Of a DNA stretch of 64,000 nt, positions 1-64,000 are shown piece after piece. The position numbers and the translations under genes are program-made. Below the pieces are notes generated by a model that was not told the DNA's origin, searched no databases, and saw only the letters and a program-made list of their open reading frames with translations. Position 1 is the stretch's first letter; each line of letters opens with the position of its first letter. Source of the DNA: Bryoerythrophyllum caledonicum (taxonomy: Eukaryota; Streptophyta; Bryopsida; Pottiales; Pottiaceae); contig OZ020520.1 of the NCBI GenBank assembly GCA_963971425.1, positions 7,048,553 to 7,112,552 on the forward strand, in the 5' to 3' direction.

Positions 1-1900
1 ATAACGCCTTTCAGAGCCAGTAACAAAACTCCTGAAAGGATCTTAAGTGAAACACACGTAACTGATCCTAAACCAAAAGGTATAACTATCACTTCTACAG
101 ATACGAAGATTCACGAGCTTAAGGTAAAATATTCTCATTGCAGTCAAGTTTCACCAGTGCCCGGCAATATTCGTCCGACTACTTCACTTGCAAATTTCTC
201 TTCGCCTCGCGCCATATCCAACCCCAAGATATTCCAGCAGTACAGTGTACCTAGATATTCTAAAAGCTAATGTTCCGAAACTGCGATACATGGGTATCAA
301 AACAAAACACTACATGGGTGAAATGATGATCCTACCAATCAAAGCAACCCTTTAGGAACAACACTATCAACTGCTTCTATCAATAAGGATAAACCTCAGT
401 CAGCAGACGGTGATGACCAGAAACCACTCGCTACAATTGTAGCAGAAGCGCAGAAAAAAGTCGCAACATACGAGACGTCATTATACTCCATGTTAGAAAG
501 ATTTCTAAACATAAACTACAAGACATTGCTAGGATAGAAAATACACTAAACTCATCTTACGCGAGTAAAATCCGAAGAGTCAAATTAGAAGGATTGTGTA
601 ATGTGAAGGTTGAACGGAGTCAAGAGTACAAAGGGAGGATGTAAGTAATGAATAGGACACGTGCACATACGTTGGTAGAGAAAGGTATCGCACAATACCG
701 GAAGGCTTTGCAACACGAAATGGAAAGACTTTCAAGATGACAGCAACTTCTGAAATGAAATGAGTGCAGATTGAGACGCTACCTCAAAGATTGGTGGAGG
801 CATGTCGCATGTGTGCTTGAAGGGATACTTGAGATGCGCGCAACAGTGAATATTGGAGTGTACAGGCACCAGGCTGTGGATGGGTGTGCTTAAAGACGTT
901 GGAAGAAAGCATACTGATCATCGCACATACGTCCCCAACTAGGTCGCCAGTGACACGGACATGGGACGTTCATTGGTGGACCACCCCAGGAGATGATGGA
1001 CACAACCACTGCTACACGATTATCTTCTTCGAATGCTGCCTCCCTCATCCATTTATAAGCGTACTTGGGGTATTCACTCATCAGGTCAAGCCTCCAAGCC
1101 TCCCATCCAGCATGGATGCTAGTAACCACTTGTACAAATTCTGCACCAGCGATCCATCTTTCTGGAAGCACAACCAGACCCGAAGGAGACAAAATTGATG
1201 TCGCATAGTAGCCAGATCAACCCATCCAGAGAAGGTTAGCGACACAAGCACCACACGCGACCAACACAACACCGACGGGAGGACCAATCCTCCCGTCACC
1301 ACGCAACTTCTTTTTTTATTAAGAGTGAGATCTGCCCCGTAAGCGCACCCATAAGGGCAAGATCTTGCGACGCCACAATCAAGCCTGGCAACTCATTGTT
1401 TAACCATGGCTGGACTGCTGCCGTCAACTCTTTGAATAACAATCGTCAAACGAAGACCTGTTCCAAGCGCCGTAAATCCTGACCTCGCCGATATAATCTC
1501 TGACCGGTGGACGCGCACCATACAAAAAAATCGTACCATCGACCTGCAAAAAGAACATAAAAAATCTCATCCTCTTTTACATATTACTGCTCTTGCATAT
1601 TACTACATCTTGCACTGTAGAGAACAAGATTATACTGCACCAAAAAAGAACAGAAGAGATGGCAAGACATGTAAAAAACTAAGAGATCCATGTACATGTA
1701 ACTCCAACAAGAGGTCCATGTTCATGAAAGGGAGTCTCTTCTTCTTTTTATGTATATAGGAGGTCGGAGTTCAAAAAGAGAAAGGTTACCTTGCCAAGAC
1801 CATTGATTACATCGTAGATCACGTCCTTCTCCAAGAAGGAGACTCCTCGCGCTAAACGCATAGCCTCTCTCCTCCCAAAACCTTCAGAAGAGGCCAGCCC
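1..1900. other. no supported gene; weak coding-like fragments
   Basis: I see no gene that I can support here. A plus-strand open stretch at about 323-537 (Gln/Lys/Ala-rich, possibly helical) and another at about 648-740 look like pieces of an old element or gene, but they are short and end in stops. Around 890-1190 both strands are open for about 100 codons, so neither can be preferred. Composition is mixed and the stretch 1,300-1,800 shows nothing recognisable. Confidence 0.4.
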
Positions 1901-1906
1901 CTCTCA

Positions 1907-2350
1907 TCACCGCCGTGATGCTGCCGCTCCACCACCACCCCTCGCGAACAAGCCACGAAAGCCGACCAGACTCCCGCTCAACCGCTCCGCATCAACCTCC
2001 ATCGCAGAAAGCACCACCGCATCAGGTCTCTCGACGCCACTCCAAGGCGGCTGGCCGTAGTTCGCGTCGTCCTCGATGTGTAGATGGTAGTACGCCATGG
2101 CCACGAACTCGACAGAGTGGGGTTTGGAAGATGAGGGAGAGAGACACTCAAGAAGTGGGAGCATGAGGGAGACGGACGCGGTCAAGAAGTTTCTAGAACA
2201 GCTCCTTCCGAGGCTCGACCCTGGCTCCCATCTGGCCGTCGATTCTCTCCGACACCGCTTCTGCGATGGGACGGCAGCCGTAGATGGCAGAAGTTGGTTG
2301 GGGGAGATCCGGAACGTCGGCGGGGTTAGCGCGTTAACATCTGGCCGTTG
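1907..2350. other. GC-richer island with overlapping open frames on both strands
   Basis: Base composition rises sharply compared with the flanks. Three frames stay open for 80-92 codons: minus 2185-1907, and plus 1915-2166 and 2097-2351. The minus frame ends in a glycine/alanine-rich tail; the plus frame at 2097 has a plausible start and a Glu/Arg-rich N-terminus. None matches a family I know. Overlapping open frames in GC-rich DNA are expected by chance, so I do not call a gene. It could be the first exon or promoter island of a gene, or part of an element. Confidence 0.3.
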
Positions 2351-2562
2351 ATCTTTTTGGACGGTTGTAATAGCAGCGTGGAATCTACGCGAAGTGCTTT
2401 CAGGATCTGGAATGTGCCTTTAGCATCTCGATTATTATATCTGAAAGTTACTTTAGCGATGTTCCCCGTTCCCCGTCCTCCTCCTTGGAAGTATCTCCCA
2501 GCTAAATCCATGTCTAGTATCTACCACTTGTCATCACCGGGCTTATCCACACATATTTTGTT

Positions 2563-2765
2563 ATGTACTACACCAAACACTGTGGACTCATAATTGATGT
2601 GGATCATCGACACTAATCTTCATCAAGCACGTGCATGTCAAAATTTGATTGGTTGTTCATTTCCAAGCAAGTGTGTGTTAGTCGCGGATGGGACGTAAAA
2701 TTCCAATTAGTGTAGAAACTCGAACTACTCTGAGTCCACACTATATTTAGTGTTTGGTGTAGTTG
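2563..2765. repeat. imperfect inverted repeat, foldback or MITE-like
   Basis: The arms are ACTACACCAAACACTGTGGA (left, near 2567) and, on the right near 2730-2762, the reverse complement of the same words interrupted by about 8 extra bases. Read on the minus strand, the right arm gives ACTACACCAAACACT, then AAATATA, then GTGTGGACTCA. The loop is about 140 bases and holds no gene. I could not find a target-site duplication, so a transposon label is inference. Confidence 0.5.
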
Positions 2766-2769
2766 ACCC

Positions 2770-5520
2770 CTCGTTGTGCCTGACGGGCCAAGGACAATCG
2801 CCAATACACTAAATATATATCTATTATTTACTTGAGATGCTCGGATTGCCTAGGAATGAAAAGTAAAAGTATTTTAAGTAATTGCTACATGTTGACAGAG
2901 GGTGCACCTATATGTTGGAGGTTTCCACCTTCGGGTATTGGCCTTACTCTTTTGATATACGTAGTGGATAAAGAGATTTCATGTTTTCATTAGGATGAAT
3001 TTCATAAAATAAAAATATCCACAAATGTAAATCATTTCATATTGAACCTAGGCGTTTTGGAGGAATCTCTACTTGGTTGATTGAAAAATGCCAAGATTAA
3101 CTTTTTGAGAATGCAACCATATGATCTTCTTTTCAGCTTTTATGAGATGATGTGGTAAAAATTTCGTGAATTTTGACAGTATGGGTTGAAAGGAAGATAA
3201 TTGCAGTCAAAGTGAAAGATGTTGTCTTTTGAAAGGACACTTGGTCCTCTAGGGATTAAGATGATTTGGGATGTTTGAATAATTTGATTAAAGTAAATTC
3301 TAGTAGACTTTTTGATAAATTAATTCTTGTTACATCGTCCACTAGTCACTTGTCACTATTTTGGATATTGTTCTTCAATTTATAATAATGAAAGGGATTG
3401 GATTTTGGACAAATGCACTGTATATAGAATTTTTTCTTAAAAAGCTAAACTTGAACCTATCCAGAATAGTTTTTTTTTCATTATTTATTACATAAACAAG
3501 GATGTCATTTGTTTCATTTATTATTACCGGTTTTGCATTAAAACATGTTTCATGAAACACAAGAAATTGGCATTCCTCCTCATACATCCAAATTTAATTT
3601 ATCTTTTATTTAAAATCTAAAATCTTATAAAAATCATGCACTTGGATTTACCACATTCGCAACTACTGCCATATCCAAAAATAACTTTAAATATTTTTCC
3701 AAACATTTTTGAAATCATAAAATTTGCCTATTTACTTTGTGAAAATAAGTAATCAACAAGTATCCAAGACATTTGTTTGTTGGGAATATTTTTTGCTAAA
3801 CATCTACAATTTTAAGAACTGATTTAAATTATGAAAATACGCTACCAAATCCAATCCTCATGTGCGATATAAGTGTGATGAGCTATAGATTTGGTAAAAG
3901 AAATTTTATTATACATATGAAGAGGGTGTTCTACTTAATAAAAATGATTTTGTAAGAAAAACATCATGTGTACTACATACAACTTTCAAAGGCCACTCCC
4001 ACCATTATCAATTTTCATATTCCCAACAAACAAATGTCTTGAAATGGGCTTTTTGAAACAAACAAATGTCCAGTTTCTATGGTGTCAATTTATAACATTT
4101 CTCTTTGAAATTTGTATCGTAAATGGGCATTTTGATTACCTATGCTTTGAATTCTAAAATTTCAAATTTAAATTGATTAATTGTCATTCTATTTTTGAAG
4201 TACATTGTGATGAGACTTTTTTAATACATACCTATGCATATTTCAATACGTGAATCTCAATTTATTTATTTTAATTAATAATTTCTAAATTACCAACAAA
4301 AATTAGGTGAATCTGCAATATAATCCTGAGATTATGAAATTTAATAATATTTTATTGTGAGTGGAATGTTTATTTTTATTTAATGTAGTGAATGGATAAA
4401 TATTTAAATACAAAACAAAGATGTTAAATATGTGAAATAAACCAATTTTTTGAGCCAATATATAATAATAGATACATTTTAATCAAAATCGTATAAATTA
4501 TTTGTCATTTGTCAATACATTAATGCTTCAAATTATTGCCTCAAATCTTGCACAAAATCTTATCACAATACTTGTCTATCTTGCAACCAACTTTACTGCA
4601 TATTGAAATTTAACACTTTGTAAAGATATTGAAATTTAACACTTTGTAAGTTGATTTTTCAATGTCTTCAAGAATTGTAGAAATATATTTAGTCTTTCAT
4701 AAAAGAATTAAGCAAAACTTGAATTTCAATTTGACATAAACAAGTCATGAATTTATGACTTCATCATGTTTTGTTAAACCAAACATGTATAAAACATGCA
4801 CTGTGAGATATCACACTGTTAATCAATTAATCATGATTTAGATTATGAGATTTTATTGTATTGAATGAAATTCAAATTATTTCCATTTAGTTTTATTTAA
4901 AATTGTTGTCAATATTATAGATTACAAAAAACTTTCAACATAAAATTATGTTGAATTTTTATTTTTTTGCAGATTTGTTTCACTCAATTTTTTGCTTATT
5001 ATGATTGATAATTCATATACATGTTTATACATGAACATAATTAATGGTTTGAATACAACTAATCTTGTATCAAATAACAAAATGAGACATTACTTTGCTA
5101 TAAAAATTGTAGCTAAATCCACTCACGTTAAAATTCAAGGCTTATAGTATGATCCTTGGATACTTCATACTTACATTCAATAAATTGTACCTACTTCAAG
5201 AATGCAATGTTATTATCATTGTTAGAACTTTCTAAAGTTAAAATTTTATATTTATTTATACTTCAAACATTATATCCTTTAAAAAATCAAGATTTTGGAT
5301 TTACAATTCCATACAAATTATTTGTATAGTATTATAATGAAATCAATCCAAAATAAAAAAAAGTATTATTGATAGTTTTCATACCTTTTGTAGTTTTTGA
5401 GGTATCATAGTAACTTTGAATAGATTTTTTGAGGTCTCTGATGATAATCAATTTTGATTAAATTTTTTTTAAACTATGTAGCAATATTTTAAAAATAATA
5501 TTTCATCTAGAATTTAGATA
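2770..5520. other. AT-rich intergenic stretch, no gene seen
   Basis: Very AT-rich with only short chance reading frames. Structure inside it: a perfect 25-bp inverted repeat at 3765-3789 and 4017-4041, and a tandem doublet of about 28 bp with the word GAAATTTAACACTTTGTAA near 4602-4650. The part closest to 5,520 is the expected 3' untranslated and terminator region of the minus-strand coiled-coil gene. Confidence 0.5.
3765..4041. repeat. perfect 25-bp inverted repeat around a 227-bp spacer
   Basis: The left arm at 3765-3789 begins CAAGACATTTGTTTGTTGGG and ends AATAT. The right arm at 4017-4041 is its exact reverse complement. The spacer is AT-rich and codes for nothing visible. The size and perfect arms fit a young MITE or foldback element. 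No convincing target duplication is visible outside the arms. Confidence 0.6.
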
Positions 5521-5527
5521 TAATATC

Positions 5528-8500
5528 TCAAGCTTCAACTGCAATCATTTCATTTCTCTTTTTAGAAATTTGATTGAAGCTATTTGATCGATGGCTAACA
5601 TTGACACGTATTCGACCGGTCTCAAAACAAATATTTGTCCTCTGACAGTTTTTGGATAATCCATCTTGACATTTTTCAATAATTAAACGTCCATCTAAAC
5701 TTGTGTCAACTATTGTTGTATGTTCATCCACTACACTAGGAGGTCCTTGAAGTTTACATTCGTTGGCTTTTATTGAAGAATCTTGTAGGCTACTAGCTTC
5801 ATCTTTTGAAGGACTTCCATCTTCAGAAATGTCGTTGTTTCTTATGTTTGATTTTCTTTTATAACGTAAAGTTGGTTTTTGAGTTTGCAATGGATGAATG
5901 GCATTGGTGTGTAGAACATCATTTGATGAGCTAGACATCCCCCTTTCGACAAATTTTTGTGTAGAAATATTTGTTTTTATTGGAAAAGATTGGTGATTTT
6001 CAAATATTTTTGAAAATTCTTGAATACGTTCGACATCTCCATTGGTTGTTGATTGAGTATGAGAATGAATATCTTGTCGTTCATTAATATGTTGCCTTGT
6101 AAGTGGTGACCAAGATTTTTTTTGGCCATTATGTTGTTTTCTAAGAAAACAATCATTTTGAAAACCTTGAACATCCTTTTTGCTAGTGAACATTCTAAAA
6201 ACTTTAACAAGCTCAGATCCAAGAAAAGCACATTTCTTGTCTGCTAAAGTTACTCCATCTAATGCTGATTGTATACCTTTGATTACTTGTTCAACTTCTT
6301 TATCCAATAATCTGAAAGTTAAAAAAAACTATTATTATTATTTTTATCAACTATATTTGAAATCTTTTTTTCATATATAAATTGGATGTGTGAATATAGT
6401 ATAATTGTTCAATATTTGGTACAGTAAATGAGACATAGATTAGCAATTCAATTTTTAACCTTAAATTTTCAAATGTCGCTGAAGCAACATGCTCAATGCG
6501 GTTTTCAAGATCTATCACTTTAGAATTAAAATCTCCATTCATCTCCAATGTCACTAATTCACTATGTTTTTTTGCTGTAATATTCTCGACTCTTCTATTG
6601 GTTCAACACAAGCTAGTACTTAACAAGTTTGTCAAATAAAATCTCAAAGCAACCAATTGATTGAAAATGAATATTTTTATATTAAAATTTTAAAAATTGT
6701 TGAATAAATTTATCACAATAATGTTCATGTAAATTTGGATACCTTTGAAGAGCTTCAACATTTTGGCTTAAATAATCAAATGATGATATGTTTCTAGTTT
6801 CATCTTCACCTTCTTTTCCAATTTTTTTAGCATATTCCAGCTTCAATGACAAATTGGAATCTTGGTTCATTGATTTTTCAAGAGCAGTGACTCGCTTTTC
6901 CAACACACTAATAACCTATTTGGTTTGATATAAAAGTTAGATTGAAAAAAAAAATTAATATTAAATTTAATTTTAAGATTCAAAATTATTTCACATGTAA
7001 GGTTAATCAGTGCAATCTTGAACACTAATCTTCCATCAGTTTTTTCTTACATTGATATCTTTTAAAGATAAATCATTTACCATTTCTTTCATTTCATTGA
7101 ATTTAGATTCAATAAGACAAGAAATTTGTTGTACCAAAATTTCATTTCTACATGTTGGATGAATTTGTTCATCCAAATGTCCTACTTTTGATGAAAGTTC
7201 ATTAACAATCCGTGTTGCTGCTTCATATTTCGGAAGCCAAATTGTTGCAGTCTTTCCAAGGTCACGAGTACTATTTTGCACATCTTCATATGACCTAATT
7301 AGATTTACTTGAACATCTTCTACCATTCTAATACGTTTTTCAAGTGTAGATTGTTCGGATACTGATTCTTTGAACTTCTTTTCCAACACCCTCGTCATTT
7401 GTTGTAATTGGTTTGATTCAATTTGCCAATTTTTTTGAAATTGCTCCAACTCTTTTGTTTTTATAAGGAAACTTTGATGTTTATCGTCTTGTGCGTCTTG
7501 AAGTTGATGAACTAATTTGGAAAGATTTTCTACTGCTTCTTGTGTCTAAAAAATTCCATTACATAATTTAAAGAAATATATTTAGAAATTTATGAGGTTC
7601 CAAATAGAAGCTACTATATGATCTTTGGAGCAAAATGAAAAGTTTGCATCATGAATTTTATGAACACTAGAATTTTTACTAAGGATTACCTTAAAAATGC
7701 ATTCTTTCATGTCAACTCTAATGCAATCGAATTGTGGATATAACATTGTGGTTCGATACAACATTGCTTGCCGTTGCTCTTTTTCAAGGCCATATGTAAC
7801 TTCTCTAGCTTTTGTAATTTCTATATCCATGTCATGTTTCCAACTTGTAATTTCTAGCTCCAATTCTTTGCTAAATCGATCATGTGCTTCTTGGTTATAT
7901 TGTATTGCAATTTGTTGTGCTCTTTTTATACCTTCTTTTTCTTCTTGAAGCCCTTTCTACAAAGTAATATAAAGAAGACTATGATAATTCATTCAATGTA
8001 TGACTAATATAATAATGATTTTTGAAACAATGAACATTTTATATTTTAACAATTCCATTCACTCACCAATAATTGCATAGTCAAATGTTGTGCTTTAGCT
8101 ATCTCTCTATTGAAAGAGTTTAGAACGTTAGCAAAAATTTCACTAGATTTTACAGCCATGTGTTTAGCTTCTTTGGCCGCTTCAAATGCAGTGTCTCTAT
8201 GTTCATGTATTGCCTCTAAAATATCTGAGCTTTCTTTTTGCACCAAATCATTCAATTCTAACTTTTTTCCTTTTGTAATTGATGCCACGAGGCACATTTG
8301 TTCTTTATTCTTAGAAAGTTCTTCTCGAGTTCTACAAGCTTCATTCGCAACACTTTGAACCATGGCTTTTTCAAGTGTTAAGTTCTTTTGTAGTTGAAGA
8401 CTATTGCGTTGAACATTTGCAATTTCAACTTCAAGAGATTTATATATTTCATCAAACATGTCTTTAGCTTGAGTGGCTGAGATGGTAGCCTCAGCTGCAG

Positions 8501-11500
8501 CTTGTATTGTTGTTTCTATTTTTTTTCCCATTATAGAGGTTTTTTTTGACAAATAATCAGCAACATTCTATAAATTATTGAATTTTTATGTTTGTAATGT
8601 GGTTAAAATTTTATACAATACTTATCACAATCAACAAATTTCAGTGATGAGAGGTAATATAAAGAAAAGTTAAAATTTATTCACAATTTTTCTAAATACA
8701 TTGTATTTATTGACTATTATATATTAAAATAAAATAAAATAATTAATAATTACTTGTCCTTCTCTTATTTCATTGCGCAAATGAATCATATCTTCTTTCA
8801 TTGCATTTGTCATTAATGATACTTTGTTTTGAGCGGATTGCAATTGTTTGTTCAAGTCTCCTTTCATTGTATTAAGGATTTCACGTTTATTAGTTGTACA
8901 CATTGCTATGAAATGGCGTTGAATGGTGATGTTTTCTCTTTCAAGTTTTTCTTTAAGATGCTCTCTTTCAATTTCTACAATTTCTGCTACTTCATTGCGA
9001 ATGTTTTGAAGTTCTTTTGAAAGCATCTATTGAATTCATTACATGTTAAATGATAATTGTAATTCATTAAATTTTTCTAGAAGAATATATATTGAATAAA
9101 TATACTTTGAAAAAACTGTATATAAATAATATTATATAAAGCTATAGATGTTAAATTATTATATCATAGTAGTTTGTCAACTATTATATAATGTAATTTT
9201 AAAAGATCTTATAGAAAGTTTAAATAATTATTTAAAACTTGTATTTTGTAAGAATTTGACATTTAATTTTTTTTGAAAATAATGAATTTTACATGTTCTA
9301 TTATTGTGTGCTGACTATTTGCTGCATTACATTCTTGATGATGCTTATGTTCAATCCATTGGCCTTCAACTTCATCTACACGATTACGACAACTAGTTTT
9401 AATATTTGATACATTTGATCGAATCTCTTCTAGACCTCCAAGAAAGAATTGAGATAAACTTTCAACGCGTTCCATTATTAACATTCTCTCTTGTATTCCT
9501 TCTCTTTGTGCAATATTTTGATTCTTTTCTAATTTTGCATTATTTTCTTGAGCTTTTTCAACAAGCTTTTGGACATTTTCAATCCTCATCTAAAACATAA
9601 ATGTACTTCAGTATTTAAATAAATATATACTCTATGATATAAACTTATCATAATGAAATCACTAACTTATAGTAAAAAATAACTATTCATTCATTATATA
9701 CGTCATAACTAAAACTACATATTTTTATATAATAAAGGCAAAACCCTAGCATTTTGATATCTCCAATTATTATATACTTTTTATATTTCAATTATTTTTA
9801 TAGATAATTCATTCATTGCATATAATAAACTGACATGTAAACTATTTTCTTTAAAATTTTGAAGTTGCTTTATCAATTCATTGTTTTCACTTTTCAACAC
9901 ATTGCATTCATTATTAGCAATAGAATTTGATATTTTAGATGTAGTACATATAAAATTGACTAGATAGCTTTGTATATCATCTTTATTCTTTGAAAGCTCT
10001 TTAATCTCATTCCACAATTGTTTCATTTCACTTTCTAATGCTAAAATTCCAATATCACTTTGAAGTTGATGCCTTACTATCTTCTTTTCCAAAATTAATA
10101 ATGTTTGTGTAAATTTTAAGTATAGGTAATCATTAGAAATCATTATTATAAATTTTAGGTAACTATTATCATTAGAGATCATTACTATAAATCTTGATTT
10201 TATAATACCATTTAAAAAACATATATATATATATATATATGTTTTTAATTTATATTTATCCAATTTTGAAAACATGCAATTTGAAATGTTTTTCTAGCCA
10301 ATGCAATATTTCTATATTTTATTGTAATTACAATACTTATCAACCAAATTATAACTCAAATAAAAATGATGATTATTAAAGAAAAGACAATGTAATTTTC
10401 ATGCAATTTTTAAACATGGAACCACATCTTCAACCAATATATTTATCAAATAGTATAAAACCAACGCACCTCATCATCAATAATTTTCTTACTTTTTAAT
10501 GTAGAGTTTATTGTTTCTTTCAATTTTAGCTTGATGTCATTCTGCAACAATTGCCTTGCTTCAAATATTTCTTTTGACATTTCATGTCTTAAATAATCTA
10601 GTTGTTTTTTCAAATCTTCAAAACAATTTTTTAGGCTTTTAGTTTTTACTTCAAATTGACTATTGAAACCTTCTATTAAGCTCCTTAATTCATTAAACAT
10701 CACTTGTTGTAAAGAAGGATCTTCATAGGTTACAAATTGATTTTCCTACACCATTGCAAATTGATTTGAATCATGTCATTTGTTGATTTTTGCATCAATG
10801 TTGTTAATATCTATAAAAGTTATTGAAATTGCATTGAATGATAAATTTTAATTTTAATAATTCTCTCAATATAACATAATCAAAGTTAAACTTTGAGGTA
10901 TATTTTACAAATTGTTTTCAACTTGCCTTGTTAAAATGATTTGATTGTCGAATCTCTTCTATATCACTATTAGGTTTTGAAATATTTTCAATAAAATTAT
11001 TCTTTTCATATGGTAAAATTATATTTTCATATGCAGTTTTAGCAACTTTCTCATCTGATTTTTTACCATCGATTACTTCACTGTTATCTTTTAAAGATCT
11101 AATATGTAGTTTACTTGATTTTTGGCCAGCAAAAATACCTACATGTGTTTTTGATTTAGAATATATGGTAGATGATAATGGCACTAGGTTGTTGATGTTA
11201 GAATTTGGAGATGTATTATGTATATGATTTTTCATTTTAATATCAACTTGCATATTTTTTTCATCTTCAATGGATTTTGTAAGAACTTTAGAATTTTCAA
11301 TAGAAGGTGTATTGTGATCATGTTGTTCTTGAACAACATTTTGGCAATCCATTAAGACAACATCAATAGATGGAGCTAGATTTATTGAAGTGTTATATCC
11401 AAGATTATCTTTTATGGTTGAATTATTGTTTATATTTGTCGTTGGATTTGATAGACGCCGAGAAATTGGTGCCAAATACTTGAGTTTTTGTACGTAATGT

Positions 11501-12117
11501 GATAAAGGAAGAGAAGATAAAGAAGATTCACTGGAGGACGTTGACGAATTGCTTGTATTAGAATATGAAGAAAAAATGTTATAAGTTTTTATCCTTTTTC
11601 GTGCCTTGAAATCTTCATGAGCATTATTTTGATGATTGTTTTTCCCTTCAAAACTAGATGTATTATCATAAGGTAATGATGAGTTTGAGCTTCTATTCAT
11701 TATTGTTGAAGAAAAAAAACTTTTTTCATTATATTCTTTGAAATTATTGCATTCAATTCCATCATTATTGGCAATTATATTTCTTTCAATACCAGATTCA
11801 ACTGTCATGTTTTGTATAGTATTTACAATGTTCATTTCCATTGATAAACCCTTTTGAATTCTTTTATCATTCTCTTCTATAACATTTTCATCTTTAATTT
11901 TGGATATATTGATTTTATCTCCATCTTTGATTTCATGAAGACTTTCATACAATCCTTTGACCATAACTTCTTCAATTCTTGAATCATTTGCTTTTTCCTT
12001 TAATATTTTCATTTGTTGCCGAAACCTTTTACAATCTCCTATGACACCTCTTGATTCATATGTACCAATTGCATTAAATGCATCTTCTTTATTTATACTA
12101 AAATCAAAACCATTCAT
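5528..12117 (-). CDS. long coiled-coil protein, 11 exons, function unknown
   Basis: I do not recognise this gene. My splice model on the minus strand is 12117-10927, 10745-10470, about 10090-9835, 9589-9293, 9026-8754, 8567-8067, 7956-7690, 7545-7051, 6915-6743, 6594-6460 and 6311-5528. It gives about 1,550 residues with no internal stop. The phases agree at every junction I could fix; the acceptor of exon 3 is uncertain. Exon 1 encodes about 397 residues, low-complexity and Asn/Ser-rich, beginning MNGFDFSINKEDAF. Exons 2-10 are almost wholly heptad-like, rich in Glu, Lys, Gln, Leu and Ile. Exon 11 gives a polar, Ser/Lys-rich tail ending MIAVEA. The first donor is a GC type, AAG|GCAAGT. Introns are short (about 100-350 bases) and AT-rich. 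Such an architecture suits a structural, cytoskeletal or meiotic chromosome-axis role, but nothing specific supports any of these. The start is the first ATG of the open first exon. Confidence 0.72.
10215..10243. repeat. (AT)n microsatellite
   Basis: An almost pure run of alternating AT inside the second intron of the coiled-coil gene. It is a simple repeat with no other signal. Confidence 0.9.
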
Positions 12118-13380
12118 TTTTATTCTTTTTTATTACATGAAGTTTCATTTGTTGAGGTATTAAAGATGAACGTAGGTTTTATGTAGATTTGTAAACAATA
12201 AAATCATATCCACTTCTCAAAGGAATATGGTTTTATCTATAACCACCATATAATTTAATTCCTTTTAGCCATGTGTATTCATCTCTTACGTCAAATTCAA
12301 GGTTTTTCTCTATTTTTTTGTTGCACCTTCTTTAACACTCTTTCAATGTGGAAATCTTTAAGAATTTCTCCTTTTGAAACTTGGTCTTCAAATTTGGTAG
12401 AAATAGAAGAAACAAATTTACATGAAGCATATCAGACCATAAAAATATATTTTTTAAGACAACTTTATTTGTTTTTATAAAAAAATTATACTAAGAACAA
12501 TGATTTTGTGTAAATCAAAGAAACATCAAGATTTCTATTTTATATAATTAAAAACATTTGTCAAACATCTGCAAGCAAAGTGCTTAAGAGTCACTTTCAA
12601 TTATTAATGACAATTTTATGGGAAAATTTAACTTCCTATCTTCAATATATGAGCCAATGTTATTTAAATGTTGTTTTTTTTATTGATGCTTTTAGAAGAA
12701 TAGTATGCTTATTTATCAGTTATTGGTACAATATTGTTGAAAGAAAATTTATACTTACATTTTACATTTTTCCTTTTAGAAATTGAGCAACTTGGTTCAT
12801 AAAATTCCAATATATGTTTTCAACATGCCCAAAACCCTAGAACTTGTTGTTAGTAAGGTCTTAATACCTTTATTTCCTTCTTGTACATATTTTTGTGTAT
12901 GATCCGTGAAATTTAAATTAAAAAAAACACGAAAGATTATATTACATTCTATGTCCAATGAATCCTTCCAAAAATAGGGGTCCAATGTTTTTTTTGGAAT
13001 TACAGTATACCACAATTATGGTTCAATGATAATGTTCTAAAAAAGGTAGTAAGAAAATAATATCATAGTCCTTTCTTTATCATTAGACATTCAATGAACT
13101 CTATAAAATTTATACAGTAAATAATACTTCAAAAAAATCACCGGTACTTTATTATATACCTCAAGGTTTTATTATATCTTGGGTTTTATAAAAGAAATTT
13201 AATCAAGCAAACGACTAAGTGACACATATTAAAGAAAATATCACATGAGAATTCTGACACAAGTTTTTATATATTTAATATATTCAACCCCCAAAAGACC
13301 AAGTGTACCTACAAGGTAGATTTTATTTTACTTTGACAACAATTATCTTTCAATCCGTATACTGTAGTCAAAATTCACAA
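12118..13380. other. upstream region of the coiled-coil gene, no gene seen
   Basis: AT-rich DNA with only chance frames of 60-72 codons on both strands. The part next to 12,117 should hold the promoter and leader of the minus-strand coiled-coil gene. I see no clear TATA box that I would commit to. The two plus-strand frames near 12,271 and 12,580 are Phe/Leu-rich translations of T-rich DNA and are not credible proteins. Confidence 0.4.
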
Positions 13381-13389
13381 AGTTTGTAC

Positions 13390-13560
13390 CACATCATCTC
13401 AGAAGACGAAGAACTTTGGGTCTCCAATTGGGAGGCTAGCATGAACAAAGTGTCTATTCATTCCACTTCTACATCTATACCCTTTGGGCATAGATCAATA
13501 CTATGGAACTACTTCCCTCTTTTGAGGGTAGACACTATGAAGCCAAAAATAAGAAGCCAA
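13390..13560 (-). mobile_element. LTR-retroelement end fragment (fossil)
   Basis: Read on the minus strand this resembles 31,835-31,995: a word like ATAGTGTCTACCCTCAAAAG, which looks like a polypurine-tract junction, followed by an arm resembling GGAGACC and a TTCTTC-rich stretch. The two copies are diverged and in opposite orientation. It is an old, broken end fragment; no coding part is attached. Confidence 0.4.
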
Positions 13561-13979
13561 AATACTCAAAGGGCTAAGCACGCAGTGGCTAGGTTATCAA
13601 ATAATGTGGTTTGTATTGTTTGGATTGTTTAAGGGAGGATTTGTGTGTAAAGTAGTAGTTGTTTTCCAGTTTGCGCTTATATATAAGAATGGTCATGGCG
13701 TATTGGATGGTGATGATGTTTATTTATTTGAAGGTGCTTTTGATAATAGTTTATGGGATTTTGAATACACTTTCAATTGAGTTCATAGATAAGATGTGGG
13801 TTGCAGCTTGGGCCCCCGCCGTAATCACTATGAGTGGGTCAATTTTCCAACCAAGTGTGCTAATATCATCATGGAGTGATGTGTATTTATTAATTTTGTT
13901 AGTGATTGTTTCTTATGAAATTTCTTATGAAAATCTATCATTACAGTGTAACTTCAATGAACTGTGTGGTGAGATTTGA

Positions 13980-16900
13980 ATCCAGTGTTGTTAGGGGGGG
14001 AACTATTGTATAGTAGACCACAGACACACAACATGTATGTTTAAGTCTAGCATTGCAATGACATCTCTGTGTATCACATGTGTGTAGTAGCAACCATGAT
14101 AGTACTGTGTTTTTTGGGGTTACCATTGAAGGTATCAACATTAATGAGGGTGAAGCAACTGGATTTGTTAGCTGAAACTAGTAGCTTCCTAATTTTCCAT
14201 ATTGCTTTGTTATGCCTTTTAACAATTAAAGAGTGTATGTGTGGATTTTGGCATTTTAGTCACTACATGTAGCCATGTATCAGGGTTTGTGGAGTTGCAT
14301 ATCAGGCATGTGTTATGGAGGGAAACCTTTTAAATCCAAAAAAAGTTGTTTTTGGGCATTTCCCATATATTGGCATGTTTGGAATTTAATGAGACAAGTT
14401 TTTGTATATCAGTGACATGAGGGTCGTTCTAGCAATCATGGATAGATCCTTATCTATGTTTCTGTTTGTTGTCCATTCTACAATGTTTGGGAAGTTGTTG
14501 GTAATTTATGTAAGGTGCTTTTCCATATCATATTTTTTGAAGTATTTAGTGAGGAATCTAATAGGGCCTTTGTCTGGAGTTCATCCATAGACGGCCACTT
14601 GTTTCTTTGGTAGTAGTATGGCGTTATGTGTTTGTGTGTTCGTGTGCGTGTTTAGCATTTCTATGGTCTTTACCTTTGCCAGTTTTTGGTAGTTCATTAG
14701 CTTTCTCATTGCCTACAATAATAGCATGGGCTCGCACTATATATAGTTTAGTGGATTGTGTTTGTGATTGTAGTATACTAGCATTTGTACCATTAATTTG
14801 AGGATGATTTTGTCGGGGTGGCTCTTATGCATGGATGGATGTTGAATTTGTGTATTTAAAAGGTGTAGTACATTTACGCAATCGGTAAAGATGATTGCGG
14901 GCTCATTTGAGTATGTAGTGGTTAGAATCCGGAGTGTTTTGTGGATGGCCATTATTTCAGCTCTAATTATGTTTTGTAGTCCCTGGAGTCTTTTGGAGAC
15001 TTCTAATTCTTTTGAGGCATTGTAAATTCCATTGCCGGATTAATAAAATTGCTATTTTCCAGAACTAGTGTGAGGGGATTCTTTAAAAGAGCCATCACTT
15101 TAGTATCAATGTTTGGGGTTGAATTTGAATGGAAAAATTGTGTTGAAATCTGGGAGAGGTATGGTGTTGTTTGTTTGATTTGGAGTAAGTTTGGGATAAT
15201 TGATTGTTTTTCAATGTTTGTTATTGTTGACTGTAATGGAGAGTGGTGTTGGTGGCGCTATGTTCGTGTAGAGTTGTTTTATGTTAAGTTTATTGGCTAT
15301 TTGTGTGAGTTGTTCTAGTGCGGTATATGTGCCAATTGTGTTGTTTTGGTGGTGTATGAATAAAATCTATAGTGTAGAGGCTTCTTTTCTGGCTTCTTTT
15401 TGGGATTTTTAAATTTCTTTTCGTTTGGTGGATTCTATATATGTTACCATGTCGGCATCAAATAGACTAATTATGTGTGTATCCAAGAAAGGGCCTTTGT
15501 GTCGATTGGTGTTTTGGTACCATTTGTTGTGTACCAAGTGGAGTTTAGTCCATTTTGTTATTGGTTCCAAAGCGAGTTTAGTCTGGTAGTTGGTATTGTT
15601 ATAAGGTATTTACCATTGTTGTTGTGTATGTGGGCAAGGTCATATTGAATTTGGATGGTGTGACTTTGTGTGTCTGTATCTTTGTATGGGTTGCATTCAT
15701 TGGTGGAGATGTAGATTAGGGGGGTGTGTGAAGGAAGCGGAACAAATCTTGTATCCCTTCCTTATTCTAGGGGTGGTATTTCTGGATAATGTTGTGGAGA
15801 TACTGGTGTTTTCTTTGTAAGTAGTATTTTTCAAGGCATGTTATGTTGTGTTTTGAGGTGTTGGGGTTGTGCCATGGGAATAAATTACCTTGTGGTGGCC
15901 ACGTGTTGTAGGTATTTTCTTGGGTATTCCATTGACATAAATAGGAGGTGGCTACTTTTACATGTCGTTGGTGTCATTGTGTTGGCGATGTTTGTGGTCT
16001 AAAATGGTATTTATTGGGTATCTTATTGGATTATTAAGAATGCGGCGGGGTGGTATTGGATATTTTGTATAGAGGGGGGATGGAGGGGTGAATAGGTGGG
16101 GTAATAATAGGGATGTGTATGTAGTTATCAAGACATATGTATTTGTTTTGTAGTGTACAAGGATTTGGATATACAATGCAAGGGTGAGGGCATGTATTTG
16201 AGCATTTGGGGTGGCAAAATAATTTTTTAGCTAGGTTTAGGGCACTTTCAATTAACTTCGAGGGTGGTGAGTGGTAACTTTTGTCTTCTTCTTTGTTCAT
16301 ATTGTGGGTACCATTTGGTGATGCGATTTGATTGAGTGTTATAATATTGGAGGCAAATGATCTTTGATGGAATCTCATTGAGAATTGTTTGTTTAAGTGT
16401 GGGAGTATTTGGGCTTTTAGTAGCCATAAACTATTGAGGGGGTGAGTTCAAGTTCAAAGTCTTTTAGGAAACTTCTCAGGTGTAGTTTTTCCATAGTTTT
16501 GAGGAGAAATAACGTAAGGATAATAGGAGATCTACAACAATCATGGCTTTTGATTATTGGTAATTCCTCAGCGCCACTATCTTTGGCAAATATGAGGTGT
16601 AGTAGACCTTCCTATTTTTTTCATAATTTGAGGGCGTTTGATAATTGTTTGCCGATACATCTAAGATAGTCGTTCTTTGGGAAAAAGGCATCAAGTCCAT
16701 TGAAATATTGTAGAAGTTGTGTTATGATGTTTGACATGCATTTAGAAAGTCTACAATTGTTTTCTGTGTAGCTAGAATTTTTTTGTCTAATTTTTTAATA
16801 GTTGTTGTAGAATATGGTACTGCAAACAAGCTGTATGCCACCCTAGGTCTCATAACTTAGTCAATCATTTTAATTTTTTGTTTCATGGTGGCCGAGCAGT

Positions 16901-19000
16901 TTGTTAGTTCTTTGCATTGTTTGGTGAGTTTGGTGGTGGTGACGTGTATTTGAATTTTCCATTTTAGTGATGGGACCATGTGTGTGCCGAGGTATATATA
17001 GGCTTCGTTTTGGTGCAGAGCCGGTATTGGGTTGTTGCAATAGTTGATATATATAGGCTTTGAATGCTGTGGGGTCATTTTAGATTTGTTGGAGCATCTG
17101 GTAACCACGCATTTTTGTACGCCAACATCCATTTCTGTTCATTTACAAAATTTGTCAATTTTGTTTGTTTGTGATTGTAAAGATTTTAATTTCTAGACAA
17201 TGCGACTAGGTCTTTTGCATAGGCTACGGAGTTTATTATGACTTTTGATGTTCCAAATGTATAACCATTGTCGCCTTTTTTGAGCCATTGTAATAATGGT
17301 TCTAAGAATATAACAAACAGGTAGGGACTAAGTGTATCACCTTAAATAGCTTCACATTGAATGGGTATTGGGTGGATTTTTCCAAAATGTTTGCCAATGT
17401 AGGTGGTAGTGGGTTGTCAGTGTATGTTGCCAACAAGTGTGACGACATTGATTGGGTAGCCAAGGTCAGTTACGATGGCTAGTAATCTAGCGTGGTTGAT
17501 AGAGCCAAAGGCATTTTTGAAATCTTTGTAAATAATGTAGATATCTTGGTTTGAAAATTTGGCATCTTGTGCTGCGATGATTGTTTGAATTTGTCTAGCA
17601 GTGTTGCGTTCAGCTTGGAATCCTTCTTGGTTGTCGTGTAGGATTTTGTGTGTTTCACCATATGTTGCTAATATTGATGTAAATATGCTTGTATCTAGTT
17701 TGTATATTGTGTTGGCCAATGCAATTGGACAATGGTTGGTTAGTATGTATGGATCACCTTTTTTGTATAATACTATGGTGAGATTCATTTTCTAGAGCTC
17801 TGGGATTTGTTTTTGTTTGTGGCAGTGGATAAAGAAAAGATAGAGGAGTTGGTGGAAATTTTGTGGTATATTTTTTAGGATTGAGTTAGGTATACGGTCT
17901 GGCCCAAGGGCTTTGTTATAATTAAGGTTTTTTATGCATGTGTCGTAGATTTCTCTATTAAAATATACATGTGTGGAGCAAGATGTTGGGTGTGCCTCTT
18001 TTTCCTAAGGTAAATCCATCTACATTGTACTAGGGGTATTGTCTGACGTTGCATATCCAGTTTTGAGGGTGCTTTGTTGGGTGGTGGCAGGTGGATACCG
18101 TAGGTTTTTTAATTGTGGTTCATTGTGTATAAATTTCATTTGCAATGTCTTCTGGGTTTGTTAATATATCACCTTTTTGATTTATAATGCAATCAAGTGG
18201 ATGTGAGATATTACTATTGATGAGTTTGTGGTTGATTTTCTTGGGGGTTTTATCATAGAGTTGTCGGTATTTGGAAATGGCTTTTTTGATACAATCTAGA
18301 CTATTGTATTTGATTGTTATTTTTTGAGCTAGTTTATTTGCTGTTTGGGCAATGCTTGCAATGTCTATGATCCATTGTTTAAGGAGAATGTTGTCATGCG
18401 GGGGTGTGGTATTTGAGTGTCTACGGTTTATAATATTGTTGAGTATGGGGTGATTGCGCCAATTCAAGTTATGGTTTTTCTAATGAAGTGATAGGTTACA
18501 AGGTGTTTTTTCAACAGTTTAGCTAGTTGTTGTGGTAAGAAACCACCTTGTTGGGCGGTTTTAGGAGTTAGTTTGAAAATGGCTGGTGCTTTGCACGTTT
18601 TTTCCTAGTGTATTGGAGATTTCATCAATAATTGTATTTATAGTATTGCATGCCCTTTGCCAATGTTCTTGTATGAGATTATCATTATTTTCAAGTATTG
18701 TAGTGAGGTTTTCAATAGTGAGTGTGTTGTTCTTAAAGAAGGCAATGTCAATTTTTTCCAGATTATCTTCTAGGATAGAATTTAATATTTTAGTGCAATT
18801 TTGGTTTGTGGTTGGTGATTCTTTGTCATTAGTTTATGGTTTGGAATGTGTAGTTGAATGGAAAAATGGTTGGAGTTGAGGTTGCTACTAGTGTTTGTTA
18901 TTGAGGTGAATTGATGGGATTGTGATGTATTTACAAAGAGACCGTCTATCAAACTGGTTTCTATGTAGTTGATTCCACCTTGCCTATAGCGGTGTGTGTT
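13980..19000 (-). mobile_element. non-LTR retrotransposon (LINE) with RT and RNase H, dead
   Basis: Minus-strand pieces appear in element order. A pre-RT region lies at about 18,470-18,120. Reverse transcriptase lies at about 17,790-16,800, with blocks LYKKGDP, QEGFQAERN, YKDFKNAFGSINHARLLAIV and a degenerate active-site box AYAKDL near 17,235, where AYADDL is expected. A polar region follows at 16,380-16,030. An RNase H part lies at about 15,060-14,740, with RAEIMAIHKTL and a TDC..LHLLNTQIQHPS..SHPDK stretch. Many stops and frameshifts separate these parts, and the first active-site Asp is replaced, so it cannot be active. The RT-then-RNase H order is that of I-like or L1-like plant LINEs carrying RNase H. 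Both ends are approximate; no clear 3' tail or target duplication was found. Confidence 0.82.
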
Positions 19001-20165
19001 TCTGTGGGGATAAGTTGTTTGTAGGTTTTCTTATCATCTCATATAAGTTTAGAAGAAGATCCTACGGTTACATTTTCAAAAAATTCATCTTGACAATTTT
19101 TAATCAATGGAGTAGAGATACTTCTAAATTGCCTTGGTCTTTAGAGGTCATGAGGAATTTAATTCAATTAAACTATTTAAATATATAAATAAATGTATTT
19201 AGCTTAAAAATAAATTGATAAAAATATTTAAGTTGTACTACTTTCTATTCTACTATATTTAAAATCTTGTAGAAGATACCGGATGGCGTAGACTCGAAAG
19301 ATACCCAAAAGTATAGAGGAATGCACAACCATTCCACCTTCCACACATTTGTACTCTAATTTCCGCACCAAGCTCTTTTCCACATCAATGACCATGTCCC
19401 TTCCTTGTGCTTGCTTCATCCTACGGGCGCATAAAATTCTAGCAAATTTGAAACAAAAGCCACTCATCGCGATAGGTTCTTTGAACCTACTTAAGCAACT
19501 CAAGAACACAAATTTTCCTTTGAAACTAGCCTTATACAACGCTGTCGTGTAGAGAGAGTTTTGCTTCGGGAAATCATGGGGATTCTGGTTGCTGCTAGTA
19601 TGATTTGAAAACAAAGGTTGTCTTTCAGTAAAACGTCGATTCTTGAACGTCGAATCTTCTTCAACCTTCTTCAAACTGGTCCACATTGGCCTATCCTGTG
19701 GTGGTTCTAAAGGGTTAAGGGTAAGGGTAGGTGATAAGAAACCACGGCCTCGGACGGGTAAAACGGGACGGCCAAACCACGAGCTGACCGTACGAAAGAT
19801 TGGCTCCTAAACTTCAAACCCACGGTGACCAGCAATCGCGCCTCACCGGTGGGAACAACATAAACACGACCGTGTGGGCCATTAACCCCACTTCGCCGCA
19901 ACAAAGTTTACGAAGCAGAATTGAAAAACAACTAGCCTCCAAAACTGGCTGGGAATAACAAATAAAGACAACGAGCCTCCAAAGCCGGCTAGGAATAACA
20001 AAGCCACAAGCCACAACACGCGAGTCTTCTTGTCTTCTTATCTTCAAGTCTTCAAATCTTCTTATCTTCAAGTCTTGAAGTGTTCAAAAACACAAAAGAC
20101 CTCTTAAAGTTCTTTACCACACTAACTGCGAGCTTCAGATTGATGTCACAGATGGTTCGAGCCGC
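19001..20165. other. repeat-poor intergenic stretch with one unassigned minus frame
   Basis: A minus-strand frame of 152 codons lies at 19686-19228. It has a fairly normal amino-acid mix and contains a Lys/Arg/Cys-rich middle, but it matches nothing I know. It may be chance or a degraded exon. Near 20,025-20,085 is a CT-rich simple repeat built on TCTTC and AAGTCTT words. Nothing else is recognisable. Confidence 0.35.
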
Positions 20166-20720
20166 CAAATGCCAAGTGCTATAACTTTTTAGAAAGCTGG
20201 TGCAGTAAGCTAACATCCTCCAAAATCTCAAGTTATTCTAAACTACCTTCTAAAAATTATGGAGGTTCAAAGTTTGTGCCTTCTTATGTCGATGGCAGCA
20301 AACCCTCTCCAACTTTGGCGACTATAACTTCTATACTACGATTCTAAACGAATCGTATAATAGCTTCATAGAAAGCTAATTTAATACGATACAACTCCTC
20401 TAAATTTCACTTTAAACTAATCTACTCACTAAAAGTTGTGTAAGCTTAAAACTCACGCCTCCCCACTTCCAAGATGGCAGAACTCTCATCTACTTGAATG
20501 GCTATAACTTTTTCATAGCGCATCTAAATGAGTCGAGTGATAGCTTCTTAGAAAGCTAATACAATGAGGTATGCTTCTCTCAAATTTCAAGTCCGAACAC
20601 AAAGTATCGAAGCCGTGGTGAAGGCCCGAAGTTGCTGCTCCTCTAATTGGGTAGCGGCCAACTACTCCTCACTCAATCTCTCATAACTTTTGCGTATGAA
20701 CTCCAAATTGAACAAAAACA
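20165..20720. repeat. degenerate tandem repeat, about 150-180 bp period
   Basis: The phrase TATAACTTTT or TATAACTTCT, followed by a short divergent stretch and then AGAAAGCT, recurs near 20,180, 20,330, 20,500 and 20,685. Each is followed by a CTCTAAATTTCA or CTCAAATTTCAA-like block. The units are diverged, which suggests an old tandem array or the untranslated part of an old retroelement. Confidence 0.45.
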
Positions 20721-21139
20721 CCGCTCAAAGAAGCGCAACTTCACAAGGAACAACTTCATAAACTTTCATAACATTCTCATGAAAAAAGAGTACACACCGC
20801 CCGATCTCCTTCTCGGGAATTTTCTCACAGCACTCCTTACACATCAAAAACACACACCAAGAAGAAAAGAGAGTCGCCCCCCCTTATCCTTCACATCAGT
20901 CCATGTCTAAGCCACATGGGCATCTAAGCCTATTGGTTAACCTCCAAAAGCACTCTAAAGTCTACCAAGATAAGATAGGAAAGAAACCCCAACCATTGGG
21001 CTTCAAATGGTGAAGTTCCAAAAGAATTCTAAGACGGTCAAACCTTTTCTTAGTTTATTTTCTTTTTCTTTCTTGATCTAACATAAACATAAACACATAA
21101 CAAACTCCTATATTAACAACTGAATGGATTCTACCTTTA

Positions 21140-21730
21140 TCTAACCGAATAAAATTTCTAGAATTTGACGGAGCACCGCAAAAACATAACTCGCTTTTCG
21201 TTCATCGCTTAAATAGGTCAGCGGCCCTCGAAGCCAAAGACGGTGACCCATCTCATTAGAAAAGCGACTCACCATTTGGCCTTCATTGATATTTTCAAAA
21301 CACCCTTCAAACACCATCTAATGGCCACCCGTCAATGAAGCTTCAGCCTCCAATACAATCACTAGAGCTCTCGCGTCCGGTTGTAGATTCACAAATGCAA
21401 ATTGTCGCAGACTTGGATCTGGACGTGGTTGAACACGACGCTCGGAAGGCCCCGCTTCATCTCGCACTCGCCGTCTGGAAGTTGATGGCTGAGAAGATTG
21501 AAACGGATCCTCCGGTAATTGCGATAACGACAACTCCCACTCATCTGGGTCTTGAGAATCCATACTATCAACTCTAAGCAATCCAAGCTATTGGCTTGAA
21601 GCAAAACATGTGAGGCAAAGAAACTATCTTCCCTTTTTATATCTCTCAGTAACTTCTTTAAGAAGCTTGCCTTCACTGAATTACTCAAATAGTCATAAAT
21701 AATTATATTTGAACTAAAAATAGCCCGCAT
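21140..21730 (-). other. fragment of an element-type coding region, unassigned
   Basis: The minus strand at 21581-21318 has a credible N-terminus (MDSQDPDEWELSLSQLPEDP) followed by a Ser/Arg/Pro-rich stretch. Open sequence beyond it includes NEMGHRLWLRGPLTYLSDER. The composition is more protein-like than the surrounding AT-rich DNA. It resembles the first part of a transposon or retroelement protein, but I cannot name the family. It is broken. Confidence 0.35.
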
Positions 21731-24700
21731 AAAAAGATCTGGCTAAAGGACAAGGTCGCGACATTGTACAGTCCCTCAACAGTTGTATAAAGCCGCCTTA
21801 AGTCCACTAATGGTCGCCAAGTTGCGGACTTGGTTGGTTGTCAAGGTCCGTTGATTGTTGCCTGCCGATTCCGGGTTCGAGCTTTATCAAACTCGTTGAA
21901 CGGCCTGGATAGTTGCAACTTGGTTCTTGCTAGTGAAAGCAGGAAATAAGCAGCCAACCGGCCACCTACGCTTCCCTGAACTACAGTGACAAGATGTAGG
22001 CTTCCAAGTTATACTAACAAGCTCCGGTTATCCCCCATTGAACCAAACCGTGGATTTCTCCACGACCCCAATCTTTTGTATCTTTCTCCTCATATTCTAT
22101 CCGATGTCCAAGGCAACATCTTTAATGTTTTCACACAATATATTAATTTACAACACGACAATGCTCACATTTGTGCTTTGCAAATGTCAATTCCAAGGAT
22201 TTTTTTAGACAAGACATGGACTGCAATCGCCACAATAAGTTTGTACAATGGAACTTTAACAAGCAATTAATCTATCTCATGGAGGCGTGCAACCATGTCT
22301 GCATGCAGTTGGCTGCATGATTAAGGCGTCCAAAGATGGGCCAATTACCATTGTCAAAGAGATTTCAAAGGTTTATTGCAGAACCATGTAAAGTGTCCCT
22401 CATTTAATCGAGTCAAACAAACTTGACGCTATCATAGATCTCAACCTTGATATTGTGCGCCTTGGCTTGCTCAGCAAGCCGCTCTACCACATTTTTCACC
22501 CAGAGGTATTAGATGGGAAGACAAGTACCACTACAACCAATACGTTTCTTTGCCAAAATCTCTAGATCATCAAATCAACAAGAGCAGAGGAGGAGAGCGG
22601 AAGGAGAAGATGGCATGGGAGTTGAACGAGGCGGTCACAAAGTCCATGAATATATGGGCATTGTCTTTAAATTCATTGTAACATCCACTCTCTCCTCTTA
22701 AAATATTCACATATTGTTCCTAGATTCATGGTCCATGTGTAGGAAAATTGGATTTTTTAGGGAGTCTTTTAGGATTTTAGAGAGCATCTGAGTGAGTCAA
22801 TTGAAGGTTATGTGCTAGATCAATGTTGATATTGATATTTTGCGGATTTATGGAGTGCGTGTGTGGGTTTCGTGGGCAAGGGATTTATTGAAATACTTAG
22901 TTTCTTGAGAGATGGACTCCACAAGCAATTTATGGTTCTAGATGTAAGTTCCAACATATAAATGTTGTGTTTGAGGATTTTGGACGTTTGGAACGTTCCT
23001 TTTTCCAAATTCACATACTCCTTGTTCAACTTCCATATGTAGAAGATTGTGATACCATCAATTTAGAAGATAATTAGGGTTTTAGGAAGACCTTCTAGGA
23101 TCATGTTTGCTTAAATTGTTCATTTTGAACATCTCTTTTGAATATATAGGGCCTAAGCTCACGGAAAGTTGAGATATCTTTTGGGCTCATGGAAAGTTGA
23201 GATCTACTTTAGAAAAGTCATTGGAACTTCCACCACTGCCAATATGAGAAGTGGACTACAAGAGGAAAAAGCTTGTATGTGAATAAAGAGCGGAGAGCGG
23301 TGAGCAAAAAAGAATGAGCAATAATTATAATAATTATTGTAAAGTTGAAAAATCATAGGGCTCCTATTATTGTGAACTATTTTTAGGAAATTAAAAAAGT
23401 GTAACCACAATTTGTTGTATGTATATTATAAAAAATTAGGACCAACGTCATCATATGAGATTTTTCATGGATAGTGACGTCATCATTGAAACATATATCT
23501 AGTTAAAAATATTATTTATAATTTTAGCCTATTCAATATTAGTTTTTTGATGTGGGCAACACTATAGGAAAGGTCTTGACAACCTTCATTGAATCTATTT
23601 TAAGATGTATGGAAACTCCAAATATGAATTTGTTAAAAAATTTAAAGCATTTTAAAAAGTTTGGGTTTTTTGTGCTACTATCGTAATGCTAAGCAAGGTT
23701 TGAAAAATCCGTTTATTTCTTAGTTTTATTCCAAGTGCCCGATATTTTGTATGCCAAATAATGAAAAGATTACATAAATTTTAAATCCAACTCGACAAAC
23801 AAAGGTTAATGCTTTCATTTGAGGTAGAAGGATCATATGAGGAAAAAATGATGTTAATTTTTGTGAGGAGATGAAAATTGTTACAGCATCTTGCTTGAAA
23901 AACTGTCTCTTGCACCCATTAACATCAACAACTACACACCACGTTTTTGCAAAAATAAGAAGAAGTAAAAATAACAACATGTGTTCCACTGAAAATATTT
24001 CCAAGGTTCTTTAGTTTAAATTTTATTTATTTCAATAAAACGTATTTTTACTTTAATTTTTATAAAATATTCTTATATTCCAATATTTAAAGTTTTAAAA
24101 TAGTATTTTTGGCTCTTCAGGGTAGAATGTTTTGCTTATTGCTCACATACAAACTTCCTCCCATTTAGGAACCTCTCATACATCCTCAACTCAATATTCT
24201 CTTGTTAATATTTGAAACCACATGGTGAAGGTGGCATAGTATTAAAAATACAAAAACTTCACAAAAAGTATGCAAAAACCAAAGGCAAGAAATCAAATTG
24301 ATGACAAGAATAGTACAAGACCATGAAGAAGGCGACACCACTGTTCCACAAATTGTATCTGCAAGACTAAGAGGTACTTTGTCTTGCTTCTTATTTATAC
24401 AATGAACAGTTAAGTTCAAAAGATCATTCTATACAAGGTTCGACGTAACTAGAAAAGGTTTATAGAAGGTTCTTGGACCATAGTACTTTTTGTGGAATCT
24501 TTTTGAAGCCTAAGGAATATTTAAATTTTTTTGTTGAAGTTTCTAAAAGACTGTGGAAGCTTCTCAAAGGTTGTAGAGGATTGTTGATTGCATGCCTATG
24601 ACAACTCTTTTTCTTTTTAGAATGTATTCCAAGACAAGGACCATTACTTGGTCCAAAGTTTAAACTTGCAAGATTTCAAGAATTTCTTTCATAATTGATG

Positions 24701-24840
24701 GTTGTTAATTTTTTCCAATTCTTGGTAAGATAATTTACTAATACTGATTCATGATAAGTTTTGAAAATGCCTTAAAAATGTGAGTCTTGAGCTCTACACT
24801 TTCAAACTCCAATAAGACCTTAGTAATTTTTTAAGGAATG
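21731..24840. other. intergenic debris, no supported gene
   Basis: Only chance frames of 60-94 codons occur. Near 22,450-22,510 the minus strand reads VKNVVERLAEQAKAHN, which looks like a small gene relic with no continuation. A 31-bp direct doublet containing GGAAAGTTGAGAT occurs at about 23,155-23,212. A GGTTCGAGC word near 21,875 resembles a tRNA/SINE B box, but no matching A box was convincing. Confidence 0.4.
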
Positions 24841-26057
24841 TGAAGTAAAGCTTTTGAAGAAAAATAAAATTACTTTAATAATCAAACATGGTAAGTGAGC
24901 TACCTTGTATGGAGTGCAATGTAAACGGAGAGTAGGTAAGTTATAAATCATTTAAGGAAAGACATCTCACATGGAATACTTCTAATCATTTATTATATCT
25001 AAAATGGAGCATGGATTAGAAGTAAAATTTAAGTGGCATTGGTGTGCGTTGTTACAAAAACTTCATAGCAAGGTCAATGTCTTCATCCACAATACCTATA
25101 ACTTGGGCATTGATAACAACAAAAAATCTTCTCCCTCATAGTGGTAGTTGAGCAATAATTTTCACCCATTTGTTGACAACACCGGTCATAGAGATTTTTC
25201 ACAAAAGATTGATTTCTTTGTTGTAAAAAGCAATAAGTGCGTTGAACAAAGGAAAGGGGACACGTTGAAAGAAGAAATGAACACACAAAAAGGAAGAGAG
25301 GTCTCTTATCGATTTTTGAAAAATGTGAAGAGAAGTTTTCAAAAAAGTTAAGGCTTATATTAATCATTAAATATGGTAGAGAGAAATCTTGTTTGAAGAG
25401 CAGTGTAAATAGGGAGTAGGCAACTTATGAATAATTTTAAAGAATGACATCACACATGAAATACTTGTAATTATTTTATTGTACTTAAGAATAGGGCATG
25501 GATGGTAAGTAAAATTCAAGCAACATGGTGGTGCAGGTGCATGGTAAATATTCCACAACGTGTTTGATGTCCTCAAATACAACATCTATTACTTGGGCGT
25601 TCATAACAATAAGATTGTCTCTCCCTCATAGTGGTGATTGAGGAACAATCTCCACCCGTTTGCTTACAACACGTCATAAAGATTTTCTACACAACATTAT
25701 AGTCTCTATTATAGAACTCAACAACTGCTTCATGGAAAGGAGGGGGGAAGGTAGAAAGAAACAATTCACACACAAAAAGAAGAAAAGTGCCTTATTGGTT
25801 TTTGGAAAAATTAGAAGTAAAGTTTTCAAAATGGTTAATTCTTTTATCAATCATGAATATGATAGGTGAACTAACTTGTTTGGAGTGTATTGTAAATAAA
25901 GAGAAGGCAAGTTATAATCATTTAAGGGAGGACGTCACACATGATATACATTTAATTATATATTCTATCTAAAATGGGGCATGAAAAGGAAGTATAATTT
26001 GAGAGGCATTGGGGTGCGTCATATGCAAAAACCCTACAACAAGCTTAATGTTCTTGG
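24840..26057. repeat. tandem array of about 0.5-kb units, left part
   Basis: Two full units and part of a third can be followed. Marker phrases recur in order: TGGAGTGCAATGTAAA, GACATCACACATGAAATACT, GGGCATGGAT, ACTTGGGCATTGATAACAAC, CTCCCTCATAGTGGT, and a closing AAGTTTTCAAAA. The ACTTGGGC block sits near 25,094 and 25,590, a period of about 496 bases. Copies are diverged by many substitutions and small indels. Reading frames in it are not conserved between units, so it is not coding. The array is interrupted at 26,057 by the Copia element and resumes near 29,728. Confidence 0.7.
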
Positions 26058-26251
26058 TGTTGGAAGCGGGAAACTTGATCCAACCTTGTTACCACTACAA
26101 TGTTCTTTACATATGTATTAGCATGCCAAGATTAGGTAGTCTCTTAGTTACCAACTAGTTAGTTCTGTTGCTGTTATATATTCTGAAATAAAATTGAAAA
26201 TTTTCACATGTGTGGTGGAACCAACTCCGTGAGTCAATTGAGTTTACAACA
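26058..26251 (+). repeat. 5' LTR of the Copia fossil
   Basis: About 194 bases with TGTTG at the left and CAACA at the right as short inverted termini, followed directly by the tRNA-iMet primer site. Short LTRs of this size are usual for some plant Copia lineages. Confidence 0.65.
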
Positions 26252-29200
26252 TGGTATCAGAGCTCCGAGGGGCTTTTTTTGGAAATAATTTGCTTCTTTG
26301 TTCCCCTTGAGCAAGCTCTCGGCGGAACATATCTTTATCAATTGGTCTGTTTGACAAAATATGAAAGAAAGACAAAGTGTGTGTATACAATTCTAGTTTG
26401 TAAGAGAGAAAGGAAAGACTGTGTGCAGAGTCAAAATTTGTATTTTTCAATATCCTTATTAAGTAGTTTCCGTGGCAATTGATTCGCTTCCTGGGCCTTT
26501 CAGGCTCAATGGGACAAATTATCAGACTTGGAAAGTAAGGATGAAATTTTTGTTGATGAAGGAATGCACCTGGAGGTATGTGGACCGTCAAGATGGGCAT
26601 CCTCCACAAGTAGGTAAACCTCCTAATATTGTTGCTGAGCAAGTCAAGGGTCTTCATTCCTTATTTATGTCGGTCAAAGAAAATGTATTATCTGACATCG
26701 CTGAGTGCACAGATCCCATTGTTGCTTGGACAATGTTGGCTGATTTGTACTAGCAAAACAATAATTCTGGCAAATTAATGCTCAAAGATAAACTTCATAC
26801 CATGCGTTTGCTTGAGAGAGCATCAGTTTTTGAATTCATTCAACAGATTCAAGAAATTCAAGCAGAGCTGAGAGGATTGGGAGATCCTGTTCCTGATGTT
26901 GAGTTGGTAGAAAGAATTGTAAATACACTTCACCCAAGCATGGATAGTGTTTATCAAAACATTTTGGATCTCAATGCCATGCCATCATTTGCTGATCTTA
27001 CAGCCCATTTAATTTAGGCAAAAACTCAAGCTCATTTTTGAGGTTCAGTTTCCATGCATGATTTATCAACGCGCATGCAGAATTTAACGGTGAGCGAAGA
27101 AGCTTTATCAATCTGCATGAAAAATTCAACTCTTCCAATGTCACTTCATCAACATGCAACGTCAGCTTATCAAGGAGGATCCTATCGACGACCATATAAC
27201 CAAGGAAGCAGGCGGCATGAGCCTCTTCGATGTAATTTTTGCAAGGGATAAGATCACTTCATGCGTAGTTGTCCTGACTTCGCTCTGGAAATAGCAATGC
27301 GTGCTCGTGATCGTCGGGGTCGTGGAGGACGTGGTGGACATGGATTCCACAACAATTCCAACACATTTCATTCTAACGTGGTCATTGTAGACTACGATGA
27401 GCCACCGCAATTATTTGAAGAATCCAACTTATTTGACGTTGCTCTTTGCAGCCTTGACTTGGAACAAACAAATAATTGGATAGTTGATAGTGGTGCTGCT
27501 AAGTATGTTAGTGGCACCCGTGAAGTGTTTGATTCATTAGATCAGCCAAGTCGATCCCATGCCATGCAGACTGCTTCAGGTCATGTTTTACCGGTATAAG
27601 GTAGTGGCACTGTAAACCTTTCTACCACAGGAGAGATAAAGATGAACAATGTTTATCACGTGCCTGGATTGACCAACAATCTAATGTCGGTTGGATGCAT
27701 GGCTGACAAAGGATTTGTCCTTATTTTTTTAAAGATCAGTGCTTGATTTATAATGGGCCAAGAAACGTCGTTGGAAAAGGAGTACAAGATAAGAACACTG
27801 GCCTGTATCGACATATTATGGACAATCATGATTTCCCAATTTGTGTAGTTCAATCACTTGAAGTTGGTAAGTTGTAGCACCGCCGATTGAGACATATCAA
27901 CCAACAGAGTTTATGATCAATGGGATCCAAGAATGTTGCAGTGGGAGTTCCTTTTATTTCCGGCACACCAGCCATCTACGATAGCTGCTTGGAAGGAAAG
28001 CAATTTCGACAGAAGAAATCAAAAGCTGTAACTCGACGAGCTTAACGACCTTTAAAACTTGTTCACTCAGATCTCTGTGGAGCACCGTTTCCACCATCTT
28101 TAGGTGGCTCCCAATACTTTGTCACGTTTACTGATGATTTTTCAAGGTATACGTGGATAAATGCCATGCATGAAGAGATGGAATCTATTTTTGCAAATAA
28201 TACCTGGGAACTTGTTCTACATCCTTCAGGTGTAAAGTCCATTGCCATCAAATTGATTTATAAGCTGAAAACTCATGCACATGGATGTCTACTTCGACAC
28301 AAAGCCTGGCTCGTGGCACATGGTGATAAACAATTTGAAGGAATTGATTTTGTCAACACTTTCTCACTGGTTGTGCGTTGGACGACAATGCGTACCATGG
28401 TATCATTAGCAGCGCAATGTGCATGGTCTCTTTTGCATATGGATGTTAAGTGCGCTTTTCTAAACGGAGATATTGCTGAAGAAGTTTACGTACATCAACC
28501 AGCTGGTTTCATTGAACCTCGATTTGAACGTCACATTTGTCGGTTGTGTAAAGCTCTCTATGGACTACGACAATCACCACGAGCTTGGAACGCCCGATTA
28601 GACACTTTCCTTCAGAAGCTTGATCTCACTCAGTCTTGCGCTGAACCTAGCTTATACGTATACATTGATCATGTTGGAATAGTCCTCTTAATCATCTATG
28701 TTAATGATCATTTACTTACTGGAAGTCATTGTACAAAAATCAAGTGGTTGGCTACGTAATTACAAGCTAAATTCAAGATGTCCATGCTTGGCTCGTTGGC
28801 CATGTATCTAGGTGTAACTTTCCATTACGAGCGTGCCAGAATCCTCATGCCACACACTCGTTATATTTCCAAGTGCTTGGAGGATTTGGCTTACTTACGT
28901 GCCTTCCAGGTGCAATTCCACTGGACCCAACCGTGAAGCTTTCACTAAATATGGATTTGCCACTTTTGACTGATCCAACCTACTATCGAGTCATTGTTGG
29001 AAAGCTGCTTCATCTCAATAACACCCGTCCTGATATTGTATATGATGTTGGTGTTCTCACGTGCATTACACAAGCTCCTCGCTTGGCACATCTTGAAGCA
29101 GGTATTCATGTGTTCCGCTACTTGAAGGAAACATCAGACCTTGCAATTCTCTATCGGCAAGAGGAGAGAGTAGTACCTTCGAGTTATACCGATAGTGATT

Positions 29201-29700
29201 TTCAAGGTGATATAGACGAGAGACGCTCAATCTCTAGATGCTTATTCAATATTGGCAGTGGACCTACATCATGGCGCAGCAAGCTACAAAGCGAGATAGC
29301 ACAGTCAAGTTCGGAAGTTGAATACACAACTTGTACCAAGGCGGAAAAGTAGGCTTTGTGGGTGCGAAACTTATTTTCAAGAAGATATTGGGATGGCACT
29401 AACAAAACCCCTTGTTGTGTATTGTGATAATCAAAGTTGTATTGCTTTGGCCAAGAATCCTGTTCAACATGCTCGCATCAAACATCTTGATTGTGAATGT
29501 CACTTCATCAGACACCAAGTAAAGAAAGAAAGAATTGAATTGGTATTTGTGAGGTCACAAGAATAGCTGGCTAATATCAACACAAAAGCATTACCAAAGC
29601 CAAGATTTCTGGAACTGCAAAACGCACTGCACCTCACCACACTGAAAGAACTACGTCAACAAGAGAAGGTGTGATCTAGTATGGTGTACCTTCCCTAGCT
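26058..29700 (+). mobile_element. Ty1/Copia LTR retrotransposon, broken fossil
   Basis: A short 5' LTR (about 26,058-26,251) begins TGTTGG and ends CAACA. It is followed at once by the primer-binding site TGGTATCAGAGC (26,252-26,263), complementary to initiator Met tRNA. Parts in Copia order are gag (from about 26,472, with LNGTNYQTWKVRM), a CCHC knuckle near 27,230, the protease motif near 27,478, an integrase portion near 27,640-28,160, reverse transcriptase (about 28,166-28,760, with WSLLHMDVKCAFLNGDIAEE) and RNase H to about 29,560. No recognisable 3' LTR copy remains. There are several breaks, so it is an old, inactive copy, and age cannot be read from LTR divergence. It sits inside a unit of the flanking tandem array. 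Confidence 0.85.
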
Positions 29701-29727
29701 GATAGAGCAACGAGACAGATAGAGGCC

Positions 29728-30490
29728 ACAACACCTATCACTTAGGCGTTGATAATTACAAGACATCCTCTCTCTCGTATTAGCAATTGAGCAACAATCC
29801 TCACAACACCCGTCATAGGAATTTTCATGCAACATTATTGCCTCTGTTGTAGAACAAAACAAGTGCATTGAACAAAGGAAGTAGGGAGGTGGAATAAATG
29901 AACGTGGGCACACGAAAAAAATGTCTCTTACCATTTTTTGGAAAAAATATGACATGAAGTTTTCAAAAAATTTAAATCCTATATTAGTTAGCAGATATGG
30001 AAGCTAACTTGATTGAAGTGCATTGTAAATGGTGAGCTGACAATTTATCAACCATTCAAGGAAAGGCAGATTCACACATTTGCAAACATGGGGGTAGAGA
30101 ATAGAAATATAATTTCAGCAACAATGGAATGCGTGGAAATTTCTACAACAAGGTCAATGTCCTCGGCCACAATACGTATGACTTGGGCATCGATAACAAC
30201 AAGATAACTTCTCCCTCATAGTGGTGATTGAGCAACAATCCCCATCCATATGCCCACAATATCAGTCATAGGGATTCTCCACACAACATCGTTGCCTCCG
30301 TTGTGGTAGGCATCAATTGTATTGGAGAAAAGAAAGGGGAGGGGTGTAAAGTAAGAATGCGCTTACAATTAAAAAGAAAAGCATTTAATCCAATTTGTTT
30401 GAAAAATGTAATGCATACTTTAAAAGAAATGAAATCAGATATTAGTCATCAAACAGTCAAGGTGGGTGAGCTAACTTGGTTGGAGTGCAC
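29728..30490. repeat. tandem array of about 0.5-kb units, middle part
   Basis: The array resumes after the Copia element. The ACTTGGGC marker block is seen near 29,739 (as CACTTAGGCGTTGATAATTAC) and near 30,180, with the closing AAGTTTTCAAAA block between. The next unit begins with AACTTGGTTGGAGTGCAC and is interrupted at 30,491 by a hAT-type MITE. Confidence 0.65.
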
Positions 30491-30840
30491 CAGGCCTTTT
30501 TTTTTGGTTTCAGAGTTTTAGCCAGATTTGGCCAGAGTGGCGACACAAACTTTTTGACGATGGCAAGTTTGGCGACAGAAAGTTTCTCTCAAAACCATAC
30601 AAAACCAAATTTTCTCTATAAATATCCATTTTGGAGAATTCATCTCTATAAACATAGATTTGTACATCCTTTTTGGTGACAAGTTGGAGTTCATTAGTAG
30701 CAATATGGCGATATGCCAACGGCCATCAATGAAGTTTTGGCGATATAAAATCTTAAGATTTCCCAGTTTTTCGGGAATATTCTACTTTTGGAAATAAAAT
30801 TTCGCTTTTTGGCCTCAGGTCGCCAAAAAAAAAAGCCCTG
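30491..30840. mobile_element. nonautonomous hAT-type MITE, 350 bp
   Basis: Terminal inverted repeats: the left end reads CAGGCCTTTTTTTTTGG, and the right end on the opposite strand reads CAGGGCTTTTTTTTTTGGCG. CAGGG-type termini and an 8-bp target duplication are hallmarks of the hAT superfamily. The flanks are GAGTGCAC (30,483-30,490) and TAGTGCAC (30,841-30,848), identical at 7 of 8 bases. Removing the element leaves a normal array unit (GGAGTGCAC then TATACATGGTGAGTAGG), so it inserted after the array formed. It has no transposase, so it depended on an autonomous relative elsewhere. Confidence 0.82.
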
Positions 30841-30913
30841 TAGTGCACTATACATGGTGAGTAGGAGCCTCCAACCCAAACATCACTATACAATTCATAT
30901 AATTCACATAAGA

Positions 30914-31507
30914 TAGAGGCACCTAATTCCGATCACTAAAGCCAATTGGAGACTCATATGACATTGTATGTCAAAAACATTTATGAAGAAAAATGCGGAA
31001 TTAGGAATGAAACTCAACAAATATTTTTTCAAATTTAATCTCAGAGATTTGCAATTGATATAGAATTTTAGAAGCCCTAAAACCAGCGGAGCCCATAATC
31101 AAACTATGGAGTAGGTGTGAATTTGGTGGCCTTCTTTGCCCAATGTCAATAACTGATAATGAGTACCTTCTTTGCCCAACGTCAATAACTGATAATGAGT
31201 ACCTTCTTTGCCCAATGTCAATAAGTGAGAGTGAGTAAAAAGAGAAAAGACATGCCATGGATAACCGACTCATAGAGGTACCCAATGCCGATTGACCTTG
31301 TTTGACTTGAGGCAAGGCCACCAATGAGAGCTCAATTGAGGTGGAGCAACCCAATATTGCACTCTTCGTGACCCAATGCCGATAATGGCTGGAGTTTTCA
31401 AATTTTGAGTTATTGGTTTTGGGTTGCTTCATGCACCATTTCATGGACCATTCCATGCATATTCTACTAATCGGAATTGGGTGGCCAATCGGAATTGGAT
31501 GCCTCTA
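30914..31507. mobile_element. 594-bp inverted-repeat element, probable MITE
   Basis: Twenty-base inverted ends, TAGAGGCACCTAATTCCGAT (30,914-30,933) and the reverse complement of TAGAGGCATCCAATTCCGAT (31,488-31,507), match at 18 of 20 positions. A TA sits at each outer edge. Inside, words related to CCCAATGCCGAT recur (near 31,150-31,205, 31,280, 31,375), like the subterminal repeats of DNA transposons. Three tandem copies of a 37-base unit containing CTTCTTTGCCCAATGTCAAT lie at about 31,126-31,205. No coding region is present. Confidence 0.6.
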
Positions 31508-31834
31508 CTTTATTGTAATGACAGATTCTCACCGGATACGATTGAACAAAAGACAAATATATATCAACCTCTGATAAGTGAAATAAATTCAAAATCCATT
31601 CAAAATTCCAAATGCCTCTATTAGAAGCACTTTCAAAAACATCAACACCATGGCTATCCAATAGGTCGTGTCTATTCTCCTCTACAAACAACCAACCGCT
31701 AACCAAGCCGCATAATTCACAATAAATGAACAATCCACTTCCAAACAAGTATACAAACAAATATCGCTTTACCTCCAACACCATACGCACTACACTTTCT
31801 TCTCTAACTTGAAAGGCTCTATTTGAGCCTCGTA

Positions 31835-32000
31835 TTCTATAGTGTCTACCCTCAAGAGGGGGATGTAATTCCAGGAGGAACATCATACATGAAATGGTGT
31901 TGATGTTTTGAATGTACTTTGTCCAAGGGACATCGTTTCAGTGGTGGAACAAACATACACTTTATTCACGCCGGTCTCTTTTGGAGACCGGTGTTCTTCT
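31835..32000 (+). mobile_element. LTR-retroelement end fragment with hairpin (fossil)
   Basis: A CTACCCTCAAGAGGGGGA purine tract precedes TGTAATTCC, as at the 3' LTR junction of a retroelement. Beyond it lies the hairpin CCGGTCTC-TTTT-GGAGACCGG (near 31,963-31,985) followed by TTCTTCTTCTTC. A diverged inverted relative lies at about 13,390-13,560. The phrase AGGAGGAACATCA is repeated near 31,872 and 32,039. The fragment is broken and carries no coding part. Confidence 0.45.
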
Positions 32001-32034
32001 TCTTCTTTCAGTGAGTAGAAAATCTATAAATAAC

Positions 32035-32300
32035 ATTAGGAGGAACATCAAACATGAAATACTTGCAAACATTTATTCTACCTAAAAGTGGGCATGGATG
32101 GAAAGTATAATCTAAGCGGCATTGAGATGCGCCAATTGTAGAAACCCAAGAGCAAGCTTGATGTCCTCGACTAGTGACACTTTATACTTAGGACTTAAAA
32201 ACAAAATAGTTGTCTCTCCTTCATAGTAGTGATTTGCAACAAATTCCACCCATTCACTCACAATACCGATCATTGTGACCTTCATTATAAAACCTAACAA
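32035..32300. repeat. tandem array, right-hand remnant
   Basis: The array markers return (CATCAAACATGAAATACTTG, GGGCATGGATGG, ATGTCCTCGACT, CTCTCCTTCATAGTAGTGAT, TCCACCCATTCACTCACAAT). This is the remainder of the unit split by the inserts between 30,491 and 32,034. Confidence 0.6.
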
Positions 32301-32339
32301 GGTCTAGCGCGGTAACATGTTTTTGGGCATCTAAATTTT

Positions 32340-32660
32340 CTACTTCATAGGATACCACCTATATATATATAAATACATATATATATAATTATAGAAGTAT
32401 ATATGTATATAGATATATAGATACATAGGTACACAAATATATAGTTATATAGGTATTCATATATATAGTTATATAGATATACAAATATATGGATATAGAG
32501 ATATAGTTATATAGGTATTCATATATATAGTTATATAGATATACAAATATATGGATATATAGATATAGTTATATAGGTATTCATATATATAGTTATATAG
32601 ATATATAGATATATAGATATACATATTCATATTCATAGATATATAAATATATAGGCAAAT
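32340..32660. repeat. AT-rich minisatellite, 62-bp unit
   Basis: A 62-base unit carrying GGTATTCAT recurs near 32,452, 32,514 and 32,576, exactly 62 bases apart. It is embedded in TATA/GATA-like simple sequence that starts near 32,340 and ends near 32,655. Confidence 0.85.
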
Positions 32661-33198
32661 ACAATGCATTTTTTATATTGGAAGTGCTATAAATTCCAAT
32701 GACATGGGGGATAGGGCATTGCAGACACACATGGATGTGCACCAATAGAGGGACTAGCGATGCTATGTAGCCCACATATAATCTAGCGACATATTATTCC
32801 AATTGGATGTGTCTTCTAGGTATCACCTAGGTTTTGGCTTCAGCAGACAAACAAATGAATATCAAGTGTAGATCTCCGTCGTCCATGACAAGGCAACGAC
32901 ACTCCCCACTTTCCTCAAGTCTGCCAATTGAGGGAAGTGGAGACTTAGGAGACTTGAGAGAAGCAAAGACTTGGGGGACTTGGCTTGTAGATATACATGT
33001 TGAATCATACACGGGCCATAAAACGACGCCATGTCATCGGAACTCTTAATACTTCAAATATTGGAAGTGGACTCTATATATAACAAAAATGATTTCATAT
33101 CTAGTGATCTAGAACCTAAGTAAAACTTCAAAGATACTCTTTCAAACGAAGCCTTTCGGATAAATCACTTTGTCTTTTGAATGTATGCCATATTAAAC

Positions 33199-33228
33199 TA
33201 TTTCTGGACTTTGCAAAGTCCAGAAATA
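33199..33228. repeat. perfect 30-bp palindrome
   Basis: Each half reads TATTTCTGGACTTTG towards the centre and the two arms match with no spacer. It lies about 85 bases outside the first member of the CCGGAGATCTCCGG cluster and may mark an end of that element, or be a cruciform-forming site of its own. Confidence 0.75.
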
Positions 33229-33311
33229 AGGAAGAAGGATTTCAGTGTAGTAGAATTGTGGCACCAAAGAGATTGAGAGGGATACAAATAAAATGAATCT
33301 TAGTCATTCAG

Positions 33312-34827
33312 CCGGATATCTCCGGATGATTTTAGTCAGACGATACGAATCGATTACAGTGATAGAACCTTGCTCAAGGCGAGGTACGATATTATTGACA
33401 GAAATCCTACTGACTCGATTTTCTTCCCAGGGAGTACTTAGGGGTTGCCTTGAGAAAATGAATTTAGAGCAGAAGGCATTGACATTTCATGGATGTCGTT
33501 AAAACAGCCGGAGATATCCGATCGAATGCAGGGAAAGCAGAAAACATTTGGTCAATTTTCATAAACAAAATTGCTTTTTCGGAAGAGAGTCCGTTTACAA
33601 GACCATCACATATTTGATCAGCTCTACGAGACAACAATGACTAGCCTCAGTGAAACTCCTGGATGAAAGACCAATACCTATCCTGGCACTACCTCTGAAG
33701 ACTTCTAAAAATCTTTCCAGTGCGCCGGCGCGTACATGTCCGAATCAACATCAGACCCTGTGTCACAACCAGTTTGAAATGGGCTGCAGCTGCCCTCCGA
33801 AGAAGATTCCTTCTCGTCATCATACCATGGGTCGTCCTCTTCCTCTTCTTCAACCAAACGACCTCCGAAGACTGTCTCATCTTCATCACAGTCAACCTCG
33901 TTCTCGTCCTCCGCTTCATAGTCGCCGCCGTCCTTCTCCTTTGGAACATACTTGCTCTGAGCGTCCTCCTCCAATTCGTCCCGAACACGCGGATTGGAAC
34001 CTATCGCCCTTGTGTACCCGACTTGAAAGCGAAGCACTCGTCCCTTCTCCGAACCCTGAGCGTCGCTAACCATCCTTCGTGAAACTCTCCGGTCTACCGA
34101 ATCAGACTCTTCCCTCTCCCTCTTCCTACTTGCGAAAGCCATCTCCTCTCTCTCAACCCTGGCTATGGACTAACAAAACTAACAAGTTGAAAGACAAAAC
34201 ATATGAATTGGTGCAGACCTAAACCCTTTCTTATACTATCCTCCCTACCAACCCATTAATTACAGATCTCGAGCGTAGATAAAGGATGAGTCATTGATAT
34301 AAGTCGCCATAACACCGAGACTGATAGAAATAAAGGCAGCTTCCACAGACACGAATGACCAACATGGTAGGCCACGCGTCAAGCGTGCTGTTGTAACGTG
34401 ATGTGCGAAGTACAATCTCTGCCACCAACCATTAGCATCACATCAATGATAAGAAGGTCCTCGTACAACTGATATGTAGTGTGTAATTGACCGCGTATTA
34501 TCATTTTAGTTGTGGCATGTCAAAAATCTAAGAAGGAACCAGCCATGGGAATAACCAAAAGGTCTCTGATACATTGTTGAAACATCCATCGTAAAATGAA
34601 ATGCAGTATCGAAGTCACATAAAATCTCCGGATATGATTCAATACTATTCAGAACACCTAGGTAAGCTCAAAATTGGGAAGCTCAAAATTGGAACCCCAT
34701 TGTTGAGAATGGGGGATGTGAATCTCCTATCCGGAGATCGCCGGCTAGATCTTACCGACTAAAACATGGCAATATACAAACATCCTTAGGTCCACAAAAT
34801 TTAACTTCCATAGCCGGAGATCTCCGA
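33312..34827. repeat. palindrome cluster, downstream side
   Basis: Members: 33,312-33,325 (CCGGATATCTCCGG), 33,508-33,521 (CCGGAGATATCCGA), a half site near 34,624-34,633, 34,731-34,744 (CCGGAGATCGCCGG) and 34,814-34,827 (CCGGAGATCTCCGA). They surround the small basic-acidic gene. Most copies differ from the perfect palindrome by one or two bases, mainly at the inner or outer positions. Confidence 0.8.
33705..34142 (-). CDS. small basic-then-acidic protein, 145 aa
   Basis: A single open frame starting MAFASRKREREESDSVDRR. It has a basic, nuclear-localisation-like N-terminus, a middle with Arg-rich segments, and an acidic C-terminal half with a run of Glu/Asp near residues 97-105 and ending YAPAHWKDF. 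The charge pattern is directional and not expected from chance. It is on the same strand as, and about 1 kb downstream of, the large GHTHEDID protein and lies between palindromes of the same cluster, so it may be the second gene of one element. No domain is recognised. An antisense frame over the same bases is a shadow of its codon bias. I favour the first ATG because the frame is closed just upstream. Confidence 0.55.
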   Translation of the reverse strand: MAFASRKREREESDSVDRRVSRRMVSDAQGSEKGRVLRFQVGYTRAIGSNPRVRDELEEDAQSKYVPKEKDGGDYEAEDENEVDCDEDETVFGGRLVEEEEEDDPWYDDEKESSSEGSCSPFQTGCDTGSDVDSDMYAPAHWKDF

Positions 34828-35021
34828 TAAGCTTTCGGAGAGACGTGAGGGTCCAAAAATATACCGCTGGCGGAATCCAATCAACAGTAACTCTGTCACT
34901 CTTCAATGTACCCAAATTACATTGAATGGAAGAGCACACTTTCGGTCCTCTTCACGATGACTGGCGAGAGCTGAAAGGAGGGATGACGAACTCGGGCCCA
35001 GATAAATAAAAGCGTCCACAA

Positions 35022-35035
35022 CCGGAGATCTCCGG
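35022..35035. repeat. perfect CCGGAGATCTCCGG palindrome
   Basis: A perfect 14-base copy about 90 bases beyond the stop codon of the large gene, in its presumed 3' untranslated region. Confidence 0.85.
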
Positions 35036-35127
35036 TGCTCTACGGTGTGGACGTAGCAGCTCTACGAGATTTTTCACAAAGAGAGTTTCACAGAACTGAA
35101 TTATACGTAGAAGGACTGATCAACGTA

Positions 35128-38100
35128 TCAGAGATCAGCGACATTCGCTTTCTCTAAGTTCACAAGCGCTGCTTCTTTCATTTTCCGTGGAATGGACCTC
35201 GTAAGTTGGTTAACTTTGCTTGACCAGGTCGCAAACAACACGGAACTCACATGACACCAAACAAGCTTCTCTTGGTCCGCAACCCAAGTGGCTTCCCAAC
35301 AGTCCTGGTACTTCCTCTTCAGATTCTTCTGCTTGTTATCAGGCTCCCAATACTTAACGAGGAATTTCCCATAGTTGACATTACCATCTTCCATGACGAC
35401 CTCCAAAACTGCTCTTCCCTGCCAGATAGGATAGATGTCAGGATCACTAGGTCTTACTAAAACCCAGGAGCCATGACGAATGTCACGCCAAGGATTAAAA
35501 GTGGACTTGGGGGCTTCATTAGAGGGTCCGCAGTAAGGCTCAAGAACCTCATCCTCGGGAGTGACATCCTCTGGTTGTGGAAGCAATCCTAGAAGATTTT
35601 CACCTCCCTCATGAAGGCCTCTCCAATCATGGGCAGGCCAGAATCCCTCTTCGAGTTCGGAAGGCGTCTGGGGAAGTGGCTTGTCTAGCTCGTCGATGAC
35701 ATCCTTCCAGTACTACAGGTATGGGCGGATGGAGTCCGCGTACCCTGCGCACTTAGTCATTCCGGACGCCCAGTACTCAACGTACTTCCAAAGCCCCGTC
35801 TTTATAAAGTTTTTGTTCTCTGTTGCTTTCCTGGCCTTGTCTCTGGCAACATCTTGGTTTCCAACAGGGCTCTGCTCCTCATTACCCCATATAGGCTTGA
35901 AAGGAACAAGCTTGGGAGATCCTGTTGGAAGCATGGGACGTCCGAAGTTTTATCGGCTCTCTGTTCATGGGTAACCACTCTGCGTCAACGGCAGATTTCT
36001 TGAACTTCATGACCGGAACACCGTCATTGTCAACGAAGAACTTGAAAAGATGCATATCACTAAGTCCCACCAGACGTGCCGCCCCGCTGCATAGATAGCC
36101 ATCGACGTACGATTTGAAGTCGGCGACCTCTTGGATAACTTTCGGCATGAAGGCTAGTTTCTGTGACTTCATGAATGCCTTAATCAAATCCGCTAGAATA
36201 TATGTACTGCTTTTCTTCAGTTCTTTCCATAGATGACTAAAGTAAGCATCAATATCTTCATGTGTATGTCCAACAACCAAGAAGCCAACCTGTATCTCCT
36301 TGAAAACACCTTGAGCAGTTAGCAGTGATAAGAATGCCATCAAGTATTGGTTCTTGTTGTCCTTCGCTGAGTCGTCAAGCTATAGAAACAATTTCGGTAG
36401 CAAAGGTTTCGGTCCCTTAAAAGCACTCGGCTCCACGGGCTCTAAAGCGTCGACGCACCTGCTCTTTCCCCTCATGAGCGCCGCGAACATCGAGTTTGGA
36501 GGAGGGTGCTCGAAGAGCACGCGCGTCTCATGTAAAGGTGCTCCCTCAAGGCGCCGAAAAAGTTTTGCCAGAGAGGAGATGGTGGCGTTCGAATCTTCAG
36601 GGCATAATGCAGGAGCATAGTGAGCATACGCTCCGTCAACATGACCGTGAGCCACCATTCCAGTGACATTCATGGGAAGCTGTTCGAGATCAGATGTCGC
36701 CTTAGTAGTCCTCCACATGCAAGGAAGGGCAGTCTTCGCCGTGTCCATCTTGTTGTGAATGACACAAAGAAAGGTCAACGGCTTCGCCTTTGGCTCCTCT
36801 CTCCATGTTGCGTAAAGCTTCCGGCAAGACTGTTGGTGATTCAAGTGAGCCTGCCTGTTGCTATAGAATAGCTCGTAAGCGGGCATTCCCTTTGGAGTTG
36901 TCAGTAAGAACTGATTGAATTCATCCCAAGCATTGCATTTTGCGAAGGTGCTTCCAGATGGCTTACTAGCAACATTCCCGAAGAATTCCTTTCTAACCCT
37001 ACTAACTGTGGACTGACTTACAGGCGGAAGACCGTAGGAGTCGTTTGTCTACAAGATGAAATAATTACGAAGTGATAAGAGTATTTCAAAAAGACAATCC
37101 AGTAGACAGTTCGAAGAACAGAGTAAAGCAAATAAAGGTCATTTCATGTCAACGATGACACAGCCGGAGATCTCCGGTTCGATAACTAGGACTTTGGTCG
37201 ACTGAAGAAAGAGAGTTCTAATCCATATCATTATGTAGGGACAAATAACGTACAACATTGACGTTGGCTCGAATTTGCTTCCAGTTGTTTCTGGCAGGAA
37301 GATACTTGAGAGTGTCAATCCGACCATTCCCGACACTTCGCATTTGGTGAGGCATCTGATCCGCGTTGTCATTAATAATCGACGTCATTGACCCCATCAC
37401 TTGTATAGTGGCAAGCCGTGGGCGCTTGATGCCCTTGTTACCGTGAGTTGCATTGATGATTCCTCTACTGAAATGTGCGATGCACGAGTGAAACGTGGAC
37501 TTCCGAATTCCATGGATCGTGTACCATGCAACGGAGCAGACCTCCGTTCCTAATAGAGTGACGTACTTTCTCTTCCGGTCCCCGTCAATTGAGTGAAACT
37601 GTCCGCCTACCGAGATTGCATACTCCATTCCGTCTTCAAAGGATTTGTCATAGAATTTCTGTCTAACAGAAAGAGTCTGGGATTGTTGAAAATATTGGCA
37701 ACATCGTCTGGGACAACACCTTTCCGAGCTGACTTTGCGAATTTCGTCATCCATAGTCCTCTTGGTGTATAAGGATTCTTTCCTGTTGAGGTCTTGCTGT
37801 CGGAAAATAAAGCGGTAAGGCTCCTTTGCACGACCCCCCAAATAAGCACCAGAATCAGGTTGTAAAGGCAAGGATGCAAAATGATCTAATGTGTTTCTTA
37901 GAGACCTCCCGGAAGGAAAACAACATTCAAGAATGGGCCACGATTCATGACTCATAATTCTCTCCGTGTCCCCCACAAAAACGTCGAGGACAGTTACACC
38001 AATGTTATCTTCTCCCAAGCATCCACTACGGAAATGATCCGCTGGTAACGAGGCCATGATTCTTCCAGAACAGAGTACTAACATATTCCCGTCCAATCGC

Positions 38101-38567
38101 TGCACTTCAAGTCCAACCCATCGCTCTCGTGGTACGAAAGGGGACTCGTCGGACCGGAGATCTCCGGTTGGAATCTTCACATGCGCCCTTCTCCAGAGGA
38201 CCGTCCGCCGAAGTGTTTGAACAAGTGAACCATATCTGCGTTGCAAGGGAATGACTGGAAATTCTTCCGCTAAGGACGTTATGGCCGTTGGTCTAAGTAA
38301 AACGAACTCACTGGAACCGACTGGTATGTCAACTCCAAGCCATTGACCAACTGGGTGAACCTCGACAATTGACGCTTCTTCAATTTCGCCTGAGCCTGGC
38401 CTCAAGAGGTTCACGGACAATCCTGACCACAAAACCTCCGACCTTCCAGTAGACTCTTCGGATGGATCATCTTCTTCCATAAAATCTGCTCGACCGAAAT
38501 TGGGGCACTGAGCTGCGACCATGGCAAGATCGTCCGAGTCACTCTCCCACCAATCAGAGTCAGACAT
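35128..38567 (-). CDS. transposase-like protein with DNKN and GHTHEDID motifs, interrupted
   Basis: Minus strand, modelled as exon 38567-37254, intron, exon 37048-35128, about 1,080 codons with about two in-frame interruptions. Order of visible parts: acidic N-terminus (MSDSDWWESDSDD); a Cys cluster SERCCPRRCCQ; a conserved block SIINDNADQMPHQMRSVGNG; a helix-turn-helix-like stretch PPVSQSTVSRVRKEFFG; IHNKMDTAKTALP; TGMVAHGHVDGAYAHY; LDDSAKDNKNQYLMAF; GFLVVGHTHEDIDAYFS; and a C-terminal chromo/BAH-like strand region GSWVLVRPSDPD..WQGRAV. Asp-containing motifs spaced like this fit an RNase H-like DDE nuclease. I recall the GHTHEDID type as close to the DUF7869 family, but that link is from memory. 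A second, older copy lies at 45.3-49.35 kb on the other strand. Confidence 0.65.
37164..37177. repeat. perfect CCGGAGATCTCCGG palindrome in intron
   Basis: A perfect copy inside the single modelled intron of the large gene (37,253-37,049), between the two coding exons. Confidence 0.85.
38154..38167. repeat. perfect CCGGAGATCTCCGG palindrome within coding exon
   Basis: A perfect copy lying inside the first exon, read through as part of the protein in the stretch HVKIPTGDLRSDESPF. Its presence in coding sequence shows that the word is tolerated or selected even where it dictates residues. Confidence 0.85.
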
Positions 38568-38681
38568 TCTCCCGGCCTCCGTCGGTGGATGTTCGGCTGG
38601 TGGCCGATGGCCTTAGTACGTGAATAAGTGGACGTGGATTAGAACTGAATAACCAAGGTCAAAATCGTAGGGTGTGTCTAG

Positions 38682-38978
38682 CCGAAGATCTCCGGATGAC
38701 TCGATAATGATCAACAACGTCCATTACTTGTGTAAGTGAGGATGAGAAGGGTGAAGCTAGAAGTTCCATTCGTAACTAACCGGAGATCTCCGGTTCATCC
38801 GAACCACGCTGCCGTGATATCTTTCAATGGTCATCTCGACCTTGAATAGCCGGAGATCTCCGGGAACCCTAGGCTTGTAAAATGGGACAGCGACATGTTT
38901 TTGGGATAGTTGCCGTGGCCTGCAAGTGAGCATGGCAGAATCCAGACTGTCACGGCTTGAACAGCCGGAGATCTTCGG
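38682..38978. repeat. palindrome cluster, upstream side
   Basis: Four members lie in about 300 bases just upstream of the large gene's start: 38,682-38,695 (one mismatch), 38,780-38,793 (perfect), 38,850-38,863 (perfect) and 38,965-38,978 (one mismatch). Starts are 98, 70 and 115 bases apart. This is the densest part of the cluster and coincides with the expected promoter, so autoregulation or transposase binding are both possible. Confidence 0.85.
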
Positions 38979-39100
38979 TTCGCATTTATGTCGTTATCGA
39001 AACATCGGCCGTACAAAATATTCGAGGGTGTGGCAGTAAGATTCAGTCGCCAATCCCTGAGAACTGTTCGGATTCACACCCCGATCAGTCACGTCATCTT

Positions 39101-41590
39101 ACTTCTCGAGTCGAAATATATTAGGCGCTCGGAATCTATTTGTTAATTAGGAGACGATTTAGTTACTGAATCACTACACGACAGCTCCCGATGGACTGTA
39201 AGGGCAGAATGAAACACAATCTACATCAATCCTATCAAATTGAATGCGGATACGAAATTATACGAGGAAACAAACCTAACACTCTTGGAACACCTACTTT
39301 CTAATTGTTTCCCTGCAGAATTCTAGCACGATGTCGCGCACGCAAACACTCTCACTAACTGGCTCAGCTCCCACAGTATCCCAAACCTCTAGAGCAAAAA
39401 AGGATGAGAGCTGAGTTGAAGGATACTCTTATCAACCTCCTCATCACCTCCTGGTGGGAAAATTCAGGCACTCAAATTTGAAATGAATCTTGGACATGCA
39501 TACTCTATCATAGTAACTGCAGTACACCATCATGATAGTGCGCATTCTTCGACGTGCCCACGACCGAGGCCACATTCCACTCATGATGAATGAAAGGCTC
39601 GTACTCATGGGATGACCGTATTGTCAGGAAACCATCTAGTTCTCAGAGTGCTGCAAATTAAAAAACGGAAGATGAAGTATGCCCCATGGTGTATCTTTGT
39701 GATTACTAGGGCCGTATCACGTCATGGACTAAGTCACAGTATAATGTAATCGTATGATACTTCTTGTACTCACCATTATAAATGAAATTATACCCTATCC
39801 ATGGAAAACAGTCGGCCCACTGCTGCCGACTACACTAAAAGTTTCATTTAGTGTAATGGCACGAATAGTGTACTTACCTTTGTACTTTAATTGCAAACAA
39901 GTTGACAAATAGTGTACTAATTGCAAACAAGTGTACTTTCTAAATAGTTAACTCGATCAAAATTTACTTTATCAATGATAACTTTATCGGAATACACTTC
40001 ATGGAATTTTCGGAGACGGTGATAGTGTATATACCTCTCGGATGTCGCCATTTTTTTGGCGAGTAAGATGTCCTCTTCGGCGGATGGCTTCTATTGTAGC
40101 GCCTTTGTACTCCTCCGGCGTTCGTTGGCTGGTGATGATTGGCGCTTCAGCCAATGGCTCCAAACTCCAACAACCAAACTCCAATTGTGCTTGATAAAAC
40201 AAGAACGCAAAATCAGGAAGATCACGATTACAAATGGCGAGAAATAGGAGGACGGTAGGGTTTTATACTTGGATCCGGCTGATCGCCCCGATCGTTCGAT
40301 CTTCATTCAAAGGTAGACGGACGACCACGACTTAATTAGATATTCTCAAGTTTGATCTAGGTATCAATTCTCATTTGACATGCCAACTCGAAGGGTTGAT
40401 TTGGAATAAACATTGAACCTAGGGTCGAGGGGCCATGATACTAGGGTATGAAGTGACATCTTAAACTTTAATGTCGCTTAGGCCATCATTGGGTCTAAGG
40501 TCTAAATCCCTAGTTCTGCAATGTCACTTTGACTGATTTGATTTCAAGGAAATTTCATCTTGACACTTCTTTTAATTTGAAATCTCTTAAAAGTGGCGCA
40601 ATCTTGACTGCCCATGAGCGGGAGTCAATGATCAATTTTGGAGGGCAATTTCAAATTTCAAGTTCGCATGCATTGGTTGGATGAAGATGAGGATATGACC
40701 TCAATCCTTGAAATTCCTCCGTCATTTCTGAACTCTCATGCCTCCTCCTCATTACTTCTGCCCTCTCATGTAGGAATTTTGTAGGAGTCTTTTTCGCACA
40801 AGTCCATTATTTCAGGTCCTGCAAGAGTCCGTTATATGTTCAGATCCTGCACGAGTCTAGCACTTTTCCTGGTTTTGCGTCAGCCATTTTTTCATGCAAA
40901 TTCTTGTACAATTTCTTTTCATTTCATTGCGTTATTGATAATCTTATGATCAGTTAATGACTTTTTCATGTTTTTGGCAGATAATAAACTGTGACTTCTG
41001 TTTAGATTCAAGTACAATTGACTATGTCCTACCACTCTTGTTCTTTGTTCCATAGTCCGTCGGCCGATGATAAAGTCCACTCAGCGGATGCCTGATACAT
41101 CTTTCACTTGGTAGACATTATCCAAAGCATTCAAATGTTGGCGGGCCGCCCACGGCTTTTTGCAAGAGTCCTATTGCCGATCAATCCGCTAGCTAATTAA
41201 ACACAGTGAAGGGGTTGTTGGACGGGTTTACCGACCCTAAGCTTTTTAGAGCCATCCTTGTCGGCAACCTGCCAACGAAATCATTGTAGTTGCCATTCCA
41301 TTATCCGTCAATCCAAGTGATTTTATTCCGTTGATGTCAACATGGACTGTGAACCCATTCTATTCTTCATATAGAACAAGAAGTCCTGATGATGGAAGCT
41401 TCGTACATGTGTTGTTGTTGCTCTCACATATTCCGCCTCTACTTTGCTGGTCGAGCGACTGTTGAGCAAGTCATTCTTAGGGATCCATGGATTATTTGTG
41501 TGAAGGTGATTGAAGTGTACGATGCTGTGGGACTCCGTTCCCACATGGTGTCGGAAGTTAACCTTAAATTCCGGCCAAAACAAAAAAATT
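39101..41590. other. intergenic stretch, no supported gene
   Basis: No gene is supported. A hairpin TACACTAAA-N7-TTTAGTGTA lies near 39,832-39,857. Frames near 40,000-40,300 overlap on both strands and are chance. Words such as GCAAGAGTC recur around 40,830-41,170. The frame at 41,389-41,592 is short and unrecognised. Confidence 0.4.
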
Positions 41591-41639
41591 AGTTAAGTAC
41601 TTACGATAGTTTGTGCTAGAATACAACCTGTAGTCTTCA

Positions 41640-44600
41640 TGTAAGAATACAGACGGATGGATCCGGCGGCAAACCCTAAATAAGCCTAAAGCTGCAAAAT
41701 GCCGGGCCGGAGTAGTAACAGAATTCCGGTCAGTCTGTTATCTGGAACCATCAGCCGGAGCTGTCGCCATCAACTGTCATCATGAGCCGTACTAACGGCC
41801 AAACTACAAAAGGCTGGGGGTTCGGGGGGAAACCCTTTCTTTTCACTTCTTCTTTGCGTGTTGATGTTCCGCTCCAACACTTTTTTTTTCTCTCTCTCTT
41901 TCTCCCTCACTCTTACGGTTTTCTAACCGCTTGCCGTTAGGGTTTGGAGCTTAGACGGTTAGAATGGAGGTGCGTCCGTTAGGGAGAGTTTTTGTGAGGA
42001 CAGTGCGTACAGGGACAACGTTGAGAGACTCTGAGGTTATAGGCAGAACTCATGAAGACGGTCCCGATGGCGAAGAAGAAGAGAATAAATAGAGACGGGC
42101 GCAGTCGGAGGGACGAAGAGCCGGCCGTTACGCTCCCTCCTTTGACTTGCATCATACCGAACATCCCAGCAGACCCGGACGAGTACAACACGCTGAAGAA
42201 GAGCCTAAAGATGATGGGGTGCGAGGGTTTGCTCAAAGTTGCCTGGGGCATCCGGGAGGCGGTCTAAGTCCGGGAGCTTATAGGCGCTCCGGATGAGAAG
42301 TACAAGGGGTTAATGAGAGCCCATCCGGAACTCTGGGGAGTTCCATAATGGTCTCACGCGTACGACTTCCGGGCCGGCCGCACCAACGTGGTGGAACGGC
42401 GGGACGAATTCCTAGCGGACGAATTCGAGGGACCAACGGACCCGAAGGATGGCTACAACCTCCAGGACCTTTGGCACCAGGATGCCCAGCTTGTGCTAGG
42501 GTTTTTAAATCCTATCTTCCATCCAGAAAAGCCGAGACGGGTGGTGGCGAAGTGGGCCTGCACTTTCCTCGGAGCACTCCGGGGGAAGATCATCGTAGAC
42601 TGGGGGACGCTAATGACCGAGATGATCAACCGTCTCGTGGCCAATCTCCAGAAGGTGAAGAAATTGGCAACACCTCTAGCCTCATATGTGGTGCACCTCT
42701 ACTGTCACCACCAGCAGCTAACTCCGGCGGAGGTCAGGCAGTACGACGAACTTCTCAACTTCTAGAAATACAGAGGTGACGAGTCAGAGGAGGAAGGATC
42801 CGGAGGGAAGGAGCCTGTGTCGGAAGCAACAACCATAGGCACTCCGGAAGGCCGGAGGGCTCCGAAGAGACATCGGAGGAAGGAGCCAGTGCCAGAGGGT
42901 CCGGAGACCCTCAGCTCATCCGCGTTGTCCGGAGAAGACGAGTCCGGACCCTGAGCGGGAACCAGCCGGAAGAAGAGGAAGGTTGACCGGGAGGACTCCA
43001 AGGGTCAGCTCAAGCTGATGGACGAGCTCACACGCAATATCGGCTGGAGAGTTGGGTTCCTTAAGGAGACCAACTACATCATCACCACTAGCGTAGAGCA
43101 AATCTTCCGGAGTCTAGACGTCGACAAGCTAGAAGACGCCATCACCAGGGTGGAGGAACTCCGGAGCAGAGAGACCGACACGAAGGCGCTGCATCTCCAA
43201 ATTTCCTCCATGTTCAAGGCCAACACGGAGATGGAGAAGAAGATAAAGCACTACTTTCAGGAAGCAGCTCTGGCGGTGATGGGCCGGAAATAGGCGGAGG
43301 AAAAGGCCAATGCTTGCGCAACTGCTCTGACGGAGGTCTGGAAGGCTCTGGAGGTGCCGATTGACGTGGTCAACCGGAGCCAACTCTTCACCGAACTGGT
43401 GGAGAAGGATAAGAAGGTGACCAGGACTAACATCCTTCGGTTTCTCCTGGACCAAGCGGAGAAGATGGGTCGGACCTGGGAGCAGATGAAGCTGCTCGTC
43501 GACAACATCACCTCGATGCTTCCGCAGGCCTCAACAGCACCAGCACCGGAAGGCGGCACGATCCCGGCACGAACTATGGCCTCTCCGAAACCATCGGCGA
43601 AGACAACTCCAGCTCCAGGGACCTCGGCGAATTCAGAGTCTCTCGACACTCCGTCACCTCGGACGCCGACGGAGGGTATCTTACCTCCCAACCTGAGTAC
43701 GAGTGAGATCCTGAAGAAGCTTCCGGATCTGCTGTCGCCACCTAACAAGCGCTTGCCAGACCCTCCGGCGGAAGGCGACCTCCCGACACCACCAAAGTCT
43801 GTGTCCCGAAGATTGGCGCCCGGACCAAGGAGTCCCTCTGGAAGCTATAGAAACTTGGTCCGGGAGACCAGGTCAGCTTCCGAGACGGAACCACCAACGC
43901 CTCCTATTCCGAAAGGTTCACCGGAACAGCCGCCTCCACCGCCGGCCTCTAGAACTCCGGTGGCAGGAATTTCTCCAACGGCCGGACCATCTACACGGAA
44001 GACCAACCTTTCCCCCGCGACATCGAAGAAGGCGAAGGATAAACAGCGGACTCCGATGGAGATCTCCCCCTCCCGTAGGAGTGGGAGAAACTAGGAACCA
44101 GGTGCTCCGACTTAGATTAGTTAGGTTTAGTATTTTTTGGGTTTAGATTCCAGATCAGCAGCGATTAACGATGGGGCCTCAAGTGCACCCGGCTGCTAAC
44201 GGAATCGACTGCCAGTTTTGTAGTTAGAGTAGAAATTCCGGAGCAGGAATTGTTCCGAGATTTTAGGATCTGAGATCCAATCTGGGACCTTTCCGGATTT
44301 CTTGGATCTTTTAGATAAGATCTAGCGGACTTCACGTAGGATAGTTAGGATGAAGGCTAAGTTTAGCAGGGACTTAGTTAGTACTTAGTAGTGAGGTTTT
44401 CGAAAAAAACCTTTCATCTTGTCTTTCGCACTTGGTTAATATACAACACTCCTTTGTATTAGACTTGCTCTCTTGTACTTTTGGTATGAGGTGTATACTT
44501 TGTGAGTAGCTGATCCATTCCTGTGGGAGAGGTTGTGTCAGTATCTTTCCGGAGTGTGGTGATGGTTAGTTCGTTAAAGAGAGAAACCGGTCGAGGTCCG

Positions 44601-45390
44601 TGTCGGGAGATCGCATGGGAGAGCTGGAGGGCTATTGCAGAGGTGTGCCTGGTAGACTCCAGGGTCCGGAAGTAGCCAGGAGGGGAGGGGACGAACTGCA
44701 GAGGTGTTCCTGGTAGTCTCTAGGAAACGGAGAGATCCGTTATAACCTGGATTCTGGTCAAAGCCGGAGTTTTCCTCCAAGATAGGAAAATGCGTGATGC
44801 GTAGGTCTAGACGGAGTACCTTGACGAGGTAGTAACATCATTTCCGAAAGATAACAATTGCATTCACCGGAATGTTGTTGTAGTCCAGACTTATCTCTGT
44901 GTGACCGCGTCCGGCGGCGGAAGGCCATCCGGATGTCGTGAGAGTCTAAGTCTAGCAACAACAATCAATTCATCAGCTAGCAGAGTAGGGAGAGTCATGT
45001 TCGGTCACTATAAGTTCCGGATAGCGGGTGCCTAGCCACTTAAAGTCACATGGCAGTGGGAAATCCAGCCACTTACACAAAACAGGATCAGTGGGCTCCG
45101 GCCACTCGCTTAAAAACTCCAGGAGCCTCTCTGAGGAAGAACAAAGACAAATCAAACTAGCCTCCGGACTTCCGGAAATTACTTTCCGGAAGCCATTGTA
45201 CAAAATCCGGACTCCGGAAGGATCTGGATCTCCCATACATAAGTAATGAATATAGCTAACCTTAGAACGATTGTTATGGTAGTAAAGTAAATCTAGAGTA
45301 TTTGGAAAAGAACCTTAGATCTCTGTGGGAACGAAACCGGAGCGGTTACTTTGGAAGCATTTAGTGACGATTGGGTGCATTCCGGAGGAA
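41640..45390 (+). mobile_element. GC-richer element remnant with one long protein region, broken
   Basis: From about 42,050 to 44,094 one strand encodes a large protein, broken by a handful of interruptions. Its parts are a basic start (MAKKKRINRDGRSRRDEEPA); a globular region with WACTFLGALRGKIIVDWGTL and LASYVVHLYCHHQQLTPAEV, reminiscent of plant-transposon or gag-like proteins; a Lys/Arg-rich linker; a coiled-coil region (about 43,018-43,500); and a long Pro/Ser/Thr-rich tail ending RRSGRN. About 1.2 kb of untranslated sequence follows, including a near-duplicate of GCAGAGGTGTGCCTGGTAG at about 44,636 and 44,697. The hexamer TCCGGA is greatly enriched across both coding and non-coding parts. 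LTRs were looked for and not found. Membership of an LTR-related, nonautonomous group is possible but unproven. Confidence 0.5.
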
Positions 45391-46330
45391 TACTGTTTCT
45401 ACAAACTGCAACAGATGCACTAGAGATGCCCATTTCATTTCCAGTAGGTGGCGTATTCATGTTGCGCGGTTACAAAGGCCGATTGATCAGCTGGGAGGCG
45501 GCTGATCTTAGGCCTTACGCTAACACCGATGATTTATTGAAGGAGCTTGCAAAAAACCCTTCATTGGCAGTTCAAGATATTTAGCTTGTCCAAGAGTTTT
45601 TGGACCTTCGCGATGGCACGGAGGTGGCCCTACTTGATATCAGTGGCGATCAGAGACATTGGGCAGGAGTTGGAGTCACCCACAAATGCTCACCGAAGGG
45701 TACGTGGGAGGGGTTTCCCATTCCTAACAGCTTCTTTTTGGTTGTCAGAGTTTAGTCAGTTAATGCCAAGTATGTTGGTCATCCCGCACATTGCGAGATT
45801 CCCAGCCTTGGCGCTCTCGGCAATTATGTAGGTTACCTGGTCCTATGGAGTGGCTACCGGGTTTGTCCCTTTCCACTTGATGTTGGCTTTGGTAATGCAC
45901 TCGATGATGACTGTTCTTTGAGTGACAATGAAATGGAAGCATCCGACGACGACGACCGTCATAATAGAATGTATGAGAACAATCATAATCATTGGGCCTT
46001 TAGTTATTTGGAGGAATCCGAATTGGAGGCTGAAATGGAGCATTGGCAGTGATGAGGACATCTCATCGGTGAGCCTTCAACGACAGAATAGTCATTCTTT
46101 TGATGATCCATCCGCTACCCACGTTGGTTTACATGATACAAATTTGTTTCCAGATTGACTAGACTGGAGGAACAAATACTACCATCTCCTAGATGATCCA
46201 AGTATACTTGCTACACGAGGCATGCAATTCAGAGATTTTGGGGGGCGTTGATGTTTGGGTTGTCTTTGTCTTAGAGAACGAGGATCTTCAGATGACAACA
46301 ATGCGCTGAAAAAAAACTCATACGCGCCTT
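45330..46330 (+). pseudogene. probable N-terminal part of the second GHTHEDID gene copy
   Basis: Plus-strand coding-like sequence includes VGGVFMLRGYKGRLISWEAA, LVQEFLDLRDGTEVALLDIS, a WAGVGVTH stretch and an acidic DDDCSLSDNEMEASDDDDR region. It precedes recognisable parts of the second copy on the same strand, so I assign it to that gene, but similarity to the N-terminal third of the 38.5-kb copy is weak. Several stops and frame changes are present. Confidence 0.4.
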
Positions 46331-46469
46331 GAAGGTGATCCAGTTCTTTCTAAGTGCCTTACATTCTGCTCAGCACACAGTCCTGCTGCATGCGAGGATG
46401 ACGGGCTAGAGGGAGTGCCTAAGGAGCATATCAAAGGTGTTCGTCAAAAGCTTGTGCCGAATGAGGATG

Positions 46470-49345
46470 TGTCAATCTCATAGTTCCGGTGCCTTCAAGA
46501 CCCAAATGACTGTCGGTTTGTTAGCTCGAAAAGGTGTTGTAAGAAACGGTGCTGCCAATTGTTTTATTGGAAGGACAACGGCAGGATCCAAAAGAAGTTC
46601 TACGCGTCAAACTTTGAACATTGACGTGAGACGGCCTATGCTGTTGCGGACCAACTTTATCCAATTCCCAGATTCAGCAAGTCCTACATTACCCTCTTTA
46701 GTGTCGACGTCTGTGAAGTCACGTGATATCACATTCACGGTGTGTCCAAGTCTGCATGTTACAATTACAAATCTGATTCCAAATTCGATCGTGTGAATGG
46801 TAGCCACGGTAACGCACACATTATGCGGCCCAAGCCTCACATCGTTCAGGCACGTAGGACGATATCTAGCATTATCAACGATAGTGCGGACCAGATGCCA
46901 AATGAGTTTTGTGTCTTAGGAAATAAGAGGGTTGCAACGTTGAAGGTGCTTCTTGCGGCAATGGATTAAATCACTTACGTGACATGGCCAACTTGTAAAT
47001 ATTGTCTTTACTTCCTGCTCTCTATATGTATGGCATAGTTTGTCTTCTCCATTCCTTTCATCGAGCTCCGTCCACACTGGTGGCCCACCGACGGTGGTCA
47101 TTTGTTGTCTCATGGGCATACATTTGACACCATCGTCCTTCAGTATTACTGAATGATTGTAGAAAATGTTGCATCCAGGTCATAGTCAAATGCAATGCCA
47201 AGCCGATTTCGCAATCCGCAATGAGTAACATGAAGTAGAGGTTCTTTAAGAATATAGAAGTTAAGTTTTGGGCAACAACTTCTCTCGGTGCACGGAGTGC
47301 GACTTCCTCGTCCAGTTTATTGCCAAATATCCTCGCGGGTCAGTCGAATGGCAAGGACTAACAGATGACAGGAACAAGCACCTATGCTACAAAAGAGCAC
47401 GCATAAAATTTTACTCCGGCTAATCTGCACAGTCCATTCAGAATCCTTGTGAGTTTTTTTGCATAATTCATGACAAGATGGATACCTCAAAGACGGCCAT
47501 TCCCAGAATGCACAGGATTACCAAGGCCATCGTAGGGCTCGGTCGGATTCCAATTTCATGTACCGGCATGCTTACTCATGGACACGGCGACGGAGCCTAC
47601 GCTCATTACTTGACATTGTTATGGCCGGAGGACTCCAATTTCACCATCTCCTCTCTTTGCCGTGTTCTAAGAGCTCTAGAGAGGTGCCCCGTGCGAGAGT
47701 CCAAGGAACTTTTCACCTATCCACCTCAAAATCCTTTTTTTAATGCTCTACTTCATGGGAAGTCTAGATGTAGTTCCTCCATTCCCGAATCTAAAGGGGA
47801 TCTGTTCCCACATGCTCCCCCGGTAGACTGCAAGTCTCGCTTCCTCGAAAGTTATCTCTTCAGCTTGATAATTCCGCCAAGGATAACAAGAATCGCTTTC
47901 TCATGGCGTTTGGCTTGCTTCTTACAGCTAGGAAGATTTTCAAGGAGGTTACTATGGGATTCTTGATTGTCGGCCACAGTTATGAGGATATTAACGCACA
48001 CTTTAGTTACCTTTCAAAACTCATCAAACAAAAGAATACTTACTGTTTGGCTGACCTCATGAAAGCCTTCAAGGACTTCCAGAAGATTGTCGCGTTCATT
48101 CCTGAACTTGTCAAGGAGGTTGCGGATTGTAAGAGTTACATTGATGGCTACCATTACGACGTCAATAAGAAGATTATGAGACTTGGAGAGATGCACCTAT
48201 TCAAGTTTTTCGTGGAGGAAGGAGATGATGCTCGATGGCCGGTCATGAGATACAAAAAGTGTGCGGCTGATTTATCCTAGCTACCTCCAGGTAAGCTATT
48301 GAAAGCCACCTATCCTATATGCATCTCTCTTTGACTTTCTCGCCTTCGTTGTTGACCTTCTCCATTGGAGGCCGATGGACCTAGACGTTTTTGCCACCGA
48401 TGTGCTTAAAGTTGATATTCTCATTCTGTTTATGCAACTGACTCTCCTTGTGCTCATTCAGGTAAGCTTGCCAAGATGTGGACCGCGGATGAATACGGAA
48501 ATCCACGCCTTCATGTTGGAGATCCAAAGCCAATCCCTTTAAGCCTCTCTAGGGAGACGTTCGTGTTAACCAGAACAAAAGAAACCTCAAGAGAAGGAGG
48601 TTGCTCACGCCATTGAATTCAACGAGAAGCAATCCTTCATCAAGAACGGGATTGCCAAATATATTGAGTTCTGGAAGACCGGCATGTCCCCAGACAAGAG
48701 GGTGTAGAGGATATGGCCCCGTACATTTTGTACTCGGAGCGTATCCACCAACTTATTTCTAATCCCCTGCCAACAAATCGGGAGTCTCTCCAAGAAGGAT
48801 TTTGGCCTACTTTAGACTAATTTTGCGATCATGCTCGCAACTTTGCGTCAGCCGATGACGTCATTGGCATTCTGGACATTACCCCCGAGGATGACCCCGA
48901 CACATATCCTTTCTGTGGCCTTGAATTGAGCTGTTCGAAGAGGTCCTTTAATCCATTTTGATACGTTTTACTTGGTGATTTTGTCTTCTACCGTCCAAGC
49001 AATGGTCATTACCTTTCCATGTGGATGAGCCAAACTCTTGACTATGTTAATCTAACTCCAAGAGACTGCTATGGAAATTTCAAAGTCGAATGGTAGATGC
49101 CCATGTCAGGGAAGAAGGAATCGAATAAGGTTGTCGTTAAGGAGTGTTGGTCCAAGAGATGGCAAAGGGAACCTTGTCTTCCAGAGGTACAGAATTGCAA
49201 AATTATTTTATACTTGCATCGCTTTCCGTTCCACACTAAGAAAGACCCTCCCAGTTCCCACCGTATTCCGCCAGAGGCAACGAGTGTTGCAATAGAAACT
49301 CTGGAGGGTGGTGGCATCTCAATCAATTGTGAAGATGAAGACTAA
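46470..49345 (+). pseudogene. second, older copy of the DNKN/GHTHEDID gene
   Basis: Plus-strand pieces align in order with the 35.1-38.6 kb gene: the Cys cluster CCKKRCCQ (near 46,530); SIINDSADQMPNEFCVLGNK (near 46,870); IHDKMDTSKTAIP (near 47,470); TGMLTHGHGDGAYAHY; LQLDNSAKDNKNRFLMAFGL (near 47,855); GFLIVGHSYEDINAHFS (near 47,960); NGIAKYIEFWKTGMS (near 48,650); and GDFVFYRPSNGHYLSMW (near 48,970), ending at 49,345. Identity to the first copy is moderate at best. The catalytic-type GHTHEDID has become GHSYEDIN. Many stops and frame shifts separate the pieces, so it is a pseudogene. No CCGGAGATCTCCGG palindromes accompany it, so the two copies belong to different sub-lineages or the flanks have decayed. 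Confidence 0.72.
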
Positions 49346-50700
49346 TTCTTTATACAGTCGGCTGCCCGCCGACGGATTGCTGCAGGACCCTAATTATACA
49401 ACTCAACTACTGCCAAATCGCACTATAGATACTTGGTTATTTGATGGCGAGGTCCTATAATTTCTGAATAGAAGAAAACGTTCCATTCGGCTCCCCGTTG
49501 AGTGCGACAATACTTTAGTCTCAACATCTGATCTTTGAAACTTCTCACGTTAGCCATCCCTCAAGGATTTTGTTTTGGCTGTTTATCATACACGCACACA
49601 TTGATTTTTCTCAATGTGTTGCCAGCTGGTGGCTTCATAAGTTCATTGTTTTGTAACTAGCTTATTTCTAATCATATCCAGCAAATGTTGGCTTACAAAC
49701 CATCCTTCCTTGTCTAATGCATGTCTCTACTATTCACATGATTTGACTGCTTTATCCTATGGAATTTTCAACTCATGAATTTTAACAATCCTTTGCAAAT
49801 TTTGAACATCCTTAATAACTTCACCCATACTTGCATAATTTGAGATAATCTAGTAGGTGTATTTGGTCGTTGCAAGTATTTACTTTGGTCCACAATTGAT
49901 CGTTTTGTCCAGATTTTGTTAAATATCCATTCTTCCCGGTAGTACCCAAAGTTCCCAAAAAGTTGACTGATGGTTCCCCCACCCCTTCCCAAGCCAAGTC
50001 ACCATGTGCATGTGGTCCCAATTACAAACATAAGACCCTAAGATTTGGAATGAAAGATCCAATACTTTAAAGGAAAACCCTACTCAAAACAACTAATAAA
50101 ACTAAGGAAGCAGGATCTAATCTGAGGTCGCCGAGCGGGGTACTTTCAGGAAAACTCTAACGAATCGTTCCCCTTGTGTGCACTGTCGAGTATACCCCTT
50201 CGTCGATATGATCCGTGGAGTCTACTGTAACCGCTGCGGTTACACAATTGGGAAGCTCGAGGCGATGGTGCCAATGGTCACGAGTTGGTTATCACACAGG
50301 TGGTTATGCTATTTGATCATGTAAGTCGGTTGCTCTCCACTTGAGCTGCTGCATGTGGACGGTTCGTCTACGTCTCCACCACTCAACCAGCAAGTTCTCT
50401 TCAACAGTTTTCTCAATGCAACAATGTTATGCGCGAACCGACTTACATCCGTAGTTGCAACTAGAGCAGGGAAATATCAGGAACTGGACACGGGTTCTGA
50501 GGTTGCTGGAATTGGCCTGAACCATCAGTTTTCGACTTACTGCAGTTCCGAAGAGTAGGACAGAAACCAGGACGTTCTGAGGTTCAGCGGAGCTGATTGT
50601 TTGGGGAGAGAGTTGGATTCGTTTTGTGATAGAGCCTGGCAACTTATAAATGCTCAGGTGGAGCAGCGATGCGTACACCAGATGACATTCCTGTCGTCAC
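49346..50700. other. intergenic stretch, no supported gene
   Basis: Only frames of 60-83 codons occur, and strands overlap. Between 50,110 and 50,350 the DNA is GC-richer and looks like a degraded element end. I see no RNA gene. Confidence 0.4.
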
Positions 50701-50703
50701 GAC

Positions 50704-50985
50704 ATGACCCGACACTCCCATGACATCTCATGCCACTGTAAATGGCCACGGTGCACTTGCACACGAGACTGCGTTCATGAGGTTGGAGGTGGTGAATCTA
50801 TATCTGGTTTTGTGAAGCAGCAACAGCGGCTCTCTTTGCTGATAGTGTTCCTGGCTTTGGTCACCTCCAACTTTCCTGTTGCTATTGTGGCTAGCTTTAC
50901 CAGCTCCACCATCTCCCCAGCTACTCCACAGTGGAACTCTAACTCCAGCAGTGCCCTGGTGCAACATTTCCACAGGAGGGGTTGA
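50704..50985 (+). CDS. possible signal-peptide exon of the STIG1-like gene
   Basis: The frame contains a strongly hydrophobic stretch, LSLLIVFLALVTSNFPVAIV, preceded by KQQQR and followed by Ser/Thr-rich sequence. This is what a secretory signal peptide and mature N-terminus look like. The codon before KQQQR is GTG, not ATG. The only in-frame ATG, at 50,704, adds 36 Cys/His-rich residues that would spoil a signal peptide. It lies about 500 bases upstream of the STIG1-like cysteine domain on the same strand, so I infer it is the matching first exon or the separated 5' part. Experimental transcripts would settle this. Confidence 0.35.
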   Translation: MTRHSHDISCHCKWPRCTCTRDCVHEVGGGESISGFVKQQQRLSLLIVFLALVTSNFPVAIVASFTSSTISPATPQWNSNSSSALVQHFHRRG

Positions 50986-51489
50986 CCACTACTCTCCAGA
51001 TCTCTCTCATAACTTAGGGGTTTCTAGGTTTTTTCCAGACTTCTTACCAAATAATAACTTAAGTTTTTTTTGAAGATGTTCTACTACTTAAATTTGATGA
51101 GAAACGTTTCTCCATACTTTAACTTTTGAGAAAAAGAGTTTAGACATTTAATATAAACTCTAATCACTAAGAAATTCTGGTTTTGTATCAGGGGCCGTTG
51201 ACATTCTATCAGTAGTTTTTATCAACTAGTATTTAATCTACTTTCAGTATACAAACTTGGCATCACCACCAAAAGTGGACCAATGTGGAAGTGATACAAT
51301 TGGATATTGAATTGGTTTTATTAGTCCTTTCTTTCGATCCCTCTTTTTCCAGAAATGTTTTTTTACTGGTCTTGCGAACTTTCAACGACTTAGCCTTACC
51401 TGTGCAATACTTAAAGAAAGAACAGATTGGTGTGAATGGGGATACAAAGCCACCAATGCATTAAGAAGTATTTTTAAAAAATAAAAAAT

Positions 51490-51882
51490 TTGAGCGAAAG
51501 CTCGGAGTGTTTTCTTAGAAAATTTAATAATGATGTAAACATTGTACCAGATGGCAGATTTTCAACCATGGAGAAGACTGAACCAGCTCCAAATGGAAGG
51601 CGACGACTTGCTGGACAATACATGTGCAGGTGGAAGAAAGAGATTTGCGAACAAGAGCCCATCAGCTTCCTCCTTGGGCCAGATTGCTGTAACTCAGTGT
51701 GTACAAACATGAAAGTTGATGTGTTCAATTGTGGAACATGTGGTCACATTTGCTTTTATGGAAGCATTTGTTGCAATGGGATATGCAAAGACATCTTCAA
51801 TGACAATCAGAATTGTGGGGCTTGTGACAGTACTTGTCCTGGGGGAGAGATATGTCTCTTTGGTATATGTGGCTATGCATGA
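51490..51882 (+). CDS. STIG1-like cysteine-rich protein, N-terminus incomplete
   Basis: The C-terminal 85 or so residues show the STIG1 pattern of 16 cysteines: GPDCCNSVC, VDVFNCGTCGHIC, GSICCNGICKDI, DNQNCGACDSTCPGGEICLF and the ending GICGYA. STIG1 proteins are secreted peptides first known from pistil stigma and pollen-tube signalling, related to GRI of cell-death control; their role outside seed plants is unclear. The first in-frame ATG is at 51,568 (MEKTEPAPNGRRRLAGQY). The frame is open back to about 51,478 but contains no signal peptide, which family members normally have. Either an upstream exon (see 50,704-50,985) supplies it through an acceptor such as the TACCAG at about 51,550, or the gene is 5'-truncated. 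The cysteine domain itself is undamaged. Confidence 0.75.
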   Translation: MSESSECFLRKFNNDVNIVPDGRFSTMEKTEPAPNGRRRLAGQYMCRWKKEICEQEPISFLLGPDCCNSVCTNMKVDVFNCGTCGHICFYGSICCNGICKDIFNDNQNCGACDSTCPGGEICLFGICGYA

Positions 51883-52657
51883 TGCTGCAAGTTGTACTGT
51901 GAACACATTTTCATGTGGAAACTTCGTTTATTTTACTTTGAATTTTAGTCAAGTACTTGCAGAGTTTTCCGCTTTAATGATGTTGAAGAATCAAACAGTA
52001 ATTTTAATATTTTGGATCTCATTTGACCAGTACATTTTTTATCATCTTTGTTGAAAAAAGGGACCATAGGAGGAGTAATTTACCAGAGAAATTGATCATT
52101 GCACCTACATTTAATCTACTACTTTAAGATGATTTGAAAATGTGTATTGTATTTGAATGGTAATTTAATTTACACATTCAGAAACAGGTATTAAAAATGA
52201 AATTATGCTATCATATTCCTCTGTCTTATTACCTTTTCTCCTAAAAAATGCTTTTACGACATATTACACATGATATCCGTTTTTATATATATTCATCCAA
52301 AAGCCATATATCATTTTACACCAAAAATCATTTGAAAATATAAGTAAAAACAATCCAATCCAAGTAGTCTAGAAACTAATCCATGTTTTCTCAATTACCA
52401 ATGATTGAACTAGGTGCTATGGTTAAAGAATTCATGAAAGTTCATGGTACCACTAATATAAAAAGGATTGATAGGCAAAAAGGGAAACTACGTAATAATC
52501 AGGAAGAAACAACAGTTGAGCATATATATATATTACAAATCACTTGATGGAAGAGAAGCAGCATCTAAACTTGCTGCACTACATAGTCACGTCTTGAAGC
52601 TCAGGACCATGGATCCTGAAGCAAATCGCCACCTAAAATTGGGCTTCAGTCCCGCTC
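51883..52657. other. intergenic region between STIG1-like gene and NUP93 3' end
   Basis: AT-rich sequence with no gene. It must hold the 3' ends of two convergent genes, the plus-strand STIG1-like gene and minus-strand NUP93. A short (TA)n run occurs near 52,520. Confidence 0.5.
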
Positions 52658-55600
52658 TCACATTATTTGTGCCACTCGATCATACAATTCTTGAGGTAAA
52701 TTTCTCGGCAAAGAATTGGCAATGAAATTGGCAATCTGCAAAAGCAACTCAATGTCAATCAACTAAATCAACCTCACTATTGATCTACAAGAGAGTACTT
52801 TAACTTGAGTGTAGAGACCACCGACCTCTTCCATGTTACAATTGGGGTTTATCTTATTGAAACTTTAGGTGGCTTCACAAACAACTCTATTACACCCACT
52901 CTTTTTAGAACTTACCTTTGACTTCAATCTGCGAACAGTTCCATCTGCGTCATTTACTTGGTCCAAGCAAGTGAGAGCCTCTCTCAGAAGATCTGGAACA
53001 CATGCCTGCACATTTTTGTCCATAATAAATATGAAAAGCATTAAATTGTGATATTCTCTACAGAAAGGAATAATTTGTAAGCCGCCTCTTTTTCAACTGA
53101 GATGCAGGCTTCATGGATTTATTACCTGAACAGAAAGTGAGGTGTAACGCAAAGCTTGAGCACTGGTCTCAGGTGTTCGGGAGCCGAAGGGTAAGAAATC
53201 CAATTTGCCGAGTTCCATCAAAGCATCGCTATACCTCCCACTTCTGGTAAACCTGTAGAACGTCAGGATTGACTCCAGCTGCCTAAACGCTGTTTGTTGC
53301 CCCGCAACTTGCTCCAAACCCTGCGAACTGCATTTGCAAGTAAAAACAGCATTAAAATCCGGGCATAGAAAAGCACCAGATCAGAAGGTGAGAAAACAAG
53401 ACGCTCTGCCTAACAAGCAAAAAATGGATATAGAATTTCAATCTTCTATAGATATGAATGAAAACTTCAATTAACCCATGTTTCAGAAGAAAGTTTCTTC
53501 TTGAAATTTGGCCCCTTCCTAGTGGTAATAATCAGTAGAGTTGGTTCATCATGTAAGAGAATCATGATGATCCAAGAGAATCAAGTCTCAACCTGGAGCC
53601 TCCAACCACTTTGTAGGCCTCAAGTATTTCGTTTCCAGCAAGAATGAGTCCAGAAGACTTGGCGTCTCCATCACCCCGGCCACTCGCCATAGCAGCAATA
53701 GTATCAGATAAGCACTGGTTGACTATCTCCAAGGCTGTAGCGAACTCCCCAATGCGTTTTAGAAGCTCAACAGCCTGCCACAAAAGTCAAGAAATTATTA
53801 GAGTTATTTGTAAACTGAGGCAAAGATGCCATGAGTTTTGACCTCTTTTCTCATTTAAAAACTAACCCTTGATAGCTCTCAATTAATCTATAGTCAGTTC
53901 AAAGAGGGAAAAGGCGGCTAAGATTTATGATCTCTCCTTCCCTCTCAAAGGAAAAGAGCGGCTTAGATTCATGACTTCTCAAAGGGCGGCTAAAACTAGT
54001 TCTGACTCAGTTGAGCGACCACCAAGCACGCCCTTCCTTTGATCTGATAGCTATTAAGTGTAGTGTTATGAGTCTGAAGAGGGTAACTTATTGGAACTTT
54101 GAGTGACCTTACAAATATCCACAAAGAGAAACCTCATACACAAACAGACTCTCTCTACCTTGTCATGAAAGCCAGAGTCCTGGCATTGCCGAGCCGCTTC
54201 CAGTAGCAAGCTGCGCTGGTTCTGGGGATCAGGTATGAAGCGCCTCAAAGAACCCTCTGCACCTGATCCTCTGGCGCCAAGCAGCAGTGGAATGCCACCG
54301 TCTCGGAGAAGAAGCTCTTCAACCCACATTCCAATCAACATCAGAAACAGGACTAGTTCTGTTGTATTGAATAAACACCTTTCATGCAACCAGCTCAAAA
54401 TAAATCTTGATATTTTCTGCCTCTGCTCTAGATTCTGAAGAGGAGAGAACTAAGATAGTATCTAAATTTGGAATAGGACCATGATACATTTAAAGAGGTC
54501 AGAAACAGGGCCAATAACCGTTTGTATGAGACCGCTTTCATTGCCTCAGCTCTAGATCCTAAAGAGAGAATAGCCAGGATGAAACTGGTACCTGTGATAA
54601 GCTGTTTGAGCAGCAGCTGATGTTGCCGTTGCTGATCGCTGTTGCCATGTCCACTCCAGGCCACAGCGCCTCCACCAACGGCAGCTGCGGCCTGGGCGTA
54701 ATACTCCAGAGCCAGAGCCATATTCCCCTGCCTGACATACGTCAAAGCATAGTGCCTGATGATACTCGCCGCCTCCGAGGCAGCATCCATAGCGCCAAGC
54801 TTCTTCACGCCCTCGGACAAGCATCCATAGTCCGCCACCGCAACCGCAATGTGCACACTATCCACATGGCTGTCCTCCTTGATCATGTAAACAATAGCAG
54901 CGTGGAACTGGAGGCTGAGGAGCAGCACGTACGGGTACACGAGTGGGTCCTTCCCATTCTTGGTGTAGTGGGAGGGTTGGAACTTGGTGAGGTAGCTCTG
55001 GAGCTCCTCCAGAGTGTAGCCGTCCGATGAGGAGGAGTTTCCAATCATAGCAAGGCGGAACCACAGGAAATCCTCGATGGTGCCGAAGAGAGAGGGCGTC
55101 TCCCGGAGCAAGCTGTCCGCTTGCTGCCTGCTGCCGCAAACAATGGTGTGGAGCAGCAGCTTCTTCTTGTCATACCCTCCTCGCCCCGCTCTGTCTCCGG
55201 AGCGGATCATTCGCTCGCATTCCTCTAAGACGGCCGCTGCCGTGTTTGGTGATACGGAACCTCCTTTTGCTGCCCACTCTCCCAACTGCGTTCCAGCAAC
55301 AAGGTCTTAGAGATGGAAACGTATAACTGGAGGTCAAAAGTGGGGAAATAAGTTGAGACCTACCTGTGGAGCGAATGTGCGGCTCAGTCTCGACTGCTGT
55401 GCCACCGATATGGCTTCATCGTAGTAACCCGATCTTAAACAGTAGTAGACCTGGATCAAACAAGTGAAGATGTTATCAAACAAATATTAGCTGGAAGATG
55501 GCACTCGGTTTCGGACAGCAACGCTATCTGGCAACTTGGGGACCCAAATCAATCCGAACGAGATTTAGTTGCCTAAGTGTGAGGCGATTGCTCATGTAAG

Positions 55601-58138
55601 AAATGGGACTAGTATGATAAACTTGCTGAACAGATGTAAGACCCATACCTGATGCCATGTAGTGTCCAGAGGAGGCTGTCTTTGCATGTCTGAGGCATCG
55701 AAATCTAATACAGTCGCTTGATCTTGTAACCGCACCTGTATGAAAGATCGCACCCAAACATAACAAGATTCATGCCACCAACCAAGGCGTCCACTTGATA
55801 CTCAACATCTCTGAGAAGAATATGCTCTACAATACTCCCTCCTGGTTGCTAAAAACGCCAAAGGACCAAAGGATCAACCGAGAGGAATGACTTACACGAA
55901 GAAAAGCCCTGATTCGTTGCAAATTCCCAGTTGAGCCCCCAAGAGCTGCCTGTCAGTTCAGCAAGCGGACATCTAAAAATAAGCACACGTAAAGTGGATA
56001 ATAGTACATTATCGGCTTCCAGAGCACACTCATATAAATAAAGGGAAACCTTAAGATACCTGGCTAGGATGGCTATGGATAGTGTCCAGAATATACTTTT
56101 CGTGACCTGCCTCCAAGTGCCTCCTAGCGCCTGCCAGCATGGACGCCTTCTTGCTAAGATTGGAAGGCACATCTGCGTCTTCATTCAAAAGAGACTGGCA
56201 TGGACACGGATAAAGCAAAAAGATGTCAGCTGCTAATACTGAAGCCTCTTTACACCAATAATATAAGGTGGAACTAGAGCAGATTTTGGTAATCCTAGTA
56301 CAAAAAACTACCTGCAAGAGGTGCCAGATCTTGGACAAGCTCACGGACTTCGATGTTGTAGTTTCCCATGATGCGCTCTCGTAGGCAGATCGCATAGCAG
56401 TTGCGACCTGCATCCACAAAGACAATAATCAACTGAACTATGATAATAATCATCAACAGGCAGACAACTATACGTTCAACGTTAAAAAAGAGGACTGGAT
56501 CATCACAGCAAGGGTTCAAGGTTTGATTCCAGCAACTCAGACTTACTTTGAAAGGCAAGCTGCGCTCTCGAGCTTCATTCAACCTGGTGACAACGTTGGC
56601 ATAAGCGGCAGCCTTTCGGGAATCCAAGTTCTGCTGCGTTGCGGTTGCAGACAGGGATTCATTGCCTCTTTGCGGAGTGTCTTGAAGGCGCAACGGAGTG
56701 ATTGCTGCGGAGGAGCTTTGATTGTAAGGCTGGATTGCAGTTGTGGATGCTCTTTGGTTACCGACATTTGATGGCGCCTGCGGCAACCGGCTCAAGTTGT
56801 TTAAAAATTCCCGCTTCTCTTTCATCCAGTCATCCTGCATCAGACACAACAACCAACCAGTTTCATCTCAGCATATTTGTCAAACATAAAATCAGAAAGA
56901 ACACTTCAGTCAATAAACATAAAAGACAATTGAGTTATTTTGTGAAATCAGGAGAGGTCATGTTGTATCAGGAATGAATCTTAGTCTTCTTTCTCATCTT
57001 TGAAATGATTATAGGTTCAAGGAGAGCTACTTAGAGCTGATTTGAACATGAAAAAAAGATCAGAACTCATGGTATCGTTGGCTTACTTTACAAATGATTT
57101 CAATAAATAGAACCCGAAACCCAAAAACCTGGTAGTCAAACACACCTCCACCACTTTGAGCATGTAGGAATCAAAACTGCGCAGGTTGTCCCGTTGAGCC
57201 TCTTGGATAGCTGACACCATGGCCATTTCATGCACCTGGAAATGAATTTTTAATCCAACAATCAAAGCTACATCCACAAACATGAAAGTACCAATGTTTG
57301 AGTGAATATACAGTAAGAAGTGATAGTCAGGAATCATTAATAACGCACCTGCTGTAAGTACTCTTCCACACTTGTTGCTTCCACAGGAAACACATCTTCA
57401 AAGGAAGTCTGCAAAAAACAATTAAAAAACTCACCCTCAATCAGATTGTTCAAAGCAAACAATCCAACAGTGTTTTTCACTGAACTAGGGAAATGTGCAG
57501 CAAAACCTAACCTTTAGCTCAAACGACTTCAAATCCCGTGTCAGCTGATCGGCACTAATCCCTTCCCGAGCAAGCAATCTGCAAACAAAAACAACCAAAG
57601 CATCACATGAAGGAGAATAAGAAGAAGAAAAAGGAAAAGAAGAAGAAGAAAAAGGAAAAGAAGAAGAAGAAGGTGCTCTTACTTTCAAAAAATACATATC
57701 ATGAACCCTAAGACCCTAAAACTACTTCTGACTTGGGTTTAGAGACCACCAAGCTCTTCCATCAATCTAAGAGCTGTTAAGAATGAAGAAAATCAAAAGA
57801 GGGAGTATCTTATTGACTTCATAACCTACTCATCATACTTACCGAGTTGCGGCGATGGCCTCATTGGGAGCTTCGTAACGGGAGGTGCGAGCTTTGAGCT
57901 GCCGAGACAGCGTCTCCAATTGCTCCAAGCTTCTCTAAACAACGACGACAATGCCACTAACTTGAGTTTCAAACAACAAAAAGAAGAGACCATCTGCAGA
58001 AATGATCATCTGCAGAAATGCAGTTATACATACCTGGATGGGCGGCAGCGGCGCAGAAGGCGTGTACGAGTGCAGCAGCTGCGAGGAATTGTGCAACAAG
58101 TCCGCCCAACTCCGCATATCTGTATCACGTCCCGCCAT
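52658..58138 (-). CDS. NUP93: nuclear pore complex protein Nup93 (Nic96 family)
   Basis: Seventeen exons on the minus strand: 58138-58034, 57934-57843, 57578-57512, 57408-57349, 57235-57146, 56834-56547, 56407-56312, 56194-56060, 55949-55896, 55735-55649, 55450-55364, 55285-54592, 54316-54159, 53774-53593, 53327-53126, 53005-52916 and 52735-52658. They join in frame into 854 residues with no stop, close to the roughly 860 of Arabidopsis NUP93A. Matches to the family run end to end: SWADLLHNSSQLL at the N-terminus, LLAREGISADQLTRDLKSFE, HEMAMVSAIQEAQRDN, GGSTGNLQRIRAFLR, YTKNGKDPLVYPYVLLL, GLILAGNEILEAYK, ACVPDLLREALTCLDQ and a C-terminus ending YDRVAQIM. Nup93 is an alpha-solenoid linker nucleoporin of the inner pore ring. 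The gene looks functional. MITEs occupy introns 2, 5, 13 and 16. The start is the family-typical N-terminus. Confidence 0.95.
52798..52865 (+). repeat. intronic MITE family, partial copy in NUP93 intron 16
   Basis: The phrase AGTGTAGAGACCACCGACCT and a following TTATCTTATTGAAACTTT match the right-hand half of the full copy at 53,805-54,117. Confidence 0.5.
53805..54117 (+). mobile_element. intronic MITE family, full-length copy in NUP93 intron 13
   Basis: The element starts TATTTGTAA and ends TTACAAATA, so its ends are inverted repeats; length is 313 bases. Internal markers are GTTTTGACCTCTTTTCTCAT, AAGGCGGCTAAGATT, CTTCTCAAAGGGCGGCTAAA and GACCACCAAG. Relatives occur in other introns of NUP93 and of neighbouring HDH in both orientations. 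No coding capacity. Confidence 0.7.
56935..57090 (-). mobile_element. intronic MITE family, shortened copy in NUP93 intron 5
   Basis: Inverted relative to the copy at 53,805: GGAGAGGTCATG, GAATCTTAGTC, AGAGCTACTTAGAGCTGA, AGAACTCATGGTATC, ending TTTACAAATGAT. About half length, with the middle missing. Confidence 0.6.
57610..57675. repeat. purine-rich (GAA/GGAAAA)n simple repeat in NUP93 intron 2
   Basis: Nearly pure A/G on the plus strand, made of AAGAAGAAGAAAAAGGAAAAG-like repeats. In the transcribed (minus) sense it is a long pyrimidine tract about 30-100 bases upstream of the exon 3 acceptor, and it may serve as a splicing polypyrimidine tract. Confidence 0.8.
57718..57835 (+). mobile_element. 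intronic MITE family, partial copy in NUP93 intron 2
   Basis: Matches the right half of the family: TACTTCTGACTTGGGTTTAG, AGACCACCAAGCTCTTCCAT, ATCTAAGAGCTGTTAAGAA. It ends just before the exon 2 donor. Confidence 0.6.
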
Positions 58139-58663
58139 CGCACCAGAGAACACACCCCGACGTCCAAAAACAACACAACCAAAAAACTCCCCCAAAACCT
58201 CACATAAACCAGAACACCCAAACAACAAATCAATCACGAAAACCTGCCCATCAATCAAACAAATCTGCCTGAAAACCCCTCAAAAAACCCTGACAACACT
58301 GCTAACTCAGCATCCTCGTGAAAACCCTAATCCTTCTGCTTCAAAGTTGGTTCAAGCATCATCATAATCATCAAGACATGTACAAAAATTCCTTTCCTAA
58401 TTAGTTGAATGAGTTTTGCGATGAGATTTCAGTCTTGAACGGCAACGTGATGATGGCACATGTTGGTGAAGAGTAGATTTCTGGAAGGGATGGTAGATGT
58501 GCGGAAGTTTAGAGGCTCCGCGCGTTCTGTGGAGGAGTTGGCTTCACGCACATATCTCAATTGGGTTGCTGCTGCTCCTGGAGCGAAAATCTGCAAGTTA
58601 GTTTTGTATTTGAAAGTGTGAGGTGTTGTTTGTGGAGGTTAAAAAATTTAGGGTTTAGCGGCT
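58139..58663. promoter_or_regulatory. shared upstream region of divergent NUP93 and HDH
   Basis: Only 525 bases separate the NUP93 start from the first in-frame HDH ATG. Two telo-box words, common in promoters of plant housekeeping and growth genes, face outward: AAACCCTAA at 58,322-58,330 and TTTAGGGTTTAG at about 58,647-58,658. No TATA box is obvious. The arrangement suggests a bidirectional promoter, which is inference. Confidence 0.5.
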
Positions 58664-58814
58664 ATGGTGACCAGGGGGTCGTCACCGTTCCTCGCGTCCT
58701 CGCCCACCGTCGCGCTTTCGTTTGGGAAGCAGGTTGAGAAGCTAGTGTTTCACCAGGCGTCTACGCTCTGGGGCGCGAGCTTGGCAAAGCGAGTGCCTGA
58801 ACTCCTCCGCTCCG
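58664..58814 (+). CDS. probable transit-peptide exon of HDH
   Basis: A 50-codon open stretch begins MVTRGSSPFLASSPTVALSF. It is rich in Ser, Ala, Val and Arg with few acidic residues, as in plastid transit peptides. A donor at CTCCG|GTAGGG (58,814/58,815) would join in frame to the acceptor CCACAG at 59,374, adding five residues before the downstream Met. Plant histidinol dehydrogenases are plastid proteins, and the next exon alone has little targeting sequence. Without transcripts the donor choice is uncertain; a later donor at 58,955 would create a stop. The alternative is that translation starts at 59,392. Confidence 0.5.
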
Positions 58815-58840
58815 GTAGGGTTCCTCATCGTGCAATCTCT

Positions 58841-59330
58841 TGTGCTTCAAGTTTCAGGCAATCTCAAGGAGATTGGAGTAGACAGTGTAGTTCTCCGTTA
58901 AGAATCGGGACTGGAGTGAGTTCAAGTGCATTTGCTAGAAAATGCTCAGCTTGTAAGGTTGGGAGAGTTGATTGCGGGTTTAAGGTTTAGACAATTGCAA
59001 GGGGAGTAAGGTTTCGTGTTAGACTGTCGTTTTTTTGTTAAGACTTGGGGTGAAGTCCTGGTGAATCGAGCTGCCGAGTGTGAGTTGTTCATGTGCACTC
59101 TAGCGGTGTGCACTTCCTGGAGAATTCTCAGTTTGTTCAGCTGGCAAGGTTGAGAGGATGTTCATCTCAACGGACTGTGCTTCAAGTTTCAGAAGGAGAT
59201 CGTGCTAGACAGTTCTAGGTTTTTTTTTTAGAATTGAGATGAATTCCTGAGTGCACAAGGCTTTTCTAGTGGTGTGCATGTCTTAGAGAATTCTCAGTCT
59301 GTTTAGCTTGCAAGGTTGGTTTTTCTTATG
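58841..59330 (+). repeat. three imperfect tandem copies in the HDH leader/first intron
   Basis: Units lie at about 58,841-58,985, 59,010-59,165 and 59,176-59,328. Units 1 and 3 share TGTGCTTCAAGTTTCAG exactly (58,841 and 59,176). Units 2 and 3 share GAGAATTCTCAG (59,120 and 59,286). All three end with an AGCTTGTAAGGTTG-like phrase and have a GTTAAGA/TTAGAAT plus GGTGAAGTCCTG or GATGAATTCCTG block. This looks like local triplication of leader DNA, now diverged. Confidence 0.65.
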
Positions 59331-59391
59331 GAGGTTGAATTAAGGATTCACATGTGCTTGCTCTTGACCCACAGAGCATAGAGCAACAGTC

Positions 59392-62300
59392 ATGGCGATG
59401 GCGCAAGCTACAGCAGCTACTGCTGAGAAATCCTCATCAGGAATCAAGGTGCACAGACTATCGGAGCTGAATCCTGACCAAGTGCAAGCGCTTCGAGCTC
59501 GCCCTCGCATCGATTTCACATCAATTTTCGACACTGTAAGTCTCAGAGTCCTCACCAACTCACTTTCCTCCAATCTTTTGATGCAACTCACGGCTGGCCC
59601 TTCTTTCAATCAGGTTGGCCCTATTGTGGAGAGCATTCGCATCCGCGGAGACGCCGCCGTGAAAGAGTGAGTTCCCATCTTATGCTTAAAAGTCATGGCA
59701 GACGTCCTCAAAGATTGATATATTGACACAGAGTTTTGACCTCTTTCTCTCAATCAAAAACCATAGCTCTAAATTTATCCATTATCAGTTTACAGATGAA
59801 AAAGGCGGCTAAGATTCATGACTTCTCAAAGGCGGCTAAAACTAGCTCTAACTTGAGCTCTTCCATTTTAAAAAAGGATTCTAGATGAGAGACCGCCATG
59901 CTCTTCCACTGATCTAAGAGTGGGGAAAGAGTAGTAATGTTGACATTACAAAGAATGTGGTTTTCATTGCAGGTACACAAGTCGATTTGACCAAGTAGAT
60001 CTTGAAACTGTAGTCGACCGAGTTGCAGATTTGCCTGACCCTGTGGTAAGTTAACCCTCACTTCTACATAAGAAGATCTGGCACATCAATTTAGCACACC
60101 GTAATCTTCCGATTCTGTGCAGCTTGATCCTGAAGTAAAAGCAGCGTTTGATGTGGCGTACGAAAATATCAAGTGTTTCCATGCTGCGCAGCAGAAGAAT
60201 CAGCACCTTCAAGTAGAGACTATGTCGGTGAGTGAGTGTTTATGAAAACCTTCAAGTATTCCCTTGTATTTAGAACAAATTCAGACTTACGAGTGTTTTT
60301 CTCAGGGTGTGAATTGCAGGAGAGTACCGAGGGCCATCAACAATGTGGGTCTTTATGTTCCGGGAGGCACAGCGGTCCTTCCATCGACTACTCTTATGCT
60401 GGCTGTGGTAAGCACTTGATGAGGAGAGCTGTTTGTTTTTATTCCATGAGAAAGAGGTCAAAAGTCATGGTGTCTTTGCCTTAACTTTATTATAAGCTGA
60501 AAGCTACTGTTTGTTTTAAGAAGGTTTGGGTATGAGTGTCTGACATCTTTATCTTGGTTGAGTCCAGCCTGCGCAAATCGCTGGGTGCAAGACCGTGGTT
60601 GTCGCCACACCGCCAAGGAAGGATGGCTCTATCTGCCCTGTAAGTTTGACGCCAATTATCCTTTGATCCTACCAAGTTGGGAAACCTGCACATTCTGGTT
60701 TGCGATACAGTCGTCTGACCGGGCGAGGGTTTTCTTTCAGGAAGTATTGTACTGTGCTAAGAAGTCGGGCGCGACACACATCTTGAAAGCTGGAGGAGCT
60801 CAGGTTTGTGTCTGCTTCATGATGTCAGGAGTAAGATGTATGTGTATGAATGGCAAGTGTGATGTTCGGAGCACTGAATCTAATATTCTAGGGGTGGCTT
60901 TGCAGGCGGTTTCAGCGATGGCTTGGGGCACTGAGACATGTCCAAAGGTGTGTTTAGTCCTGAACTCATCTTGGTTGCTCAAAATTCATCTCATTTCAGT
61001 GACTTTTTAATGTTGGATATAAAGGTACCTAGCTGTCGACTCATGTTCGTTGTAATGCTTGAGCAGGTGGATAAAGTTTTTGGACCTGGAAATCAGTATG
61101 TTACGGCTGCAAAGATGTTGCTCCAGGTATGTTTCCCTTGTACTCTGAAGGAACATGAGTAGTCTAGAATTCTATGGAAAGTGAACTGGATATCACTTTC
61201 TCTTATATTCCTACAGTGTTTAGTTTTGGTGCATGCAATCTCAGTTGCTGCGTTTGTTGCACTTTTGGCGTGATTTAGCGTGAATGAAAGAAACTTGATT
61301 TCAAATACATTTATGCACACCAGAATAGTGAAGCAATGGTTGCCATCGACATGCCGGCTGGTCCCTCAGAGGTCCTGGTGATCGCTGACAAACTCGCCTC
61401 TCCTTCCCACGTCGCTGCAGATCTGCTCTCTCAGGTAGCTACTATTCTATCAGCTTTACATGTCTCTTTTTTTTTTATTGATAAGTTTCCACTAGCCGGT
61501 GTTCACGGTTATATTTGTAAAACTACTCTTTCCTCACTCTTAATAGCTATCTGATGTGGAAGAACTTGGTGGTTCCTGATTCAAAATCCTTATCAAGTGT
61601 GGAAGAGCTTGGTGGTCATCAAACTCAAGCTAGAAGTAGATTTAGCCGCCCTTTGAAAGAAGGAGAGGTCATGAATCTTAGTCACCTTTTTCCTCTTTGA
61701 GCCGATTGAGAGCTATTTAGGGCTGAATTTAAAATGAGAAAAGAGGTCAAAACTCACGGTGTCTTTGCCTCACTCTACAAATAATGTGTTGCGACCTTAT
61801 TCATGCAGGCAGAGCACGGACCTGATAGTCAGGTGGTGCTTGTAGCTGTAGGGGATGAGGTAGACATCACCGCCATAGAGCATGAGGTGGAGCGACAATG
61901 CAGGGAGCTTCCCAGGGACGCAATCGCCACCAAAGCTCTCTCCCACAGCTACATTGTTGTTGTGAAAGACATGGCAGAGGTGATGTGCTTTGGTCATGTC
62001 CCTGTATCGCCCCTTCGTCTGGTATTGGAACTCTTAATTGTAGTTTCATGTCTGGCACTCTTCCCAAGTACTCACATGGACACGCTGCTGCAGGCATGTG
62101 AATTTTCCAACATGTACGCCCCCGAACACTTGATTGTCAACGTGGAGGACGCAGAGCAATGGTTGGATACTCTTGACAATGCAGGTGAGTTTGGCTGTGA
62201 GTTTGATCACGTCTTTCCTCATATGGTAAGATCACACAATACTCAAGAGCTGCCGCCTAACTCCTAACTTTGAAGGATTGATTTCTAATAACTTTCCTTC

Positions 62301-62578
62301 TTGCAGGGTCTGTGTTTTTGGGGAGGTGGACGCCAGAGAGCGTGGGAGACTACGCCAGCGGCACCAACCACGTCCTGCCAACCTACGGATACTCCCGGAT
62401 GTATGGAGGCGTGTCGCTGGACTCGTTCGTCAAGTACATGACGGTGCAGTCGTTGACAGCCGAGGGCCTTCAGCAGCTCGGCCCCTACGTCGCCAAGATG
62501 GCGGAAGTGGAGGGCCTGGACGCGCACAAGCGCGCCGTGACGCTGCGGTTAAGCGACATCGAAGCGTCACTCACGTAG
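59392..62578 (+). CDS. HDH: histidinol dehydrogenase, histidine biosynthesis
   Basis: Exons: 59392-59535, 59614-59666, 59973-60045, 60123-60227, 60306-60407, 60568-60639, 60741-60803, 60906-60947, 61067-61126, 61324-61434, 61809-61979, 62094-62184 and 62307-62578. They give 452 residues without interruption, plus a probable upstream targeting exon. The enzyme oxidises L-histidinol through histidinal to L-histidine with two NAD+ and a zinc ion. Key sites are in place: zinc ligands Q275 and H278 ([12 protein letters not shown]), D377 ([11 protein letters not shown]) and H436 (GLDAHKRAV), and catalytic E343-H344 (MYAPEHLIV). The 59-residue gap between D377 and H436 equals that of E. coli HisD. 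Family blocks [29 protein letters not shown] and [13 protein letters not shown] are intact. It should act in the plastid stroma. Introns 2, 5 and 10 carry MITE copies. Confidence 0.95.
59725..59940 (+). mobile_element. intronic MITE family copy in HDH intron 2
   Basis: Same orientation as the NUP93 intron 13 copy: GAGTTTTGACCTCTTTCTC, AAGGCGGCTAAGATTCATGA, CTCAAAGGCGGCTAAAACTA and AGACCGCCATGCTCTTCCA. The match is clear over about 200 bases. Confidence 0.65.
60415..60495 (-). mobile_element. intronic MITE family, partial copy in HDH intron 5
   Basis: GAGAAAGAGGTCAAAAGTCA, TGGTGTCTTTGCCTTAACTT: the terminal portion of the family in inverted orientation. Confidence 0.5.
61512..61783 (-). mobile_element. 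intronic MITE family, full-length copy in HDH intron 10
   Basis: The element is 272 bases, starts TATTTGTAA and ends TACAAATA, inverted relative to the NUP93 intron 13 copy. Internal markers (GTGGAAGAGCTTGGTGGTCA, TTAGCCGCCCTTTGAAAG, GAGGTCATGAATCTTAGTC, AAGAGGTCAAAACTCA) match other copies on the opposite strand. A GTGGAAGA(A/G)CTTGGTGG doublet lies inside. Confidence 0.7.
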
Positions 62579-62603
62579 ATGAGTTCACCATTCCCAGACA
62601 TAT

Positions 62604-62800
62604 TGTGTAGAGGTATGCTTGGTCAAGTTAATCATCAGCACCATCATCTTCTCTGAAGTAGTAGAATTCATTCTCGGATGAGTTGAAGTGTATGTAGTCT
62701 TGGTCAAGCTACTCTGCTGAATTATCATTTGCTCTCAAGTAGTGGAGTTTTATCTTTCTCAGCTGACTTGTGTAGGTAGTCTTGGTGGATTTGTTGGTGG
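62604..62800 (+). repeat. imperfect tandem repeat in HDH 3' untranslated region
   Basis: About 2.3 units of 80-85 bases: TGTGTAGAGGTATGCTTGGT (62,604), TGTATGTAGTCTTGGTCAAG (62,689) and TGTAGGTAGTCTTGGTGG (62,771). Each full unit includes a CTCTGAAGTAGTAGA or CTCTCAAGTAGTGGA block. It begins 25 bases after the stop codon. Confidence 0.7.
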
Positions 62801-62997
62801 TACGCACAGAGAAATCAATTTTGTAAGGTCAATAAACTTCTCTCTTGGACGTGTCAGTATATTTATGATTTCTTCCTGTTCTGATGTCTAGATTTTAAAT
62901 CCAACTTTTGTTTATTTAAATTTAAAAAATAATATTGCTATGTTAAGAAAATGGCCGCATTCTACAATCTCAACTCACACAATCTCTCTTCTCTCTA

Positions 62998-63396
62998 AGG
63001 TTGGATGACCCATAACCACCACGAACCCCATAATGGAGATGCTAAAGTGGACCAAAACCACCACAGACCCACCCCATTTCCGAAATTTTAGGAAGTCAGA
63101 TATGATTGGGTGTCAATTCATGATTGGTTCAAAGCTGCCGGTTTTTAGTCAATGCAGAAGTGGTTATTAGTACAACTTAGTGTGGAAATAGAGAGTTTTG
63201 TATGTCGAGGAATGGGTCATGGCTTACTATCCACTTTGAAAATTTGTAGCAATTTCAATATGAAGAAATAAATGGTCACGACAATTGCAATATTCATGAA
63301 ATCCTATTTTGAATTCCCAAAAAATGTCTTACCACGTGTACAAACGCTATAAATAGGTCAGCAAGCTTAAGTTGGTGGTTACAGGTCATCCAACCT
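62998..63396. mobile_element. 399-bp TA-flanked MITE
   Basis: Terminal inverted repeats begin AGGTTGGATGACC (62,998-63,010) and end GGTCATCCAACCT (63,384-63,396). Beyond these, the arms continue as CATAACCACCA and its near complement, about 24 bases in all. TA stands on both outer edges (62,996-62,997 and 63,397-63,398), as expected for a Tc1/mariner-type or similar target. There is no coding region. It lies about 420 bases past the HDH stop codon. Confidence 0.7.
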
Positions 63397-63402
63397 TAAT
63401 GC

Positions 63403-63433
63403 CCTACGGGTATCATGTGATACCCACCGTAGG
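63403..63433. repeat. hairpin next to the 399-bp MITE
   Basis: CCTACGGGTATCA and TGATACCCaCCGTAGG form a 13-bp stem with one bulged base and a 2-base loop. It begins six bases beyond the right end of the MITE. It may be an unrelated foldback or a recombination trace. Confidence 0.7.
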
Positions 63434-64000
63434 AGGCGGCAATACGTGACATTCATTTTATTATTTTTACTTTTACAATGTTAGTTAACTTACCTAAACT
63501 TACAACCCAATGGGGACAATAAGTAAGTATACTACCCTACTCGTTGGTTGGGTTTATACACAATTAATTCAAAATGGAGGGTGTCCAAAAAAATTGGAAA
63601 ATATAAAATATTTGTCTAAGGTGATACCCATGTAATACCAAGATCATACCCTCATAATATCTAGGCAATACTTATACAATGCCTAGGTGATACCCATTGT
63701 GCCCAAACCACCGTGTTATAAAAATCTCGCATTCAAGGGATTCGTCCATGGTCCATCCACTGAGCGGATTATGGTCTAACGCAAGTTACAGTTGGAGCAG
63801 AGCAAATGCTGGCTTGAGAGCGCCGCTCAAAGAATCTCCTTGTCTGTCTGTGGCAGAAGCTAGCCTCATCCTGTGAATGCCGCAATTCCTGCACTCCACA
63901 CCATTTTCCTTCACAACCTCGTGAGATTTCCAGCCTGACGTTCAATCGAGGTACTATCAGTGCTGCAATCCTTGTACATTTTGTGGGTTTCGTCGAATTT
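63434..64000. other. no supported gene to the window edge
   Basis: A TGATACCCAT word recurs near 63,620 and 63,692. From about 63,750 the composition becomes more balanced, which could be the approach to a gene beyond the window. No start, exon or RNA gene is visible. Confidence 0.4.

Follow-up and report, generated by a model that had tools for sequence, protein, structure and literature searches.

The palindromic 14-mer CCGGAGATCTCCGG recurs between approximately 33.2 and 39.1 kb of the 64,000-base stretch of DNA analysed here (the window), around a large gene and a small one. What is this unit, and what are its repeats for? An earlier note, made from the sequence alone, had proposed an undescribed two-gene DNA transposon marked by the palindrome. 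We hold with moderate confidence that the unit is a dead DUF7869 DNA-transposon-like remnant with family-specific binding sites, which would have served either transposition or anti-silencing of the kind performed by VANC.

Distribution and form of the palindrome

At a tolerance of two mismatches, CCGGAGATCTCCGG was found eleven times in the window: five copies were exact, five had one mismatch and one had two. All copies were located within positions 33312–38978, and the rest of the window, other genes included, contained none at the same tolerance. The chance expectation was a mean of 0.03 copies per shuffle, and eleven copies were reached in 0 of 100 shuffles. Both statements of the earlier note on this point, that eleven palindromes and a half site occur within 5.7 kb and nowhere else and that such a 14-mer is not expected even once by chance, were thus confirmed. 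The half site CCGGAGAT was equally confined, with 17 of its 17 window occurrences inside the 33.2–39.1 kb unit. Pure AT runs aside, CCGGAGATCTCCGG was the only palindromic 12-mer or 14-mer occurring at least twice in the window. A literature search found no paper holding the 14-mer. The window also contains a Nup93 gene (Nic96, E = 4.9e-32), a histidinol dehydrogenase gene (5.1e-20) and a copia-type reverse transcriptase frame at 28.2–29.4 kb, the last read from the translation; on this basis it is taken for eukaryotic nuclear DNA, probably of a land plant. Searches for tRNA genes and for Rfam matches at the gathering score found none in it. The sites listed below were located by motif search, and for the two palindromes on the minus strand a flank alignment was used in addition.

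33312–33325, plus strand: palindrome, one mismatch, left-most copy
33508–33521, plus strand: palindrome, two mismatches
34624–34631, minus strand: half site CCGGAGAT
34731–34744, minus strand: palindrome, one mismatch, opposite to most copies by its extension
34814–34827, plus strand: palindrome, one mismatch
35022–35035, plus strand: palindrome, exact
37164–37177, plus strand: palindrome, exact, in the presumed intron of gene 1
38154–38167, minus strand: palindrome, exact, within the first open frame of gene 1, opposite to most copies
38682–38695, plus strand: palindrome, one mismatch, upstream of gene 1
38780–38793, plus strand: palindrome, exact, upstream of gene 1
38850–38863, plus strand: palindrome, exact, upstream of gene 1
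38965–38978, plus strand: palindrome, one mismatch, right-most copy

The core has the layout CCGGA-GATC-TCCGG, that is, two TCCGG half sites in inverted orientation around a 4-bp spacer. When the flanks were aligned, with the copies at 34731 and 38154 reversed before comparison, a one-sided extension YAR was common to all eleven copies (Y at −3, A at −2, R at −1). The flanks contained 7.9 bits of information, whereas 40 random sets treated alike averaged 4.2 bits and did not exceed 5.05. The extended repeat motif is the 17-bp YARCCGGAGATCTCCGG, present in eleven copies, nine of which face the same way by their extension. Ten of the eleven lie outside presumed coding sequence, and noncoding sequence makes up 34.6% of the span (P = 1.8e-4, a value that rests on the presumed gene model); the exception is the exact palindrome at 38154. 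Because they share an asymmetric extension, mostly point in one direction and avoid coding sequence, the copies look like protein-binding sites.

Two other origins of this pattern were considered. The palindromes could act in RNA, since CCGGA-GAUC-UCCGG could by eye fold into a 5-bp stem with a 4-nt loop, and most copies have one orientation relative to transcription. However, nine of eleven is a weak orientation bias, and a palindrome is also what is expected of a dimer binding to DNA. Inspection of the six imperfect copies by eye showed two loop changes and five stem changes. One of the stem changes leaves G-U, the other four break a pair, and none is compensated. We consider action in RNA very improbable. 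Short palindromic repeats have spread in some organelle genomes, and the copies here might similarly be short mobile palindromes, or a microsatellite-like expansion, in an unrelated pseudogene. That is scarcely credible for repeats that are not in tandem, resemble each other over no more than about 17 bp and do not extend beyond the unit.

The DUF7869 gene and its small neighbour

The coding features of the unit, and a second gene discussed below, are as follows.

37218–38567, minus strand: gene 1, first open frame (449 aa), with a Cys-rich last third that shows 40% identity to the second copy along 152 aa
37049–37217, minus strand: gene 1, presumed intron between open frames on both sides, with one exact palindrome inside
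35882–37048, minus strand: gene 1, DUF7869 (PF25273) part, with an in-frame TAG at 36382–36380 (Pfam, E = 6.1e-42 with the TAG read through)
35128–35949, minus strand: gene 1, C-terminal part, with an in-frame TAG at 35715–35713; 25–39% identical to the second copy
33705–34142, minus strand: gene 2, 145-aa ORF with an acidic second part (codon score, shuffles)
45428–49345, plus strand: second DUF7869 gene, of a related family and more decayed, limits approximate (Pfam, E = 1.6e-30 for 47795–48277)

Gene 1 runs on the minus strand from 38567 to 35128, in a first frame (38567–37218) and then from 37048 to 35128. The acceptor of the presumed intron could be placed (AG before 37048), and the predicted donor probably lies slightly upstream of 37217. 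With the TAG treated as a residue, the match to PF25273 scored 143.8 bits (E = 6.1e-42) against a curated cut-off of 26; the uninterrupted frame, with no stop read through, scored 87.4 bits (1.2e-24). Gene 1 is a member of the DUF7869 family by Pfam's own cut-off, and its DUF7869 part contains the motifs HNKMD, LDDSAKDNKN and GHTHEDID. The gene is broken by the two in-frame TAG codons and by a shift of reading frame near 35950. At this point the second copy apparently has an intron, so either a frameshift or an intron of very small size may be responsible. The breakage of gene 1 and the presence of the second DUF7869 gene at approximately 45.4–49.35 kb are additions to the description given in the earlier note.

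Pfam labels DUF7869 a domain of unknown function. In Pfam scans of the parts of gene 1 and of gene 2 it was the sole domain above its cut-off; no domain of a described transposase superfamily exceeded its own, and neither a Mutator nor a CACTA transposase domain was present. The earlier view that the pair belongs to no described superfamily is consistent with these scans. No paper using the name DUF7869 was found (a wider search by accession and short motifs was not conclusive), and the accessible text of a paper on Ectocarpus transposons names no such family (PMC12477816). The unit is DNA-transposon-like, has family-specific sites and centres on a protein not seen in print as a transposase in the searches made. 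A structure model built for the proposed RNase H-like fold of gene 1 had a pLDDT of 36.2, too poor to use, so the absence of a match at E up to 0.001 in a PDB fold search with this model is meaningless; a search of the PDB by sequence returned no match at E up to 10. A viral origin of DUF7869 was considered and rejected: its patterns were absent from viral contigs, a 165-aa part had no match in a phage collection at E 0.001 and PHROGs contained none.

Gene 2 lies on the same strand (34142–33705), and the presence of the reported gene pair is confirmed. Its codon score was 0.274 bits per codon in its own frame and at most 0.106 in the other five, and its codon use was like that of gene 1. An ORF as long as this arose in 4 of 300 shuffles. 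The small gene had been called basic-acidic, which agrees with the charges of its product: residues 1–65 have a net charge of +3 (slightly basic) and the remainder, from residue 66, a net charge of −25 (strongly acidic). It had no Pfam match at E 1, no PHROGs match at E 0.01 and no relative elsewhere in the window at E 0.05.

Candidate ends of the unit and the second DUF7869 gene

Terminal inverted repeats around the palindrome unit reached 9 matches at best, which was equalled by 18 of 30 shuffles in a narrow search and by 30 of 30 in a wide one. The best joint candidate, with ends at 33049 and 39424, paired the 7-bp direct repeat ACTCTTA with an inverted match at 8 of 9 bases. It scored 13 versus 10 in one control region, and 9 of 200 shuffles were as good. 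The left candidate end cuts an arm of a flanking repeat that matches on both sides (16 of 20 and 19 of 29 bases). The pair was neither accepted nor rejected and stands as a weak candidate. A 30-bp perfect palindrome at 33199–33228 was rejected as an element end: it lacks a right-side partner, because no copy of its arm (up to three mismatches) occurs between 33229 and 42755.

The sites themselves are gathered near both outer limits of the unit, with four at 38682–38978 and two at 33312–33521. The earlier term subterminal holds for them only in part: the half site and five of the eleven palindromes occupy the middle of the unit (34624–38167), between or inside the genes. The same distribution bears on the possibility that the palindromes are subterminal and internal sites for a transposase or a TNPA-type protein, with a role in transposition only and none in anti-silencing. 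CACTA elements have such clusters, and their motifs vary between families of one species, as the accessible text of PMC2613891 documents. The mid-unit sites, the terminal repeats no better than chance and the lack of a CACTA transposase domain in the Pfam scans argue against this possibility, and we consider it unlikely.

The second DUF7869 gene lies within 10 kb of gene 1 on the opposite strand, with its parts in equal order and 25–55% identical by part (Cys-rich region, 40% over 152 aa; DUF7869 region, 39–55%; C-terminal region, 25–39%). The first approximately 270 residues of gene 1 had no match in it at E 0.05, and its last motif is altered to GHSYEDIN. Over 131 aligned codons, pN was 0.26 versus a pS of 0.90 (saturated), which therefore points to past purifying selection and to a protein kept working in both lineages. 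By this comparison, the two DUF7869 lines appear to have parted long ago, each retaining a working protein long before decay. Divergence under purifying selection is how autonomous transposon families would behave.

No copy of the 14-bp palindrome, with up to two mismatches, was found around the second gene (45.4–49.35 kb). The palindrome therefore marks at most one family and not the whole group. As a marker of the gene pair it is confined to one unit, as had been claimed, but the second gene does not bear it, and its presence on one copy only within the window counts against the transposon reading. A palindromic pair flanking the second unit (45333–45349 and 50227–50243, 15 of 17 matching) was marginal and was set aside, as it was matched in 2 of 30 shuffles in a narrow search and 5 of 20 in a wide one.

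The proposal of a DNA transposon was upheld in part: the motif is confined to a DUF7869-gene unit and looks like a binding site, and the family occurs twice in 64 kb, but the terminal repeats do not rise above chance, and what recurs in the window is the gene, not its borders. The lack of transposon ends beyond chance would also suit a host gene pair, in which DUF7869 is a host family and the palindrome a host transcription factor site upstream of each gene. In line with this, gene 1 has four palindromes at 115–411 bp before its start, and gene 2 has three palindromes and one half site upstream. However, the presumed intron, coding sequence and the sequence downstream of gene 2 contain sites as well, and the 14-mer was found nowhere else in the 64 kb, not even in other genes. 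Furthermore, gene 1 is broken, and a second, more broken copy lies nearby on the other strand. Owing to the placement of these sites and the decay, a host gene pair is distinctly unlikely.

Known systems, a proposed mechanism and distant relatives

Self-recognition of transposons is known in detail from VANDAL elements and their VANC proteins in Arabidopsis (PMC5735166, PMC10398659). In the accessible text of these papers, family-specific motifs are documented in noncoding regions, and related families bear different motifs. The unit resembles these Mutator-like elements in that a short family-specific motif is gathered in the noncoding regions of a multi-gene element. In contrast, VANC motifs are 8–9 bp long and form tandem repeats, whereas the 14-bp palindrome here, extended by 3 bp, is dispersed, and neither gene 1 nor gene 2 has a Mutator transposase domain (Pfam). 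CACTA (En/Spm) elements combine a transposase gene, a DNA-binding product and repeated motifs of approximately 12–20 bp that differ between families and are documented in subterminal regions, where TNPA binds them (PMC2613891, accessible text). A similar combination may be present here, with the roles of the two genes inferred. Unlike CACTA elements, the unit has no CACTA transposase domain and no terminal repeat above chance, and its sites occur not only near both outer limits but also through its middle.

Taking the unit as a dead transposon-like remnant, the DUF7869 protein of gene 1 would probably be the transposase, as its conserved acidic motifs and the two diverged, decayed copies in one window suggest, and gene 2 would supply an accessory protein whose second part is acidic. 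The motif YARCCGGAGATCTCCGG would be bound by a protein that the element itself encodes, probably a dimer that sits on the inverted pair of half sites with their 4-bp spacing. Sites of this form, palindromic with a constant spacer and extended to one side, may be preferred by a dimeric DNA-binding protein. Since eleven sites are kept in the unit and are absent around it, the binder would most simply be encoded by the unit. By this mark the element would recognize its own DNA. The ends could then be assembled for transposition, as by TNPA on En/Spm subterminal repeats, or silencing could be stripped from noncoding regions, as by VANC on VANDAL elements. We favour an anti-silencing role, or both, because the spread of sites takes in the presumed intron and the upstream side of each gene as well as the vicinity of both limits. 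By analogy, the scatter over noncoding parts would fit VANC better, while the clusters near both limits would fit VANC and TNPA alike. We infer the mobility of the unit, the transposase activity and the identity of the binder.

A back-translated GHTHEDID pattern was scanned against 84,980 bacterial and archaeal genomes, and 10 contigs matched. Two of these (L008 and L010) contained DUF7869 genes by translation, which the Pfam model then confirmed in both; the other eight were dropped, judged by eye only. The model matched 0 of 14 control genomes. We take both contigs to be eukaryotic contaminants of metagenome bins, because of their split frames and a retrotransposon gag-like frame on L008 (read, not scanned). 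As both were found through GHTHEDID, this motif is no independent evidence in them. Both also keep aspartate at the other two motif places (SDGM and QIDGG), and the conserved acidic motifs would be compatible with a D-D-E triad.

Downstream of its DUF7869 gene, at the contig 3' end and nowhere else in the contig, L008 has four occurrences of GTGTTCG-NNNN-CGAACRC, a pattern picked after looking. The four are made up of two words, present in both of two identical tandem units of 89 bp; these units lie at the end of the contig, a place where artefacts of assembly occur. Palindromes with 4-bp spacing and 5-base arms were not enriched in L008 (8 versus a shuffle mean of 5.9). With 7-base arms there were 4 versus a mean of 0.4 and a maximum of 2 in 100 shuffles, and two of the four are at other places in the contig (1422 and 1464). 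In L010, covered on its 5' side only, no spaced palindrome with 7-base arms was found. The L008 palindrome shares its plan with CCGGA-GATC-TCCGG, which is a hint from one of two relatives.

A wider reading, which we regard as speculative and unlikely, is that DUF7869 proteins are transposases of an undescribed, widespread eukaryotic superfamily. Each family would have its own palindromic self-mark with a 4-bp gap between its inverted half sites (CCGGA-GATC-TCCGG in this unit, GTGTTCG-NNNN-CGAACRC in L008), for recognizing, mobilizing and un-silencing its own copies only. If true, a function would be found for an unexplained domain, and there would be an independent case, outside Mutator and with a compact and testable site, of sequence-specific self-recognition by transposons. 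CCGG occurs twice in that site, so its methylation would be directly readable.

TCCGG/CCGGA-rich unit

TCCGG and CCGGA, the half sites of the 14-bp palindrome, were strongly concentrated at 41500–45499, which held 71 of the 125 occurrences in the window. Within 41600–45300, 67 occurrences were counted; a first-order model gave 10.9 with a maximum of 23, and a second-order model gave 35.2 with a maximum of 61. The noncoding part (44100–45300) contained 26, against 2.3 under the first-order model; the second-order control (12.0) was not exceeded there, since its maximum was 27. The unit also enclosed a broken frame, which was without match in a Pfam scan:

42043–44094, broken 683-codon frame

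A further element, bearing a shorter CCGG-containing mark of its own, may lie here.

Palindromes and repeats near the DUF7869 genes

The second, more decayed DUF7869 gene was bracketed by two palindromic words, a pair whose excess over chance was marginal.

45333–45349, palindromic word GAAACCGGAGCGGTTAC
about 45428–49345, + strand, second DUF7869 gene
50227–50243, palindromic word GTAACCGCTGCGGTTAC

On L008, a contig from another genome with a DUF7869 gene, a tandem repeat 3' of the gene held two different palindromes with common arms:

L008 4929–5162, 89-bp tandem repeat at the contig end

Left of the palindrome-bearing unit, a tandem array was followed by an inverted pair (together 32360–33077). 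A perfect 30-bp palindrome was located 84 bp outward from the left-most 14-bp site (33312–33325); outside this palindrome its arm did not recur as an exact copy.

32360–32654, AT-rich tandem array, 62-bp period, directly left of the unit
32659–32707 and 33029–33077, inverted pair, 71% complementary
33199–33228, perfect 30-bp palindrome TATTTCTGGACTTTGCAAAGTCCAGAAATA

Other features of the window

No ORF of at least 150 aa was found at 14001–19000, where GC skew was strong (0.27 to 0.47) over five kilobases and AT skew was opposite in sign. A dispersed repeat family, with 67–74% similarity among its copies, occurred on one strand:

24818–26051, 29724–30453 and 32010–32266, dispersed repeats
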